DNA from: an uncultured Hyphomicrobiales bacterium
GTDB lineage: Bacteria; Pseudomonadota; Alphaproteobacteria; Rhizobiales; Beijerinckiaceae
DNA length: 47,341 nucleotides
NCBI GenBank assembly: GCA_903930675.1
Contig: CAIYZJ010000130.1
Location: forward strand, 1-47,341
Reading direction: 5' to 3'
Shown: positions 1 to 47,341 of the stretch, in pieces
How the letters are laid out: each line of letters starts with the position of its first letter
Position numbering within the stretch: the stretch's first letter is position 1
Position numbers and translations under genes: made by a program
The notes under the pieces: model-generated
The model's input: the letters and a program-made list of their open reading frames with translations, nothing else
Told to the model about the DNA's origin: nothing
The model's database searches: none

Positions 1-853
1 CGGCCAGTTCCACCGCCACCTGCATGTTCAACGGACCATTGCCGGCGACCAGAATTGGCTTCTCGGGAAACGCACCATAGCTTCTCAAAGCAGTCTGGAG
101 ATAACCGGTTGTCATCACGCCGGGCAGCGTCCATCCCTCGATCACCGGCGGGCTTTCATAGGCGCCGGTAGCTATCACCAAATAGCGGGGTCTGATGATG
201 CGCGCTGTCCCGTCATGGGTACTGATAATCTCGATCTGTCCGTCTGCCTGTCTGAAACCAGCCGCGACCAGATGATCATTGCGCAGATCGACACCGGCCT
301 CCTTGACCCGACTGATCAGGCTGGCCCCTTCCTGCATTTGCCGGTCACAGGGCCCGCCATCAATGACAGCCTGTTTGTAATATTGCCCGCCTGCCAATTT
401 GCGCTCGTCCAGAATGACGATGGAGAGAGCGCTTCCGTTTGTTGCCAAAGTCAAAGCCGTGCTCAACCCCGCGGGGCCTGCGCCGACAATCAAAACATCG
501 ACATCTTCATAGTGCCATTCGCTGTGCGGGACTGACGCAAGATCCTTTTTGTCCGACAGATCAATATTCGAATTGGGTTGCCGCTCGACCTCCATCCGGG
601 GATAAACCGTTGTCAGACAGGCGCGCTGGCTGATCCGCCCGTCCACGGTCACGAGGCAGTCATGACAGACGCCCATGCCACACAATCCGCCGCGTGGTTC
701 GCCGGTCTTGCTGTCGCACAGATGGAATTCATTATGGCGCAGCAATACCGCAGCCAGACTTTCACCCTTGCGGGCAATCAAACGCCGTCCCGCAAAGGTG
801 ATAGGAATATCCTGACCGCTTTCGGTCGAAGAGTGTCCGGCCCGGTTCCGCAC
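1..853 (-). CDS. Fused [2Fe-2S]/FAD oxidoreductase, HcnA-HcnB-like (3' end beyond window)
   Basis: Partial gene; about 284 codons lie inside the window and the C-terminus is cut by the left edge. The first ~90 residues form a small [2Fe-2S] domain with the cysteine pattern GLCGMGVCHDC followed by RAC. It is followed without a stop by a Rossmann FAD domain (DVLIVGAGPAGLSTAL, then ATGAYE and VAGNGPL). Separate HcnA- and HcnB-type proteins are thus joined in one chain, as in some amino acid, opine or D-hydroxyproline dehydrogenase alpha subunits. The start is a GTG 4 nt after the stop of the upstream lyase; an in-frame stop lies further upstream and no ATG lies between, so GTG is the only reasonable start, although no good Shine-Dalgarno is visible. 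It is likely co-transcribed with the lyases and transfers electrons from an amino or imino acid. It is a second electron-transfer module in a locus that already has a split one. Confidence 0.85.
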   Translation of the reverse strand, partial: MRNRAGHSSTESGQDIPITFAGRRLIARKGESLAAVLLRHNEFHLCDSKTGEPRGGLCGMGVCHDCLVTVDGRISQRACLTTVYPRMEVERQPNSNIDLSDKKDLASVPHSEWHYEDVDVLIVGAGPAGLSTALTLATNGSALSIVILDERKLAGGQYYKQAVIDGGPCDRQMQEGASLISRVKEAGVDLRNDHLVAAGFRQADGQIEIISTHDGTARIIRPRYLVIATGAYESPPVIEGWTLPGVMTTGYLQTALRSYGAFPEKPILVAGNGPLNMQVAVELA

Positions 854-857
854 GGGG

Positions 858-1751
858 TCAGGCGAGTTTGAATTGCAAGGAGAACCGGTTGACCAGTTCT
901 TTCATATGCTGGTCAACCGGAGCAGGCAAAGGCAGGCGCGGCGGGCGCGGGGAGCCTGCCGGAAAGCCCATATGGTTGAGCAGTGCTTTGGTACCCCCGA
1001 CATATTTTTGTCCGAAGACCGCTTCGATAATCGGCAGCCAATGCAAATAATGGGCATGGGCATCCCTGACCCTGTCCTCGTCGGCCACCATTTCGAACAA
1101 GCGGGCCATGGCCTTGGGGGCTACATTGGAGGCGACAGCAACCCAGCCTTGCGCGCCATCGACAAAGGATTCAAACCCCAAAATCCCGCCGAAGACCGTC
1201 ATTTTGTCGCCGCACAGGCGGATGATGTCCCGCACGCGGGTAATTTCGAGCGTCGACTCCTTGATATAATCACAACCGTCGATCTGGGCGAGGCGGGCAC
1301 AGAATTCCGGACGCAAATCAACATTGGCCGTTGCCGGATTGTTGTAGACCATGATCGGAATCGAAATGGCTTCGGCGACGGTCTTGTAATGGTGATACAA
1401 CTCGTCCTCTGTCGGCGTGCAGTAGAACGGCGGAATGATCATGACACCATCCGCACCAAGCGTTTCGGCCTGACGGCTCAGGCGCACCACATCGCGTGTA
1501 TCTTCGGCACCCGTTCCGATCAGAACCGGCACCCGTTTGGCGGCTGTCTGGATGACGGTTTCGGCCACCAATGCTTTTTCATCCTCGGTCATCGACAGGA
1601 ATTCGCCGGTAGAGCCCAGCGGGATCAAACCGTGGATACCCTGCTGGATTTGCCATTCCGTGAGATCGCGCAGGGCCTGCATATTGACATTCTGATGTTC
1701 GTCGAACGGTGTGATCATCACCGTATAAGTGCCACGAAATCCTTTGCGCAT
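858..1751 (-). CDS. DapA-family lyase/aldolase (dihydrodipicolinate synthase-like)
   Basis: A 297-residue class I aldolase-fold protein of the DapA/N-acetylneuraminate lyase family. The GSTGE phosphate/carboxylate loop is at residues 46-50, the conserved Tyr136 lies in MVYNNP, and the Schiff-base Lys164 lies in YIKES. The length is normal. The start has AAGGAA upstream. The family includes biosynthetic DapA, but the location between dehydrogenase subunits and a second DapA homologue points to catabolism, for example deamination of a pyrroline-4-hydroxy-2-carboxylate-like imine (HypD type) or cleavage of a 2-oxo acid. The substrate cannot be read from the sequence. It is probably in one operon with the genes on either side (29 nt and 4 nt gaps). 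Confidence 0.85.
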   Translation of the reverse strand: MRKGFRGTYTVMITPFDEHQNVNMQALRDLTEWQIQQGIHGLIPLGSTGEFLSMTEDEKALVAETVIQTAAKRVPVLIGTGAEDTRDVVRLSRQAETLGADGVMIIPPFYCTPTEDELYHHYKTVAEAISIPIMVYNNPATANVDLRPEFCARLAQIDGCDYIKESTLEITRVRDIIRLCGDKMTVFGGILGFESFVDGAQGWVAVASNVAPKAMARLFEMVADEDRVRDAHAHYLHWLPIIEAVFGQKYVGGTKALLNHMGFPAGSPRPPRLPLPAPVDQHMKELVNRFSLQFKLA

Positions 1752-1780
1752 AGACCTGTTCCTTCTGACAACCGATTGAT

Positions 1781-2710
1781 TTAACCCAAAGCGTGCTTGA
1801 GAGCACTTTCAAGCGTATGATATTCGGACACTGTGGCCAATGGCTGCGGCGGACGCAATGCATCCGATTGCAGCCGTCCCAAAATTTTGAGGCAGGCTTT
1901 CAGCCGTGCCGTGGCTCGACCGCCGGGGGCATCCCTGTAGACTGCCACGGACAGCGGATAGATTTTTTCATGCACCAGACGGGCGCGGGTCCAGTCCCCG
2001 CCCGCAGACGCGTCCCATAAATCGCATAAAAGTTCGGGGATCACCGCTGCCAGAGACACCTGCGATCCCTCGTTGCCGATCATGTAACTGGTCAGCAAAT
2101 GCTCGTCGCCCGAACCCATGACAATAAATTCGGGCCTGATCTGTTTGAGGTGGCGGCGGTTGGCCTCATAGGCGGCGACTTCCCAACTGCCTTCCTTGAC
2201 CGCGCAGATGCGCGGTTCCCTGACCAGTTCGCCAAGGACTGACAGCGGATAGGACATTTGCCCCGCACCGACCGGCGCCCCGTAAATCATCAAAGGGCAA
2301 TCCGTAGCCTCCAGCACATGCCGGTGATGGATCAGGACCACATCATCGGCATGTCCCAAAGCCCAGCTGTTGGGCGGAAAGACCAGCAAGGCATCCGCGC
2401 CCGCCTGTTGAAGAATGGAAGCCTCCTCGGCTGCGGCAAGGCTGGATTCCTGATTGACCCCTGACACCAGATAGCAGTCGGGCGGCGCCACTTCCCGGGC
2501 TATTTCGACAACACGCTTTTTCTCGGCAACGGTCAGCGTGAAATTTTCTCCCGCATGGCCGTTGATCAGCAGGCCTCTGATCCCTTTGACAGCTGTGACA
2601 CCGACAATATGTTGCGCCAAAGCGGCTTCATCGAGCGAATAGTCGGCATGCATCGGCACGATGGTCGCGGCATGAATTCCGGTCAGGGAATGGGCAGGAG
2701 AACGGAGCAT
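1781..2710 (-). CDS. Second DapA-family lyase, divergent
   Basis: A 309-residue DapA-family protein with Schiff-base Lys172 in AVKEGSW and Tyr143 in LMIYGAP. The usual GxTGE loop is replaced by GHAGEN (residues 51-56), so the carboxylate-binding site differs from that of the neighbouring lyase. The two are clearly diverged paralogues and unlikely to be redundant. AAGGAT precedes the start. It lies 6 nt downstream of the DadA-like dehydrogenase gene, in the same operon. By context it acts on the imine or oxo acid produced by the dehydrogenase, for example as a hydroxypyrroline-carboxylate deaminase or a related dehydratase. The exact reaction is unknown. Confidence 0.8.
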   Translation of the reverse strand: MLRSPAHSLTGIHAATIVPMHADYSLDEAALAQHIVGVTAVKGIRGLLINGHAGENFTLTVAEKKRVVEIAREVAPPDCYLVSGVNQESSLAAAEEASILQQAGADALLVFPPNSWALGHADDVVLIHHRHVLEATDCPLMIYGAPVGAGQMSYPLSVLGELVREPRICAVKEGSWEVAAYEANRRHLKQIRPEFIVMGSGDEHLLTSYMIGNEGSQVSLAAVIPELLCDLWDASAGGDWTRARLVHEKIYPLSVAVYRDAPGGRATARLKACLKILGRLQSDALRPPQPLATVSEYHTLESALKHALG

Positions 2711-2716
2711 CCAATA

Positions 2717-3838
2717 TTATCCTTGCGCAAGAGGCTCGGGTTTCAAGAGGCGGTCGATGGGGAAAAGGGGAAGGTCCGGCTCGCGCCCCAATATCTGGTC
2801 GGCCAGCAATTTGGCGAGATAGGGACCGCTTGTATAACCGGAATGGATGCTGCCGATCACATAGGCATTGTGTATGCCGGGGACGGGACCGACAGCGGGC
2901 AAGGCATCCCGCGTTTCCGCTTCGAACCCGGTCCAGGCGCGTGCCAGACGGGCGTCTTTGAGAGCGGGAACGGCATGACAGGCCAGACGGATATTGCCGA
3001 CCAACCGTTCCGGAAGCAAAGAGCAGGTCCCGCCCTCGCGTGAACCAGACCCCTGCCAGCCGCCACCGATCACCACTGTACCATGGGGATATTGCTTGAG
3101 CGATAAAAGCCCATTGGCAATGCCGACCACAGTCCGCATCGCCGTGGGGATCCGCTCGGTGACAGCCAGTTGGTTCACCAGTGTTTTGATCGGAAGATCA
3201 ATACCGAGCCAGCCCATCATCTCTTCGATCCAGACACCGCCCGCAATGACCACCCGTTTGGCTCTGAGCGGCCCCTGTTTGGTAACAACCTCGAAACCGG
3301 AGGATGTCTGCAGGATATCCGTTGCAGGATTGTTTTCCGTCAGCGTGACACCGGCATCGAGCAAGGCCGTGCGAAACGCCAGTCCGGTCAGATAGGCATT
3401 GGCGTATCCATCGACCCGGCAATGTCCGGCAAGCAATGCCTTGTCACTCAATCCCGGCTCGATCTGCAAAGCCTGCTGTCCGGTGATCAATGTGATGGGC
3501 GCGCCCGCCTCGCGCCGTTTTCCCGCCCTGAAGGCGAGCAATTCGGCTTCCTGTTCGGTGAAGGCAAGGGACAAGCCATCGCACACCACCACCCCGACAT
3601 CGTGCCCCAGCCATTCCCGCGCTGTCGCCCACATGTGATGCGCGCGCAGGGCATAGGGGATCAGGGCCACGCGGGTCATCTGCATGGTCAAAGTGCCTGC
3701 ATTCACGCCCGAGGCCTCACGGCACAAGGGTCCGCGATCAATCACAGCCACATCCATGCCACCGCGCGCCGCAAACAGCGCCGTTGTCGCACCGTTGATT
3801 CCCCCGCCGATCACGATCAGATCATGCATGGTGCTCAT
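2717..3838 (-). CDS. DadA/DAO-family FAD dehydrogenase, catalytic beta subunit
   Basis: A 373-residue D-amino-acid-oxidase-fold flavoprotein. It has the N-terminal dinucleotide-binding motif LIVIGGGINGATTALFAARG, a central substrate domain, and a C-terminal FAD-contacting segment (ALPAVGPVPG, then GSIHSGYTSGP). This is the size and type of the beta subunit in D-hydroxyproline dehydrogenase, opine oxidase and sarcosine oxidase-like complexes, which oxidise a secondary amine and pass electrons to partner FAD and [2Fe-2S] proteins. Its ATG overlaps the stop of the upstream FAD gene (ATGA), so the two are translationally coupled. Hydroxyproline or another imino acid is the best guess for substrate; an opine is an alternative. 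Confidence 0.85.
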   Translation of the reverse strand: MSTMHDLIVIGGGINGATTALFAARGGMDVAVIDRGPLCREASGVNAGTLTMQMTRVALIPYALRAHHMWATAREWLGHDVGVVVCDGLSLAFTEQEAELLAFRAGKRREAGAPITLITGQQALQIEPGLSDKALLAGHCRVDGYANAYLTGLAFRTALLDAGVTLTENNPATDILQTSSGFEVVTKQGPLRAKRVVIAGGVWIEEMMGWLGIDLPIKTLVNQLAVTERIPTAMRTVVGIANGLLSLKQYPHGTVVIGGGWQGSGSREGGTCSLLPERLVGNIRLACHAVPALKDARLARAWTGFEAETRDALPAVGPVPGIHNAYVIGSIHSGYTSGPYLAKLLADQILGREPDLPLFPIDRLLKPEPLAQG

Positions 3839-5271
3839 AGCGGTGCAGGCTTCGGAATGGGAATGTCTGCATAGTCAACCCGGCCCAGCATCGATTGAAG
3901 CGAGATGGGTCTGAGCGGCGGCCTTGCGGTCCAATAGCCGACGGCTTGACGGTCGAGGCGATGTTCCTGTGCCAAAATCTCTGCGGCTACATCGCCGCAC
4001 ATGCGCCCCTGACAAGGCCCCATGCCGCACCGCGTGAAATGTTTGAGCTGGTTGACATCGCGGGCCCCTGCCCGGGCAGCGGCAACCAGATCCTGCCGCG
4101 TCACGTCCTCACAGCGGCAAATCACGGCATCTGCTTCGATCGAGGCGACCTGAGCCGGTCTCAGACGGATCATATGGGCCATCGCGTCTGAAAAAGCCGA
4201 CAGCTTGCGGTGCTCGGCCAGAGCCTGTGCGGATTGGTGAGCGAAAGCCCCGGCATCGATACGTCCGGCATCATGGGCCGCCGCCAGTCCGGCCAGTTTT
4301 CCCGCAATGCACGCAACTGCCCCGCCGCGGATTCCTGCCCCGTCACCGATCGCATAAAGATGTTCGAGGCTTGTACGGCCAAACGGATCGCATTCGGGAA
4401 TCCAGCCGCCCAATTCATGGCGATAGACCTGATCGGCTCCCAACAAGCGGGGCACCTCGCCACCGGGCACCAGACCATTCCCGACCATCATCGCATCACA
4501 GGCGATGCCCACTTCCGGCCCGTCAATGCTTTTCCCGTCAGCGTCTACCGGACCGATGAGACAGGCAGAAATCCGGTCCTGTCCCTCCGCCCGGCGGATC
4601 GCATGACGGAAATAGATCGGGATGCGGGAGGAAACAATCGACAGGACCCAGCCTACGCCCTGTTTGAACAGACCGGGACGACTGGCTAGACTTGGCAAGG
4701 CAGCAAACCAGTCCGAGGGACCTGACAGATCAATGATCGCTTTGGGTGGATGGCCTTTGCGGGCATAACCCGCAGCCACTGCGGCCAACAGGGGACCAAC
4801 ACCCGCCAGAACCCAATCCTTTGGCGGCGCAAGTCCGTGGGCTTTGAGCATGATGGTGGCAGCAGCCAAGCCCATGACACCGGGCAGGGTCCAGCCGGGA
4901 AACGGTATCACCCGCTCATGCGCACCCAGAGCAACGATCAGATGCGGAGCCTGAAAGGTTTCAACTCCGTCGGCACCCAACAGATCAACGCGATACCGGT
5001 CTGTGACCGACCAGATCCGCCGTCCGAACAGGCATGTGACACTGGATAGCGCCAATCTGTCGCGCATCTTGTTCCCGTCGCGGGCTTCCGGCGATTCATA
5101 TCCTTGTGGCGAGGACGCCCAAGGGGCGCGCCAGATTTGCCCCCCGGCCTCGGACTGTTCATCGATCAAACCCACTCTGAGGCCGTTCTGACTGGCCGTG
5201 ATAGCCGACACCATTCCTGCAGGGCCGCCACCCAGCACCAGCACATCAAAATGACAATGGGGCGAGACCAT
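3835..5271 (-). CDS. FAD/BFD-domain oxidoreductase, HcnB/OoxA-like alpha subunit
   Basis: A 478-residue pyridine-nucleotide-disulphide-oxidoreductase-like protein. The first FAD motif is DVLVLGGGPAGMVSAI, followed by VALGAHERVIPFPGWTLPGV and a second nucleotide-binding region (VLAGVGPLLAAVA). The C-terminus carries a BFD-type [2Fe-2S] domain with CRCEDVT and CGMGPCQGRMC. This matches the large subunit of HcnABC/OoxAB-type dehydrogenases. The frame is open 38 codons further upstream, but that stretch overlaps the 2Fe-2S gene and has no family resemblance. The ATG at 5271 overlaps the upstream stop (TGATG) and directly precedes the FAD motif, so I start there. It forms a complex with the small 2Fe-2S subunit before it and the DadA-like subunit after it. 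Confidence 0.87.
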   Translation of the reverse strand: MVSPHCHFDVLVLGGGPAGMVSAITASQNGLRVGLIDEQSEAGGQIWRAPWASSPQGYESPEARDGNKMRDRLALSSVTCLFGRRIWSVTDRYRVDLLGADGVETFQAPHLIVALGAHERVIPFPGWTLPGVMGLAAATIMLKAHGLAPPKDWVLAGVGPLLAAVAAGYARKGHPPKAIIDLSGPSDWFAALPSLASRPGLFKQGVGWVLSIVSSRIPIYFRHAIRRAEGQDRISACLIGPVDADGKSIDGPEVGIACDAMMVGNGLVPGGEVPRLLGADQVYRHELGGWIPECDPFGRTSLEHLYAIGDGAGIRGGAVACIAGKLAGLAAAHDAGRIDAGAFAHQSAQALAEHRKLSAFSDAMAHMIRLRPAQVASIEADAVICRCEDVTRQDLVAAARAGARDVNQLKHFTRCGMGPCQGRMCGDVAAEILAQEHRLDRQAVGYWTARPPLRPISLQSMLGRVDYADIPIPKPAPL

Positions 5272-5558
5272 CAGACCGCACCCCGTAATTGCACAACCAT
5301 ACCGGCCCGAACCGGTGTCATGCAGGCCTGGACAATTTGTCCGTCGACATGAATGGCGCATTCCTGACAGACGCCCATCAGGCAAAACGCCCCGCGCGGA
5401 TTGTGCCGATTGGGGCTGTGGCGCAGCATCACATATCCGGCAGCCAACAGGCTGGTTGCCAATGGCTCACCGGCAGGAGCGACGCAGTCAACACCATCAA
5501 CATTGATGTGGACGAGCGCGTGGTGACTGGCAACAATACGGGTGAAGGCAGAAACCAT
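5271..5558 (-). CDS. Small [2Fe-2S] ferredoxin-like subunit, HcnA-like
   Basis: A 95-residue protein with the compact HcnA/SoxA-type [2Fe-2S] fold. Four cysteines are placed as GAFC, GVC, QEC and QAC, and NPRGAFCLMGVCQEC matches the family signature. It is the first gene of the minus-strand dehydrogenase operon and delivers electrons from the FAD subunits. The frame is open back to 5636; the start at 5558 is preferred because the protein then begins just before the beta-grasp domain and AGG lies about 10 nt upstream. An ATG at 5591 is the alternative. Its stop overlaps the next start by one base. Promoter and operator are expected in the divergent gap to 5716. Confidence 0.8.
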   Translation of the reverse strand: MVSAFTRIVASHHALVHINVDGVDCVAPAGEPLATSLLAAGYVMLRHSPNRHNPRGAFCLMGVCQECAIHVDGQIVQACMTPVRAGMVVQLRGAV

Positions 5559-5636
5559 TGACCGTGACCTGACGAACGATGACGAATGCATAGAAAGATG
5601 AAAGATGATGCATGGTTGGGCTTTACATGTCTGCAA

Positions 5637-5648
5637 TTTGTATACAAA
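5637..5648. promoter_or_regulatory. Palindrome TTTGTATACAAA, probable GntR (FCD) operator
   Basis: A perfect 12-bp palindrome, TTTGTATACAAA, sits in the 157-bp divergent region between the dehydrogenase operon and the ABC importer. TTGTATACAA-type sites are typical for FCD-subfamily GntR repressors, and such a regulator is encoded at 8682-9359 beside the importer. One site could control both divergent transcripts. The site is seen directly; the link to that regulator is inference. Confidence 0.6.
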
Positions 5649-5715
5649 CTTACTCCCGAGCGCAATTGTTCGAGCTCGCTATCTGAGTGTTTTTGTTCGA
5701 AGAGGAACCCAATAG

Positions 5716-6525
5716 ATGTTGAGAAAAATCTCGAAAGGTTTGGTGACACTCGCCCTAATGGCTGTGTCATGGGGATATAGTGACGCAACAGCCCGCCCGC
5801 TTGATGAAATTATCAAATCAGGTGAAATCCGTGTCGGCGTGAACCCCACACTGCCTCCCTTGGGCAAATTCAATGAAAAGAACGAAATCATCGGCTTTGA
5901 TGTCGATGTTGCCACCGAACTGGCCAAAATGCTCGGTGTCAAATTACAGGTTGTTCAGGTCGGTTCGCCCGACCGCATCCCCTTTGTCACCTCCGGAAAA
6001 ATCGACTTTGTCATGGGGGCAATGACCCGCAATCCCGAGCGCGCCAAGGTGATCGATTTTACAGTGCCCGTCCATACCGAAGTGTTCGGCGTGCTGACAA
6101 CAGAGGGCAAGCCTTTCGAGAAGGTGCAAGACCTCAACAGGCCGGATGTCACTCTGGTGCAGGTGCGCGGATCGACACCGGTAAAATATATCGAGGATAA
6201 CCTGAAAAACGCCAAGGTTGTGCTGCTCGACAATTATCCGGATGCGATCCGTGCCATTGCGCAGGGACGCGGCGATGCCATCATCGATGTGATCGATTTC
6301 GTCGGCGAGCACATGAACAAGCACAATGTCAAATGGCGTGTGGTGCCAACCCCCGTCGATGTCTATTATTGCGGTTTGGGTGTGGCCAAAAATTCGACCG
6401 GTCTCAAGGATTGGTTGAATGTCGCGGTCTTCGAATTGCAGCGCCGGGGCAAAATCGATGAATTGTGGGAGAAGGCATTCGGTATCAAAATGCTGTTTCC
6501 GACAGGCATGACCCCTTATTTTTGA
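5716..6525 (+). CDS. Amino acid ABC transporter substrate-binding protein (family 3)
   Basis: A 269-residue periplasmic binding protein. Residues 1-~26 form a signal peptide with a hydrophobic core, GLVTLALMAVSWGYS, and probable cleavage after ATA. The mature protein carries the family-3 pattern: GEIRVGVNPTLPPLG, GFDVDVATELA, DFVMGAMTRNPERAKVIDFT and AIAQGRGDAIIDV. It captures a polar amino acid or similar molecule for the permeases downstream. It is the first gene of the plus-strand importer and diverges from the dehydrogenase operon with a probable shared operator between them, so it likely imports the substrate of that operon. A hairpin with a T-run follows, which may keep binding-protein expression above that of the membrane components. 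Confidence 0.9.
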   Translation: MLRKISKGLVTLALMAVSWGYSDATARPLDEIIKSGEIRVGVNPTLPPLGKFNEKNEIIGFDVDVATELAKMLGVKLQVVQVGSPDRIPFVTSGKIDFVMGAMTRNPERAKVIDFTVPVHTEVFGVLTTEGKPFEKVQDLNRPDVTLVQVRGSTPVKYIEDNLKNAKVVLLDNYPDAIRAIAQGRGDAIIDVIDFVGEHMNKHNVKWRVVPTPVDVYYCGLGVAKNSTGLKDWLNVAVFELQRRGKIDELWEKAFGIKMLFPTGMTPYF

Positions 6526-6545
6526 GATCTTTAGTGAACGCCTGA

Positions 6546-6578
6546 ATGTGGCGGCTATGGAGCCGCCACATCTTTTTT
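6546..6578 (+). terminator. Intercistronic hairpin with T-run after binding-protein gene
   Basis: An 11-bp perfect stem (ATGTGGCGGCT / AGCCGCCACAT) with a 4-base loop is followed by TCTTTTTT. It has rho-independent terminator form but lies between the binding-protein gene and the first permease of the same importer. A partial terminator or mRNA-stabilising hairpin here fits the usual excess of binding protein over membrane components. Confidence 0.8.
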
Positions 6579-6594
6579 CCGGATCGATGCCTCA

Positions 6595-7272
6595 ATGCTG
6601 GATTATACATTTCAATACGGCCAGATCTGGCCCTATCTTCCGCGCCTGATCGATGGTGCCTATCTGGCTTTGGAAATTGCTTTTTTGTCGTTTTGCGGCG
6701 GCCTGCTGATCGGCACAGCCAACGCATCCCTGCTCAGTTTCGGCCCCAAATGGGTTGCCAAACCGATTCAGGCCTTTGTCGTGTTTTTTACAAATACACC
6801 GCAACTCGTGCAGATTTATTTCCTCTATTTTGCACTGCCCGATGCAGGTGTTCTCTTGTCCTCTTATGCGGCTGTCTTGATCGGCATGACGCTCAATGCC
6901 GGTGCCTATCTGACAGAAATCCAGCGCGCCGGTTTTTCGACCCGCCGGCAATCGGAAATGGAAGCGGCGATTGTGCTGGGCTTCTCACGCTGGCAGCAAA
7001 TCCGCTATGTGATCTTGCCGCATATCGCGCGGGTCCTGTTCCCGCCTCTCTCCAATCATTACATCATCATGACGCTGGGCACTTCGATGGCTGCCATTTT
7101 CGGTGTCGAGGAGCTGACCGGCCAGGCCCTCAACATCAATTCCATCACCTTCCGGTCTCTCGAGATTTTCAGTGTTGTGGCCGGTCTCTATATCGCCATC
7201 ACATTGCTGGCCTCTTTGGCACTCGGGCTTCTCGGCTCTGTCCTCTTCAGAACCAAATTGCGGGTGATCTGA
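6595..7272 (+). CDS. Amino acid ABC transporter permease (HisM/GlnP type)
   Basis: A 225-residue inner-membrane permease of the polar amino acid family. The hydrophobic segments are GAYLALEIAFLSFCGGLLIGTA, then regions around residues 60-110, and a C-terminal set. The coupling-helix (EAA) region is present around EMEAAIVLGFSRWQQI, where EAA reads EAAIVLGFS. It pairs with the next permease as a heterodimer and contacts the ATPase encoded third. Its stop is one base from the next start, so the two are co-translated. Confidence 0.9.
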   Translation: MLDYTFQYGQIWPYLPRLIDGAYLALEIAFLSFCGGLLIGTANASLLSFGPKWVAKPIQAFVVFFTNTPQLVQIYFLYFALPDAGVLLSSYAAVLIGMTLNAGAYLTEIQRAGFSTRRQSEMEAAIVLGFSRWQQIRYVILPHIARVLFPPLSNHYIIMTLGTSMAAIFGVEELTGQALNINSITFRSLEIFSVVAGLYIAITLLASLALGLLGSVLFRTKLRVI

Positions 7273-7273
7273 C

Positions 7274-7960
7274 ATGATGGGCCAACTCATTCAGGAACTG
7301 CCACGGTTTTTCACCTATTATAATCTGATCTTTCTCGCACAGGCCGTCGGGACGACAATCGCCCTCTCGGCTATTGGTTGCCTTTTCGGATTATTGTTCG
7401 GTTGCCTCATCAGTGTTGTCCGCTTGACCGAGAAACCGTGGCTTGCGCCATTGCGCTGGATCGCGCTGCTGTTTACCGAATTTTTCAGGCGCGTGCCGTT
7501 TCTTGTTACACTCATGTTGATCTTTTTCGTATTCCAACTCAGCGGCGCCAACCTTCCTTTGTTTGTTGTGGCTTCCCTGAGCGTCACTCTGATTGCTTCG
7601 GCCTTTCTGGCGGAAATTATCCGCGCCGGTCTGTTGTCGATCCATCACAATCAATGGGATGCCGCAACTGCAATGAATTTCAGCCTGTTGCAATCCATTC
7701 GCTATGTCGTATTGCCGCAAGCCTGGAAAATGATCCTGCCTCCATCCTTCGGTTTCTTTGTCATGTTTATCAAAGACACCGCTTTGGCCTCTCAGATCGG
7801 GGTGATCGAACTCACTTATGCCGGCAAGGTTTTAAACAACAAAGGGTTCTCCGCAATCCTGGTGTTCGGTACCATCCTGATCCTTTATTTTGCCGTATCC
7901 TATCCGCTCTCGCGTTTTGGTCATTATCTGGAGAAGCGCCTTGCACCATCTCGTCATTAA
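7274..7960 (+). CDS. Amino acid ABC transporter permease (second subunit)
   Basis: A 228-residue partner permease with about five membrane segments, FLAQAVGTTIALSAIGCLFG being the first. The EAA-type loop is DAATAMNFSLLQSIRYVVLP. TEFFRRVPFLVTLMLIFF, just before the third segment, is typical of the HisMQ/GlnP permease family. Its 3' end overlaps the start of the ATPase gene by about 20 bases, consistent with one importer operon. It is expected to form a heterodimer with the preceding permease. Confidence 0.9.
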   Translation: MMGQLIQELPRFFTYYNLIFLAQAVGTTIALSAIGCLFGLLFGCLISVVRLTEKPWLAPLRWIALLFTEFFRRVPFLVTLMLIFFVFQLSGANLPLFVVASLSVTLIASAFLAEIIRAGLLSIHHNQWDAATAMNFSLLQSIRYVVLPQAWKMILPPSFGFFVMFIKDTALASQIGVIELTYAGKVLNNKGFSAILVFGTILILYFAVSYPLSRFGHYLEKRLAPSRH

Positions 7961-8678
7961 AGACCTCAGCGCACATTACGGAACGGTTCAGGTTCTCGAC
8001 ACCGTCAATCTGGATATCGCCAGAGGCGAGGTTATTGGTTTGATGGGGCCTTCGGGTTCGGGCAAAAGCTCGATCCTGCGTGTCTTGATCGGCCTCACCC
8101 CCCTGTCGGCAGGATCAGTCAGTCTCAACGGCGAAGTGATCGACTACGGCAATGCCCAATCCGTCCGGAACATGCGTGAACGCAGTGCCATTGTGTTCCA
8201 GCAATATAATTTGTTCCAGAACATGACGGCCCTTGAAAATGTCACGATCGCTCCGGTCAAAATCCGCAACCGCAACCCGAAAGAGGTCGAAGCCGAGGCC
8301 AGCGAACTGCTTGCGAAAGTTGGTCTGAAGGATCAGATGTCACGCTATCCCGACCAGCTTTCAGGCGGGCAGCAGCAACGCGTTGCGATTGCACGCGCTT
8401 TGGCCCTGAAGCCGGAAATTCTATTGCTGGATGAAATTACAGCCGCGCTGGATCCCGAACTGGTTTCGGAAGTTCTGGATACAATCCGCTCACTGGCCAG
8501 CGAGGGGATGACCATGATCATCGTCTCGCACGAAATGGGCTTCATGCGTGAAGTCTCCCACCGCATCGCCTTCATGGCTCAAGGCAAAATCATCGAATGC
8601 GGCCCGGCGGAGCAGATTTTCAACGCTCCGATTGAGGCAAGAACCAGAGATTTTGTATCCAAAATTCTCAAGCACTAA
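7941..8678 (+). CDS. Amino acid ABC transporter ATP-binding protein (GlnQ type)
   Basis: A 245-residue ATPase. It has Walker A GPSGSGKSS, Q-loop VFQQYNLF, signature LSGGQQQR, Walker B ILLLDEIT and H-loop IIVSHE, all in order. Walker B is usually followed by DEPT; here it is DEIT, a mild change that keeps the catalytic Glu. The frame is open to an ATG at 7890, but the TTG at 7941 has a clear GGAG 7 nt upstream and starts directly at the conserved N-terminal beta strand, so I choose it. It energises uptake through the two permeases encoded just before. Confidence 0.88.
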   Translation: MHHLVIKDLSAHYGTVQVLDTVNLDIARGEVIGLMGPSGSGKSSILRVLIGLTPLSAGSVSLNGEVIDYGNAQSVRNMRERSAIVFQQYNLFQNMTALENVTIAPVKIRNRNPKEVEAEASELLAKVGLKDQMSRYPDQLSGGQQQRVAIARALALKPEILLLDEITAALDPELVSEVLDTIRSLASEGMTMIIVSHEMGFMREVSHRIAFMAQGKIIECGPAEQIFNAPIEARTRDFVSKILKH

Positions 8679-8681
8679 GCC

Positions 8682-9359
8682 TCAAGCGTCGATACTGACC
8701 GACTGCAGGGCCGATTTTGTCAGGCTTTTAATATGGGTACGCACGGCTTTGCAGGCCGCTTTGGCATCATCATTTTCCAGGGCATCGATTATATTCAGAT
8801 GCTCGTTTGAATCGGGCTCGACACGATCGGGCAGTTGCGCGATTTCAAACAAACGCGTGGCCATCCGCAGCCGGTGGATGAATTTGATCATCACCTCGTT
8901 GCCGCACGCATCGATATAGAGCCCGTGCACATTGTCGTCTGAGCGCCAATGCGCTTCGGTGTGGTATGAAACGGCCGAACGCAATTCTTTGACCTCGCGC
9001 TTGGCCTGAATGATTTTAACCGGAGGAATACGGCCAATCGCCAGCATCACAGCTTCGGCTTCCAGAATCTCCCGGACTTTGAGGCTTTGCAGATATTCGC
9101 CCAGATCCACATGCCGGACAATGAAAGAGCGGCCAGCCCCTTTGATAACCAGACCTTCACCTTCCAGTCGCTGGAGTGCTTCCCGCAAAGGGGTACGGGA
9201 AATACCCAGCATATCAGCCAAGCGCGACTCGACAATCAACGCCCCCCCTTTGAGACGACGCTGCTGGATCATCTCGGAAACCGAGGCATAGGCCTGATTG
9301 GACAGATTGAGTTGTTCTGTTGTGTTGTTCATCATAATCATCTTCAAGTGGCAGGCCAT
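8682..9359 (-). CDS. GntR-family regulator, FCD subfamily
   Basis: A 225-residue regulator. The N-terminal winged helix-turn-helix includes ADMLGISRTPLREALQRL, and the C-terminal all-helical FCD ligand domain has metal-type ligands (His residues near residues 130-145 and in NEHLNIIDAL). It is convergent with the importer, ending 3 nt past the ATPase stop. Such proteins usually repress catabolic genes until bound by a carboxylate or amino acid. The TTTGTATACAAA palindrome at 5637 is a good candidate operator. The start may be at 9359 or at one of the ATGs 18-27 nt further in, which have GAAG just upstream. Confidence 0.85.
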   Translation of the reverse strand: MACHLKMIMMNNTTEQLNLSNQAYASVSEMIQQRRLKGGALIVESRLADMLGISRTPLREALQRLEGEGLVIKGAGRSFIVRHVDLGEYLQSLKVREILEAEAVMLAIGRIPPVKIIQAKREVKELRSAVSYHTEAHWRSDDNVHGLYIDACGNEVMIKFIHRLRMATRLFEIAQLPDRVEPDSNEHLNIIDALENDDAKAACKAVRTHIKSLTKSALQSVSIDA

Positions 9360-9979
9360 AGGCGACCGCAGGCATCACCCAGAAATCCTAATCCTTCCGC
9401 TTGTCCCTGTCGCATCTCTAACAGCTTTTGTTTGATCCGAAACCATTTGGCACTTCAATGTCAACATTGCGCAGTTGCCTGCCCCTGAAAAATGACCCGG
9501 GACCCAACTTCCTGCAGAGAGTGGCAAAGACCGGGGTAATCTTGTGGTACTCCGCGACTTCAGGCCAGCCGGAGCCGGATTTTTCCTGGGTTAAGGCTCG
9601 GGCCGGCCTGTGTACCGATGAGCCGTTCACGAACCAAATCTGGGCCTTTTTGCCGGTGGCACGATGTGGCCGGATCCCGTTGTCGTCTCACTGCCAATCC
9701 TCCATTGATATCCGTGCATCGTCAAGGCTGTTGGATCAATAGGCTGCATTGTTTGCGGAATTACACATTGTGGGCACTGTCCGTGGATTACGACCCTTGG
9801 TTCAATTGGGTCACTTGGGTCAATTGGCCAATTCTGGTTTGCTTTGAAAAATGATTGTTGATGCCAGCCCGTTATTCGGGGACTGTTTTTGGATTTCACC
9901 TTTTACAACTCGGTTCAGCGTGAAAAACCAGCCGTCAGGGCTTAACATTGGCTTCGGTAACCTTCCGTTTTCCAGCCTG
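9360..9979. other. Non-coding gap, no gene recognised
   Basis: About 620 bases in which short open frames exist on both strands but none shows a recognisable domain, a good ribosome site or coding character. It holds a run of related short motifs at 9810-9833 (TTGGTTCAATTGGGTC, CTTGGGTCAATTGG), ending in the perfect palindrome AATTGGCCAATT (9822-9833), and the inverted repeat GCCTGT-caa-ACAGGC at 9975-9989 over the stop of the next gene. It could be decayed sequence. Confidence 0.5.
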
Positions 9980-10543
9980 TCAAACAGGCCGGTTTGTATG
10001 TCTTGATCCCCCAAAAAGGCCTATCCCTGCCAGAATGAGCGATGCTAAGCCAATGGCGATGAGAACCGGGTTCGGAACGTAAAATGTCGTGTAAACCTCC
10101 CAGCCTATTGCACGCAAAACTTGCGATACCTCCGTATATACGCCGATAAGGTGACCGCCGAGCGTCCCGGTAATACCCAGAAGGCATCCGCCGAGCAATG
10201 CAAGGCCAGCGGATACCCAGCGCATCATGCCCTGCCAGATCGCTGCCCCACGCTTCCAGCGCAGGACAAGCAGGAGTGCCCAATAGGCCGTTGTCCAGGT
10301 TGCAAGCATCACATGGTTGCGTCCAAGTGGCGAGGTGGTGATCGTCTCGATTGGCCAGACAGAAAGCCCGACGCCGTAGGCGGCGAGACCGAAAACGAGA
10401 CCAGCTGAAAGCAAAGGGACCAATGCGCGGTCTATGCTCAGCGCCAGCGGCCCGTCGGACATTGAGCGATAGAGAATAGCCAGTGTAGCAGTCATCCACA
10501 GCGCGATTGGAAAATGAACCAGTACAACATGATAGCCAGCCAT
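9980..10543 (-). CDS. Five-segment inner-membrane protein, DUF2231-like
   Basis: A 187-residue integral membrane protein with about five hydrophobic segments: VVLVHFPIALWMTATLAILY, LVPLLSAGLVFGLAAYGVGL, the segment after NHVMLATW, VSAGLALLGGCLLG and VLIAIGLASLILAGIGLF. The HFPIAL motif near the N-terminus and further histidines (NHVML, GGHLIG) are the pattern of DUF2231-like proteins, and some could bind heme; that is inference. The frame is open upstream, but the ATG at 10543 has GGAG upstream and lies right after the stop of the heme-protein gene. The two are clearly one operon, so it may be the membrane electron partner of that protein. Confidence 0.75.
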   Translation of the reverse strand: MAGYHVVLVHFPIALWMTATLAILYRSMSDGPLALSIDRALVPLLSAGLVFGLAAYGVGLSVWPIETITTSPLGRNHVMLATWTTAYWALLLVLRWKRGAAIWQGMMRWVSAGLALLGGCLLGITGTLGGHLIGVYTEVSQVLRAIGWEVYTTFYVPNPVLIAIGLASLILAGIGLFGGSRHTNRPV

Positions 10544-10545
10544 GA

Positions 10546-11967
10546 TTATTGCTCCAACTTGAATGTGGACGTCAGCAGTGCCCAACCAAAGGCCCCAATC
10601 AGGGCGAGACCTGCCAGTAATGTTAATAGCCACTGAACGCGGATTAATTCGGCGAATTCAGCCTCTATACCATAATGCGCGAGTTGTTCTTCGCTATGGC
10701 GTGAGCGTACGGGGATACCTTTTGCAATGCTTTCGGCTCCACCGTGTTTGACGCTGTTGAGGTGCGGCCAGCTCACTTGGCCGGGATAGAACAGGGTCAC
10801 GGACCGCGGGGGTTGCTTCCAATCCGGCATTTCGCCGGTAAAAGCGACTACCGCCAACTCTGCCTCGCGGCCAAAGCCTGCAGAAATCGGGAGTGAAACA
10901 TAATGCCAGCGTCCCGCGGTCGCCTGACGATGAACAGCGAAGGCAACCTGATAGACGCCGCCGTCCCGAATGATCTTATCCTCCAGTGGCTTTCCGGTGT
11001 CCATTTTGCGGCGGAGCGTAACCTCCCAGAATCCGTCAGCCCAATGCGCCTTGCCGGCAACGGCTATGTCAGCGCGCGAGTCCTGGGGTGTCCGCAAAAG
11101 ACGGCGCGGGATCGTGTCGCCTTCTTGCCAGCCCGCTGCTGGGTCAAACGCTACAGATTGATCCTCCGTGAGGGCATGTGCACCGTCCTGGTCAATTTTT
11201 CCACCGACAATATCATTCCATTTAAGGGCCCTCATACCGGTTTTCGAGGGATCAAACATCAGGCGCGGCTGCTTCTTATCGCTGTCCCAGTTGGTTGCAT
11301 AAGCGCCCCGACCCGTGTCACTCAGACGTCCGGCCGTTATGAACTGGTCATCGGCAAAGCCGGTCGGGTTAGAGCGCGCTGCCCGCCAATGCCAGAGGTC
11401 AAGGAAATATCCGGCCGCCTGAAGTCTGTCTTGCTCCTTCTCGGGTACGGTTGATGTCCAGTCGTTTTGGTTTTTGCGGGTTGCCGGGAGATATTTTGTG
11501 GGTTCCTCGAGTCCAAGCTTCTTTCCAAGATAGGGGTGGTCTTTAACCGATTTGATATCTGCCTCGACGGTAAAGCCTGCGAGCCTGTCACCGATTGCGA
11601 TATAGCCACCGTAGCGACCGAACTCCGGCACCGAGCCGTCATCAAGCATCATCGAGACACGATCCTCGTGGAGGCCATCCGGCTGCGAGCCCGGAACAGG
11701 ATTGCCCCTTACCACCCATTTGCCATCGGTGAAACGAAGCATGTCGTGAAATATGCCGGGATTTGGCGCAGGCCAGCGGTAACGGAAATAAACATCTGTA
11801 CCGTTATATGCCGCCTGGACTTGAAGCGGCATTGTCAGCAACTTCGGGATGCTGATTTGCCGCTTGGCATCATCGACCACGACACCGGTTCCGTGCGTTA
11901 TCCACGACAAGGCGAGCGCACCAGCAAACAAGACCACAGAGGATATAAGACCTAATTTCTTTTCCAT
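10546..11967 (-). CDS. Ethylbenzene-dehydrogenase gamma-subunit-like heme-binding protein
   Basis: A 473-residue protein anchored by an N-terminal hydrophobic segment (LISSVVLFAGALALSW) and a C-terminal one (LLTLLAGLALIGAFGWALL), with a large soluble, presumably periplasmic, part between. The beta-rich body with YNGTDVYFRYRW, GYIAIGDRL and FWEVTLRRKM resembles the heme-b domain of ethylbenzene/DMS/selenate dehydrogenase gamma subunits and related cytochromes. No molybdoenzyme or iron-sulphur subunit is nearby, so it is not part of a standard complex here. The frame extends to 12003, but the ATG at 11967 begins right at the signal-like segment. A perfect FNR-type box lies ~72 nt upstream, suggesting expression under low oxygen. 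Confidence 0.72.
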   Translation of the reverse strand: MEKKLGLISSVVLFAGALALSWITHGTGVVVDDAKRQISIPKLLTMPLQVQAAYNGTDVYFRYRWPAPNPGIFHDMLRFTDGKWVVRGNPVPGSQPDGLHEDRVSMMLDDGSVPEFGRYGGYIAIGDRLAGFTVEADIKSVKDHPYLGKKLGLEEPTKYLPATRKNQNDWTSTVPEKEQDRLQAAGYFLDLWHWRAARSNPTGFADDQFITAGRLSDTGRGAYATNWDSDKKQPRLMFDPSKTGMRALKWNDIVGGKIDQDGAHALTEDQSVAFDPAAGWQEGDTIPRRLLRTPQDSRADIAVAGKAHWADGFWEVTLRRKMDTGKPLEDKIIRDGGVYQVAFAVHRQATAGRWHYVSLPISAGFGREAELAVVAFTGEMPDWKQPPRSVTLFYPGQVSWPHLNSVKHGGAESIAKGIPVRSRHSEEQLAHYGIEAEFAELIRVQWLLTLLAGLALIGAFGWALLTSTFKLEQ

Positions 11968-12038
11968 TATCGCCCCGCTGTTGCCAGTAGCCAGAATAGG
12001 CACTGGTCATCAGCCTATGGCACGAACGGGACCAAGCA

Positions 12039-12052
12039 TTGATCCACATCAA
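12039..12052. promoter_or_regulatory. FNR/FixK-type box TTGATCCACATCAA
   Basis: TTGAT-CCAC-ATCAA matches the FNR/Anr/FixK consensus TTGAT-N4-ATCAA exactly. It ends 72 nt upstream of the start of the heme-protein gene, a usual position for an activator site. It implies that the heme protein and membrane protein are induced under oxygen limitation. Confidence 0.85.
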
Positions 12053-12576
12053 TGTTTATCTTCTAAATTTCTGATTGTTCAGCGTTATTCCGGATTTACG
12101 TAATGAACACACTGTGACCGTTGTCCGCGGACCAAGACCCTGGGTCTCATGGCAAATTGACCAACACAGAACCAAACCCGTCGCAGAACTAGGCCCGGGA
12201 CACCTTGATCGCAACCGAAAGATAACGATAGCTGCGATTTGATTGCCGGCATCAATACTTGCGATCGATAGGAGACGCATGTCACACTTTAAGGATCGCC
12301 ACGCTGACAATCATAAAAGGGGGGTATTCCAAATACCGGCCTTGCGGCACATTTCGCAGATTGGTGTGGCATCCCCGGCCTGCTTCAAAACAAAAGTTAT
12401 CTGCACTTTCTGAGCCTGGAAGCCCTCGCCTGAATACTTCTCTTTTCCAGCGGGATCATCAGCACAAAATTCCGGCTCCGAATGATATAATTTATGGAAG
12501 GACACCCCATTACAAATGTTAAAATAGACCAAGATAGAGTAAGTTCGTGTCTGGTTAAAACTGCCAAAGGGTTAGA
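12053..12576. other. Intergenic gap, no gene recognised
   Basis: About 520 bases upstream of the heme-protein gene and of the small basic protein. Only small open frames are present, without recognisable products. A short palindrome AGACCC-T-GGGTCT lies at 12136-12148. The promoter of the heme operon must lie near its left edge; I see no clear second promoter. Confidence 0.5.
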
Positions 12577-12777
12577 ATGATGACCAAGATGAGCAGAGAA
12601 GATCTGATGGCTGCTCTTAAAAATGCTCACTCCAAACAGGCTGAGCAGGCCAAGCCTTTGAAAAAAGCATCGATCAAACGGGCCCCGGTTGAAAAGCCTG
12701 TGAGCCTTGAGCGACTTGTCATTGCAATTGGCAAAGCTTACGAAAAACGTATGGGAAAGAAAAACACATCTCGTTAG
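12577..12777 (+). CDS. Small basic protein of unknown function
   Basis: A 66-residue protein rich in lysine and alanine (MSREDLMAALKNAHSKQAEQ at the N-terminus, ending KKNTSR). AAAGGG lies 6 nt before the ATG, and a second ATG follows directly. It has two likely short helices, around residues 5-22 and 42-60, separated by a Lys/Pro-rich linker, with no signal peptide or membrane segment. The composition suggests a nucleic-acid or acidic-protein partner, but I do not recognise the family. It stands alone between the heme operon and the flagellin gene. It could be spurious, though the ribosome site and composition favour a real gene. Confidence 0.5.
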   Translation: MMTKMSREDLMAALKNAHSKQAEQAKPLKKASIKRAPVEKPVSLERLVIAIGKAYEKRMGKKNTSR

Positions 12778-12924
12778 CCATCTCTTGTTTTCGGGTTGGT
12801 TTCGGATCCGTCTGGTATCGACTGGTTTCAGACCCGTCGGGAAGTGTCCATCTGCAGTAGTAGCCATTATAAAATACAGTGAGATCTGCCTTTAATCATT
12901 GGATCAGCCACATTGGGTAGTGTG

Positions 12925-12956
12925 TCCGTCATTCTTCGGACGGATGAATTTATTTT
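12925..12956 (+). terminator. Weak candidate terminator
   Basis: A 6-bp stem TCCGTC / GACGGA with an 8-base loop is followed by an AT-rich stretch, TGAATTTATTTTT. It lies downstream of the small basic protein gene and beyond the flagellin stop. The stem is short, so this is only a candidate. Confidence 0.3.
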
Positions 12957-13008
12957 TGAAATGGCAAAAAACTCTCAGCCGTTTTAATTATCCGGCGCTT
13001 CTATTCCC

Positions 13009-16000
13009 TTAGGGTTTAAGCAACTGAAGCACCAATTGGCTGCTCTGGTTGGCTTGGGCCAACATGGTCGTGGCAGCTTGCGAAATCATTTGGCTCCGCG
13101 TCAATTCTGTCGAGGACAGGCTATAATTGGTGTCTGTTATGCGGGCGAGTGATTGCTCCGCATTGGTTCCGTCGGCCCTCAGATTGCCAACGGCACTGAA
13201 TAATTTGTTTTGCATCGCACCAAGGTTTGATCGCAAGTCGGATATTTGCGAGAGAGCATTTTGAATCGAGGCGAGGGCGTCATTGGTGCCTTTTAAGGAT
13301 GAAATATCAAGATCCGCGATTTTGATACCGTCATCGGAGCCCCCATAGGTGTTTTCCTGCAAACCGAGGCGGTTCAAATCCCACAGAGCGGTCGACCGGC
13401 TGCCGCCAGACAGAGTAAAGCTCTTGTCCGAGTCCAGCAAAACGGTCGCATAGGTCGTAATGGCTGCCGCCGGGCCACCATTGATTTTCAATGCGGGATA
13501 TTGCTGGTTGGCTATGGCTGCCTTGGTGGGTCCCAGACCGAGATTTTGCAAAGTGAGTGTATTGGTCGCCGGATTGCTGCCGGTTGCCAGCGAGATGTTT
13601 CGTCCGTCGGCTGCAGTCAATGTCAATCCGCTGCCATTATCGGACGCAATAACGCCTGTCAGGCCCGACATTGTATTGATTGCAGCCGTGATATTGGAGA
13701 TTTTGGTCTGTCCCGTCCGGGTCATCGGCGCGACGGCATTATAAAAATGATTGGAATTGCCAAGTGACGGGCCCGCCGTGCTCGAGGTGAAGGTGACTGT
13801 CTGCCCCGATACCGCACTTGACGCGAAGCCGGTGAGTTGCCCCGACATGGTGCCTTTGGCTCCGGCATTCCCTGTCGTCCCGTCGGCAAGATTCGAAAAT
13901 GCTTGCGCGACTTCGGTGGCGGTCATGAAAGATACTGCGGTCAGTGTCATTGACGCCACAGTAACCCTGTCACCTGGTGCCAACTGGCCGAAGTCAATGC
14001 TGGCAATCTCGTTGACGCCGACAATGGCAGGCGTGGCCAACTCCCCCGGAATGATATTGGCTCCGGAAATATGTGTGTTCGAAGGACCCGCTACGGAATT
14101 CGTGAAAATTGTCAGGGGACCAAGCACACTCGTGCTCCATCCGGTCAGTGTGCCGGTGATGGTGGCATTTGTTGCGCTATTGGGGGAGGCTCCGTCATTG
14201 AGATTTGCAAATATGCCTTGCACTTCCGATGCCGTCATATCGGCATTCGCCGTGACAGTGATGCCTGCGATTGAAAGAGTGCCGCCGTTTGCCAGAGACG
14301 GCAAAATGATCGAATCCACTTCAGGGCTGGCAGCCGAAGCGGGTATCGGGACTTGTCCCGGAGTGACGATACTCAGTGTCGACTCCGTGCCCAATGTCGC
14401 AGGGTCAGGCGGAGAATCCAGGATGGGCTCGATGATAATCGGCTGACCGTTGATGTATAGTGTCCCGCTATTGGTGGAACTAAATGAAAAGCCTCCTCCG
14501 ATTATGACATTTGGCCGTGGTGTCGCGGTAACCCCGGTCTGCCCGGACACTTTGTTGATCGCCGCAGCAATGGCTATCGCGCTGGCTTCCTTTCGGGAGC
14601 TTGGCGTAATCGTATTGGACGCGACGTCGTCCGCTGCGCTGGATGCAGGAATTTGAACGCCATTGAGGGTCATATCGCCGAATTCCAGACCCTTTGATGC
14701 CATTGATTCCGTGTATGAAATTGTCAGATCCGGCATATCTGCATTGGCTGTCGAGCTTGTAAAAATGACGCTGTTGCCGGAGAGGGAGGTATTCCAACCG
14801 TTCAATGTGCCGGAGACATAACCTTTATTTCCTGTGACATTGAGAGCGCTTCCGCCAACGCCGTCCCGCAGGTTCTGGAATACGGCTTTGACTTCGGCAG
14901 CCGTCATGGCCTGTGTGGCTGTCAAAGTCAGCCCGCCGACCGACACGAATGATCCCGACACCAGATTGCCGAATTGAACAGTATTGGTTTCGGTGTTGCT
15001 GCTGCCGAGACGCCCCTGCGTCACTTGCGAAATCACACTGGCTGTTCCACCTGTTCCGGCGGTACGGGTTACCGCCAGACTGGCAACAGGCCCCGATACC
15101 GTGCTGGTAAACTGCACGGCAGAACCAGACGCAGCCGAAGTGGACCAGCCCGTCAGAGTTCCGGTAAACGATCCTTTTCCGTTTGCCACCACCAAAGCGC
15201 CCGCATTTGTGCCATCTGCAATTTGGCCGAAAGCGGCTGCAACCTCTGATGCAAGCATGCTGACATTGGCTGTCAGGGTTAATCCGCCAATACTGACCCG
15301 GTCGCCTTGTGATATGTTGCCGAAGTTGATCTGATCCACTTCAGTGCTGGCAGGCGCAGTAACCGTCGGAGATGATCCAGCCTGCTGGCCCTGCACAATA
15401 TAAAAGGGGGATGTGGCGAGTGTCGGCGAACCCAAAAGGGATCCCACATTGGTGTTTTTGATGAATGGCACGGCCCCGTTGGAATTGTTGCCTGTGATCC
15501 ACCCCCCGAGATTGGCCTGTTTTTCGAACAGATGGCCGATCGCCGATCCGGTCATCGGGCCTGTGACAGCAATACCCAGCAGATTAAAAGACTTTCCGCT
15601 CGCCAGATCGTTGAACCGCACGGTATCGATTTCAGGTTGTCCGGGACTTGCCGTTGTCGCGGCCTGCCCGGGGGTGATGATGCTTTTGATGGGATCAGCG
15701 GCATAAAAGCTGTTGCTGACCTGCAGATCCGCAACATTGGTGTCGGGTGTCACGCTTGTCAATTTGACGGTATTTCCTCCGGCCGGACCGGAGTTCCAAC
15801 TGCCCAGCGCGCCGCTGAAAACGCCTTTTCCCCCTGCAACAACAATGGCAGCACCGGCGGTGCCGCTTTGAATATTCTGGAAAGCTGCCGCTACTTCAGA
15901 ACTGCTCATGGGAGAGGTGGAAGTCAGGACAAGTCCGCCGACTGTCACCGAATCTCCTCCGGCCAACTGACCGAAAGCGACCGTGGCGTTTTCTGTGGCA

Positions 16001-17295
16001 CTTGGAACGTCGCCACCTTGCAAGGTGGAAAGAAGAGGCGGGATATTTTGATCCGCAACGACGGACTGTCGTGCAGATGAATTGACATAGGATCTATTCG
16101 GCTCATAGACCCCGACAGCCAGGCCGCTATTGGGAATATCGGTCGCATGGTCTGTTGAAATGACAATGGGTTCGTCGTCGATTGATTGAAGCGAATATGT
16201 ACCGGTGAATATGCCTACATTTCCGATCGTCGCACCGGCTGCATAACTCACGGCGTTTAAGCCCAGATATCCTGCATTGAAATCAGAGCTTGTGGTCAGC
16301 GAGGTCGTATAGGTTGTTATATTTCTGCCATCCCCGGCGATGAGTTGAACCCCTGCTTTGCTGTTGTTCGTATCAACGGCGCGAACACCCGTTCTTGGAG
16401 TCAGCGCATTGATTGCCTGGACAACTTGCGCTCTGTCGAGATTTGTATTGCCTTTCAGGGTGATCGTTGATGTGGACACGCCGTTGATTGTGACTGTGCC
16501 GCTTTTGCCGGCTATTCCGGTCGACATTGGAACGCCCGAGGCCAGTGTCGGTCCGGTTCTTGCCGTTACACCTGTGAGAGATGATTGCCGGTTGATCGAT
16601 GCAACCTTGGCTATGGCCGAGGAAGCCCTGTCGCTTGCGGAGGTCGTATCATCCTCCGGCAGCGAGGACCCGATCGCGATACCGTTGATGACGAGTTCAC
16701 CGCCGGACAAGCCCTTATTCAATGAGCCCGCGGGGACAGCCAGAGACCCAAATCCTTGCGCCATCATTGCCGACCTGTGTCCCAATCCCAATGTGCGTGT
16801 ATTCATGAACGGGAGTTTAAGGGCGACAGATGCGCCACTCGCGGCATTGGTTTGCAATGAAAGCTTGCTGGAAACGCCACCGAACACACGGATACCATTG
16901 AAATTTGTTGTGGCACTTACCGTGTCGATTTGGTTGACCAGTTGCGTCACTTCGATTTGCAATTTGGATCTGTCCCCGTCCGACAGAGTGCCTGTCGCGG
17001 CTTGCAATGCCAGTTCATTTATACGCTGGAGACTATTCGAAACAGAGGCCAGTGCGGAATCTGCAATTTGGGTGAGAGAGATGCCGTCATTGACGTTTCT
17101 GATGGCAACAGCCATTCCTCTCACCGAGGAATTCATTTTTGTTGAAATGGCCAATCCGGCTGCATCATCGCGGGCACTGTTAATGCGCAAGCCCATTGAC
17201 AATTGTTGAACCGCTCTGTTCTGCCCGACCTGATTGCCGGTCAAACTCGCATTTGCAACCAACGCATTGTTGTTAGTGTTAATTCCAACCATCAT
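13009..17295 (-). CDS. Giant flagellin with repeat-bearing central region
   Basis: A 1428-residue flagellin. Normal alphaproteobacterial flagellins have about 300-500 residues. Residues 1-~140 form the conserved N-terminal D0/D1 region (QQLSMGLRINSARDDAAGLA, then LQRINELALQAATGTLSDGD). The last ~90 residues form the C-terminal D1/D0 helix (SDLRSNLGAMQNKLFSAVGN, then STELTRSQMISQAATTMLAQ). Between lie Flagellin_IN-like segments (e.g. AINTMSGLTGV, LTAADGRNIS) and about six related ~100-residue units (residues ~430-1195) with GGLTLTA, SEVAAAF and GTLTGWSTS motifs. These would project from the filament as an enlarged outer domain. The frame is open 89 codons upstream, but that stretch is AT-rich and unlike flagellin; the tandem ATGs at 17295/17292 give the family's normal start. 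No flagellar assembly gene is adjacent. Confidence 0.9.
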   Translation of the reverse strand: MMVGINTNNNALVANASLTGNQVGQNRAVQQLSMGLRINSARDDAAGLAISTKMNSSVRGMAVAIRNVNDGISLTQIADSALASVSNSLQRINELALQAATGTLSDGDRSKLQIEVTQLVNQIDTVSATTNFNGIRVFGGVSSKLSLQTNAASGASVALKLPFMNTRTLGLGHRSAMMAQGFGSLAVPAGSLNKGLSGGELVINGIAIGSSLPEDDTTSASDRASSAIAKVASINRQSSLTGVTARTGPTLASGVPMSTGIAGKSGTVTINGVSTSTITLKGNTNLDRAQVVQAINALTPRTGVRAVDTNNSKAGVQLIAGDGRNITTYTTSLTTSSDFNAGYLGLNAVSYAAGATIGNVGIFTGTYSLQSIDDEPIVISTDHATDIPNSGLAVGVYEPNRSYVNSSARQSVVADQNIPPLLSTLQGGDVPSATENATVAFGQLAGGDSVTVGGLVLTSTSPMSSSEVAAAFQNIQSGTAGAAIVVAGGKGVFSGALGSWNSGPAGGNTVKLTSVTPDTNVADLQVSNSFYAADPIKSIITPGQAATTASPGQPEIDTVRFNDLASGKSFNLLGIAVTGPMTGSAIGHLFEKQANLGGWITGNNSNGAVPFIKNTNVGSLLGSPTLATSPFYIVQGQQAGSSPTVTAPASTEVDQINFGNISQGDRVSIGGLTLTANVSMLASEVAAAFGQIADGTNAGALVVANGKGSFTGTLTGWSTSAASGSAVQFTSTVSGPVASLAVTRTAGTGGTASVISQVTQGRLGSSNTETNTVQFGNLVSGSFVSVGGLTLTATQAMTAAEVKAVFQNLRDGVGGSALNVTGNKGYVSGTLNGWNTSLSGNSVIFTSSTANADMPDLTISYTESMASKGLEFGDMTLNGVQIPASSAADDVASNTITPSSRKEASAIAIAAAINKVSGQTGVTATPRPNVIIGGGFSFSSTNSGTLYINGQPIIIEPILDSPPDPATLGTESTLSIVTPGQVPIPASAASPEVDSIILPSLANGGTLSIAGITVTANADMTASEVQGIFANLNDGASPNSATNATITGTLTGWSTSVLGPLTIFTNSVAGPSNTHISGANIIPGELATPAIVGVNEIASIDFGQLAPGDRVTVASMTLTAVSFMTATEVAQAFSNLADGTTGNAGAKGTMSGQLTGFASSAVSGQTVTFTSSTAGPSLGNSNHFYNAVAPMTRTGQTKISNITAAINTMSGLTGVIASDNGSGLTLTAADGRNISLATGSNPATNTLTLQNLGLGPTKAAIANQQYPALKINGGPAAAITTYATVLLDSDKSFTLSGGSRSTALWDLNRLGLQENTYGGSDDGIKIADLDISSLKGTNDALASIQNALSQISDLRSNLGAMQNKLFSAVGNLRADGTNAEQSLARITDTNYSLSSTELTRSQMISQAATTMLAQANQSSQLVLQLLKP
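13710..16010 (-). repeat. Tandem protein-domain repeats inside the giant flagellin
   Basis: Six related units, read in coding direction, start near 16005, 15640, 15350, 15000, 14330 and 14020. Each opens with an acidic/hydrophobic stretch such as TEVDQINFGN or NEIASIDFGQ. The complete ones then have GGLTLTA, SEVAAAF, a DG turn and GTLTGW, ending FTSSTAG-like. The second unit is degenerate after its first third, and a Flagellin_IN-like segment interrupts the array between units four and five. Divergence between units shows the array is old. Confidence 0.8.
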
Positions 17296-17646
17296 TCGAA
17301 TTCCAAAGTATTCTAACTCTGAAATTGATTCGCATGAATCGTGCCAACTTTGAGATTTTATTAATCGTTTGTTTTTATTGGTTTTTTTATCGTTAACCAA
17401 TTTGCACGGGATCCATCCGCATGTCTTCACGCATATAAACGGCATGGAATTCCGTGCCATTTTATGTTCAATGCCATTGATCCGTCGATGATTTTTCGTA
17501 ATTGATAACAATAGAGGAAGGCTGTATTGCGCTTGACGCCAACCAGTCCGGCTGCTGTTCATACGGGAACCCCCGCCCTAACCTGTGCGGCTCAACAGAT
17601 GTGAATACTTGTCGGAATTCTGCTTTTTCTGCTCTTTTGTCAGCCC
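17296..17646. other. Upstream region of the giant flagellin gene
   Basis: About 350 bases with A/T-rich tracts (17345-17400) that should hold the flagellin promoter and leader. A TGGCACG appears on the minus strand near 17450, but no GC element follows at sigma-54 spacing. No convincing sigma-28 promoter was found. No other gene is seen. Confidence 0.5.
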
Positions 17647-18789
17647 CTACATTATCGACGACAAGGTAAATGCTTCGTGGATCGCCGATTGCACTCCCCC
17701 GCCTAAAACGGCCCCGCCACCGGCGACATAGATATAATCACCGATCGCGACGGCACCCACGGCATGTCTGGGGGTTGGCATTGCGGCGTGGGACTGCCAG
17801 CGGTCCGACACCGGATCATAGCTTTCCATCTGGCCGAAAACAGTTTGCTGGCCGGGCTTGTTGATAATGCCGCCTTCGCCGCCCATGGCGAAAAACCGGT
17901 CTCTGTAAACAACCAGACCATGGCCCGAACGAGGTGTCGGCAGGGGGCTTCTGAGTTCCCATGTATCACGGTCGCTAAAATACACGTGGTGCAGATCGGT
18001 ATTGTATTCGAAGGTGTTGAACCTGCCGCCGATGATATGGATGCGACCCTGATAGACAGCGATGCCGACATGGTCTCGTGCTCCGGGCAGGGCCTTGCGG
18101 AAAGACCAGCTATCGGATTTGGGGTCATAGACCTCGTGCCAGCCAACACTTGCGCGTTCTGGTGTCGGCGAGGACGCACCGCCGATCAAATGGATTTTGC
18201 CATCAAGAGCAACAGCCGCTGCGGCCCCTCTCGGGCGCGGCAAAGGCGCAATCTGCGACCAACTGTTCTGAACCGGGTCGTATACATAGGCATTGTTGTC
18301 GGGATTGCGGTTTTGCTCGAGAAACCCGCCAAAGGCATAAATGCGGCCATCCAAGGTTGTCACCGCAACATGATTTGCCCCTCGCGGCAAAGCTGCGGCA
18401 TTGTACCAGGCATCATGTTTAGGGTCATAGACATGGTGGTATCCACGATCAACACGGCCTTCGCCATAGCCCCCGATCACATGCAACCGTCCGTTCAATT
18501 CAGTGGCCCACGCCATTTCACTGCGGGGGATAGGCAAGGCAGCTCTGGCAATCCAACGCCCTTGCGGGCCTTTGGGTGCCGGACTGTCGAAGGACCGTTG
18601 CGCTTCCTGATCGGGTGTCAAATGATGGGGTGTCCCCCCTTGCAGTTTTGCGAACGGGTCGGGCGATGATTTCGATTCGGGCAATGGAGCGTGGCTATGG
18701 TGGGTTTGGGCCAGCGGGGCCGGATGGTTCAAGCTTATTCCGCATCCTGCTGCCACCAGAGCGATGAAATTGCGACGATGGATCGACAT
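17647..18789 (-). CDS. Exported Kelch-repeat protein
   Basis: A 380-residue protein starting with a twin-arginine-like signal (MSIHRRNFIALVAAGCGISL); the AAGC could also act as a weak lipobox. Six Kelch blades follow, recognised by repeats such as GRLHVIGGYG, GRIYAFGG, GKIHLIGG, GRIHIIGG, RFFAMGG and YIYVAGG, each followed by a YDP..D.W element. A six-bladed beta-propeller in the periplasm or on the envelope is expected, for ligand binding or sugar chemistry (compare sialate mutarotase and galactose-oxidase-like propellers), but no catalytic residues are evident. The frame is open to 18984; the ATG at 18789 has GAAGGGGG upstream and starts the signal. It diverges from the dehydrogenase-sugar importer cluster. 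Confidence 0.85.
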   Translation of the reverse strand: MSIHRRNFIALVAAGCGISLNHPAPLAQTHHSHAPLPESKSSPDPFAKLQGGTPHHLTPDQEAQRSFDSPAPKGPQGRWIARAALPIPRSEMAWATELNGRLHVIGGYGEGRVDRGYHHVYDPKHDAWYNAAALPRGANHVAVTTLDGRIYAFGGFLEQNRNPDNNAYVYDPVQNSWSQIAPLPRPRGAAAAVALDGKIHLIGGASSPTPERASVGWHEVYDPKSDSWSFRKALPGARDHVGIAVYQGRIHIIGGRFNTFEYNTDLHHVYFSDRDTWELRSPLPTPRSGHGLVVYRDRFFAMGGEGGIINKPGQQTVFGQMESYDPVSDRWQSHAAMPTPRHAVGAVAIGDYIYVAGGGAVLGGGVQSAIHEAFTLSSIM

Positions 18790-18970
18790 GGTGATACCCC
18801 CTTCAATGATAATGGACCCAGTATTGCCTGCTAATGGAAGTCCTGCGCCTTGTCCTTCACCTTGCTGCAACGGAAGATGGCAACGAAGCGGACAAAAGCT
18901 GCGGCCACGTAAACTCCGATATCCAAGAAAATCCACCCTGCCTGACCATGCTACTCCCTGCCCCCCAGAC

Positions 18971-18987
18971 CGCATGCCAAACATGCG
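18971..18987. promoter_or_regulatory. Inverted repeat CGCATG-N5-CATGCG, candidate operator
   Basis: A perfect inverted repeat (CGCATG ccaaa CATGCG) lies in the divergent region between the Kelch gene and the short-chain dehydrogenase gene. It has the size of a dimeric repressor site. No regulator is encoded beside it, so assignment is open. Confidence 0.35.
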
Positions 18988-19077
18988 ATGTGGGCAATAA
19001 CTGTGCTTGACAAGGTATTTTCTTCACTTGATGGTTATGCATAATATATTTTACAAAATGAAAAAAGGGTGGGTTCA

Positions 19078-19872
19078 ATGCGACTGCAAGGGCAAACTGC
19101 GATCATCACGGGAAGTGGCCGGGGCATCGGGCAGGATATTGCTCTCGCTTTTGCCAAAGAGGGCGCGAATGTCGTGGTGTCCGACATTGATCCTGTGACC
19201 ACCCTGCACAGTGCCGAGCTGGTGGCCCGTTCGGGCCATGCCACGGGTTGCCAAGCGGATGTGACACAACGCAAGGATGTCGAGCATCTGGTACAGCACG
19301 CACTCGATACCTATGGGCGCGTTGATATTCTGGTCAACAATGCCATGCGGATCGTGCCGGGCCGGCTCGAGGAACTGAGCGACGAGGCATGGGATGCGAC
19401 CATCAATATCGGGTTGAAAGGCTCATTCCTGATGAGCCAGACGGTCGGCAAGCACATGATCGCGCAAAAGAGCGGTTGCATCATCAATGTTGCATCGATT
19501 GCCGGTCTTTCGCCTTACAATTTTGCCGGATCATACAGCAGCGTCAAAGCCGGCATCATCATGTTTACCAAGCAGATAGCGCTTGAATGGGGTCAATACG
19601 GCATTCGCTGCAATGCGATCGCGCCCGGATTTATCCATACGCCGGGCACCGAAGGCATGTATTCCAATGCCGAGATTAAAAAGGGCCGTGAGGCCTTCAC
19701 ACCCCTTGGACGGATCGGAACGGGCGATGATGTTGCCCGCATTGCCGTATTTCTGGCGTCCGAGGAAGCAAGCTACACCACGGGCAGTGTCATCGAAACC
19801 GATGGCGGCCAGAATGTAGGATTGTACATGGCTGTTCCGGGACGGAGTTTCTCGGGTGGCGCGTTGAAATAA
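19078..19872 (+). CDS. Short-chain dehydrogenase/reductase (classical SDR)
   Basis: A 264-residue NAD(P)-dependent oxidoreductase. It has the Rossmann motif TGSGRGIG near residue 12, NNA in ILVNNAM, catalytic Ser in NVASIAG, and Tyr/Lys in SYSSVKAG. The acidic end of strand beta-2 (VSDID) favours NAD. The ATG at 19078 follows GGGTGGG. It lies 66 nt upstream of a sugar-binding-protein gene with no obvious terminator, so it probably oxidises a sugar, sugar acid or polyol brought in by that importer. The exact substrate is not readable. Confidence 0.88.
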   Translation: MRLQGQTAIITGSGRGIGQDIALAFAKEGANVVVSDIDPVTTLHSAELVARSGHATGCQADVTQRKDVEHLVQHALDTYGRVDILVNNAMRIVPGRLEELSDEAWDATINIGLKGSFLMSQTVGKHMIAQKSGCIINVASIAGLSPYNFAGSYSSVKAGIIMFTKQIALEWGQYGIRCNAIAPGFIHTPGTEGMYSNAEIKKGREAFTPLGRIGTGDDVARIAVFLASEEASYTTGSVIETDGGQNVGLYMAVPGRSFSGGALK

Positions 19873-19938
19873 TCTACCGCATTTCACTGTTCTTATGCCG
19901 TCGATCACATCAATAAAAGACAAACATAGGGAGGGAAT

Positions 19939-20940
19939 ATGACACATCATTGGTTCCGCAATGTTGCTCTTGCAGGTCTTGGTTTGGTTCTGGCCAATAC
20001 TGCTGTTCAATCCGAGGACAAGATCAAACCGCAACCGAAACCCGATAAAAGCTATACTATCGGCGTCCTCGAACCCAATCTGGCCATTCCGCATTTTGTC
20101 GCCCAAGCCTATGGTTTCACCGATGAAGCGCAGAAGATGGGCATGAAGGTGATCATGTACGATGCGGGCGAACACAAAAATGTCGCCAAGCAGGTCTCGC
20201 AAATGGAAGACCTGATCACCAACAAAGTCGATGTGATTGCATTTGTTCCGGGCACAAGCGTGACCGCGATGGCGCAGATCGATCAGGCATTGGCGGCCGG
20301 TATTCCGGTGGTCAATGTCAATATCATGTCCGATCACACCAAGGTTTTGGGCCGCGTCCGCTCTGACGATTACGAGACCGGCAAGATGCAGGGCGAGTTC
20401 ATCGTGTCTGCCCTTAAAGGCAAGGGCAATGTCGTGATGATGAGCGGCGTTTCGGGCAACAGCGCGTTCATCAACCGTGCCAAAGGCTTTCAGGATGTGA
20501 TTGCGAAATATCCCGAGATCAAATTGCTCTCCGAGCAGTGGACACCGAATGCCACCGATCGCGGTCTGAAATTGATGGAAGATTGGACACAGGCCTTTCC
20601 GAAAATCGATGCGGTCTTTACCGGCGCCGACCGTCTTGCCATTGGTGCCGCACAGGCTTTGCGTTCACAGGGCAAAAACCCCGGCAATGTCATCATCACA
20701 ACTGTTGATTACAATGACGATACCGAACGCTTTGTGCGCGAGGGCTGGATTTCTGCAACCATGGCGCAATCTCCCGTCACCATGGGACGTTGGGGCGTGC
20801 GCATTGCCTTGATGGCTTTGACCAAACAACCGATCCCGGACGAGGTTTTAACCCCGTCCATCAGCATCACCAAGGATAATGCCGATACCGTCGATATTTC
20901 GGCGATCCGTCAGCCCAAGGGTTGGAAGCCACCGATCTAA
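19939..20940 (+). CDS. Sugar ABC transporter substrate-binding protein (RbsB/FrcB-like)
   Basis: A 333-residue periplasmic binding protein of the LacI/ribose-binding fold. The signal peptide covers residues 1-~24 (VALAGLGLVLANTAVQS). Typical elements follow: IGVLEPNLAIPHFVAQAYGF, DLITNKVDVIAFVPG, AAGIPVVNVN, VVMMSGVSGNSA and AVFTGADRLAIGAAQAL. A strong GGGAGGG precedes the ATG. The gene order binding protein-permease-single-domain ATPase is that of rhizobial FrcBCA (fructose/mannose/ribose), so a monosaccharide or polyol ligand is likely. Confidence 0.88.
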   Translation: MTHHWFRNVALAGLGLVLANTAVQSEDKIKPQPKPDKSYTIGVLEPNLAIPHFVAQAYGFTDEAQKMGMKVIMYDAGEHKNVAKQVSQMEDLITNKVDVIAFVPGTSVTAMAQIDQALAAGIPVVNVNIMSDHTKVLGRVRSDDYETGKMQGEFIVSALKGKGNVVMMSGVSGNSAFINRAKGFQDVIAKYPEIKLLSEQWTPNATDRGLKLMEDWTQAFPKIDAVFTGADRLAIGAAQALRSQGKNPGNVIITTVDYNDDTERFVREGWISATMAQSPVTMGRWGVRIALMALTKQPIPDEVLTPSISITKDNADTVDISAIRQPKGWKPPI

Positions 20941-21004
20941 CCCCCAAATGATCAGCCCGAACGGTTAGCCACGATCAGCATCATTCAGCATTGGATAGTC
21001 ATTG

Positions 21005-21985
21005 ATGAGCCAACAAACAGATACAGCTCCAGATGCATCCCGAACCGGAATTGCGGGCAGATTCCGGTTCGATATGAATGGCCTTGGCATGGTGTTCATC
21101 ATCATTGCCCTGTGCATTGTCTTTTCGTGGCTGAACCCGAATTTCTACAGCGGCACAAACCTCAGAAATGTGGCCCGACAGACCGCAATTCTGGGGATTG
21201 TGGCCTGCGGGCAAACCATCGTGATCCTGTCGGGCGGGTTTGATCTGTCCGCCGGTATGGTGATCGGTCTCATCAGCGTGTCGAGTTCGCTGATCATGAT
21301 TGATCACGGACTTGTCATCGGCTGCCTTTCTGCCGTCGGGATCGGTTTGGCCATCGGGGCGTTCAACGGCATCATGATTGCCAAGGCGGGACTGCCGGCT
21401 TTCATTGCAACGCTGGCAATGTATTCCGCCGCACGCGGGCTCGCTCTGATTATCTCCGGCGGTTTGCCGATCACCGATATGCCGTTCGAATTCGGCTGGA
21501 TCGGGGCGGGCCAAATCCTGACCCTGCCTGTACCGGCCCTGATCTCGCTGCTGGTGTTTTTGGTGTGTGCGTTCCTGATGGTCAAAACAAGGTTCGGGCG
21601 CCACGTTTATGCCATTGGCGGCAATCAGGATTCGGCGCTGTTTTCGGGCATCAATGTCGATCGCGTCAAAATTCTCGTCTGGTCCCTGCATGGCGGTCTT
21701 GTCGGCCTTGCCGCCCTAGTTCTGACTTCGCGCGCTGTTTCGGCCCACGCCACTCTGGGTGAAGGTATGGAGCTGGAATCAATCGCGGCAACCGTGATCG
21801 GGGGCACCGCACTGGGCCGCGGTCGGGGCAGTATTCTCAACACTTTTCTCGGTGTTGTCGTGATGGCCATTCTGACCAACGGCCTCAACCTGATCAACGT
21901 ATCCTCGTATTATCAAATGGTGGCGATCGGGATCATTATTGCAACCGCCGTTTATGTCGATCAATTCAAACGCGTGAAATCATGA
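21005..21985 (+). CDS. Sugar ABC transporter permease (RbsC/FrcC-like)
   Basis: A 326-residue inner-membrane permease with about nine or ten hydrophobic segments, the first being MVFIIIALCIVFSWL. Signature elements of the ribose-type permease family include GQTIVILSGGFDLSAG, GIMIAKAGLPAFIATLA and the conserved EAA-like region GELESIAATVIGGTAL (read here as MELESIAATVIGGTAL). A TTG just before the ATG is also in frame; the ATG at 21005 is chosen. It forms the channel for the binding protein encoded upstream and the ATPase downstream. Confidence 0.9.
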   Translation: MSQQTDTAPDASRTGIAGRFRFDMNGLGMVFIIIALCIVFSWLNPNFYSGTNLRNVARQTAILGIVACGQTIVILSGGFDLSAGMVIGLISVSSSLIMIDHGLVIGCLSAVGIGLAIGAFNGIMIAKAGLPAFIATLAMYSAARGLALIISGGLPITDMPFEFGWIGAGQILTLPVPALISLLVFLVCAFLMVKTRFGRHVYAIGGNQDSALFSGINVDRVKILVWSLHGGLVGLAALVLTSRAVSAHATLGEGMELESIAATVIGGTALGRGRGSILNTFLGVVVMAILTNGLNLINVSSYYQMVAIGIIIATAVYVDQFKRVKS

Positions 21986-21995
21986 GGGTATGACG

Positions 21996-22781
21996 ATGTC
22001 CGAACACCCCCTGATTGAGCTGATTGATATTCATAAAGCCTTTGGTCCGGTACAGGCATTATCGGGCGCGAACCTGTCGATCATGCCCGGCGAAGTCGTT
22101 GGTTTGGTCGGTGACAACGCCGCCGGAAAATCAACCTTCATGAAGGTTTTGACCGGTGTACATCAACCCGACAGCGGTGAGATCAAGGTCAACGGCGAGC
22201 GGGTCACATTCCGTGACCCCGGAGAATCACGCCGCGCGGGCATTGAAATGATCTATCAAAATCTGGCTCTCGCCCCCAATCTGGATGTGGTCGCCAATGT
22301 CTTTTTGGGTCGTGAACTGCTGCGCAATCCACTGTCGGTGCCATTCCTGTCGGTGCTTGATGAAAACCTGATGGAGCAGCGGACTATCGAGCTGCTGCAA
22401 CGGCTCAAGATCAATGTAAAATCGGTCCGATTGCTTGTTGAAAAAATGTCCGGCGGCCAACAACAAGCCGTGGCCATTGCGCGCTCGGTGGCGTTCGAAG
22501 CCAAACTTGTGATTATGGACGAGCCGACAGCGGCATTGGCCGTCAAAGAAGTCGGAAAGGTGCTCGATATCATCAACAATCTTCGGGCCGATGGTGTCTC
22601 GGTGATCATCATCAGCCATCGCCTTCAGGATGTTTTCAACGTGGCCGACCGGATCATCGTACTTCAAACCGGAAAAACCATCGCCGCCCGCCAGACCAAA
22701 GAAACCACCATGGATGAAATCGTAAAATTCATTGTGGGCGGAGTGCAGCCGGAACTGAGCACAATCGCAAGCGGGCGTTGA
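21996..22781 (+). CDS. Sugar ABC transporter ATP-binding protein, single domain (FrcA-like)
   Basis: A 261-residue ATPase with Walker A GDNAAGKST, Q-loop IYQNLAL, signature MSGGQQQ, Walker B LVIMDEPTAAL and H-loop IIISHR. Ribose-type importers usually have a double ATPase of ~500 residues; the single-domain form is the FrcA type. Two ATGs are possible; the one at 21996 has GAGGG at 7-nt spacing, whereas the one at 21990 is too close to it. It completes the importer that starts at 19939. The next gene is convergent, ending 18 nt away. Confidence 0.88.
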   Translation: MSEHPLIELIDIHKAFGPVQALSGANLSIMPGEVVGLVGDNAAGKSTFMKVLTGVHQPDSGEIKVNGERVTFRDPGESRRAGIEMIYQNLALAPNLDVVANVFLGRELLRNPLSVPFLSVLDENLMEQRTIELLQRLKINVKSVRLLVEKMSGGQQQAVAIARSVAFEAKLVIMDEPTAALAVKEVGKVLDIINNLRADGVSVIIISHRLQDVFNVADRIIVLQTGKTIAARQTKETTMDEIVKFIVGGVQPELSTIASGR

Positions 22782-22799
22782 GGACAACTGGTCGGACGG

Positions 22800-25238
22800 C
22801 TATCTTTGCCATCCCATGCGGGGGCGGTGAATGCTGGCACGCAAAGAATGGGCGGCCTCGATGATCGCCGTCTTGTCGATCCGGTAGGTGCGATACAGAT
22901 CCTGCAACGATCCGGCCTGCCCGAAATGCTCGACCCCCAAAGCCGCCATGCGGTGACCGGCGACACCGCCGAGCCAGCCCAGCGTGGCGGGATGTCCGTC
23001 CAGCACACTGACCAGGCCGCAATGGGCGGGCAGCGGACCGATCAGCTGTTCGATATGGGAGGGCGCAACCTCGTCACCACGCTGGCGGGCGCGTTCGGCC
23101 GCCGACCATCCGGCGTTCAGGCGGTCGGCCGAGGTGACCACCAGCAGGCCGATATCGCGGAAGCCTGCGCCCATTTCGCCGACCGCTGCAATGGCTTCGG
23201 GCACCATGGCCCCCATCGCAACCACCACGCAATCGGGATTGGGACCGGGGCGGCGCAGCCAATAGCCCCCGGCCAGAATGTCATGTTCAAGGGTCTCGGT
23301 CATCGGACGCTGGATCTGTTCGACAGAGCGGGTGGAAAGCCGGAAGTAGATAGACCCGCCTTTGCTGTCACGCAGCCATGGAATGGGGGATTGGGTATGG
23401 TCGTCGCCATGGGCGTCGCTGTCACGCTGCATATAGTCGAAGCCCCAGCGCATCATCACCGCCAGTTCATCGACAAAGGCAGGCTCGAACGAGGCAAGGC
23501 CGTCCTGCGCCATGCCGATCAGCGGGGTGGCGATGGATTGATGCGCGCCGCCCTCCGGCGACAGTGTGATGCCCGAAGGCGTGGCCACAACCATGAACCG
23601 CGCATCCTGATAGCAGGCATAATTGAGCGCATCGAGACCACGCATGATGAAGGGATCATACAGCGTGCCGATCGGCAGCAGCCGCTCGCCGTTGATCGAG
23701 TGCGACAGGCCAAGCGCGGACAGCAGAATGAACAGGTTCATTTCCGCAATGCCCAATTCGATATGCTGGCCCGAGGGCGAGAAATCCCAGACAAAGGTCG
23801 ACGGGATTTTTTCCTTGCGGAACAGATCGGCCACGCTGTCGCGCGCAAACAATTTGCGCCGGTTGACCCAGCCGCCCAGATTGGTCGACACCGTCACATC
23901 CGGCGCGCAGGTGACAATCCGGTCTGCCATCGGGTGGTCCGATCCCGCCAGTTCATGCAGGATCAGGCCGAACCCCTGTTGGGTCGCCATGGTTTTTTCG
24001 GCCCTGAATGACAGTCTTTCGGGCACGGCATAGGTGGCGGCTTTGAGACGCCGTTCGGGGCCCTGGGCAAACGGCACCTGTTGTAAAAAACGGCGCAGTT
24101 TCGGCTCGGGCAGCAAAGCCGCTTCGAACTCATCCCATTCATGCCCCTGCCGGATGCCGATGCGGGTGCGCCATGCTTCGATCTGGGTGGCCGTCATCAG
24201 TCCGGCATGATTGTCCTTGTGCCCCTGAAAGGGCAGGCCGATGCCTTTGATTGTATAGGCAATGAAACACACGGGCCGGTCATGGTCGATGCTTTCGAAG
24301 GCGTCGAGCAGGCAGCCGAGATCATGCCCGCCCAGATTGGACATCAGGGCCAACAGCTCTTCGTCGCTGCGCCGTTCCAGCAAGGCCGTCACCGGCCCCT
24401 GATCGCCGATCTCGTCCAACAGGCGTTTGCGAAACGCCGCCCCGCCCTGAAAACACAAAGCGGCATAGAGCGGGTTCGGGCATTGGTCGATCCATAGCCG
24501 CAATGCCTCGCCGCCCTCTTCCGCAAAGGCCTGCTGCATCAGGCTGCCATATTTGACGATGACGACATCCCAGCCGAAATTCTTGAAGATCGCTTCCAGC
24601 TTTTCCCACAGGCCTTCGCGGATCACTGCATCGAGGCTCTGGCGGTTGTAGTCGACCACCCACCAGCAATCCCGCAATCCCTGTTTCCAGCCTTCCAAAA
24701 GGGCCTCGTAAATATTGCCCTCGTCCATCTCCGCGTCACCGACCAGCGAGATCATCCGGCCTTTCGGGCGGTCTTTCATCCAGCCATGGGCTTTGACATA
24801 GTCTTGCGCAATGGACGAAAACAGCGTCTGGGCCACGCCGAGCCCGACCGAGCCGGTGGAAAAATCGACATCATCCGTGTCTTTGGTGCGCGAGGGATAG
24901 GACTGCGCCCCGCCCATCGCGCGGAAATTGACAAGCTTCTCGCGGGTCTGGCGGCCCAGCAAGTACTGGATGGCATGATAGACAGGCGAGGCATGGGGTT
25001 TGACCGCCACACGGTCTTCGGGCCGGAGCACAGAAAAATAAAGCGCGGTCATGATGGTGGCCAATGACGCCGAGGACGCCTGATGGCCGCCGACTTTCAA
25101 TCCGTCCTGATTGGGCCGGATGTGGTTGGCATGGTGGATCATCCACGAGGAGAGCCAGAGAATTTTCTGCTCCAGCGCTTTCAGGCAGGCCAGCGCATCC
25201 TGATCACGATGCTTGGTGTGTGCGATCGGCTGTGTCAT
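22800..25238 (-). CDS. MdeB-like homodimeric 2-oxo acid dehydrogenase E1 / transketolase-family protein
   Basis: An 812-residue thiamine-diphosphate enzyme of the AceE/transketolase type. The TPP/Mg motif begins GDAEMDEGN (residues 167-175) and continues to VDYNRQSLD. The central PYR domain has IELGIAEMN, with the conserved catalytic Glu, and a transketolase C-terminal domain ends the chain. It is shorter than pyruvate dehydrogenase E1 AceE (~890). The closest named pattern is Pseudomonas MdeB, an E1-like enzyme for 2-oxobutyrate from methionine, which also lies beside an Lrp-type regulator (MdeR). No methionine gamma-lyase is present here, so the substrate is open. The frame is open to 25397; the ATG at 25238 follows GGAG. 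Confidence 0.78.
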   Translation of the reverse strand: MTQPIAHTKHRDQDALACLKALEQKILWLSSWMIHHANHIRPNQDGLKVGGHQASSASLATIMTALYFSVLRPEDRVAVKPHASPVYHAIQYLLGRQTREKLVNFRAMGGAQSYPSRTKDTDDVDFSTGSVGLGVAQTLFSSIAQDYVKAHGWMKDRPKGRMISLVGDAEMDEGNIYEALLEGWKQGLRDCWWVVDYNRQSLDAVIREGLWEKLEAIFKNFGWDVVIVKYGSLMQQAFAEEGGEALRLWIDQCPNPLYAALCFQGGAAFRKRLLDEIGDQGPVTALLERRSDEELLALMSNLGGHDLGCLLDAFESIDHDRPVCFIAYTIKGIGLPFQGHKDNHAGLMTATQIEAWRTRIGIRQGHEWDEFEAALLPEPKLRRFLQQVPFAQGPERRLKAATYAVPERLSFRAEKTMATQQGFGLILHELAGSDHPMADRIVTCAPDVTVSTNLGGWVNRRKLFARDSVADLFRKEKIPSTFVWDFSPSGQHIELGIAEMNLFILLSALGLSHSINGERLLPIGTLYDPFIMRGLDALNYACYQDARFMVVATPSGITLSPEGGAHQSIATPLIGMAQDGLASFEPAFVDELAVMMRWGFDYMQRDSDAHGDDHTQSPIPWLRDSKGGSIYFRLSTRSVEQIQRPMTETLEHDILAGGYWLRRPGPNPDCVVVAMGAMVPEAIAAVGEMGAGFRDIGLLVVTSADRLNAGWSAAERARQRGDEVAPSHIEQLIGPLPAHCGLVSVLDGHPATLGWLGGVAGHRMAALGVEHFGQAGSLQDLYRTYRIDKTAIIEAAHSLRASIHRPRMGWQR

Positions 25239-25344
25239 CCCGCATCTCCGTGCCTTGAACCCTGACGATACAGAAATGGTAAGGCGGGACGGCAGGTAAT
25301 ATTTTTCGTTCTTTGCCTCTCTTGTATTCATTTTGGTAAAATTT

Positions 25345-25360
25345 AAGATAATTGTATCTT
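25345..25360. promoter_or_regulatory. Inverted repeat AAGATA-ATTG-TATCTT, candidate Lrp-family operator
   Basis: A perfect 6-bp inverted repeat with a 4-base AT spacer in the 140-bp AT-rich divergent region between the E1 gene and the Lrp-family gene, flanked by two copies of GGTAAAATTT. Lrp/AsnC proteins typically bind such AT-rich dyads upstream of a divergent target. Confidence 0.5.
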
Positions 25361-25378
25361 GAAAGGGTAAAATTTTCC

Positions 25379-25840
25379 ATGATTGAGCTGGATGCACTGG
25401 ATCGTAAAATTCTGGCCCTGCTGCAGGCCGATTGCCGCCTGACGCTGGGAGAGGTGGCCGAAAAGGTCGGCCTGTCGGTTTCGCCCTGCCACCGGCGGAT
25501 CAAGCGGATGGAGGAAAGCGGCGTGATCCTGCGCTATGCCGCCATGGTGGACCAGCGCAAGGTCGGGCTTCCTGTCTCGGTGTTTATTTCAATCAAGCTC
25601 GAGCGCCAGAAAGAAGAGGATCTCGAACGCTTTGCCAGGGCCATTGGGCTGTGGCAGGAGGTCGTCGAATGCTATCTGATGACAGGCCCGCGCGATTATC
25701 TCCTGCGCGTTGTTGTGGCCGACCTGGTGGCCTATGAGCAGTTCATCAAACAAAAACTGACACGGCTCGACGGCGTCTCCTCGATCGAATCCTCCTTCGC
25801 GCTTGATCAGGTCAAGTTTGCGGTGTCTTTGCCGCTGTGA
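25379..25840 (+). CDS. Lrp/AsnC-family regulator
   Basis: A 153-residue regulator. The N-terminal helix-turn-helix is LDALDRKILALLQADCRLTL continuing to VGLSVSPCHRRIKRMEESGV, and the C-terminal RAM/Lrp ligand domain ends EQFIKQKLTRLDGVSSIESS. It diverges from the MdeB-like gene and is probably its activator, with an amino acid or 2-oxo acid as effector, as MdeR is for mdeB. The frame extends upstream to a TTG at 25352, but the ATG at 25379 fits the family's usual N-terminus. Confidence 0.88.
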   Translation: MIELDALDRKILALLQADCRLTLGEVAEKVGLSVSPCHRRIKRMEESGVILRYAAMVDQRKVGLPVSVFISIKLERQKEEDLERFARAIGLWQEVVECYLMTGPRDYLLRVVVADLVAYEQFIKQKLTRLDGVSSIESSFALDQVKFAVSLPL

Positions 25841-26203
25841 AGAGGATCGGATAATTGTGTTTGTATTGTTTTCAAAAGCGTTCCCGGACCACCCTCAAGA
25901 TCCACAACGGACTGCCGCGTTTGCCGCAGCAATCATCTTTTCCTTTGCTTGCATAAAAAACCGCCATGGTAAAAGACGGGTTATGTTATTGATATTATAT
26001 TGTAAATTTTTGATGTGTGATTTGAGACCCAACTTCCCTTCACTTTTCGGGAGAGCCTTGAGTTGACATGAAGTCAACGGTCATCAATTCCCGATGTCGG
26101 ATAGGCCGGAAGCAAGGCAGTGAGAGCCTTCTTCAAGCCCTGACACCGCTTCATCGATGTGTCCGACCAACTTGAAGCGCACCCCGAATGGTTCTCTTCT
26201 CGG
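25841..26203. other. Intergenic gap with a possible coding remnant
   Basis: About 360 bases between the Lrp-family gene and the end of the catabolic cluster. It contains the inverted repeat GTTGAC-N5-GTCAAC (26062-26078). On the minus strand, around 26080-26160, is a short protein-like stretch (KKALTALLPAYPTSGIDDR then stop) that belongs to no recognised gene and may be the worn end of an older one. Confidence 0.4.
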
Positions 26204-27385
26204 TCATGCTTCCGACAAGTCCTCGTGAAAATGCCGCGACATCAGCATTCCGTGGAAAAGGGCCGCACGGGGGGCGAGAGTGGAGACAAGAATGTGCTCG
26301 TCGATCGCGTGCGCCCCGCCGCCGTTGCAGCCAAGCCCGTCAATGACCGGGCGGCCGAGCGCCGCCGAGAAATTTCCGTCAGAGACGCCGCCTCGGCTTG
26401 TTTCCGCCATCGGCAGACCGAGCTCGAGAGCAAGATGTTTTGTCGCCTCGTACATTCGCGCGACTGCCGGACTCCGCTCGAAGGGCGGACGATTGATGCC
26501 GCCTTCGACCTCGATGCGGACATCGGGATTGTAGGACGTGCGGGCAAGCATCGCCGCCGTCAGGCGCTCGGCCGTGGCCATGTCATCGGCGCGCATGTCT
26601 ATCTCGATCACCGCTTCAGCGGGCACCACGTTGGGACGTGTGCCGCCATGGACAGTGCCGACATTGAATGTGGCGTGGGTCTCGGTCGCCGTCATGGCTT
26701 CAATGTCGATGATATGTCGTGCCACTTCTAGAATGGCGCTGCGTCCATCGAACAGGTTGCCACCGGCATGTGCCGAGCGTCCGTGTGCGCGCAGCACGAA
26801 GCGGCCCCAGCCCTTGCGTTTTGTTACGACAGTTCCGGGCGCTTCGAAGGCTGGCTCGGGCACCATCACGAAGGCGGCGTTGCGCGATAGTTCCTCGATC
26901 ACCCCGCGCGATGTATAGCTGCCTATCTCCTCGTCGGAGTTGAGATAGACGACAATCGGGCGTGGAGGCAGCAGGCCGGCTGCGGCGATGCGGTGCAGCG
27001 CGTCTACCGCAAGCCAGGAACCCGCCTTCATATCGAAAATGCCCGGCCCGTAAACGCGGTCCCCCTCGCGGCGTACAGGTCGGCGCGCCAGTGTTCCTGC
27101 CTCCCACACCGTATCGACATGCCCCATGATGAGGGCAGGCTCGCCATTGAGACCGCCAGGGGCATAGGTGAGCACGAGTTGGCCACCGCAACCGTCACGC
27201 CCGGGAATGCGGCGTATCGAAACGGGAAGATCTCCGAATTGCGCCTCGACCCTGTCGAGCAGACGGTCGATCAGGTCGGGCCTTTCGGAAGGGGTCTCGA
27301 GTTCGACCCATTCGACTACGCCGGCCAGTAATTCTTCGGCGTCGAAATCCTGTGCACCCAGAAGCTGCTCACCCTTCGCGCGCAT
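26204..27385 (-). CDS. M20-family metallopeptidase (carboxypeptidase G2/ArgE-like)
   Basis: A protein of about 393 residues with the di-zinc M20 fold: GHVDTVWE (first zinc His and Asp), DMKAG (bridging Asp), SDEEIGS (catalytic Glu pair), VPEPAFE and a C-terminal GGGAHAIDEH. A lid/dimerisation domain sits between residues ~190 and 300 (HGRSAHAGGN). It lacks a signal peptide. Members remove N-acyl or N-carbamoyl groups or cleave C-terminal residues. As the last gene of the deacetylase-acylase-HyuAB run, it probably hydrolyses an N-carbamoyl or N-acyl amino acid from ring opening. AAGGAGG precedes tandem ATGs at 27388/27385; the second has the better spacing. The start overlaps the end of hyuB. 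Confidence 0.87.
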   Translation of the reverse strand: MRAKGEQLLGAQDFDAEELLAGVVEWVELETPSERPDLIDRLLDRVEAQFGDLPVSIRRIPGRDGCGGQLVLTYAPGGLNGEPALIMGHVDTVWEAGTLARRPVRREGDRVYGPGIFDMKAGSWLAVDALHRIAAAGLLPPRPIVVYLNSDEEIGSYTSRGVIEELSRNAAFVMVPEPAFEAPGTVVTKRKGWGRFVLRAHGRSAHAGGNLFDGRSAILEVARHIIDIEAMTATETHATFNVGTVHGGTRPNVVPAEAVIEIDMRADDMATAERLTAAMLARTSYNPDVRIEVEGGINRPPFERSPAVARMYEATKHLALELGLPMAETSRGGVSDGNFSAALGRPVIDGLGCNGGGAHAIDEHILVSTLAPRAALFHGMLMSRHFHEDLSEA

Positions 27386-29093
27386 CATTTCCTCCTTCAA
27401 ATCGATCCATGCTTGCGGCCGCTTCAGCCGAAAACCCGTAATGGCGCGCGGCGAAGGCTGCGGAGATCACTTCGTCTGCGAGATCTTGGCCCACGGCTTT
27501 ACGGTCGCGCAGTATCGGATCGCCCCATCCGCCGCCGCCCGGCAGACGAATTTCAACGAGATCACCGGCTTGCAGCTCGAACGTGCTGGTGGCGCCAAGC
27601 TCGATCGTTTCGCCGTTGCGTTCGACTGTAAGGCTCGCACATGTCCCGTCCATTCCCTTCTCACGACCTTTCGGGGGCAAGCGGAAGCGGTCGGAATAGA
27701 GGCTGAGTACAACACCATCGCGAAGGATGCGGTATTTCCTGAACATCCCTAGCCCGCCGTTGAACTCGCCGGCACCCCAGGAATCGGCAATGAGCCCGAA
27801 GCCTTCAATGCGGACATGCGGGCTCAATTGCTCGATCGCCTCGGACGGCGTGAGGCGACAAGAGGACAGGACATGGTCCGTGCAGTGAATGGCATCATAA
27901 TCCCTTGCCCCGCCCCATCCCCCGCCCAGAACGTCCATGTGGATGGCGACGCCACCTTCCGGGCGCGGCCAGCTCATGAACAGTCCTGTGGTTGAATTGG
28001 AGCCCTGCGCTGGCACGCGACCGGGGATCAGTTTGCCCATTGCATCATGCACGGCGTCCAGTGCCCTGCAGGATGCTGTCGCCCGTGCTCGTACGGGCGC
28101 ACCATCGCGCGGATTAAGGATCGAGCCTTTCGGCGCGACGATCCGCAGCGGACGGTTGCATCCGTCATTGGCCGGAATTTCGATGTCATCGAGGATGCTG
28201 CGGATCGCGGTAACAGCGCCTGCGATCGTGCTGGCGATAGGCGAGTTGAACATTGTCCGCACCTGCGGATCGGTACCCGTAAAATCGATTGTCGCCTCGC
28301 TGCCGGAAATGGTCACGGCGGCAACGATGCGGATCGGCTGGCTGTTCGCGTCCCAGCCATCGCCGTCCATCCAGGCTTCCCCGGTCCATGTTCCGTCAGG
28401 CAGGGCCGCAATCGCCGCGCGCATACGCCGCTCGCTGTAATCCAGTACCTCCGCCATGGCAGTCAGTACCGCATCGGCACCGAAGCGATCCGCCATCTCG
28501 CGAATGCGCCTCGCGCCGATATGGTTCGAGGCGAACTGGGCATCGATATCGCCGCGGCCGATCTGCGGGGTGCGTATATTGGCGAAGATAAGCCGCTCGA
28601 ACATGCCGCCGTGCCAATCCCGCTCCACGTCGAGCAGAAGCGGCGGGATGATCAGCCCTTCCTGGATCAGCTCTGTCGCGCGAGTGTTCACGCCGGCAGA
28701 GCCGCCGCCAATATCGAGATGATGCGCTGTACTGCCGGCCCAACCGAGCAGACGACCGCTATGGAAGATCGGGCTGAACAGGATGATGTCATTGAGATGC
28801 TGCCCGCCGCTATAGGGATCGTTCATAATAATAGCACTGCCCGGACCCACGCCTGACAGATCGAGCTGTTGGGCGGCGGCGCTGAAGGAGCAACTCAGCG
28901 CAGCCGTCTGCATAGGGATCATATCGGCCTGCGCGACAACCTGCCCACTCGGGTCAAGCAGGGCGGTCGAACAGTCCCGCGCCTCGCGCACGACAGCGGA
29001 AAAGGCGGAGCGGATCAGGTTCGCCGCCATTTCATCGGCGGCCGCCTGAAGCGCACGCGTGAGAATCGTGATGCGGATACGGTCAGCCATCAT
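27369..29093 (-). CDS. hyuB: Hydantoinase/oxoprolinase subunit B
   Basis: A 574-residue HyuB-family protein. Conserved elements include SAVVREARDCSTALLDPSG, NDPYSGGQHLNDI, AGSTAHHLDIGG and a C-terminal LPGGGGWGDP. HyuB pairs with HyuA to open lactam or imide rings such as hydantoins and 5-oxoproline with ATP. The frame is open 17 codons upstream, but the ATG at 29093 overlaps the HyuA stop (ATGA), the usual coupling for this pair. It is ~100 residues shorter than acetone-carboxylase-type relatives and normal for the hydantoinase branch. The ring substrate is unknown; a cyclic imide or hydantoin is suggested by the neighbours. Confidence 0.9.
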   Translation of the reverse strand: MMADRIRITILTRALQAAADEMAANLIRSAFSAVVREARDCSTALLDPSGQVVAQADMIPMQTAALSCSFSAAAQQLDLSGVGPGSAIIMNDPYSGGQHLNDIILFSPIFHSGRLLGWAGSTAHHLDIGGGSAGVNTRATELIQEGLIIPPLLLDVERDWHGGMFERLIFANIRTPQIGRGDIDAQFASNHIGARRIREMADRFGADAVLTAMAEVLDYSERRMRAAIAALPDGTWTGEAWMDGDGWDANSQPIRIVAAVTISGSEATIDFTGTDPQVRTMFNSPIASTIAGAVTAIRSILDDIEIPANDGCNRPLRIVAPKGSILNPRDGAPVRARATASCRALDAVHDAMGKLIPGRVPAQGSNSTTGLFMSWPRPEGGVAIHMDVLGGGWGGARDYDAIHCTDHVLSSCRLTPSEAIEQLSPHVRIEGFGLIADSWGAGEFNGGLGMFRKYRILRDGVVLSLYSDRFRLPPKGREKGMDGTCASLTVERNGETIELGATSTFELQAGDLVEIRLPGGGGWGDPILRDRKAVGQDLADEVISAAFAARHYGFSAEAAASMDRFEGGNDAREG

Positions 29094-31123
29094 AAATCTC
29101 GCCTCAATAACAGGTCGCCGGTCAGCAGGACCTCGCCGCTCCATCCGGGCGGCACGAAAGTCGTTGATGTCGCTTCCGCGACAACGACAGGGCCCGAAAG
29201 CCGTGTTCCCGGTGGCAAACTTTCTCGGATGAGAAGCGCGGCTTCGACAACACCATCGGACAGAGCAAGCAGGATAGTTTCGCCGGCAGTGCCCTCGGCA
29301 TTGCCGGGCAGAGGCGTCTCGACCACGGCATTGTTTGGACGCGAAAGGCGTATCCGATAGCCGACCAATTCGACAGCAAGCGAGTCACGCACATAGCCAT
29401 AAGCAGAGCGATGCTCCGTCTCGAACAATCGGCGGAGATCATTGGCTTTCGCGGCATGCGGCCCGGTCCAGACGGTGAGTTCGAAAGCCTGACCCGCATA
29501 GCGCATGTCGAGCCCGATGGATAGATCGTAGGATCCGGGGGGTAGCCCGTTCTGCGCCGCCGCCTCCGCAGCGCGGTCCGAGAGGAACGCAAGCCTCGAT
29601 ACATCGAGACTCCCATCGCCAAGCGGATGCAGATCGCTCACGGCGACGTCTATGAGCGTATCGGCAATCAGCAGTCCGAAAGCGCTTGCCAGCCCCGGTG
29701 CCCAGGGTACAAGCACTTCTCTTATGCCAAGCTCCTCGGCAACCATGGCGCCATGCAGAGGCCCCCCGCCGCCATATGCGACGATCGCGTAATCGGAAGG
29801 ATCAATGCCGCGACGGGCGGAAACGAGGCGTACCGCGCCGGCCATGTTGCTGTTGACGATGCGCAGGATAGCGTCTGCGGCAGCTCGCGCACCGCCGGGA
29901 AAGCACAGAGCATCGAGCGCTTCGCGGGCGAGATCGGCGCGCAAGGCCATACGCCCGCCCAGGAAGCGCTTCGGCGGCAGCAAGCCCGAGACGACCTGCG
30001 CGTCCGTCACCGTCGCCTGTTCTCCTCCCTTGCCATAGCAGGCGGGGCCAGGCTGCGCACCGGCACTTTGCGGGCCGACTGCAAGAAAGCCGCCGCGGTC
30101 GATAGCGGCGATACTGCCACCCCCGGCACCGATGGTTGCCATGTCGAAAGACGCTGTGCGGATGGCCAGCCCGTCGATTACCAGTTCCGGCGTGAATTTG
30201 GGCTGTAGATCGGGCGCAATGGTAACATCGGTGCTCGTGCCGCCCATGTCGAGTGTGATGACGTTTCGAAGCCCGTTGCGCGCCGCAAACCACATGGCCG
30301 CCCTGATCCCCGCCGCAGGACCAGACAGGAGCATCCTCACCGCATTGGCACCTGCCGAGGCGGCGGGCATCATGCCCCCGTTCGACTGCATGACCTGCAG
30401 CACGCCGGCATAACCGAGTTGTGCAAGGCCCCCGCCCAATTCATGAACGTAGCGCGCGACAGTCGGTCCCACGAAAGCGTTTACCGTGGTCGTGAGGCCG
30501 CGTTCATATTCGCGAAATTCCGGCGAGACCTCATGACTGAGCGAGACAACCACATGGGGGGCCCGCTCCTGTAAGAGATCGCGCAGGACGATTTCATGCC
30601 CGGGGTTCCGATAGGCGTTGATAAGACAGATTGCGATTCCTTCGACCCCGCTTTCAACCAGCGGCTGCAACACGAGCCAAGCCGCATCGCGATCCAGCGG
30701 TTCGAGGATCGATCCGTCATGCAGGATACGCTCTTTAACTTCGCGGATCATGCTGCGGCGCAGGGGCGGCTCGGTCCTTCGATAGCGCATATTATAAATA
30801 TCGCCGTTGCGCTCTGCGCGGCCGATCAACAAGGCATCGCGAAAACCAGAGGTGACCACCATCGCCGTTTTTGCACCCTGACGCGTCAGAAGCGCATTGG
30901 TGGCAACGGTAGAGCCATGCGCCACCTGTTCTATGCCTGCGAGGTCAACCTGTGCGTCGTCGAGGACGCGCAGGACTGCCTCGTGTATGGCTTGTGGCGT
31001 CGAGGGTGTCTTGCCGATACGGAGCGCCCCGTCTTTGTCGATCCAGACGAGATCGGTGAACGTTCCGCCGATCTCCACCCCGACGCGGCGCGAAATGGAC
31101 ACTGGACTTGCACCAAGCGTCAC
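29090..31123 (-). CDS. hyuA: Hydantoinase/oxoprolinase subunit A
   Basis: A 677-residue HyuA-family ATPase of the actin/hexokinase-like fold. It has GVEIGGTFTDLVW near the N-terminus, VAHGSTVATNALL, LDMGGTSTDVTI, GAGGGSIAAID and VAYGGGGPLHG, covering the phosphate and adenosine motifs. The GTG at 31123 overlaps the stop of the acylase gene (GTGA) and follows GAGGAG; the 33 codons upstream in frame overlap the acylase and are not family-like. It phosphorylates the ring amide to drive hydrolysis together with HyuB. Confidence 0.9.
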   Translation of the reverse strand: MTLGASPVSISRRVGVEIGGTFTDLVWIDKDGALRIGKTPSTPQAIHEAVLRVLDDAQVDLAGIEQVAHGSTVATNALLTRQGAKTAMVVTSGFRDALLIGRAERNGDIYNMRYRRTEPPLRRSMIREVKERILHDGSILEPLDRDAAWLVLQPLVESGVEGIAICLINAYRNPGHEIVLRDLLQERAPHVVVSLSHEVSPEFREYERGLTTTVNAFVGPTVARYVHELGGGLAQLGYAGVLQVMQSNGGMMPAASAGANAVRMLLSGPAAGIRAAMWFAARNGLRNVITLDMGGTSTDVTIAPDLQPKFTPELVIDGLAIRTASFDMATIGAGGGSIAAIDRGGFLAVGPQSAGAQPGPACYGKGGEQATVTDAQVVSGLLPPKRFLGGRMALRADLAREALDALCFPGGARAAADAILRIVNSNMAGAVRLVSARRGIDPSDYAIVAYGGGGPLHGAMVAEELGIREVLVPWAPGLASAFGLLIADTLIDVAVSDLHPLGDGSLDVSRLAFLSDRAAEAAAQNGLPPGSYDLSIGLDMRYAGQAFELTVWTGPHAAKANDLRRLFETEHRSAYGYVRDSLAVELVGYRIRLSRPNNAVVETPLPGNAEGTAGETILLALSDGVVEAALLIRESLPPGTRLSGPVVVAEATSTTFVPPGWSGEVLLTGDLLLRRDL

Positions 31124-33468
31124 GCCCTTTTCTCCTCGGGATGGAGCATAATCTTCACCTCCGTTACCTTCGATACGGCCTCTTTCGAATAAAGCATCGG
31201 CACATAATCTCCGCATGCCCACATAGGCGCGAGATCACGGTAATGGGACGATCTCGGATCACCAGATTGCCCGGGCGCGTTGATCCACACACTCTCGTCC
31301 CAATTCCCGACATCCATTACCATGCGGACAGACGCACCCATGATCGTGCGGAAATCGCCGGTCCTGTATCCGGTATGCATCGGCGTCGAGGCGCTGCCGC
31401 CATGCGGAAACGGCCCGATATCCGGCGCAAACCGGCCTATCGCATCACCGCGGAACGAGAGCGCATGTTCAAAGAAAGCATGATGCAGGCGGCCCCATGC
31501 CCAGCCGGACGGATCCTCGGACATGCGGTTTGCGCAATCCGCCCATGCTTCTTTCAACGTCTGGCGGAGCAACGCGTCACGACCCGAAGCAGGATCATCG
31601 CCGAACCGGTCGTCAGGATATTCAAACGCGCGAAGAATACCCTCGACATCGCCCGGCACCAGAAAGGCGCGAAGATCCTCCTCGGGAACGAAGCGTGCGA
31701 AAAGCCCAGGCTTGAGATGCCTGCTCCACCAGACTTCGAACAGGGCGGCGGCGGCGCTGCCAACTTCGAGGCGGCAATCCCAGCAGCCAAGCAGATTCAA
31801 GGCGTCCTCGCTGCCTTGATCGGCGGCAACTGAGGCAAGCAATTGCTTCATGCGCAAGGCCGGTTGCGAGAGCACGTCGGCCTGCAGACGCTTTGCATCG
31901 TCGAGCGAATGACTTGCCGCTTGCGAGAGCACAGAATGAATCCGTACTGCGCGCGACTTCTCGATCCATTCATAACCGATGGCATGCGGATATCCATCGG
32001 GCAGATTATATGCATTAGCGGAGGCAACATAGCCCGAAGCCGGATTGACAACGCGCGGCATCAAACCGCCTTCGAGAAAGCCGCGCCATTCAAATCGTCC
32101 GTCGCCGGGCACAGGAAACAATCCGTCCCAGTTCGGCCGCACAGGCGCAGCACCAGACACGCACCATAGAATATCGCCGCCGGTATCCGCATAGACATGG
32201 TTTGCAGACGGAGAATGCCAATGCGCGACAGAGGCAAGAAATGAATCCTTGTCCCGCATACGCATCATGTGGAGGCTGCGCAGATACGGTGCCGTTCCCG
32301 GGGTACTCCATACGGTGCGCACGGCATAGGCGCGCCGATTGGCGGGATCTTCATGAATGACGGGTCCATGCCGCGTAAACTTCAGCTCCATGCGCCGCGG
32401 ATCCGCGCCTTTGGCTTCGAACGTCTCCCCGATGATCTCCATATCCTCCCAGCCGTCGCCATAGCGATACTGGTTCGGCTCGCCCTCTTTTGTCTCGTAA
32501 ACGTAAAGATCCTCCTGATCCGCATAGGACAATGTCATGCTGAAGGCCGAATGCCCGTTATGCCCCATCGTGATGCCCGGTGCCGAGGGCTCGCCCGTGC
32601 CGATCACATCGAGGCCCGGCGCACGCAGATGGACGAGATAACGCAGCGAGGGCACGGAATGGGTGCGGTGCGGGTCACTTGCCATGATCGGCCGCCCTGT
32701 CGCAGAGAGTGCGGCCGAAATCGCCCAATTGTTCGAGCCTTGAAACTCGGACGCCTCGACCACCGCGCCAAGATCCGTCACCTTGGTCCATCGCCAGATA
32801 TCATCCGCACCTGCGCAGAGCCGTTCCTCGCTGAACGCGACCCCCGTGGTGGCGAGCTTGTAGAGGGCCAAGGCTTCGAGTGGAACCGTCGCGGGATCGA
32901 GCCCACCCGCCAAAACAGGGCTGACATCCGGTTCAAGCACCTTGCGAAGCGTGTCGTTACGCGGATCAGTCGAGGACCAGAGCCGCGCGCGCAGCACTTC
33001 GGAGACGATATTGCGCGTCATCGCGTGGCTGCGAATGCACACCACATCCTCGGGTAACCATGGCGCAGGCTGTGTACCCATCTCTGCAAATTCGGGAGGA
33101 AGACGCTCGGGTTCCTGCTCGCAAAGCGCGATCCATGCGTTGACGCCGGCTGCAAAGGCGGAACAGATCTCTCGGGCGTCGTCACTGTATGCGAGCCATT
33201 CCTCGTCCATGGATCCGCGATAGAGAAACAATCGCGAGGCGAAATCCTGCGCCAGAAATCCGGGCCCGAAATCAGCCGCAAGTAGGCCCAGTCCGCGCTT
33301 CCGCCAGAGATCGAGTTGCCACAGCCTGTCTCGCGCAGCATTCACACCCTGGGCAAAGAAAAGATCGCTTTCGTTCCCGGCCTCGATATGGGGGACACCC
33401 CATTGATCTATCGAGATGGTGGCAGGGCCAGAGAGCCCGGCAAGCAAGATGGTCTGCTGTGGCAACAT
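31120..33468 (-). CDS. Penicillin-acylase-family amidase (N-terminal nucleophile hydrolase)
   Basis: A 782-residue Ntn hydrolase precursor. Ser245 in EFQGSNNWAIS is the expected autocatalytic cleavage point and nucleophile, and the catalytic Asn region GHNGHSAFSM follows at residues ~295-305. The alpha chain would be residues 1-244, with GVPHIEAGNESDLFFAQG typical of the family, and the beta chain the rest, with the terminal GQSGDPRSSHYRDL conserved. Unlike most penicillin/AHL acylases it has no signal peptide, so it should act in the cytoplasm. It may cleave the amide side chain of an imported N-acyl compound. It sits between the NodB-like hydrolase and HyuA, coupled to the latter. TTG at 33474 is an alternative start. 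Confidence 0.88.
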   Translation of the reverse strand: MLPQQTILLAGLSGPATISIDQWGVPHIEAGNESDLFFAQGVNAARDRLWQLDLWRKRGLGLLAADFGPGFLAQDFASRLFLYRGSMDEEWLAYSDDAREICSAFAAGVNAWIALCEQEPERLPPEFAEMGTQPAPWLPEDVVCIRSHAMTRNIVSEVLRARLWSSTDPRNDTLRKVLEPDVSPVLAGGLDPATVPLEALALYKLATTGVAFSEERLCAGADDIWRWTKVTDLGAVVEASEFQGSNNWAISAALSATGRPIMASDPHRTHSVPSLRYLVHLRAPGLDVIGTGEPSAPGITMGHNGHSAFSMTLSYADQEDLYVYETKEGEPNQYRYGDGWEDMEIIGETFEAKGADPRRMELKFTRHGPVIHEDPANRRAYAVRTVWSTPGTAPYLRSLHMMRMRDKDSFLASVAHWHSPSANHVYADTGGDILWCVSGAAPVRPNWDGLFPVPGDGRFEWRGFLEGGLMPRVVNPASGYVASANAYNLPDGYPHAIGYEWIEKSRAVRIHSVLSQAASHSLDDAKRLQADVLSQPALRMKQLLASVAADQGSEDALNLLGCWDCRLEVGSAAAALFEVWWSRHLKPGLFARFVPEEDLRAFLVPGDVEGILRAFEYPDDRFGDDPASGRDALLRQTLKEAWADCANRMSEDPSGWAWGRLHHAFFEHALSFRGDAIGRFAPDIGPFPHGGSASTPMHTGYRTGDFRTIMGASVRMVMDVGNWDESVWINAPGQSGDPRSSHYRDLAPMWACGDYVPMLYSKEAVSKVTEVKIMLHPEEKRA

Positions 33469-33523
33469 GTGCAAAATCCCGGCTAACGCGACCCGGACGA
33501 CAAGCGTCCGGACGCGCCGCTTT

Positions 33524-34348
33524 TCATTGTTCGTATTCGGCAGACCATGCGGTCGCGATTTCTTCGCCCGTCGCGAACCAGACGTCAGGGAAGGTCTTGA
33601 TGAAGGCGATCATTTCGCGCAGCAACGCGATGCGGCTGGGCCGGCCAATGACCTGGGGATGCATCACCAGATCGAACAGACCGCCCCAGCGATAGATCTC
33701 CCGGAATTCGTCCTGAAAAACCTTCAGAATATGCTCGTTGGTGAAGATGGGTCGGGGATTTTTGATAGAGAAAAGCGCAAAGGCCGCATCATCCAGACTC
33801 CAATGCCACGGCAGTTCGATCGGCCCTTTCGTCCCGTCCGGCAGCGTGTGCCGGTAAGGATTGATGTGATCCATCAGAGAGGAGTCATAGAGGAAATTAT
33901 GCTTCTGGAGCAGCTTGAAAAGCATTTCGTTCACTTCGCCAGCAGGCGACCGGTACCCCTTGGGTATCACGCCCACGGTGCGCTTGAGGGCCTCCAGCCC
34001 TTTTTCCATCTCCTCCACTGTGTCCTCCACCGAATCGCCGGCCCAGCGGTGCGAATAGCTGTGGTGGCCAACTTCATGGCCGCCTTTGAGGATCATTTCG
34101 ACACGGCTCGTATGGTTCTCCGCTGTCCAACCCGGCACGAAGAATGTACCCTTGATGTCTGCCTCCTCAAGCGTGTCGAGAATTTTGGGCACGCCGACAG
34201 TTGCGCCGTAACGGCCCTGGCTGAGCACACCAAGGCGACGCTCGTTTTCGGGATCGCGCGACGTCCAAAGTGTTTCGGCGTCGAAGTCAAAGGTCAGCAT
34301 TACGGCGACCCGCGCCCCATGCGGCCATTTCACGCTCATGTCGAACAT
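33524..34348 (-). CDS. NodB-homology hydrolase, cyclic-imide-hydrolase/allantoinase-like
   Basis: A 274-residue polysaccharide-deacetylase-fold protein with the metal site pattern TFDFDAE near residue 20, HHSYSH at residues ~95-100 and YRSPAGE. There is no signal peptide. This cytoplasmic branch contains cyclic imide hydrolases and PuuE-type allantoinases rather than wall-acting deacetylases. GGAGG lies 8 nt before the ATG. As the first gene of the run into the acylase, HyuA/B and M20 genes, it fits ring opening of an imide or hydantoin better than polysaccharide deacetylation. Confidence 0.82.
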   Translation of the reverse strand: MFDMSVKWPHGARVAVMLTFDFDAETLWTSRDPENERRLGVLSQGRYGATVGVPKILDTLEEADIKGTFFVPGWTAENHTSRVEMILKGGHEVGHHSYSHRWAGDSVEDTVEEMEKGLEALKRTVGVIPKGYRSPAGEVNEMLFKLLQKHNFLYDSSLMDHINPYRHTLPDGTKGPIELPWHWSLDDAAFALFSIKNPRPIFTNEHILKVFQDEFREIYRWGGLFDLVMHPQVIGRPSRIALLREMIAFIKTFPDVWFATGEEIATAWSAEYEQ

Positions 34349-34631
34349 CGCAAAAACCTCCGGTTCAGGGTTCAGAGAGCAGGCCCGTTTTATTCGAATA
34401 TCGGAGCTCTCACTAAGTGGATGACTGCTTCAGTGATAGTGATCGGGGGAATTCGATGATCTGGTTGATACAGGTTTCGTTAGATCACTTTCTGTAGAGA
34501 CCATCAGCATTCAAATTCCGACTTTGGTTCCGGCGGGAACGTCTGCTCATGGGTCACTCCGGTGTTGGACATTGTGCCAGTTGAAGCCAGACATTTCGCT
34601 CATCGCATCTATCCATAATTCCCGGGCCCGC
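34349..34631. promoter_or_regulatory. Promoter region of the hydrolase operon
   Basis: About 280 bases upstream of the NodB-like gene and downstream of the IclR gene. It should contain the promoter of the acylase/HyuAB operon. I see no perfect IclR-type palindrome. Part of it is an insertion-sequence remnant (next entry). Confidence 0.5.
34521..34550 (-). mobile_element. Remnant of IS3-family transposase orfA start
   Basis: On the minus strand an ATG preceded by CCGGAGTGACCC opens ten codons reading MSRRSRRNQS, which matches the start of IS3-family orfA proteins (typically MSRRSRRNHSP and onward). The match ends abruptly after that, so only the 5' tip remains, about 120 bases from the IclR gene. 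It marks an old insertion or rearrangement at this junction. Confidence 0.45.
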
Positions 34632-35411
34632 TCAGGACAGTGCCCGCGCCGCCTCGATGACAAGGGGCGCGAAGTTTCGTCGGAATTCCTCGACGGGCCA
34701 CTCGCTCAACGAGCCGGCGACATGGACCGCTCCCATGGGGCGGCCGGTCCGATCGCAAATCGCCGCAGCAACAACAACCTCTCCTATCAGGGCTTCCTCA
34801 GCGGCAAGCGCATAGCCCAATTCCCGCGCCTCCCGGATCTTGCTGCGGATCAGTTCAGGATCGGTCGTTGTCTTGGGCGTGATGGCGCACAGTTCCGATC
34901 CGGCAAGCACGTCTTCTATTTCCGAATCCGGCAATGCGGCGAGGCAGGCGCGTCCGCCCGACGAACAGAATGTGGGCACGGAACGGCCGATCAGGGTTGC
35001 ATAGAATGTCTCGCGCTTGCTCTGCTGGCGTGACGCATAGACAATGCGCGTATGATCGAAGAGGCTCAGGTCAACGCGTTCGTTGGTCACGCGCCGCAGT
35101 TCGATGAGAACGGGCACCGCCCTCTCGACCAGTCTGTTCAGGCGCAGATAGTCAAAGCTCCTGTCAAGCATGCGCAGCCCCGGCTTGAGACCCCCTTCCT
35201 GCGATTGCTCCAGATAGCCCCTTTTCACAAGCGTGTGCGCGATGCGTTGCACGCCGCTCTTGGTCACGCCCGCCGCCTTTGCGATTTCCCCAAGCGACAT
35301 AGGCTTCGACGCGACTGTAAATATTTCCAGGACGTCCAGCGCGCGCATAAGGGACTGGATAACGAGCCGGTCGTTTCGGTCTTCCATACTATGTCCCGTC
35401 GTCAAGCCCAT
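34632..35411 (-). CDS. IclR-family transcriptional regulator
   Basis: A 259-residue regulator. The N-terminal winged helix is RALDVLEIFTVASKPMSLGE continuing to AKAAGVTKSGVQRIAHTLVK, and the C-terminal effector domain contains the IclR signature around TFCSSGGRACLAALP and ELGYALAAEE. It is the last gene of the importer run, 10 nt after an M20 peptidase, and lies just before the hydrolase operon. It therefore probably controls both halves of the cluster in response to the substrate. An inner ATG at 35387 is an alternative start. Confidence 0.88.
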   Translation of the reverse strand: MGLTTGHSMEDRNDRLVIQSLMRALDVLEIFTVASKPMSLGEIAKAAGVTKSGVQRIAHTLVKRGYLEQSQEGGLKPGLRMLDRSFDYLRLNRLVERAVPVLIELRRVTNERVDLSLFDHTRIVYASRQQSKRETFYATLIGRSVPTFCSSGGRACLAALPDSEIEDVLAGSELCAITPKTTTDPELIRSKIREARELGYALAAEEALIGEVVVAAAICDRTGRPMGAVHVAGSLSEWPVEEFRRNFAPLVIEAARALS

Positions 35412-35421
35412 GATTTCAACC

Positions 35422-36564
35422 TCAAGTCAGACATGCAAGCAGTCCGGCAATGAGACGGCCCCTCTCTGCCAGGCTGGAAATGACGATGTGTTCATCGAGA
35501 GTATGGGGCCCCTCCCCGCGCGGTCCCAATCCATCGAGTGTCGGTACACCAAGGGCACCGGTGAAATTTCCGTCCGACCCGCCTGCCGAATATTGATTGG
35601 GGATTTCGAAACCCAGATCCTGCGCGATCAGTCTGGCCGTTTCATAAAGCGCGAGATCTTTCTCGGTCGTTGTCCAGAGCGGTCGGCAGACACCGTGTTC
35701 GAGAGCGAGCGTCGCCACCGGCCGTCGCGGGGTGAGCGCGGCCAGCCGCTGCCGTCCGTCAGCCAGCAGGGCTTCGGTCTTTGACATATTGAGGATTTCG
35801 ATGGAAGCCGTGGTTGCGACGCAATTGACCCATTGGCCTCCGCTCAGAACGCCTACGCTGAACGTGCAGTCATCGTTCGTCATCCCCTCCACAACCCCGA
35901 CTTGATGCGCGATCTCGCTGATCGCGGAGACGCCCTCGCCCAGCCTGAGACCGGCATGGCTTGGCCGCCCGGTCGCCGTAAGGCGATAGCGCGCAATGGC
36001 ATAGCGACCCGTCACCACGCCACCATCTCGGCGCGCCGGTTCCGGCACAAGAACATATCTGTTTCGCTGCGCTTCGCTTTCGATCAGCATCCGTGTTGAC
36101 GGACTGCCGATCTCCTCGTCGCTTGTCAGCAGGAATGTGACCGGAAGTGCCGTGTTCATAGCAAGTTCCCGAAGCGCCCTCATTGCAGACAAGGCCATGA
36201 AGGATCCGCCCTTCATGTCCAGAAGACCCGGCCCGTAGCATTTGTCTCCCTCGACGCGCCAGGGAAGTTTCGACAGGGTTCCGACAGGATGTACCGTGTC
36301 GAGATGGCAGAGAACAAGAATACCGGGCGATCCCGCAGCTGGATGGGGAAAGCGCGCACGCACGCAATCCCCGAAGCCGAGACTGCCCGGAATGCGCTCG
36401 ACCGAAGCGCCCTCCATAGCAAGCGCCCGCATCGCTATATCCATCATGCGGTTCACGGCCGGCATATCGTAGGTCGGGCTTTCGCATTCGATCCATTCGC
36501 GCAAGGACCGAAGCATTTCATCGGTATCAAATGGGAGCGCCTGAAGGTCTATCGAAGGTCTCAT
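35422..36564 (-). CDS. M20-family metallopeptidase (carboxypeptidase G2-like)
   Basis: A 380-residue di-zinc peptidase with CHLDTVHPVG, DMKGGS, SDEEIGS, VPEPAR and a C-terminal GEGPHTLDEH, plus the inserted dimer domain (TGRPSHAG). No signal peptide. It is related to, but clearly diverged from, the M20 enzyme at 26204, so the cluster carries two with presumably different substrates. The ATG at 36564 overlaps the stop of the importer ATPase (TGATG) and has AAGAGG upstream, so uptake and hydrolysis are translated together. N-acyl or peptide cleavage releasing an amino acid is likely. Confidence 0.87.
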   Translation of the reverse strand: MRPSIDLQALPFDTDEMLRSLREWIECESPTYDMPAVNRMMDIAMRALAMEGASVERIPGSLGFGDCVRARFPHPAAGSPGILVLCHLDTVHPVGTLSKLPWRVEGDKCYGPGLLDMKGGSFMALSAMRALRELAMNTALPVTFLLTSDEEIGSPSTRMLIESEAQRNRYVLVPEPARRDGGVVTGRYAIARYRLTATGRPSHAGLRLGEGVSAISEIAHQVGVVEGMTNDDCTFSVGVLSGGQWVNCVATTASIEILNMSKTEALLADGRQRLAALTPRRPVATLALEHGVCRPLWTTTEKDLALYETARLIAQDLGFEIPNQYSAGGSDGNFTGALGVPTLDGLGPRGEGPHTLDEHIVISSLAERGRLIAGLLACLT

Positions 36565-37310
36565 CACGCCTCTTCCCCATTTTCTGTCATTGGCGTTCCG
36601 AGATAAGCCTCGATGACGCGCGGATTACGGATCACCTCCTGGGGAGGACCGGCAGCGATCTTGACGCCTGCTTCGAGAACATAGATCCAGTCGCAGACTT
36701 GGACGACCGCGCGCATGTCATGCTCGACAAGCCAGACCACAATGCCGCGCCGGCTGATCGAGCGAAGGCACTCCATCATGTCGCTTGTCTCGGTAGGATT
36801 GAGGCCGGCGCAGGGTTCGTCCGCCAGCAGGACCTTCGGCCGGGTTGCGAGCGCGCGCGCTATTTCCAATTTGCGGAGATTGCCGACGGGAAGCCCGCCC
36901 GACATGCGTTCGGCAATGCCGGTAAGACCGGTCAGCGCAAGTGCCTCCTCGGTAACGGCGTCGACGTCGCGGGGTCCAGACACGCCATACAGCGCGCCGA
37001 TCCGCACATTCTCGCGCACTGTAATTGCAGGAAACGGTTTTGAGATCTGGAATGCGCGCGCAATTCCCATCTGGTTGAGCCGATAGGTGGGCACCCCGTC
37101 GATCCGTTTTCCCTCGAACCGAATTTCTCCGGACGACAACGGATAATAACCTGTCACAAGATTGAACAAGGTCGATTTTCCAGCGCCATTGGGACCGATA
37201 AGTCCATAGATGCGGCCCTGATGCAGTTCGAAATCAACCGTGTCGATGGCGGTCAATCCCCGGAAATTTTTGGTGATGCCTCTACCGGCAAGAATTGGCG
37301 TCGCGCTCAT
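36564..37310 (-). CDS. Branched-chain-amino-acid-type ABC transporter ATPase (LivG-like)
   Basis: A 248-residue ATPase with Walker A GPNGAGKST (residues 39-47), Q-loop AFQISKPFP and Walker B VLLADEPCAGLNP. The signature region reads LPVGNLRKLEIARAL, which is the LivG style rather than LSGGQ. The H-loop is LVEHDM. It energises one face of the permease pair encoded upstream; a LivF-like partner is at 40468. It overlaps the LivM-like gene by 4 nt. Confidence 0.92.
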   Translation of the reverse strand: MSATPILAGRGITKNFRGLTAIDTVDFELHQGRIYGLIGPNGAGKSTLFNLVTGYYPLSSGEIRFEGKRIDGVPTYRLNQMGIARAFQISKPFPAITVRENVRIGALYGVSGPRDVDAVTEEALALTGLTGIAERMSGGLPVGNLRKLEIARALATRPKVLLADEPCAGLNPTETSDMMECLRSISRRGIVVWLVEHDMRAVVQVCDWIYVLEAGVKIAAGPPQEVIRNPRVIEAYLGTPMTENGEEA

Positions 37311-38275
37311 CGGGCCTTTCCTCCGGCACGCATGCTGAAGCGGCGCCTAAAAGCTTCTCCCCCGACAAGCCCCATGACACCGTTGGGCAGGGTCAGCACG
37401 ATGAGGATCACCACAAGGCCGGTCGCCAGCAGATGAAGTTCGAGAAGCTGGCCGAGAATGATCTGGGTCAGCAGGAGCATCAACGCGGCGCCGACAACCG
37501 GTCCTGCCAGCGTTCCGATACCACCGATCAAACAATAGATGATCATATTGAGGCTGAAGTCGATGCGGAAGACGGACGATGCCGTGAAATATCCGAGGCT
37601 ATAGGCATAGGTTGCCCCGAGCATTCCCACCAGAACGGCGCTGATCGTAAATCCGAAAGCCTTGATCTGTTCCGTTGGAACACCGAGCATTTTCGCGGTG
37701 TCCTCATCCTCGCGGATTGCCAGCAGGCCGTATCCGAATCGGCTGCGCATCACGACCAGACTGACCATCCAGGTAAAGAGAAAAAGGCCCGCGAATACGT
37801 AATAAAAGAAGCGCTCCGGCTCGACGCCATCAGGCAGCGCCGTCTCGAGGAAAAGGCCGACATCGCCCTGGAACCAGCCGACATTGTTGGCCAGTTCGGC
37901 GGCAACCTGACCGATGCCTAGCATGGCGATGGCAAAATAGATTCCGCGAAGGCGCAGGATAGGATAGGCGATGATGGCCGCGACAATGCCGCAGAACAGC
38001 GCACCGAATACTATGCCGGCAATCATTTGAAGCGGGCCGGCAGGCAAGCCAAGTTTAGCAACGAAATGCGCCGCCGCGAATGCGCCCATGCCTATGAATA
38101 CCGTATGGCCGAAACTCCAGTAGCCAGCAAGACCGCCCATGACGTTCCATGCCAGTGCCAAGGCAGCGGTGAAAAAGAACAATTGCACAACGCGGATATG
38201 AAATGGCGCCAAGAATTGAGGCAGCAGCACGATCACGATAAGCGTGCCTAAAAGGAGAAAGATTCGCATTGTCAC
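37307..38275 (-). CDS. Branched-chain-amino-acid-type ABC permease (LivM-like)
   Basis: A 322-residue inner-membrane permease of about nine or ten segments. Family landmarks are GYWSFGHTVFIGMGAFAAA, LRGIYFAIAMLG and the coupling loop AIREDEDTAKMLGVPTEQIK. The GTG at 38275 overlaps the preceding stop (GTGA) and has GGAG at 7-nt spacing; an ATG two codons later is the alternative. It forms a heterodimer with the LivH-like protein. Confidence 0.92.
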   Translation of the reverse strand: MTMRIFLLLGTLIVIVLLPQFLAPFHIRVVQLFFFTAALALAWNVMGGLAGYWSFGHTVFIGMGAFAAAHFVAKLGLPAGPLQMIAGIVFGALFCGIVAAIIAYPILRLRGIYFAIAMLGIGQVAAELANNVGWFQGDVGLFLETALPDGVEPERFFYYVFAGLFLFTWMVSLVVMRSRFGYGLLAIREDEDTAKMLGVPTEQIKAFGFTISAVLVGMLGATYAYSLGYFTASSVFRIDFSLNMIIYCLIGGIGTLAGPVVGAALMLLLTQIILGQLLELHLLATGLVVILIVLTLPNGVMGLVGGEAFRRRFSMRAGGKAR

Positions 38276-39147
38276 CGACTTTCTCCGAATGCACTGCCGA
38301 GCAGACCTTGCGGTCTGATGAGCAACATGATCACGAGCACCAAAAACATCACGGCATTGGTGTAGGACGGCCCGATAAATTGTGCTGTGAAGCTGGATAT
38401 GAGTCCCAACAGGATACCGCCAAGCAAGGCTCCGGAGGGGCTGCCAACACCGCCGAGGACCACCACGATAAATGCATTCAATGTCCAGAAATCCTCCGAA
38501 GACGGCGAGAAGGGCTGGACAATGCCTAGCACCGCGCCGGACGCCGCTGCAAAGGCAGCACCGAGACCGAAAGTCTGGCCGAGGACATGGGGTACATTGA
38601 CGCCGGAAAGATTGGCCGCAAGCGGTTGTTGCGCGGTGGCGCGGATACGGCGGCCGAATGCCGTCTTCGACAGAACCAGTGCCATCAGCAGAAGAAAGAC
38701 AATGCTAACCAGCACGGCAATCAGACGAACGATATCGATGCGGAGAGAGCCGAACGTCAGGCTCGAAAAACTGTAGGATGGCGTGATCGTGCGCACGTCG
38801 GGGCTGAAGACAAGTTGCAGCAGGTTGCGCATGATGAGTGCGACGCCAAACGTCACCAGCAGCGAGGCGACAAGCGAGGCACGCGAGATGGCAACCTGGA
38901 TCAGGCCGCGCTGGTAGGCGTAGCCGATGAAGAAGAATGCGATCGCAACAGGAACTGTTGCGAGGAATGGGTCAATCCCGAAAACATGGAAGAGAACCAT
39001 CGCGGCATAGGCACCGCAGATAACGAAGATGCCATGGGTCAGATTCACGATGCCAAGTGCACCGAAGATCAGCGAAAAGCCGACTGCGGCAAGGGAATAG
39101 ACCCCGCCCAGCACAAGACCGTTCAACGCTGTTTGAATTATAAGCAT
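38272..39147 (-). CDS. Branched-chain-amino-acid-type ABC permease (LivH-like)
   Basis: A 291-residue permease beginning MLIIQTALNGLVLGGVYSLA, the typical LivH N-terminus. It has ALGIVNLTHGIFVICGAYAA and the coupling loop FGRRIRATAQQPLAANLSGV. The frame is open 11 codons further, but those overlap the strong hairpin upstream and are not family-like. It partners with LivM-like 37307. Confidence 0.9.
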   Translation of the reverse strand: MLIIQTALNGLVLGGVYSLAAVGFSLIFGALGIVNLTHGIFVICGAYAAMVLFHVFGIDPFLATVPVAIAFFFIGYAYQRGLIQVAISRASLVASLLVTFGVALIMRNLLQLVFSPDVRTITPSYSFSSLTFGSLRIDIVRLIAVLVSIVFLLLMALVLSKTAFGRRIRATAQQPLAANLSGVNVPHVLGQTFGLGAAFAAASGAVLGIVQPFSPSSEDFWTLNAFIVVVLGGVGSPSGALLGGILLGLISSFTAQFIGPSYTNAVMFLVLVIMLLIRPQGLLGSAFGESR

Positions 39148-39167
39148 GGCTTGCCGATCAGGAAAAT

Positions 39168-39193
39168 GCGGATCGCGCATGAACGCGATCCGC
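39168..39193 (-). terminator. Intercistronic hairpin between binding-protein and LivH-like genes
   Basis: A perfect 10-bp stem GCGGATCGCG / CGCGATCCGC with a 6-base loop, followed on the minus strand by ATTTTCC. It lies in the 69-nt gap after the binding-protein gene, mirroring the hairpin at 6546, and may stabilise the upstream message or partly terminate transcription. Confidence 0.6.
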
Positions 39194-39216
39194 CATCTTT
39201 CGGGATTTGGTGAAGA

Positions 39217-40449
39217 TCAGGTACGATCCTGCCAGGGCAGCGCAGGATAAAGAGTGGGAGCCGTCGCAGCCTCTGTCGGATAAACTACTGCCAAATCGCC
39301 CTTTTGGCGCTGCACCACCATGGGACCGAGCAGAACGGGGTCGCCGTCGCCTTGCGATGTGAACTTGATGCGACCGTAGAACGTCTCCAGATCGAGGCCA
39401 GCAAGCGCATCGCGGATGGCATTGCGGTCGGTCACGTTGCCGACCTTTTTCATCGCCTCGACATAAGCCACGATGCATCCGGCGCCACTCGCCATGTGAT
39501 AGGTGAGAGGACGGTTGAAATTCGCACGGTAATATTCGGCGAAATCCTTCGCAGAGCCGAATATGGACCCCTTGTACTTGGCATTTTCGTCCCAGTACGA
39601 TGCTCCCACGACGCCGTTGGCGTATTTTCCAAGCGCCTCAACATAGGCAGCCGTCTGAGGGCCGAGCGTCTGATACAGCATCTTCACGTTGGTATTGGTG
39701 GCAACCATCTGGCGCGCGATGAGGATCGACGTAGCATCATGCGTCGAGCAGACGAGAATGTCGGGATTTGCCGCACGCACTGTGCCAAGGGCATCGGTGA
39801 CGTCCGAAACCTGCGCCGGAAGAGCTATGGAATTGAGCACCTTATAGCCTGCGGCTTCAAGCTCTTTGCTGGCCCCTTCCGCTGACACTTTCGAGAAAGC
39901 GTCATTCGTGTAGATAAACATGACTGTCTGGGGCTGCGGATTCAGTGTCTTGAACATGGCAGCCGTCGAAGCAAACTGGCGCGAGGCGCGTGGAAAGAGG
40001 CCGAACACCCGTCGCCGGCCCTGCGTAAAGATCAGATCGGAACCACCGCCTGCCTGCACCATAATACGCCCTGCTGCTTCCGTGATCGCGCAGGTCGGCA
40101 GAACGATGTTGCTGCCAAAAGAACCGAGGAAGAAGTTCACCCCTTCATCGACCTGTTTCTGGATTAGCGAAGTCGCGCGTGCGGGATCACTGGCGTCATC
40201 AAACAGGTTCAATGTGACGCGATGCTTCTTGCCGCCGATGTCAACACCGCCCATCTTCTCGTTGATGAACTTCACGGCACAATCATAGCCGAACTTCACG
40301 TTCAGTCCGGTTTCTGAGGCGGCGCCCGTCATAGGAACCGAGCCGGCGAACTGGATCGTCGCGTCTTGTGCGTTTGCTTGGCTGCTAAAAACAGCCGGCG
40401 CGAGCACAACACTCGATCCCGTAGCTTTCAAAAATGAGCGTCTATCCAT
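39217..40449 (-). CDS. Branched-chain-amino-acid-type ABC substrate-binding protein (LivK-like)
   Basis: A 410-residue type I periplasmic binding protein. The N-terminus MDRRSFLKATGSSVVLAPAV is a twin-arginine signal, with cleavage probably after ANA at about residue 27. Core motifs are FAGSVPMTGAASETGLNVKF, FFLGSFGSNIVLPTCAITEA and VFGLFPRASRQFAST. GAGGAGG precedes the start. These proteins bind amino acids but also amides, urea and aromatic acids; next to so many amidases, the ligand is probably an acylated or cyclic amino acid derivative. Confidence 0.9.
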   Translation of the reverse strand: MDRRSFLKATGSSVVLAPAVFSSQANAQDATIQFAGSVPMTGAASETGLNVKFGYDCAVKFINEKMGGVDIGGKKHRVTLNLFDDASDPARATSLIQKQVDEGVNFFLGSFGSNIVLPTCAITEAAGRIMVQAGGGSDLIFTQGRRRVFGLFPRASRQFASTAAMFKTLNPQPQTVMFIYTNDAFSKVSAEGASKELEAAGYKVLNSIALPAQVSDVTDALGTVRAANPDILVCSTHDATSILIARQMVATNTNVKMLYQTLGPQTAAYVEALGKYANGVVGASYWDENAKYKGSIFGSAKDFAEYYRANFNRPLTYHMASGAGCIVAYVEAMKKVGNVTDRNAIRDALAGLDLETFYGRIKFTSQGDGDPVLLGPMVVQRQKGDLAVVYPTEAATAPTLYPALPWQDRT

Positions 40450-40467
40450 CTTGCTTCCTCCTCGCGG

Positions 40468-41190
40468 TTACAAACCGCCCAAAAATGCTTCACGTACGGC
40501 CGGGTCTTTCATCAAAGCCGCACCGCTTCCTGACTTCACCACCCGCCCCTTTTCCAGAACGAACGCGAATTGAGCAATCGCCAGCGCCTGATTCACGTTC
40601 TGCTCCACGAGGAGAATACTGATCCCCTCGCCGTTCAGGCGCTTCACCAACGCGAATATCTGCGCAACGATCTTGGGACTGAGGCCGAGAGACGGTTCGT
40701 CGAGGATCAATACGCGCGGATTTGCCATGAGCCCGCGTCCGATGGCCAGCATTTGCTGTTCGCCGCCGCTCATCGTGCCGGCATATTGATCCCGTCGCTC
40801 GGCAAGGCGCGGGAACAGGTCGAATGTCCGCTCCATATTGCGGTCCAGATCGGCCGAGGCCCTGCGCGCCGTGGCACCGATTTGAAGATTCTCGCGCACT
40901 GTCAAAGCGGGAAACACAAGCCGCCCCTCGGGAACGAGCGTTACACCAAGTTCCACCACCTCATGGGCGGGGAGCCTCGTCACATCATTTCCGTCATAGA
41001 GAATTCGACCGCCATCAGGGAGCAAAGCGCCTGCCAGCATCTTGACGCTGGTGGTTTTGCCGGCACCATTCGCGCCAATCAAAGCGGTGATACTGCCTTG
41101 CGCGAGGGTAAAACTTATATCGGTCGCGGCGGGAACGCCACGATACGCGTAACGGAGCGAATCTGCCACGAGAACCGCATCCATTGACAT
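40468..41190 (-). CDS. Branched-chain-amino-acid-type ABC transporter ATPase (LivF-like)
   Basis: A protein of about 240 residues with Walker A GANGAGKTT, Q-loop VPEGRLVFP, signature MSGGEQQM, Walker B VLILDEPSLGL and H-loop LVEQN. Several in-frame ATGs lie upstream, up to 41247. The start at 41190 is chosen because LivF proteins usually have 233-240 residues and a GGTGGG lies about 8 nt before it; an ATG six bases later is also possible. It is the first gene of the importer operon, 18 nt before the binding-protein gene. Confidence 0.88.
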   Translation of the reverse strand: MSMDAVLVADSLRYAYRGVPAATDISFTLAQGSITALIGANGAGKTTSVKMLAGALLPDGGRILYDGNDVTRLPAHEVVELGVTLVPEGRLVFPALTVRENLQIGATARRASADLDRNMERTFDLFPRLAERRDQYAGTMSGGEQQMLAIGRGLMANPRVLILDEPSLGLSPKIVAQIFALVKRLNGEGISILLVEQNVNQALAIAQFAFVLEKGRVVKSGSGAALMKDPAVREAFLGGL

Positions 41191-41250
41191 TTCCACACCC
41201 ACCATCTCGGTCTTTACCGGAGCCATCAAGCTCATACCATACCGCACTGC

Positions 41251-41264
41251 AATACGACCGTATT
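41251..41264. promoter_or_regulatory. Inverted repeat AATAC-GACC-GTATT, candidate operator
   Basis: A perfect 5-bp inverted repeat with a 4-base spacer lies 60 nt upstream of the LivF-like start, just before TATAATT. It has the size of an IclR dimer half-site arrangement and is the best operator candidate for the importer operon. The same ATTATAATTGT string recurs at 41672. Confidence 0.4.
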
Positions 41265-41510
41265 ATAATTGTTACATCGGAGCCGAAATCAGTCAAGTGG
41301 CTTACTCCGATGTTTTCCCGATAAATACTGGGCGATTACCTGAGCACTTTAAGGCCACCCACGGTGTTTTAGTGGATTTCGAGAGCAGTGGGGTCGATGA
41401 TAACCGACCCATCGTGGCATGCGCAGACGCATTATGAAAAGCGTGCCCGCTACTTCGTGTGGCATCGATTGGACTATCCTTGATGATATGGTCCTCGTTT
41501 ATGTTGACGA

Positions 41511-41540
41511 CAAAAAACCCGCCTGGTTTACGGGCGGGTT
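41511..41540 (-). terminator. Rho-independent terminator (minus strand)
   Basis: Read on the minus strand, an 8-bp stem AACCCGCC / GGCGGGTT with a 9-base loop is followed by a run of T (GGGTTTTTTG). It is a classical terminator, but no minus-strand gene lies directly upstream; the only candidate is the tRNA remnant at 41568. Confidence 0.75.
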
Positions 41541-41567
41541 ATGCATTTGATTTTATTGTGTAAGATT

Positions 41568-41580
41568 TGGTTGCGGGGGT
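41568..41580 (-). pseudogene. Possible 3' end of initiator tRNA-Met (attachment-site scar)
   Basis: TGGTTGCGGGGGT is the reverse complement of ACCCCCGCAACCA, the acceptor end including CCA of bacterial initiator tRNA-Met. The rest of the tRNA is missing, replaced by a sequence that folds back as GGTTGCGG-gggt-CCGCAACC. A typical terminator follows on the same strand. This is what remains when an element integrates at a tRNA 3' end, but 13 bases could also be chance. Confidence 0.4.
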
Positions 41581-41602
41581 CCGCAACCCCCTTTGCCGAA
41601 CA

Positions 41603-41654
41603 CGGGTTCTGAGGTATGGCCTGCGGTCTTGTAGATTTAAATTGTCAGAACCCG
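41603..41654. repeat. Inverted repeat CGGGTTCTGA ... TCAGAACCCG
   Basis: Two perfectly complementary 10-base arms (41603-41612 and 41645-41654) are separated by 32 bases. The spacing is longer than a normal terminator loop, and no T-run follows. It may be the end of a small repetitive element. Confidence 0.5.
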
Positions 41655-41865
41655 ACTATTCGTAAAAACAGATTATAATTGTCACTATTGGAGTAAAGCA
41701 CAGTTCAAAACACTCAAATAAAATGAATATGGATCCGTGTGAATGACATTTCAATCATTGCCTTGCCAGTCATTTCTTGAAGACAATCCCAGAATGGTTC
41801 AAAATGCAAACTACTGAATTCTATCTGTGTTGGCTGTTTGTTATTTTTCAAACCGGAGTACACCT

Positions 41866-42987
41866 ATGATTTCACTGCCAACATCTGACGATGCACGGAA
41901 ATCTGCCAAAACCAGACTGCCGGCATTGATCTTCGATTTTATTGATGGTGCAGCAGGGCTTGAACAGGCAGCACAGGCGAATACGGCAGACATGGATGCT
42001 ATCAAATTGATGCCGCGCGTCTTGCGGGATGTTGATAGCATCCGATCAGGGACCCGTTTTCTGGGCAAGGAATATTCCTATCCTTTTGGCATTGCCCCAA
42101 TGGGCATGTGCAATTTGGCCTGGCCGGGCACAGACCTGATGTTTGCCGGACAAGCCGTCAAAAGCCGGATCCCTCTGTGTGTCTCGACGGCAAGTTCAAC
42201 CTCGCTGGAGGAAATGCTGGTTGCCACCGACGGCCTTGCCTGGTTCCAATTATATGTCACAGGGTCGATGGATCTGGTCGATGACATGATCCGGCGTGCA
42301 GAAACTGCGGGATATGAAACACTTGTTTTAACAGTCGATGTGCCCAAACTCGGCAAAAGACCGCGTGATTTGCGCAACGGGTTCAAAACCCCCTTCCGGA
42401 TGAGGCCCGATCAGTTTCTGGATTTTGCGATGCATCCGCTGTGGTCATTGACAACTCTGTTGAAGGGCATTCCGAGAATGGCCAATTATGCAGCAGGGCC
42501 GAATTCTGGCGGTTATGACCGGACGGCAAGCCGCAAAGGAGCAAATTGGGATTATCTGCAGCGGTTACGAGATCGCTGGAAGAAAAAACTGGTGATCAAA
42601 GGAATACTCAATCCGGATGATGCCCTGCGCATCAAACAAGCAGGTGCCGATGCCGTTTACATTTCCAATCATGGCGGCAGACAACTCAACAGTGCCCCCT
42701 CTACGATACAGTCTCTAGCTGCTATTCGCCAGGCGGTCGGCCCGGAATATCCGCTCATCATCGATGGCGGGGTCAGATCTGGCGAGGACATTGTGAAATG
42801 TCTGGCCGCGGGCGCCAATTTTGCCATGTTGGGACGCCCGTTTCTTTACGCTTCCGCTGCCAACGGCAGTCAGGGCTTGGACAATTTTGTCGGCCATCTC
42901 AAAGACGATATTTCAATCACTCTTGCCCAGATTGGCGAGATCGACATCAACCAGGTCTCACGCGCCAATCTTGCTTTCAGGACTTGA
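41866..42987 (+). CDS. FMN-dependent alpha-hydroxy acid oxidase/dehydrogenase (LldD family)
   Basis: A 373-residue TIM-barrel flavoprotein. The FMN and active-site elements are FGIAPMGMCNL, FQLYVTG, TVDVPKLGKRPRDLRNGF, VIKGIL and the catalytic His269 in SNHGGRQLN. Two usually conserved positions differ. The N-terminal DYIDGGA Tyr is Phe25 (DFIDGAA), and the Asp after GGRQL is Asn. The enzyme is therefore an atypical member and its acid may not be L-lactate. The frame is open upstream, but the ATG at 41866 follows CCGGAG. It ends tail-to-tail with the next gene, overlapping by 11 bases. Confidence 0.87.
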   Translation: MISLPTSDDARKSAKTRLPALIFDFIDGAAGLEQAAQANTADMDAIKLMPRVLRDVDSIRSGTRFLGKEYSYPFGIAPMGMCNLAWPGTDLMFAGQAVKSRIPLCVSTASSTSLEEMLVATDGLAWFQLYVTGSMDLVDDMIRRAETAGYETLVLTVDVPKLGKRPRDLRNGFKTPFRMRPDQFLDFAMHPLWSLTTLLKGIPRMANYAAGPNSGGYDRTASRKGANWDYLQRLRDRWKKKLVIKGILNPDDALRIKQAGADAVYISNHGGRQLNSAPSTIQSLAAIRQAVGPEYPLIIDGGVRSGEDIVKCLAAGANFAMLGRPFLYASAANGSQGLDNFVGHLKDDISITLAQIGEIDINQVSRANLAFRT

Positions 42988-43906
42988 CACCGAGTGCTTC
43001 CAATCCGGCAATTGTGTAGCCGTTACGGGTCAAATCGTCGCGCATTTTGGCGATGTGGACCGGACCGACTTCACAACAGCCGCCGACTATGCCCGCTCCG
43101 GCATTGACCCAATCCTGCACAAAGACACTGTAGCGATCAGGGCCAAGATCTTGCCGGGTGGAAAGTTGTTCTTTGGTTTTTCCGGGCACATAGGCCAATG
43201 GGATGGATGTAAAACCATTGGCATAACCACCCGCGGGCAGGCCGGATGCAAGCAACTCTTTCATGGCCTTGCTGATGGTTTCAGGGGGCGTGCAATTCGC
43301 CAGGACGGCTGAAACGCCAAGATCTTCTATCGCTTTTATCCCCTGTGCGATCGTTTCGCCTGATCTCAGGGTGAAACGTTCATCATCAAGGGTCCATCCC
43401 ACCCAGACCGGCTTGCCAAACTCTGCCGCTGCCTGTGCCGCCGCTCTGGCTTCCCGGGCGGTCGACATGGTCTCGCAGATAAAGAGGTCGACATAAGGCG
43501 CCTGAAGCGTTGCCAGCTTGCGATACTCGTCGAGATTGACGTCAAAATCCCTGACGCGATCCGGCCGGTATGTTCCGTTCAAAGGAGGAAGACTGCCGGC
43601 AATCGCCACAGCTGCTCCCTGTGATCCGGCTCTGGTGCGCGCACGATGGGCCAATTCACAGGCCGTCTTCTGGAGAAATTCGACCTTGTCGGTGGCGTCC
43701 ACCATAGCCATGCGCGTATAGGTGGCAGAATAGGTGTTGACTGTAATAATCTTCGCGCCAGCCATGATGTAATCGTAATGGACATCCGCGACGAGATCAG
43801 GATCCGACATCAAATATTCGGCAGACCAATGCCTAGGGGCTTTGTTGGTCGAGCGGTTAAGCAATTCGAGACTCATGCCCCCGTCAAGCAGAATGATTTT
43901 TTTCAA
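42977..43906 (-). CDS. Homocysteine S-methyltransferase-family protein (MmuM-like)
   Basis: About 309 residues of the zinc-dependent homocysteine methyltransferase barrel. It opens with IILLDGGMSLELL and has the zinc cysteines in VLANCTPPE and in GGCCEVGP near the C-terminus. It would transfer a methyl group from S-methylmethionine, betaine or a similar donor to homocysteine. No ATG lies at the start of the domain. A TTG at 43906 with GGAG 8 nt upstream is the best choice; the frame is open to another TTG at 43930. It converges with the oxidase gene. Confidence 0.82.
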   Translation of the reverse strand: MKKIILLDGGMSLELLNRSTNKAPRHWSAEYLMSDPDLVADVHYDYIMAGAKIITVNTYSATYTRMAMVDATDKVEFLQKTACELAHRARTRAGSQGAAVAIAGSLPPLNGTYRPDRVRDFDVNLDEYRKLATLQAPYVDLFICETMSTAREARAAAQAAAEFGKPVWVGWTLDDERFTLRSGETIAQGIKAIEDLGVSAVLANCTPPETISKAMKELLASGLPAGGYANGFTSIPLAYVPGKTKEQLSTRQDLGPDRYSVFVQDWVNAGAGIVGGCCEVGPVHIAKMRDDLTRNGYTIAGLEALGVKS

Positions 43907-43998
43907 CTGACCCACTCCGGTATTCTTCAATATTTCGCCACGGCGCGCCTTTATATCAGATACCCGTCAAAATGTGAGGGACTGATGCAATTGAGCGA

Positions 43999-45012
43999 TC
44001 AAAAGCCTTCGAGGACAATCTTACCTTTTGACTTGCCGCTTTCCAGCAGGCTGTGGGCCCGCTTGACGTTGGTGGCGTTAATCTTGCCGAAATGCTCTGC
44101 CAAAGTGGTCCGCACCAATTTCTTGTCGACAAGTTCAGCAACTTTTGTCAGCAAATGATGTTGCTCGATCATATCTGGAGTAGAAAAGAGAGAGCGTGTA
44201 AACATCAATTCCCAATGGATCGATACGCTTTTGCGCTTCAACTTGCGGATGTCGATCAAATCCGGATCATCGATCAGGGCAATTCGTCCCTGAGGGGCAA
44301 TCAATTCGGCCATGTCATCATAATGTTTGTCGGTTTGGGTCGTTGAAAAAACATAGTCCGGAGCGGCAATACCCAATTCTTGCCATTGAGCGACCAGTGA
44401 GGTGCTATGATCGATGACATGATCGGCGCCGAGCGATTGGACCCAGGCTTTGGTTTCCGGCCGTGACGCTGTCGCAACAACCGTCAAACCTGTCAGTGCT
44501 TTTGCAAGCTGGATTGCGATCGAACCCACCCCCCCTGCACCGCCAATGATCAGGATGGCCGAGCCGGTTTTGGCAGGTGATTGTTCGATGTCCAGACGAT
44601 CAAACAGCACTTCCCATGCAGTAATCGATGTGAGTGGCAAAGCCGCTGCCTCTGCATTGGAAATGGATTGTGGCTTTTTACCGACAATGCGCTCGTCGAC
44701 AAGATGAAATTCAGAATTTGTGCCCGGCCTGTTAAGCGCCCCTGCATAAAAAACCTCATCGCCGATTTCAAACAACGAGCAATCCGCTCCCTTCTCGACA
44801 ATGGTACCGGCAGCGTCCCAACCCAATACATGATAGTGACCGTCTGCCGCTTCGGCGCGCATGCGGACTTTGGTATCCACCGGATTGACTGAAATCGCCG
44901 AAATCTGAACAAGCAGGTCATGGCCGGCTGGTTTTGGCTTGTCTTGTGTAATATCCAGCAAGGATTGGGCATGACCGATAGGAAGTGATTTCTGGTATCC
45001 GACGGCTTTCAT
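43999..45012 (-). CDS. Zinc-type alcohol dehydrogenase/quinone oxidoreductase-family protein
   Basis: A 337-residue medium-chain dehydrogenase/reductase. It has a GroES-like N-terminal domain (VNPVDTKVRM, GWDAAGTIVEKG) and a Rossmann domain with IIGGAGGVGSIAIQLAK. The catalytic zinc cysteines of true alcohol dehydrogenases are absent, as in the zeta-crystallin/quinone oxidoreductase branch. The ATG at 45012 follows GGAG. It diverges from an HxlR regulator with redox-type cysteines, which suggests a role in detoxifying quinones or reactive carbonyls with NADPH. Confidence 0.87.
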   Translation of the reverse strand: MKAVGYQKSLPIGHAQSLLDITQDKPKPAGHDLLVQISAISVNPVDTKVRMRAEAADGHYHVLGWDAAGTIVEKGADCSLFEIGDEVFYAGALNRPGTNSEFHLVDERIVGKKPQSISNAEAAALPLTSITAWEVLFDRLDIEQSPAKTGSAILIIGGAGGVGSIAIQLAKALTGLTVVATASRPETKAWVQSLGADHVIDHSTSLVAQWQELGIAAPDYVFSTTQTDKHYDDMAELIAPQGRIALIDDPDLIDIRKLKRKSVSIHWELMFTRSLFSTPDMIEQHHLLTKVAELVDKKLVRTTLAEHFGKINATNVKRAHSLLESGKSKGKIVLEGF

Positions 45013-45047
45013 AGGTGTTCTCCGCTGCGCCACTTGTCGAAGTTATT

Positions 45048-45066
45048 CTTAATAGTCATAATTAAG
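45048..45066. promoter_or_regulatory. Inverted repeat CTTAAT-N7-ATTAAG, candidate HxlR operator
   Basis: A perfect 6-bp dyad in the 99-bp divergent region between the dehydrogenase and HxlR genes. Its AT-rich character and position suit autoregulation and control of the divergent gene by the winged-helix HxlR protein. Confidence 0.5.
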
Positions 45067-45111
45067 CAATACGATAAAATTCAGCCCTAAGTACCCTTTT
45101 GGATACCGGTC

Positions 45112-45465
45112 ATGTTAAAAACAAACAAACGTTATGACTGCGCGATCGGTTGTCCTGTAGAGGCAACACTTGATCTTATAGAGGGAAAGTGGAAGGGGAT
45201 CATTCTTTATCATTTGCTCGGCGAAACACTGAGATTCAATGAATTAAGACGCCGAATTCCCAAGGCAACACAGAGGATTTTGACCCGTCAACTGCGTGAA
45301 CTCGAAACGTCCGGGATCGTCAACCGCCATGTTTATGCCCAAATTCCGCCCAAGGTCGAATATTCTCTGACAGAAGAAGGGCGGTCACTGGAACCCTTGT
45401 TGCGTTCGATGCATCAATGGGGTGTTGGGCGCATCCAGCGTATCGTTCGGATTTCTCCATCCTGA
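45112..45465 (+). CDS. HxlR-family transcriptional regulator
   Basis: A 117-residue winged-helix protein. DCAIGCPVEATL at the N-terminus (Cys10, Cys14) is followed by EGKWKGIILYHLLGETLRFN, ending in VEYSLTEEGRSLEPLL. The N-terminal cysteine is the position used by YodB/HypR-type members to sense quinones, aldehydes or disulphide stress. It probably represses the divergent dehydrogenase gene, acting at the dyad at 45048. The start ATG has only a weak ribosome site. Confidence 0.88.
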   Translation: MLKTNKRYDCAIGCPVEATLDLIEGKWKGIILYHLLGETLRFNELRRRIPKATQRILTRQLRELETSGIVNRHVYAQIPPKVEYSLTEEGRSLEPLLRSMHQWGVGRIQRIVRISPS

Positions 45466-45506
45466 AGGGCTTGAATGGCGGTGGTTGACGCGAGATCCAG
45501 ATCCCA

Positions 45507-46394
45507 ATGACTTACAACCGGAATCGTTTGCCCTTGAACGCGTTGCGCACTTTTGAGGTTGCAGCGCGCCTGTTGAGTTTCAAACAAGCCGCTGAAGAGC
45601 TGTGTGTCACACCGACAACGGTCAGTGCCCAAATCAGACACATCGAAAAAGAATGGTCCTGCACATTGTTTGTGCGGGCGACCCGAAAGCTCTCCCTCAC
45701 TGAGGAAGGCCAATCACTGGCGCGTGTTGTCCAGCAATCCTTTGACAATATCAGGGATGAGCTGGAAACGCATTTTCCCCATTCCCGCAAAACCGTGACA
45801 CTGGCTGTTGGCCCCATATTTGGTTCGCGCTGGTTATTGCCGCGGATGGGGGCATTCAAGAAAGACAACCCCAATATCGATCTCGTTCTGCAGCATGGCC
45901 CGCGGATACCGATTGCGGATCAATTGATATCCCAGATTTCCATTGTGTGGGGCGATGGATTTTGGCCGGGCATAGACACAGCACCCTTGTTCGATATCAC
46001 GTACAATCCGATGATTAGCCCGCACTTGCTGGGTCAAGGCGGAGGCATTGCGCAGCTCGAGGATTTGGCAAAATTTCCGATTATCCACCAGCATGATCGA
46101 TCCGAATGGCAGGCGTGGTTGAAATTCATGAACCATAAGGACCTCCGGTTTCCCGATGAAACCGTGATTTCAGACTCCAATCTGGTGGCTCAAGCTGTCA
46201 TTGACGGGCATGGCATCGCGCTCGGTGTCTTCCCGCTGATGCAGGCTGAACTGGCAGCAGGACATATAGTGTGTCCATTCGATGCGCATTATCGACCCAA
46301 CCGATCCTACCATATGATCACCAGACCGCGTGCGCAGCAGGTGGCCGAGGTGGGTCAGGTCTGCCGCTGGCTGGAGGCTCAGGTCGTTTTATAA
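45507..46394 (+). CDS. LysR-family regulator, GcvA-like
   Basis: A 295-residue LysR protein. The helix-turn-helix is LNALRTFEVAARLLSFKQAA continuing to LCVTPTTVSAQIRHIEKEW, and the effector domain follows, with VGPIFGSRWLLPRM and AVIDGHGIALG in the GcvA/AmpR manner. It follows the HxlR gene on the same strand with a 41-nt gap, and its end overlaps the convergent S51 peptidase gene by 16 bases. The target is unknown. Candidates are the neighbouring peptidase or the exported protein at the right edge. Confidence 0.88.
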   Translation: MTYNRNRLPLNALRTFEVAARLLSFKQAAEELCVTPTTVSAQIRHIEKEWSCTLFVRATRKLSLTEEGQSLARVVQQSFDNIRDELETHFPHSRKTVTLAVGPIFGSRWLLPRMGAFKKDNPNIDLVLQHGPRIPIADQLISQISIVWGDGFWPGIDTAPLFDITYNPMISPHLLGQGGGIAQLEDLAKFPIIHQHDRSEWQAWLKFMNHKDLRFPDETVISDSNLVAQAVIDGHGIALGVFPLMQAELAAGHIVCPFDAHYRPNRSYHMITRPRAQQVAEVGQVCRWLEAQVVL

Positions 46395-47077
46395 ATTGAT
46401 CGATCATCGCCTGATCGTTCAGCCGCTGGCAACGGTTGCACATGATGGGCGTGGGCCCCTGAACGGGCGAACAAGATCGATTCAAATCCGCTTGAGGAAA
46501 ACAGGGCGGCTACCCCGTCATCAAGGCCAAATCCAGCTTCGAGAGTCCCTGATTGGATCAGTCTGTGAAAGACGGTGGAGCGGTCTGCTTCCTGATCGTA
46601 ATGTGCACAAAACGAGCCGGGAATGAGACCAAGAAACCTCATGGCCGACAGGCCTTGTCCACCGGCATCGGTAAGGGCTTGTTCAAACCAGATATTGGCT
46701 CCGGCACTGACGCCGGCAATATGCTTTCCTTTGAGAGCCTGATCAACCAGCAAGGTCTCTAACCCGCGGGCTCGCCAATGGTCCAGCAATGTCAGAGCAT
46801 TTCCACCGCCGATGTAAATAAGATCCTGACTTTCAAGCCATTGGCATGCGTTTGGGGCATCCATCTCCAGTCGAAGATGATCCAAGCGGTAGCTGCCCCT
46901 GTCAAAGCGGGCATAAAAACGTTTCAATTTTTCCTGATCATTGTTGCTGGCCGAACCGATGAAACCGATGTTTTTGCATTGTGGTCCGACCCATTCCAGC
47001 AGCGCCGTTTCCATTCCCTCATCCGTTCCCTGACAAAAGCCGCCACCACCAATGGCAACGATGCGGATCTGTTTCAT
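46379..47077 (-). CDS. Peptidase S51-family protein (dipeptidase E/cyanophycinase-like)
   Basis: A 232-residue serine peptidase-like protein. Ser124 lies in AGVSAGANIW, the S51 nucleophile elbow. VAIGGGGF opens the protein, and DLIYIGGGNALTLL precedes the nucleophile. No signal peptide, so it is cytoplasmic. Relatives cleave Asp-X dipeptides or N-terminal acyl-aspartate. The frame is open to 47182, but the ATG at 47077 follows GAGGAAA and starts the conserved strand. It might finish breakdown of peptides imported by the system beginning at 47300; that is inference. Confidence 0.83.
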   Translation of the reverse strand: MKQIRIVAIGGGGFCQGTDEGMETALLEWVGPQCKNIGFIGSASNNDQEKLKRFYARFDRGSYRLDHLRLEMDAPNACQWLESQDLIYIGGGNALTLLDHWRARGLETLLVDQALKGKHIAGVSAGANIWFEQALTDAGGQGLSAMRFLGLIPGSFCAHYDQEADRSTVFHRLIQSGTLEAGFGLDDGVAALFSSSGFESILFARSGAHAHHVQPLPAAERSGDDRSIYKTT

Positions 47078-47174
47078 TCTTGTTTCCTCGGGGCAGAATG
47101 TGAGAGGCCGCGCTGAAAGCGGGGTTGCAAAACAGCCTCCCTTTATAGCGCGCATGTCACCGGATTTATGCTTA

Positions 47175-47221
47175 TTTATCATGCGGTATAGAGTAAATTT
47201 ATTTTATGCATGAGTGATAAA
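47175..47221. promoter_or_regulatory. Inverted pair TTTATCA ... TGATAAA in a divergent promoter region
   Basis: The AT-rich 220-bp region between the S51 gene and the exported-protein gene contains TTTATCA (47175-47181) and its complement TGATAAA (47215-47221), 33 bases apart, with TTATGCATGAG between. The divergent promoters and their control should lie here. This is a weak candidate only. Confidence 0.3.
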
Positions 47222-47299
47222 AAAGCATTTGTCAGGCCTTGCTAATTCAAGTGAACATGGGCCTAATTAAAAAAATAATGGTTTAACGGAGGGTGAGTA

Positions 47300-47341
47300 A
47301 TGAGGAATACTGCAAAATGGATTGTTGTTGCGGCTTTGATC
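47300..47341 (+). CDS. Start of an exported protein (cut by window edge)
   Basis: GGAGGG lies 7 nt before an ATG that opens MRNTAKWIVVAALI, the start of a signal peptide with a positive end and a hydrophobic core. Only 14 codons are in the window. A periplasmic binding protein or other secreted protein is likely, as the ribosome site is strong and the upstream region is promoter-like. Confidence 0.65.
   Translation, partial: MRNTAKWIVVAALI

Follow-up and report, generated by a model that had tools for sequence, protein, structure and literature searches.

The stretch of DNA analysed here (the window, 47,341 nt) carries a flagellin gene on its minus strand, running from an ATG at 17295 to a stop codon at 13009. 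The frame is intact and comprises 1428 codons plus the stop. A second in-frame ATG follows directly at 17292, and the open frame extends upstream to 17562 (1517 aa); the flagellin-like start lies at 17295 or 17292. The features of the locus are as follows:

17332..17346, minus strand: sigma-54-type promoter-like site TGGCACGATTCATGC, 36 bases upstream of the ATG
13009..17295, minus strand: giant flagellin gene, 1428 aa (1427 if the second ATG is used)
16756..17295, minus strand: N-terminal D0/D1 region, residues 1-180 (Flagellin_N at 5-141)
15994..16755, minus strand: module A, residues 181-434 (Flagellin_IN at 267-314)
15694..15993, minus strand: R1, residues 435-534 (R profile)
15409..15633, minus strand: degenerate R copy, residues 555-629 (R profile, weak)
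15046..15342, minus strand: R3, residues 652-750 (R profile; the copy folded alone)
14695..14991, minus strand: R4, residues 769-867 (R profile)
14323..14694, minus strand: first half of module B, residues 868-991 (Flagellin_IN at 899-941)
14023..14322, minus strand: R5, residues 992-1091, within module B (R profile)
13699..14010, minus strand: R6, residues 1096-1199, within module B (R profile)
13276..13698, minus strand: second half of module B, residues 1200-1340 (clear only when joined to the first half)
13018..13272, minus strand: C-terminal D1/D0 region (Flagellin_C at 1342-1426)

Both flagellin ends were recognised above their Pfam cut-offs, with 118.5 bits for Flagellin_N (cut-off 26.6) and 56.1 bits for Flagellin_C (cut-off 23), and Flagellin_IN reached 24.5 bits in the whole protein (cut-off 22.7). 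With conserved ends and more than 1000 residues, the protein counts as a giant flagellin, about three times the usual flagellin size. The NCBIfam flagellin cut-offs, belonging to models of 282-576 positions, were not attained (best 256.4 of 531). The FlgL model yielded 76.5 bits, under its cut-off of 127.2, and in a tree the protein fell outside the FlgL branch, with all 12 FlgL rows on one side (support 100/99). In the same tree, the giant flagellin was placed on a long branch. No cysteine was counted in its 1428 residues, nor in the FlgE of the same genome, which is a weak argument since two adjacent metabolic proteins (333 and 485 aa) are also cysteine-free.

The initial annotation had described a giant flagellin of 1428 residues at 13009-17295 with intact ends and a centre of about 1200 residues. 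These coordinates proved exact, and an insert of 1200 residues separates Flagellin_N from Flagellin_C. Its flagellin identity, IN segments and repeat of about 100 residues also stood, while the strand, the duplication of a module and the sigma-54-type site had been overlooked.

Metabolic genes surround the giant flagellin gene, which is separate from the flagellar cluster and close to an IS3-like remnant. An open reading frame at 12397-12867 (minus strand) is probably spurious, as it has no Pfam match. The promoter-like site was recognised by a pattern which we take to be the sigma-54 consensus; it is the sole exact match in the window, where 0.21 would be expected by chance. The 15 bases TCAAAGTTGGCACGA are common to this site and to a site before an flgB-like gene of the same genome.

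Duplicated modules and R copies in the insert

The insert consists of a duplicated module of about 250 residues (A and B), five full copies of a domain designated R, and one degenerate copy. R1-R4 stand between A and B, while R5-R6 interrupt B. When R5-R6 were removed, A and B aligned with a score of 167, compared to a best of 90 among 500 shuffles, which identifies an internal duplication. The first half of B alone was also clear against A (123 against a shuffle best of 76), and the second half alone scored 81 against a shuffle best of 84, with one of 500 shuffles as high. Scanned separately, both halves of this comparison, module A with 23.4 bits and the B segment 868-991 with 27.3 bits, exceeded the Flagellin_IN cut-off of 22.7, in line with the IN segments proposed earlier, and the second half of B had no match. 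The predicted structure of module A was useless (pLDDT 31).

The five full R copies scored 57-94 bits in leave-one-out profiles, far above the maximum of 11.9 from 500 shuffles each, so that the repeated domain noted initially was recovered; the degenerate copy reached 16.3 bits against a shuffle maximum of 11.1. The R copies are only 40-47% identical to R3, which makes a collapse of repeats unlikely. An assembly or binning artefact, in which the metagenome contig would contain collapsed or chimeric repeats, could be suspected from the division of the assembly into 304 contigs, and also from the related flagellins of genomes G103 and G115, which run off contig ends, so that this type of gene may assemble badly. 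On the other hand, genus-mate G001 has DNA that is 86% identical to the flank at 18987-22783, and we consider an artefact extremely unlikely.

Structure prediction and a search for homologues with the same repeats, both proposed in the initial annotation, were carried out. R3 folded alone was predicted as a compact domain (pLDDT 82.9, pTM 0.76). Its fold resembled solved structures weakly (cyanophage sheath 8kee, Z 6.1; Stenotrophomonas flagellin 9atl, Z 4.9), Foldseek returned no PDB match at E ≤ 0.001, and the best hit of a PDB sequence search had an E of 0.63. A good match was obtained with the viral model A0A1P8VWA9, which carries no name (TM 0.84, E 1.5e-6); tblastn with one R copy (R4) found no matches among phage and plasmid records. 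A candidate identity of R as a divergent Flagellin_IN was rejected for want of sequence support (hhalign probability 2.5%, with thin profiles of five and three sequences). Flagellinolysin (NF033876), a proteolytic flagellin, likewise has an additional domain in its variable part, an HExxH metalloprotease; this identity was discarded, as its model scored 20.7 bits (cut-off 205) and matched only residues 112-152, and HExxH was not seen in the sequence.

R was also found in two of the 12 giant FlgKs described below (G004 and G114), in the case of G004 with a profile to which only the flagellin copies contributed. No R match was obtained in the remaining 10 giant FlgKs or in any FlgE examined. Further occurrences were an 1179-aa protein of the same genome, which has no Pfam match, and a protein of G617 that carries RTX calcium-binding repeats. 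Such company would fit a protein outside the filament, whose flagellin ends would chiefly signal export and whose R domains would form a secreted, adhesin-like chain. The giant flagellin, however, keeps complete D0/D1 regions at both termini, and the two FlgKs with R are structural axial proteins. HemolysinCabind did not match the giant protein even at E values up to 1, so it is not classed as an RTX adhesin. We consider a secreted adhesin very improbable.

Hook, junction and flagellin proteins in related genomes

The FlgE of the same genome is itself a giant of 1406 aa. FlgE_D2, Flg_bbr_C and Flg_bb_rod all exceeded their Pfam cut-offs, so that both FlgE ends were recognised; the protein passed the FlgEFG subfamily model TIGR03506 and stayed under the FlgE equivalog cut-offs (best 389 of 472). 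FlgK measured 1538-1786 aa in three of four genus-mates, and that of G004 passed TIGR02492. FlgE and FlgK lengths refer to stop-to-stop frames, in which a few dozen residues ahead of the true start may be counted. In the family sample, FlgK frames of 959-1786 aa occurred in 13 of the 98 genomes with a FlgK match, distributed over five genera; outside these genera, the 82 FlgKs over the cut-off reached a maximum of 682 aa. In-frame lengths were verified for eight complete FlgEs (1134-1419 aa) and 12 FlgKs (1202-1786 aa). The values for G099 FlgK (959), G072 FlgE (1166) and G087 FlgE (806) are minima, the frames running off contig ends. FlhA and Flg_bbr_C proteins were present in all five genomes of the genus, and FliS was found in G004. 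The initial annotation had overlooked the giant FlgE here, the giant FlgK of relatives, R in FlgKs and the gap in the assembly described below.

PF00669 had a single match in the assembly (G000). FlgK, FlgL and FliD were not found in its 304 contigs, and relatives keep flagellins beside these genes, so that "only flagellin" holds for the assembly alone. An ortholog of the giant flagellin was absent from all four genus-mates. In the sister genera, giant FlgE and FlgK are paired with smaller flagellins, with frames of 287-324 aa and others of 462-522 aa. Those of 287-324 aa adjoin FliD, FlgL and FlgK, and in G002, G003 and G004 the contigs end on that side of FlgL where the sister genera keep them. 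The place beside a Kelch gene equivalent to that of the giant gene holds unrelated genes in G001 and G002, and a flagellin match was absent there in G003. All this would agree with a filament made mainly of ordinary flagellins, whose genes would stand next to fliD-flgL-flgK in a portion of the genome missing from the assembly, and with a giant protein that is minor, conditional or silent and was acquired at a variable site. In contrast, the giant gene has an intact frame of 4.3 kb and its own sigma-54-type site matching that before the flgB-like gene, and an accessory role seems to us possible, though unlikely.

The N-terminal 170-174 residues of the giant flagellin are 54% and 53% identical to those of the sister flagellins of G103 and G115, respectively, and the IN motif of G103 exceeded the cut-off. 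Against 200 shuffles each, module A (105 vs. best 110 for G103; 79 vs. 88 for G115) and R1-R4 (92 vs. 113; 100 vs. 104) did not rise above the shuffles, and the first half of B was at their edge (63 vs. 59; 63 vs. 63). Since the variable part is not above shuffles, only the N-terminal residues and the IN motif of G103 are claimed as shared.

Several other candidates for giant flagellins were rejected. In G188, G392 and G364 (listed frames 934, 1045 and 884), the flagellin frames at the locus were 324, 414 and 302 aa. Long PF00669 frames among the matches listed for the family sample (G132 1123, G109 856, G024 767, G122 735, G017 681, G020 616) kept their listed stop-to-stop lengths on rechecking but have matches that start 272-781 residues in; a match so late in a stop-to-stop frame indicates proteins of ordinary or modest size. 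A Bdellovibrionota MAG locus, the sole P0002 relative in a genome-contig scan based on short exact patterns that may leave out this genome itself, held two ordinary flagellins.

A proposed enlarged flagellum and known systems

The conserved D0/D1 ends of flagellins serve polymerisation. The reading we prefer, with a probability of roughly 60%, is that the giant flagellin is a functional filament subunit within a flagellum that also has an enlarged hook and junction. Its expression would depend on sigma-54, like that of the remaining flagellar regulon; the flagellar type III system would export it, and polymerisation would proceed through its ends. The 1200-residue centre would lie on the outside, where its two duplicated IN-containing modules and its row of R domains would fold into a shell, and the filament should therefore exceed normal thickness. 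As the initial annotation suggested, such an enlarged surface might also affect adhesion or immune recognition. Since FlgE is equally enlarged, and FlgK too in three genus-mates, hook, junction and filament may have comparably thick outer layers, with R as a domain common to this filament protein and some junction proteins. The oversized filament and hook proteins, together with the junction proteins of close relatives, point to a flagellum that may be enlarged along its whole outside.

A wider proposal is made only tentatively. Hook, junction and, in this species, filament subunits of about 1400 residues, partly sharing an exchangeable R domain, might form a continuous thick shell and make this flagellum a type of its own. 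The giant hook and junction proteins would then have arisen first, or would move together as a set that can be transferred (one such set is plasmid-borne), and the giant filament protein would be a later addition. Finding one domain in both junction and filament proteins would suggest an exchange of outer modules among axial proteins.

By itself, the gene is another giant flagellin of the published type; the giant FlgE and FlgK in its company are less expected. Giant flagellins are known from several phyla, and the filaments of two marine species measure 30 nm or more (PMC6248924), in agreement with the initial annotation, which had mentioned thick filaments in other groups. Published widths are 24 nm for a flagellin of 495 aa and at least 30 nm for those of 1020-1190 aa; scaling from them suggests that the present filament would be about 32-34 nm wide. 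As in Bermanella marisrubri (1020 aa) and Oleibacter marinus (1190 aa) (PMC6248924), the ends are conserved and the insert grew by internal duplication followed by further insertion. The two published proteins carry DE repeats; the present protein belongs to another lineage, is longer and contains five R domains. The giant is the sole flagellin of the genome in those two species, whereas here it is the sole one found in an assembly lacking FlgK, FlgL and FliD. The accessible part of PMC6248924 covers the filament protein alone, with FlgK unmentioned and FlgE appearing once, in a supplement title.

Octadecabacter arcticus 238 likewise has a giant FlgE (1410 aa) and FlgK (1436 aa), encoded on plasmid pOA238_118 (NC_020909.1) in a cluster that includes FliS, FliD and its own rpoN. 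Its FlgE is 52% and 47% identical to that of this genome at the ends, and R was not found in its flagellin, FlgE or FlgK. Unlike here, its flagellin has 281 aa, one being annotated within 97 kb of the 118-kb plasmid. Giant FlgE and FlgK thus do not need a giant flagellin, as Octadecabacter and the sister genera have smaller ones. Cultured strains such as Octadecabacter therefore allow tests of which enlargement came first and of whether the diameters have to match; strain 238 is described as non-motile in the accessible part of PMC3646047. Enlarged axial proteins are also described, as far as the accessible text goes, for Campylobacter jejuni, whose FlgE of 865 aa is called one of the longest hook proteins, and for Caulobacter, whose FlgK of 702 aa is longer than those described before (PMC5069557, PMC5691160). 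By comparison, the present frames span 1134-1419 aa for FlgE and 1202-1786 aa for FlgK.

Domain layout of the giant flagellin

The giant flagellin gene was located on the minus strand, with a second ATG immediately after the first, and its frame was unbroken across 4.3 kb. The initial annotation had described intact flagellin ends around a centre of about 1200 residues, built from Flagellin_IN segments and a repeated domain of about 100 residues (here termed R). All of these elements were recovered, as follows (residues are those of the protein):

17295 (ATG) to 13009 (stop), minus strand: giant flagellin gene, 1428 aa
residues 5-141: Flagellin_N, far above the Pfam cut-off
residues 181-434: module A, first copy of a ~250-residue module
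residues 435-534, 652-750, 769-867, 992-1091 and 1096-1199: R, five full copies
residues 555-629: R, degenerate copy
residues 868-991 and 1200-1340: module B, second copy of the ~250-residue module
residues 1342-1426: Flagellin_C, far above the Pfam cut-off

Flagellin_N and Flagellin_C were separated by 1200 residues. Copies R1-R4 were placed between modules A and B, while R5-R6 split module B. When R5-R6 were left out, the alignment of A with B scored 167 (500 shuffles: mean 55, best 90). The first half of module B alone was clearly related to A (123, best shuffle 76); the second half alone, at 81, did not exceed all shuffles (best 84). The Flagellin_IN motif exceeded its cut-off in module A and in the first half of module B. 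Identity of the R copies to the R3 copy was 40-47%, and the structure prediction suggested for the repeat region, an AlphaFold model of R built from the five window copies, yielded a predicted fold with pLDDT 82.9 and pTM 0.76.

Most simply, the giant flagellin is read as a true subunit of the filament, carrying a thick outer shell. Excerpts of PMC6248924 give filament widths of 24 nm at 495 aa and of at least 30 nm at 1020 and 1190 aa. Based on these length-width values, scaling by cross-section area would predict a filament of about 32-34 nm for the giant flagellin.

Promoter-like site, neighbourhood and other flagellins

The sigma-54 pattern is TGGCACGNNNNWTGC. Its sole exact match within the window was found before the giant flagellin gene:

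17346-17332, same strand as the giant flagellin gene: sigma-54-type site matching TGGCACGNNNNWTGC, 36 bases before the ATG

By chance, 0.21 exact matches were expected on both strands, and at least one occurred in 19 of 100 shuffles; the weight therefore rests on the position of the site. With one mismatch allowed, the window contained 4 sites against 3.4 expected. In G000, the genome of the window, a sigma-54 motif also precedes a flgB-like gene (placed by position and resemblance), and TCAAAGTTGGCACGA is common to both sites. The motif was likewise observed upstream of one flagellin each in genomes G072 and G016, and the exact pattern matched in 32 of 181 loci. The giant flagellin had no cysteine, but neither did two adjoining metabolic proteins.

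The near neighbours were metabolic: a GntR/FCD regulator, an ethylbenzene dehydrogenase-like protein, a DUF2231-like protein (below cut-off), a Kelch protein, an SDR, a sugar-type periplasmic binding protein and a transketolase-like enzyme. Hydantoinase, penicillin-amidase and branched-chain transporter genes lay farther out. The flank at 18987-22783 was 86% identical in DNA to genus-mate G001, and past the Kelch gene G001 and G002 carried different genes; in G003 no flagellin match was found there. Around 17600, on the flagellin side of the Kelch gene, there was no DNA match in G001:C50, G002:C46 or G003:C67. Given the metabolic neighbours and the differing genes past Kelch, the giant flagellin gene is at a variable site, outside the flagellar cluster. 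A 131-base stretch (12366-12494), presumably an IS3 OrfA (transposase) remnant, resembled sequence at the ends of contigs in G001 and G002. Two further gene groups were observed:

26204-33474, minus strand: run of genes for M20 peptidase, hydantoinase B, hydantoinase A and penicillin amidase, possibly an operon for breaking down amides or hydantoins
36564-41247: branched-chain amino-acid-type transporter genes

The giant flagellin, used as query P0002, matched in 73 of 297 genomes of the order, and the giant form was confined to G000 after three long listed frames had been rechecked. Matches in the four genus-mates (G001-G004) were FlgL or an R-bearing protein only. Among the matches listed for PF00669, G002 and G004 had FlgL only, G001 had nothing and G003 did not appear; PF00700 matched FlgL alone in the genus-mates, below cut-off. 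FliD_N had no match in any of the five genus genomes; the same model recognised FliD of G016. In sister genera, flagellins adjoin FliD and FlgL. Since contigs of G002, G003 and G004 stop on the FlgL side where sister genera keep flagellins, and the G000 assembly is without FlgK, FlgL and FliD, the place where flagellins usually lie appears to be missing from these assemblies. The giant flagellin may therefore not be the sole flagellin of G000. The nearest flagellins, in G103 (at least 511 aa) and G115 (at least 432 aa), both reaching contig ends, were 54% and 53% identical across the N-terminal 170-174 residues.

Occurrence of the R domain

The homologue search proposed in the initial annotation located R outside flagellin. 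A profile of the five flagellin copies found two R in an unlinked G000 protein, and also in its G001, G002 and G003 orthologs:

G000:C117, L027:882-4418, plus strand: R protein of 1179 aa (frames about 1179-1209 across orthologs)

The G000 copy had no Pfam or NCBIfam match. An SDR-like gene adjoins it, and none of the adjacent genes was recognised as flagellar. The same profile found one R in FlgK, a hook-filament junction protein, of G004 (residues 595-678, E 1.2e-13). A second profile of 8 rows found R in FlgK of G114 (residues 818-901, E 1.9e-10) and one R each in proteins from G101, G728 and G617, the last of these with RTX repeats. Thus 2 of 12 giant FlgKs examined carried R; profile search found none in the FlgEs examined or in the Octadecabacter stretches. 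With a match in 6 of 398 genomes, G000 counted, R is rare in the phylum sample.

Enlarged hook and junction proteins

FlhA and Flg_bbr_C proteins were present in all five genomes of the genus, and FliS was detected in G004. The hook protein of the host, and the junction protein in its relatives, is enlarged similarly to the giant flagellin:

G000:C137, L081:5736-9953, plus strand: FlgE, 1406 aa from ATG, 1409-codon frame

This FlgE passed TIGR03506 and matched the FlgE equivalog models below their cut-offs. It far exceeds the 865-aa hook protein termed one of the longest in the portion of PMC5069557 available. The FlgE frame of G004 was 1419, and FlgK frames were 1538 (G002 and G003) and 1786 aa (G004). 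The remaining Flg_bbr_C proteins of G000 measured 138-279 aa; FlgL was 303 aa in G002, G003 and G004.

Among 129 family genomes, FlgK_D1 matched in 98, of which 15 belong to genera g1, g5, g13, g45 and g46; among members of these genera, no match was found in G086, G001 or G000. Frames of 959-1786 aa were observed for 13 of these 15, that of G099 being a minimum length (contig end). Outside the five genera, 82 of 83 matches were over cut-off (longest 682), and G057 had a sub-cut-off match with a frame of 860. FlgE matched in 85 of the 129 genomes, 12 of them in the five genera, where nine had frames of 1134-1419; the longest of the 73 outside was 758. As an exception, G049 had ordinary FlgK (614) and FlgE (504) only. 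FlgE of G099 was split in two pieces, and G072 had a FlgK piece of 252 aa. G087 (G087:C38, G087:C5) carried one giant FlgK frame (1349) and one ordinary (607), which suggests two flagellar systems; its FlgE frames were 806 (contig end, minimum length) and 452. Among the matches listed from mostly open-access literature, neither FlgE nor FlgK was found reported at such a length, which does not prove that no such case has been published.

When G000 FlgE was compared with plasmids by tblastn, none of 210 records reached 80% query coverage in one place. The best match (63% of the query covered) was Octadecabacter arcticus 238 plasmid pOA238_118:

L183:833-5065: FlgE, 1410 aa
L183:8904-13214: FlgK, 1436 aa
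L182:2723-3568: flagellin, 281 aa

The plasmid also encodes FlgL (423), FliD (546), FliS, a FliA-type sigma factor and rpoN. A search with its FlgK gave 38 plasmid records, and among the best 8 of 38 its own plasmid alone reached 80% coverage. As far as excerpts of PMC3646047 describe it, the Octadecabacter cluster is unlike most Roseobacter clusters and has relatives in three further strains, and the strains were reported as non-motile. Three flagellar cluster types, two with horizontal spread, are distinguished for Rhodobacterales in the part of PMC12363192 available. The Octadecabacter FlgE was 52% and 47% identical to that of G000 at the two ends. On this plasmid the giant FlgE and FlgK occur with an annotated flagellin of just 281 aa, the only one found in the 97 kb examined out of 118 kb, whereas the giant flagellin of G000 has 1428 aa.
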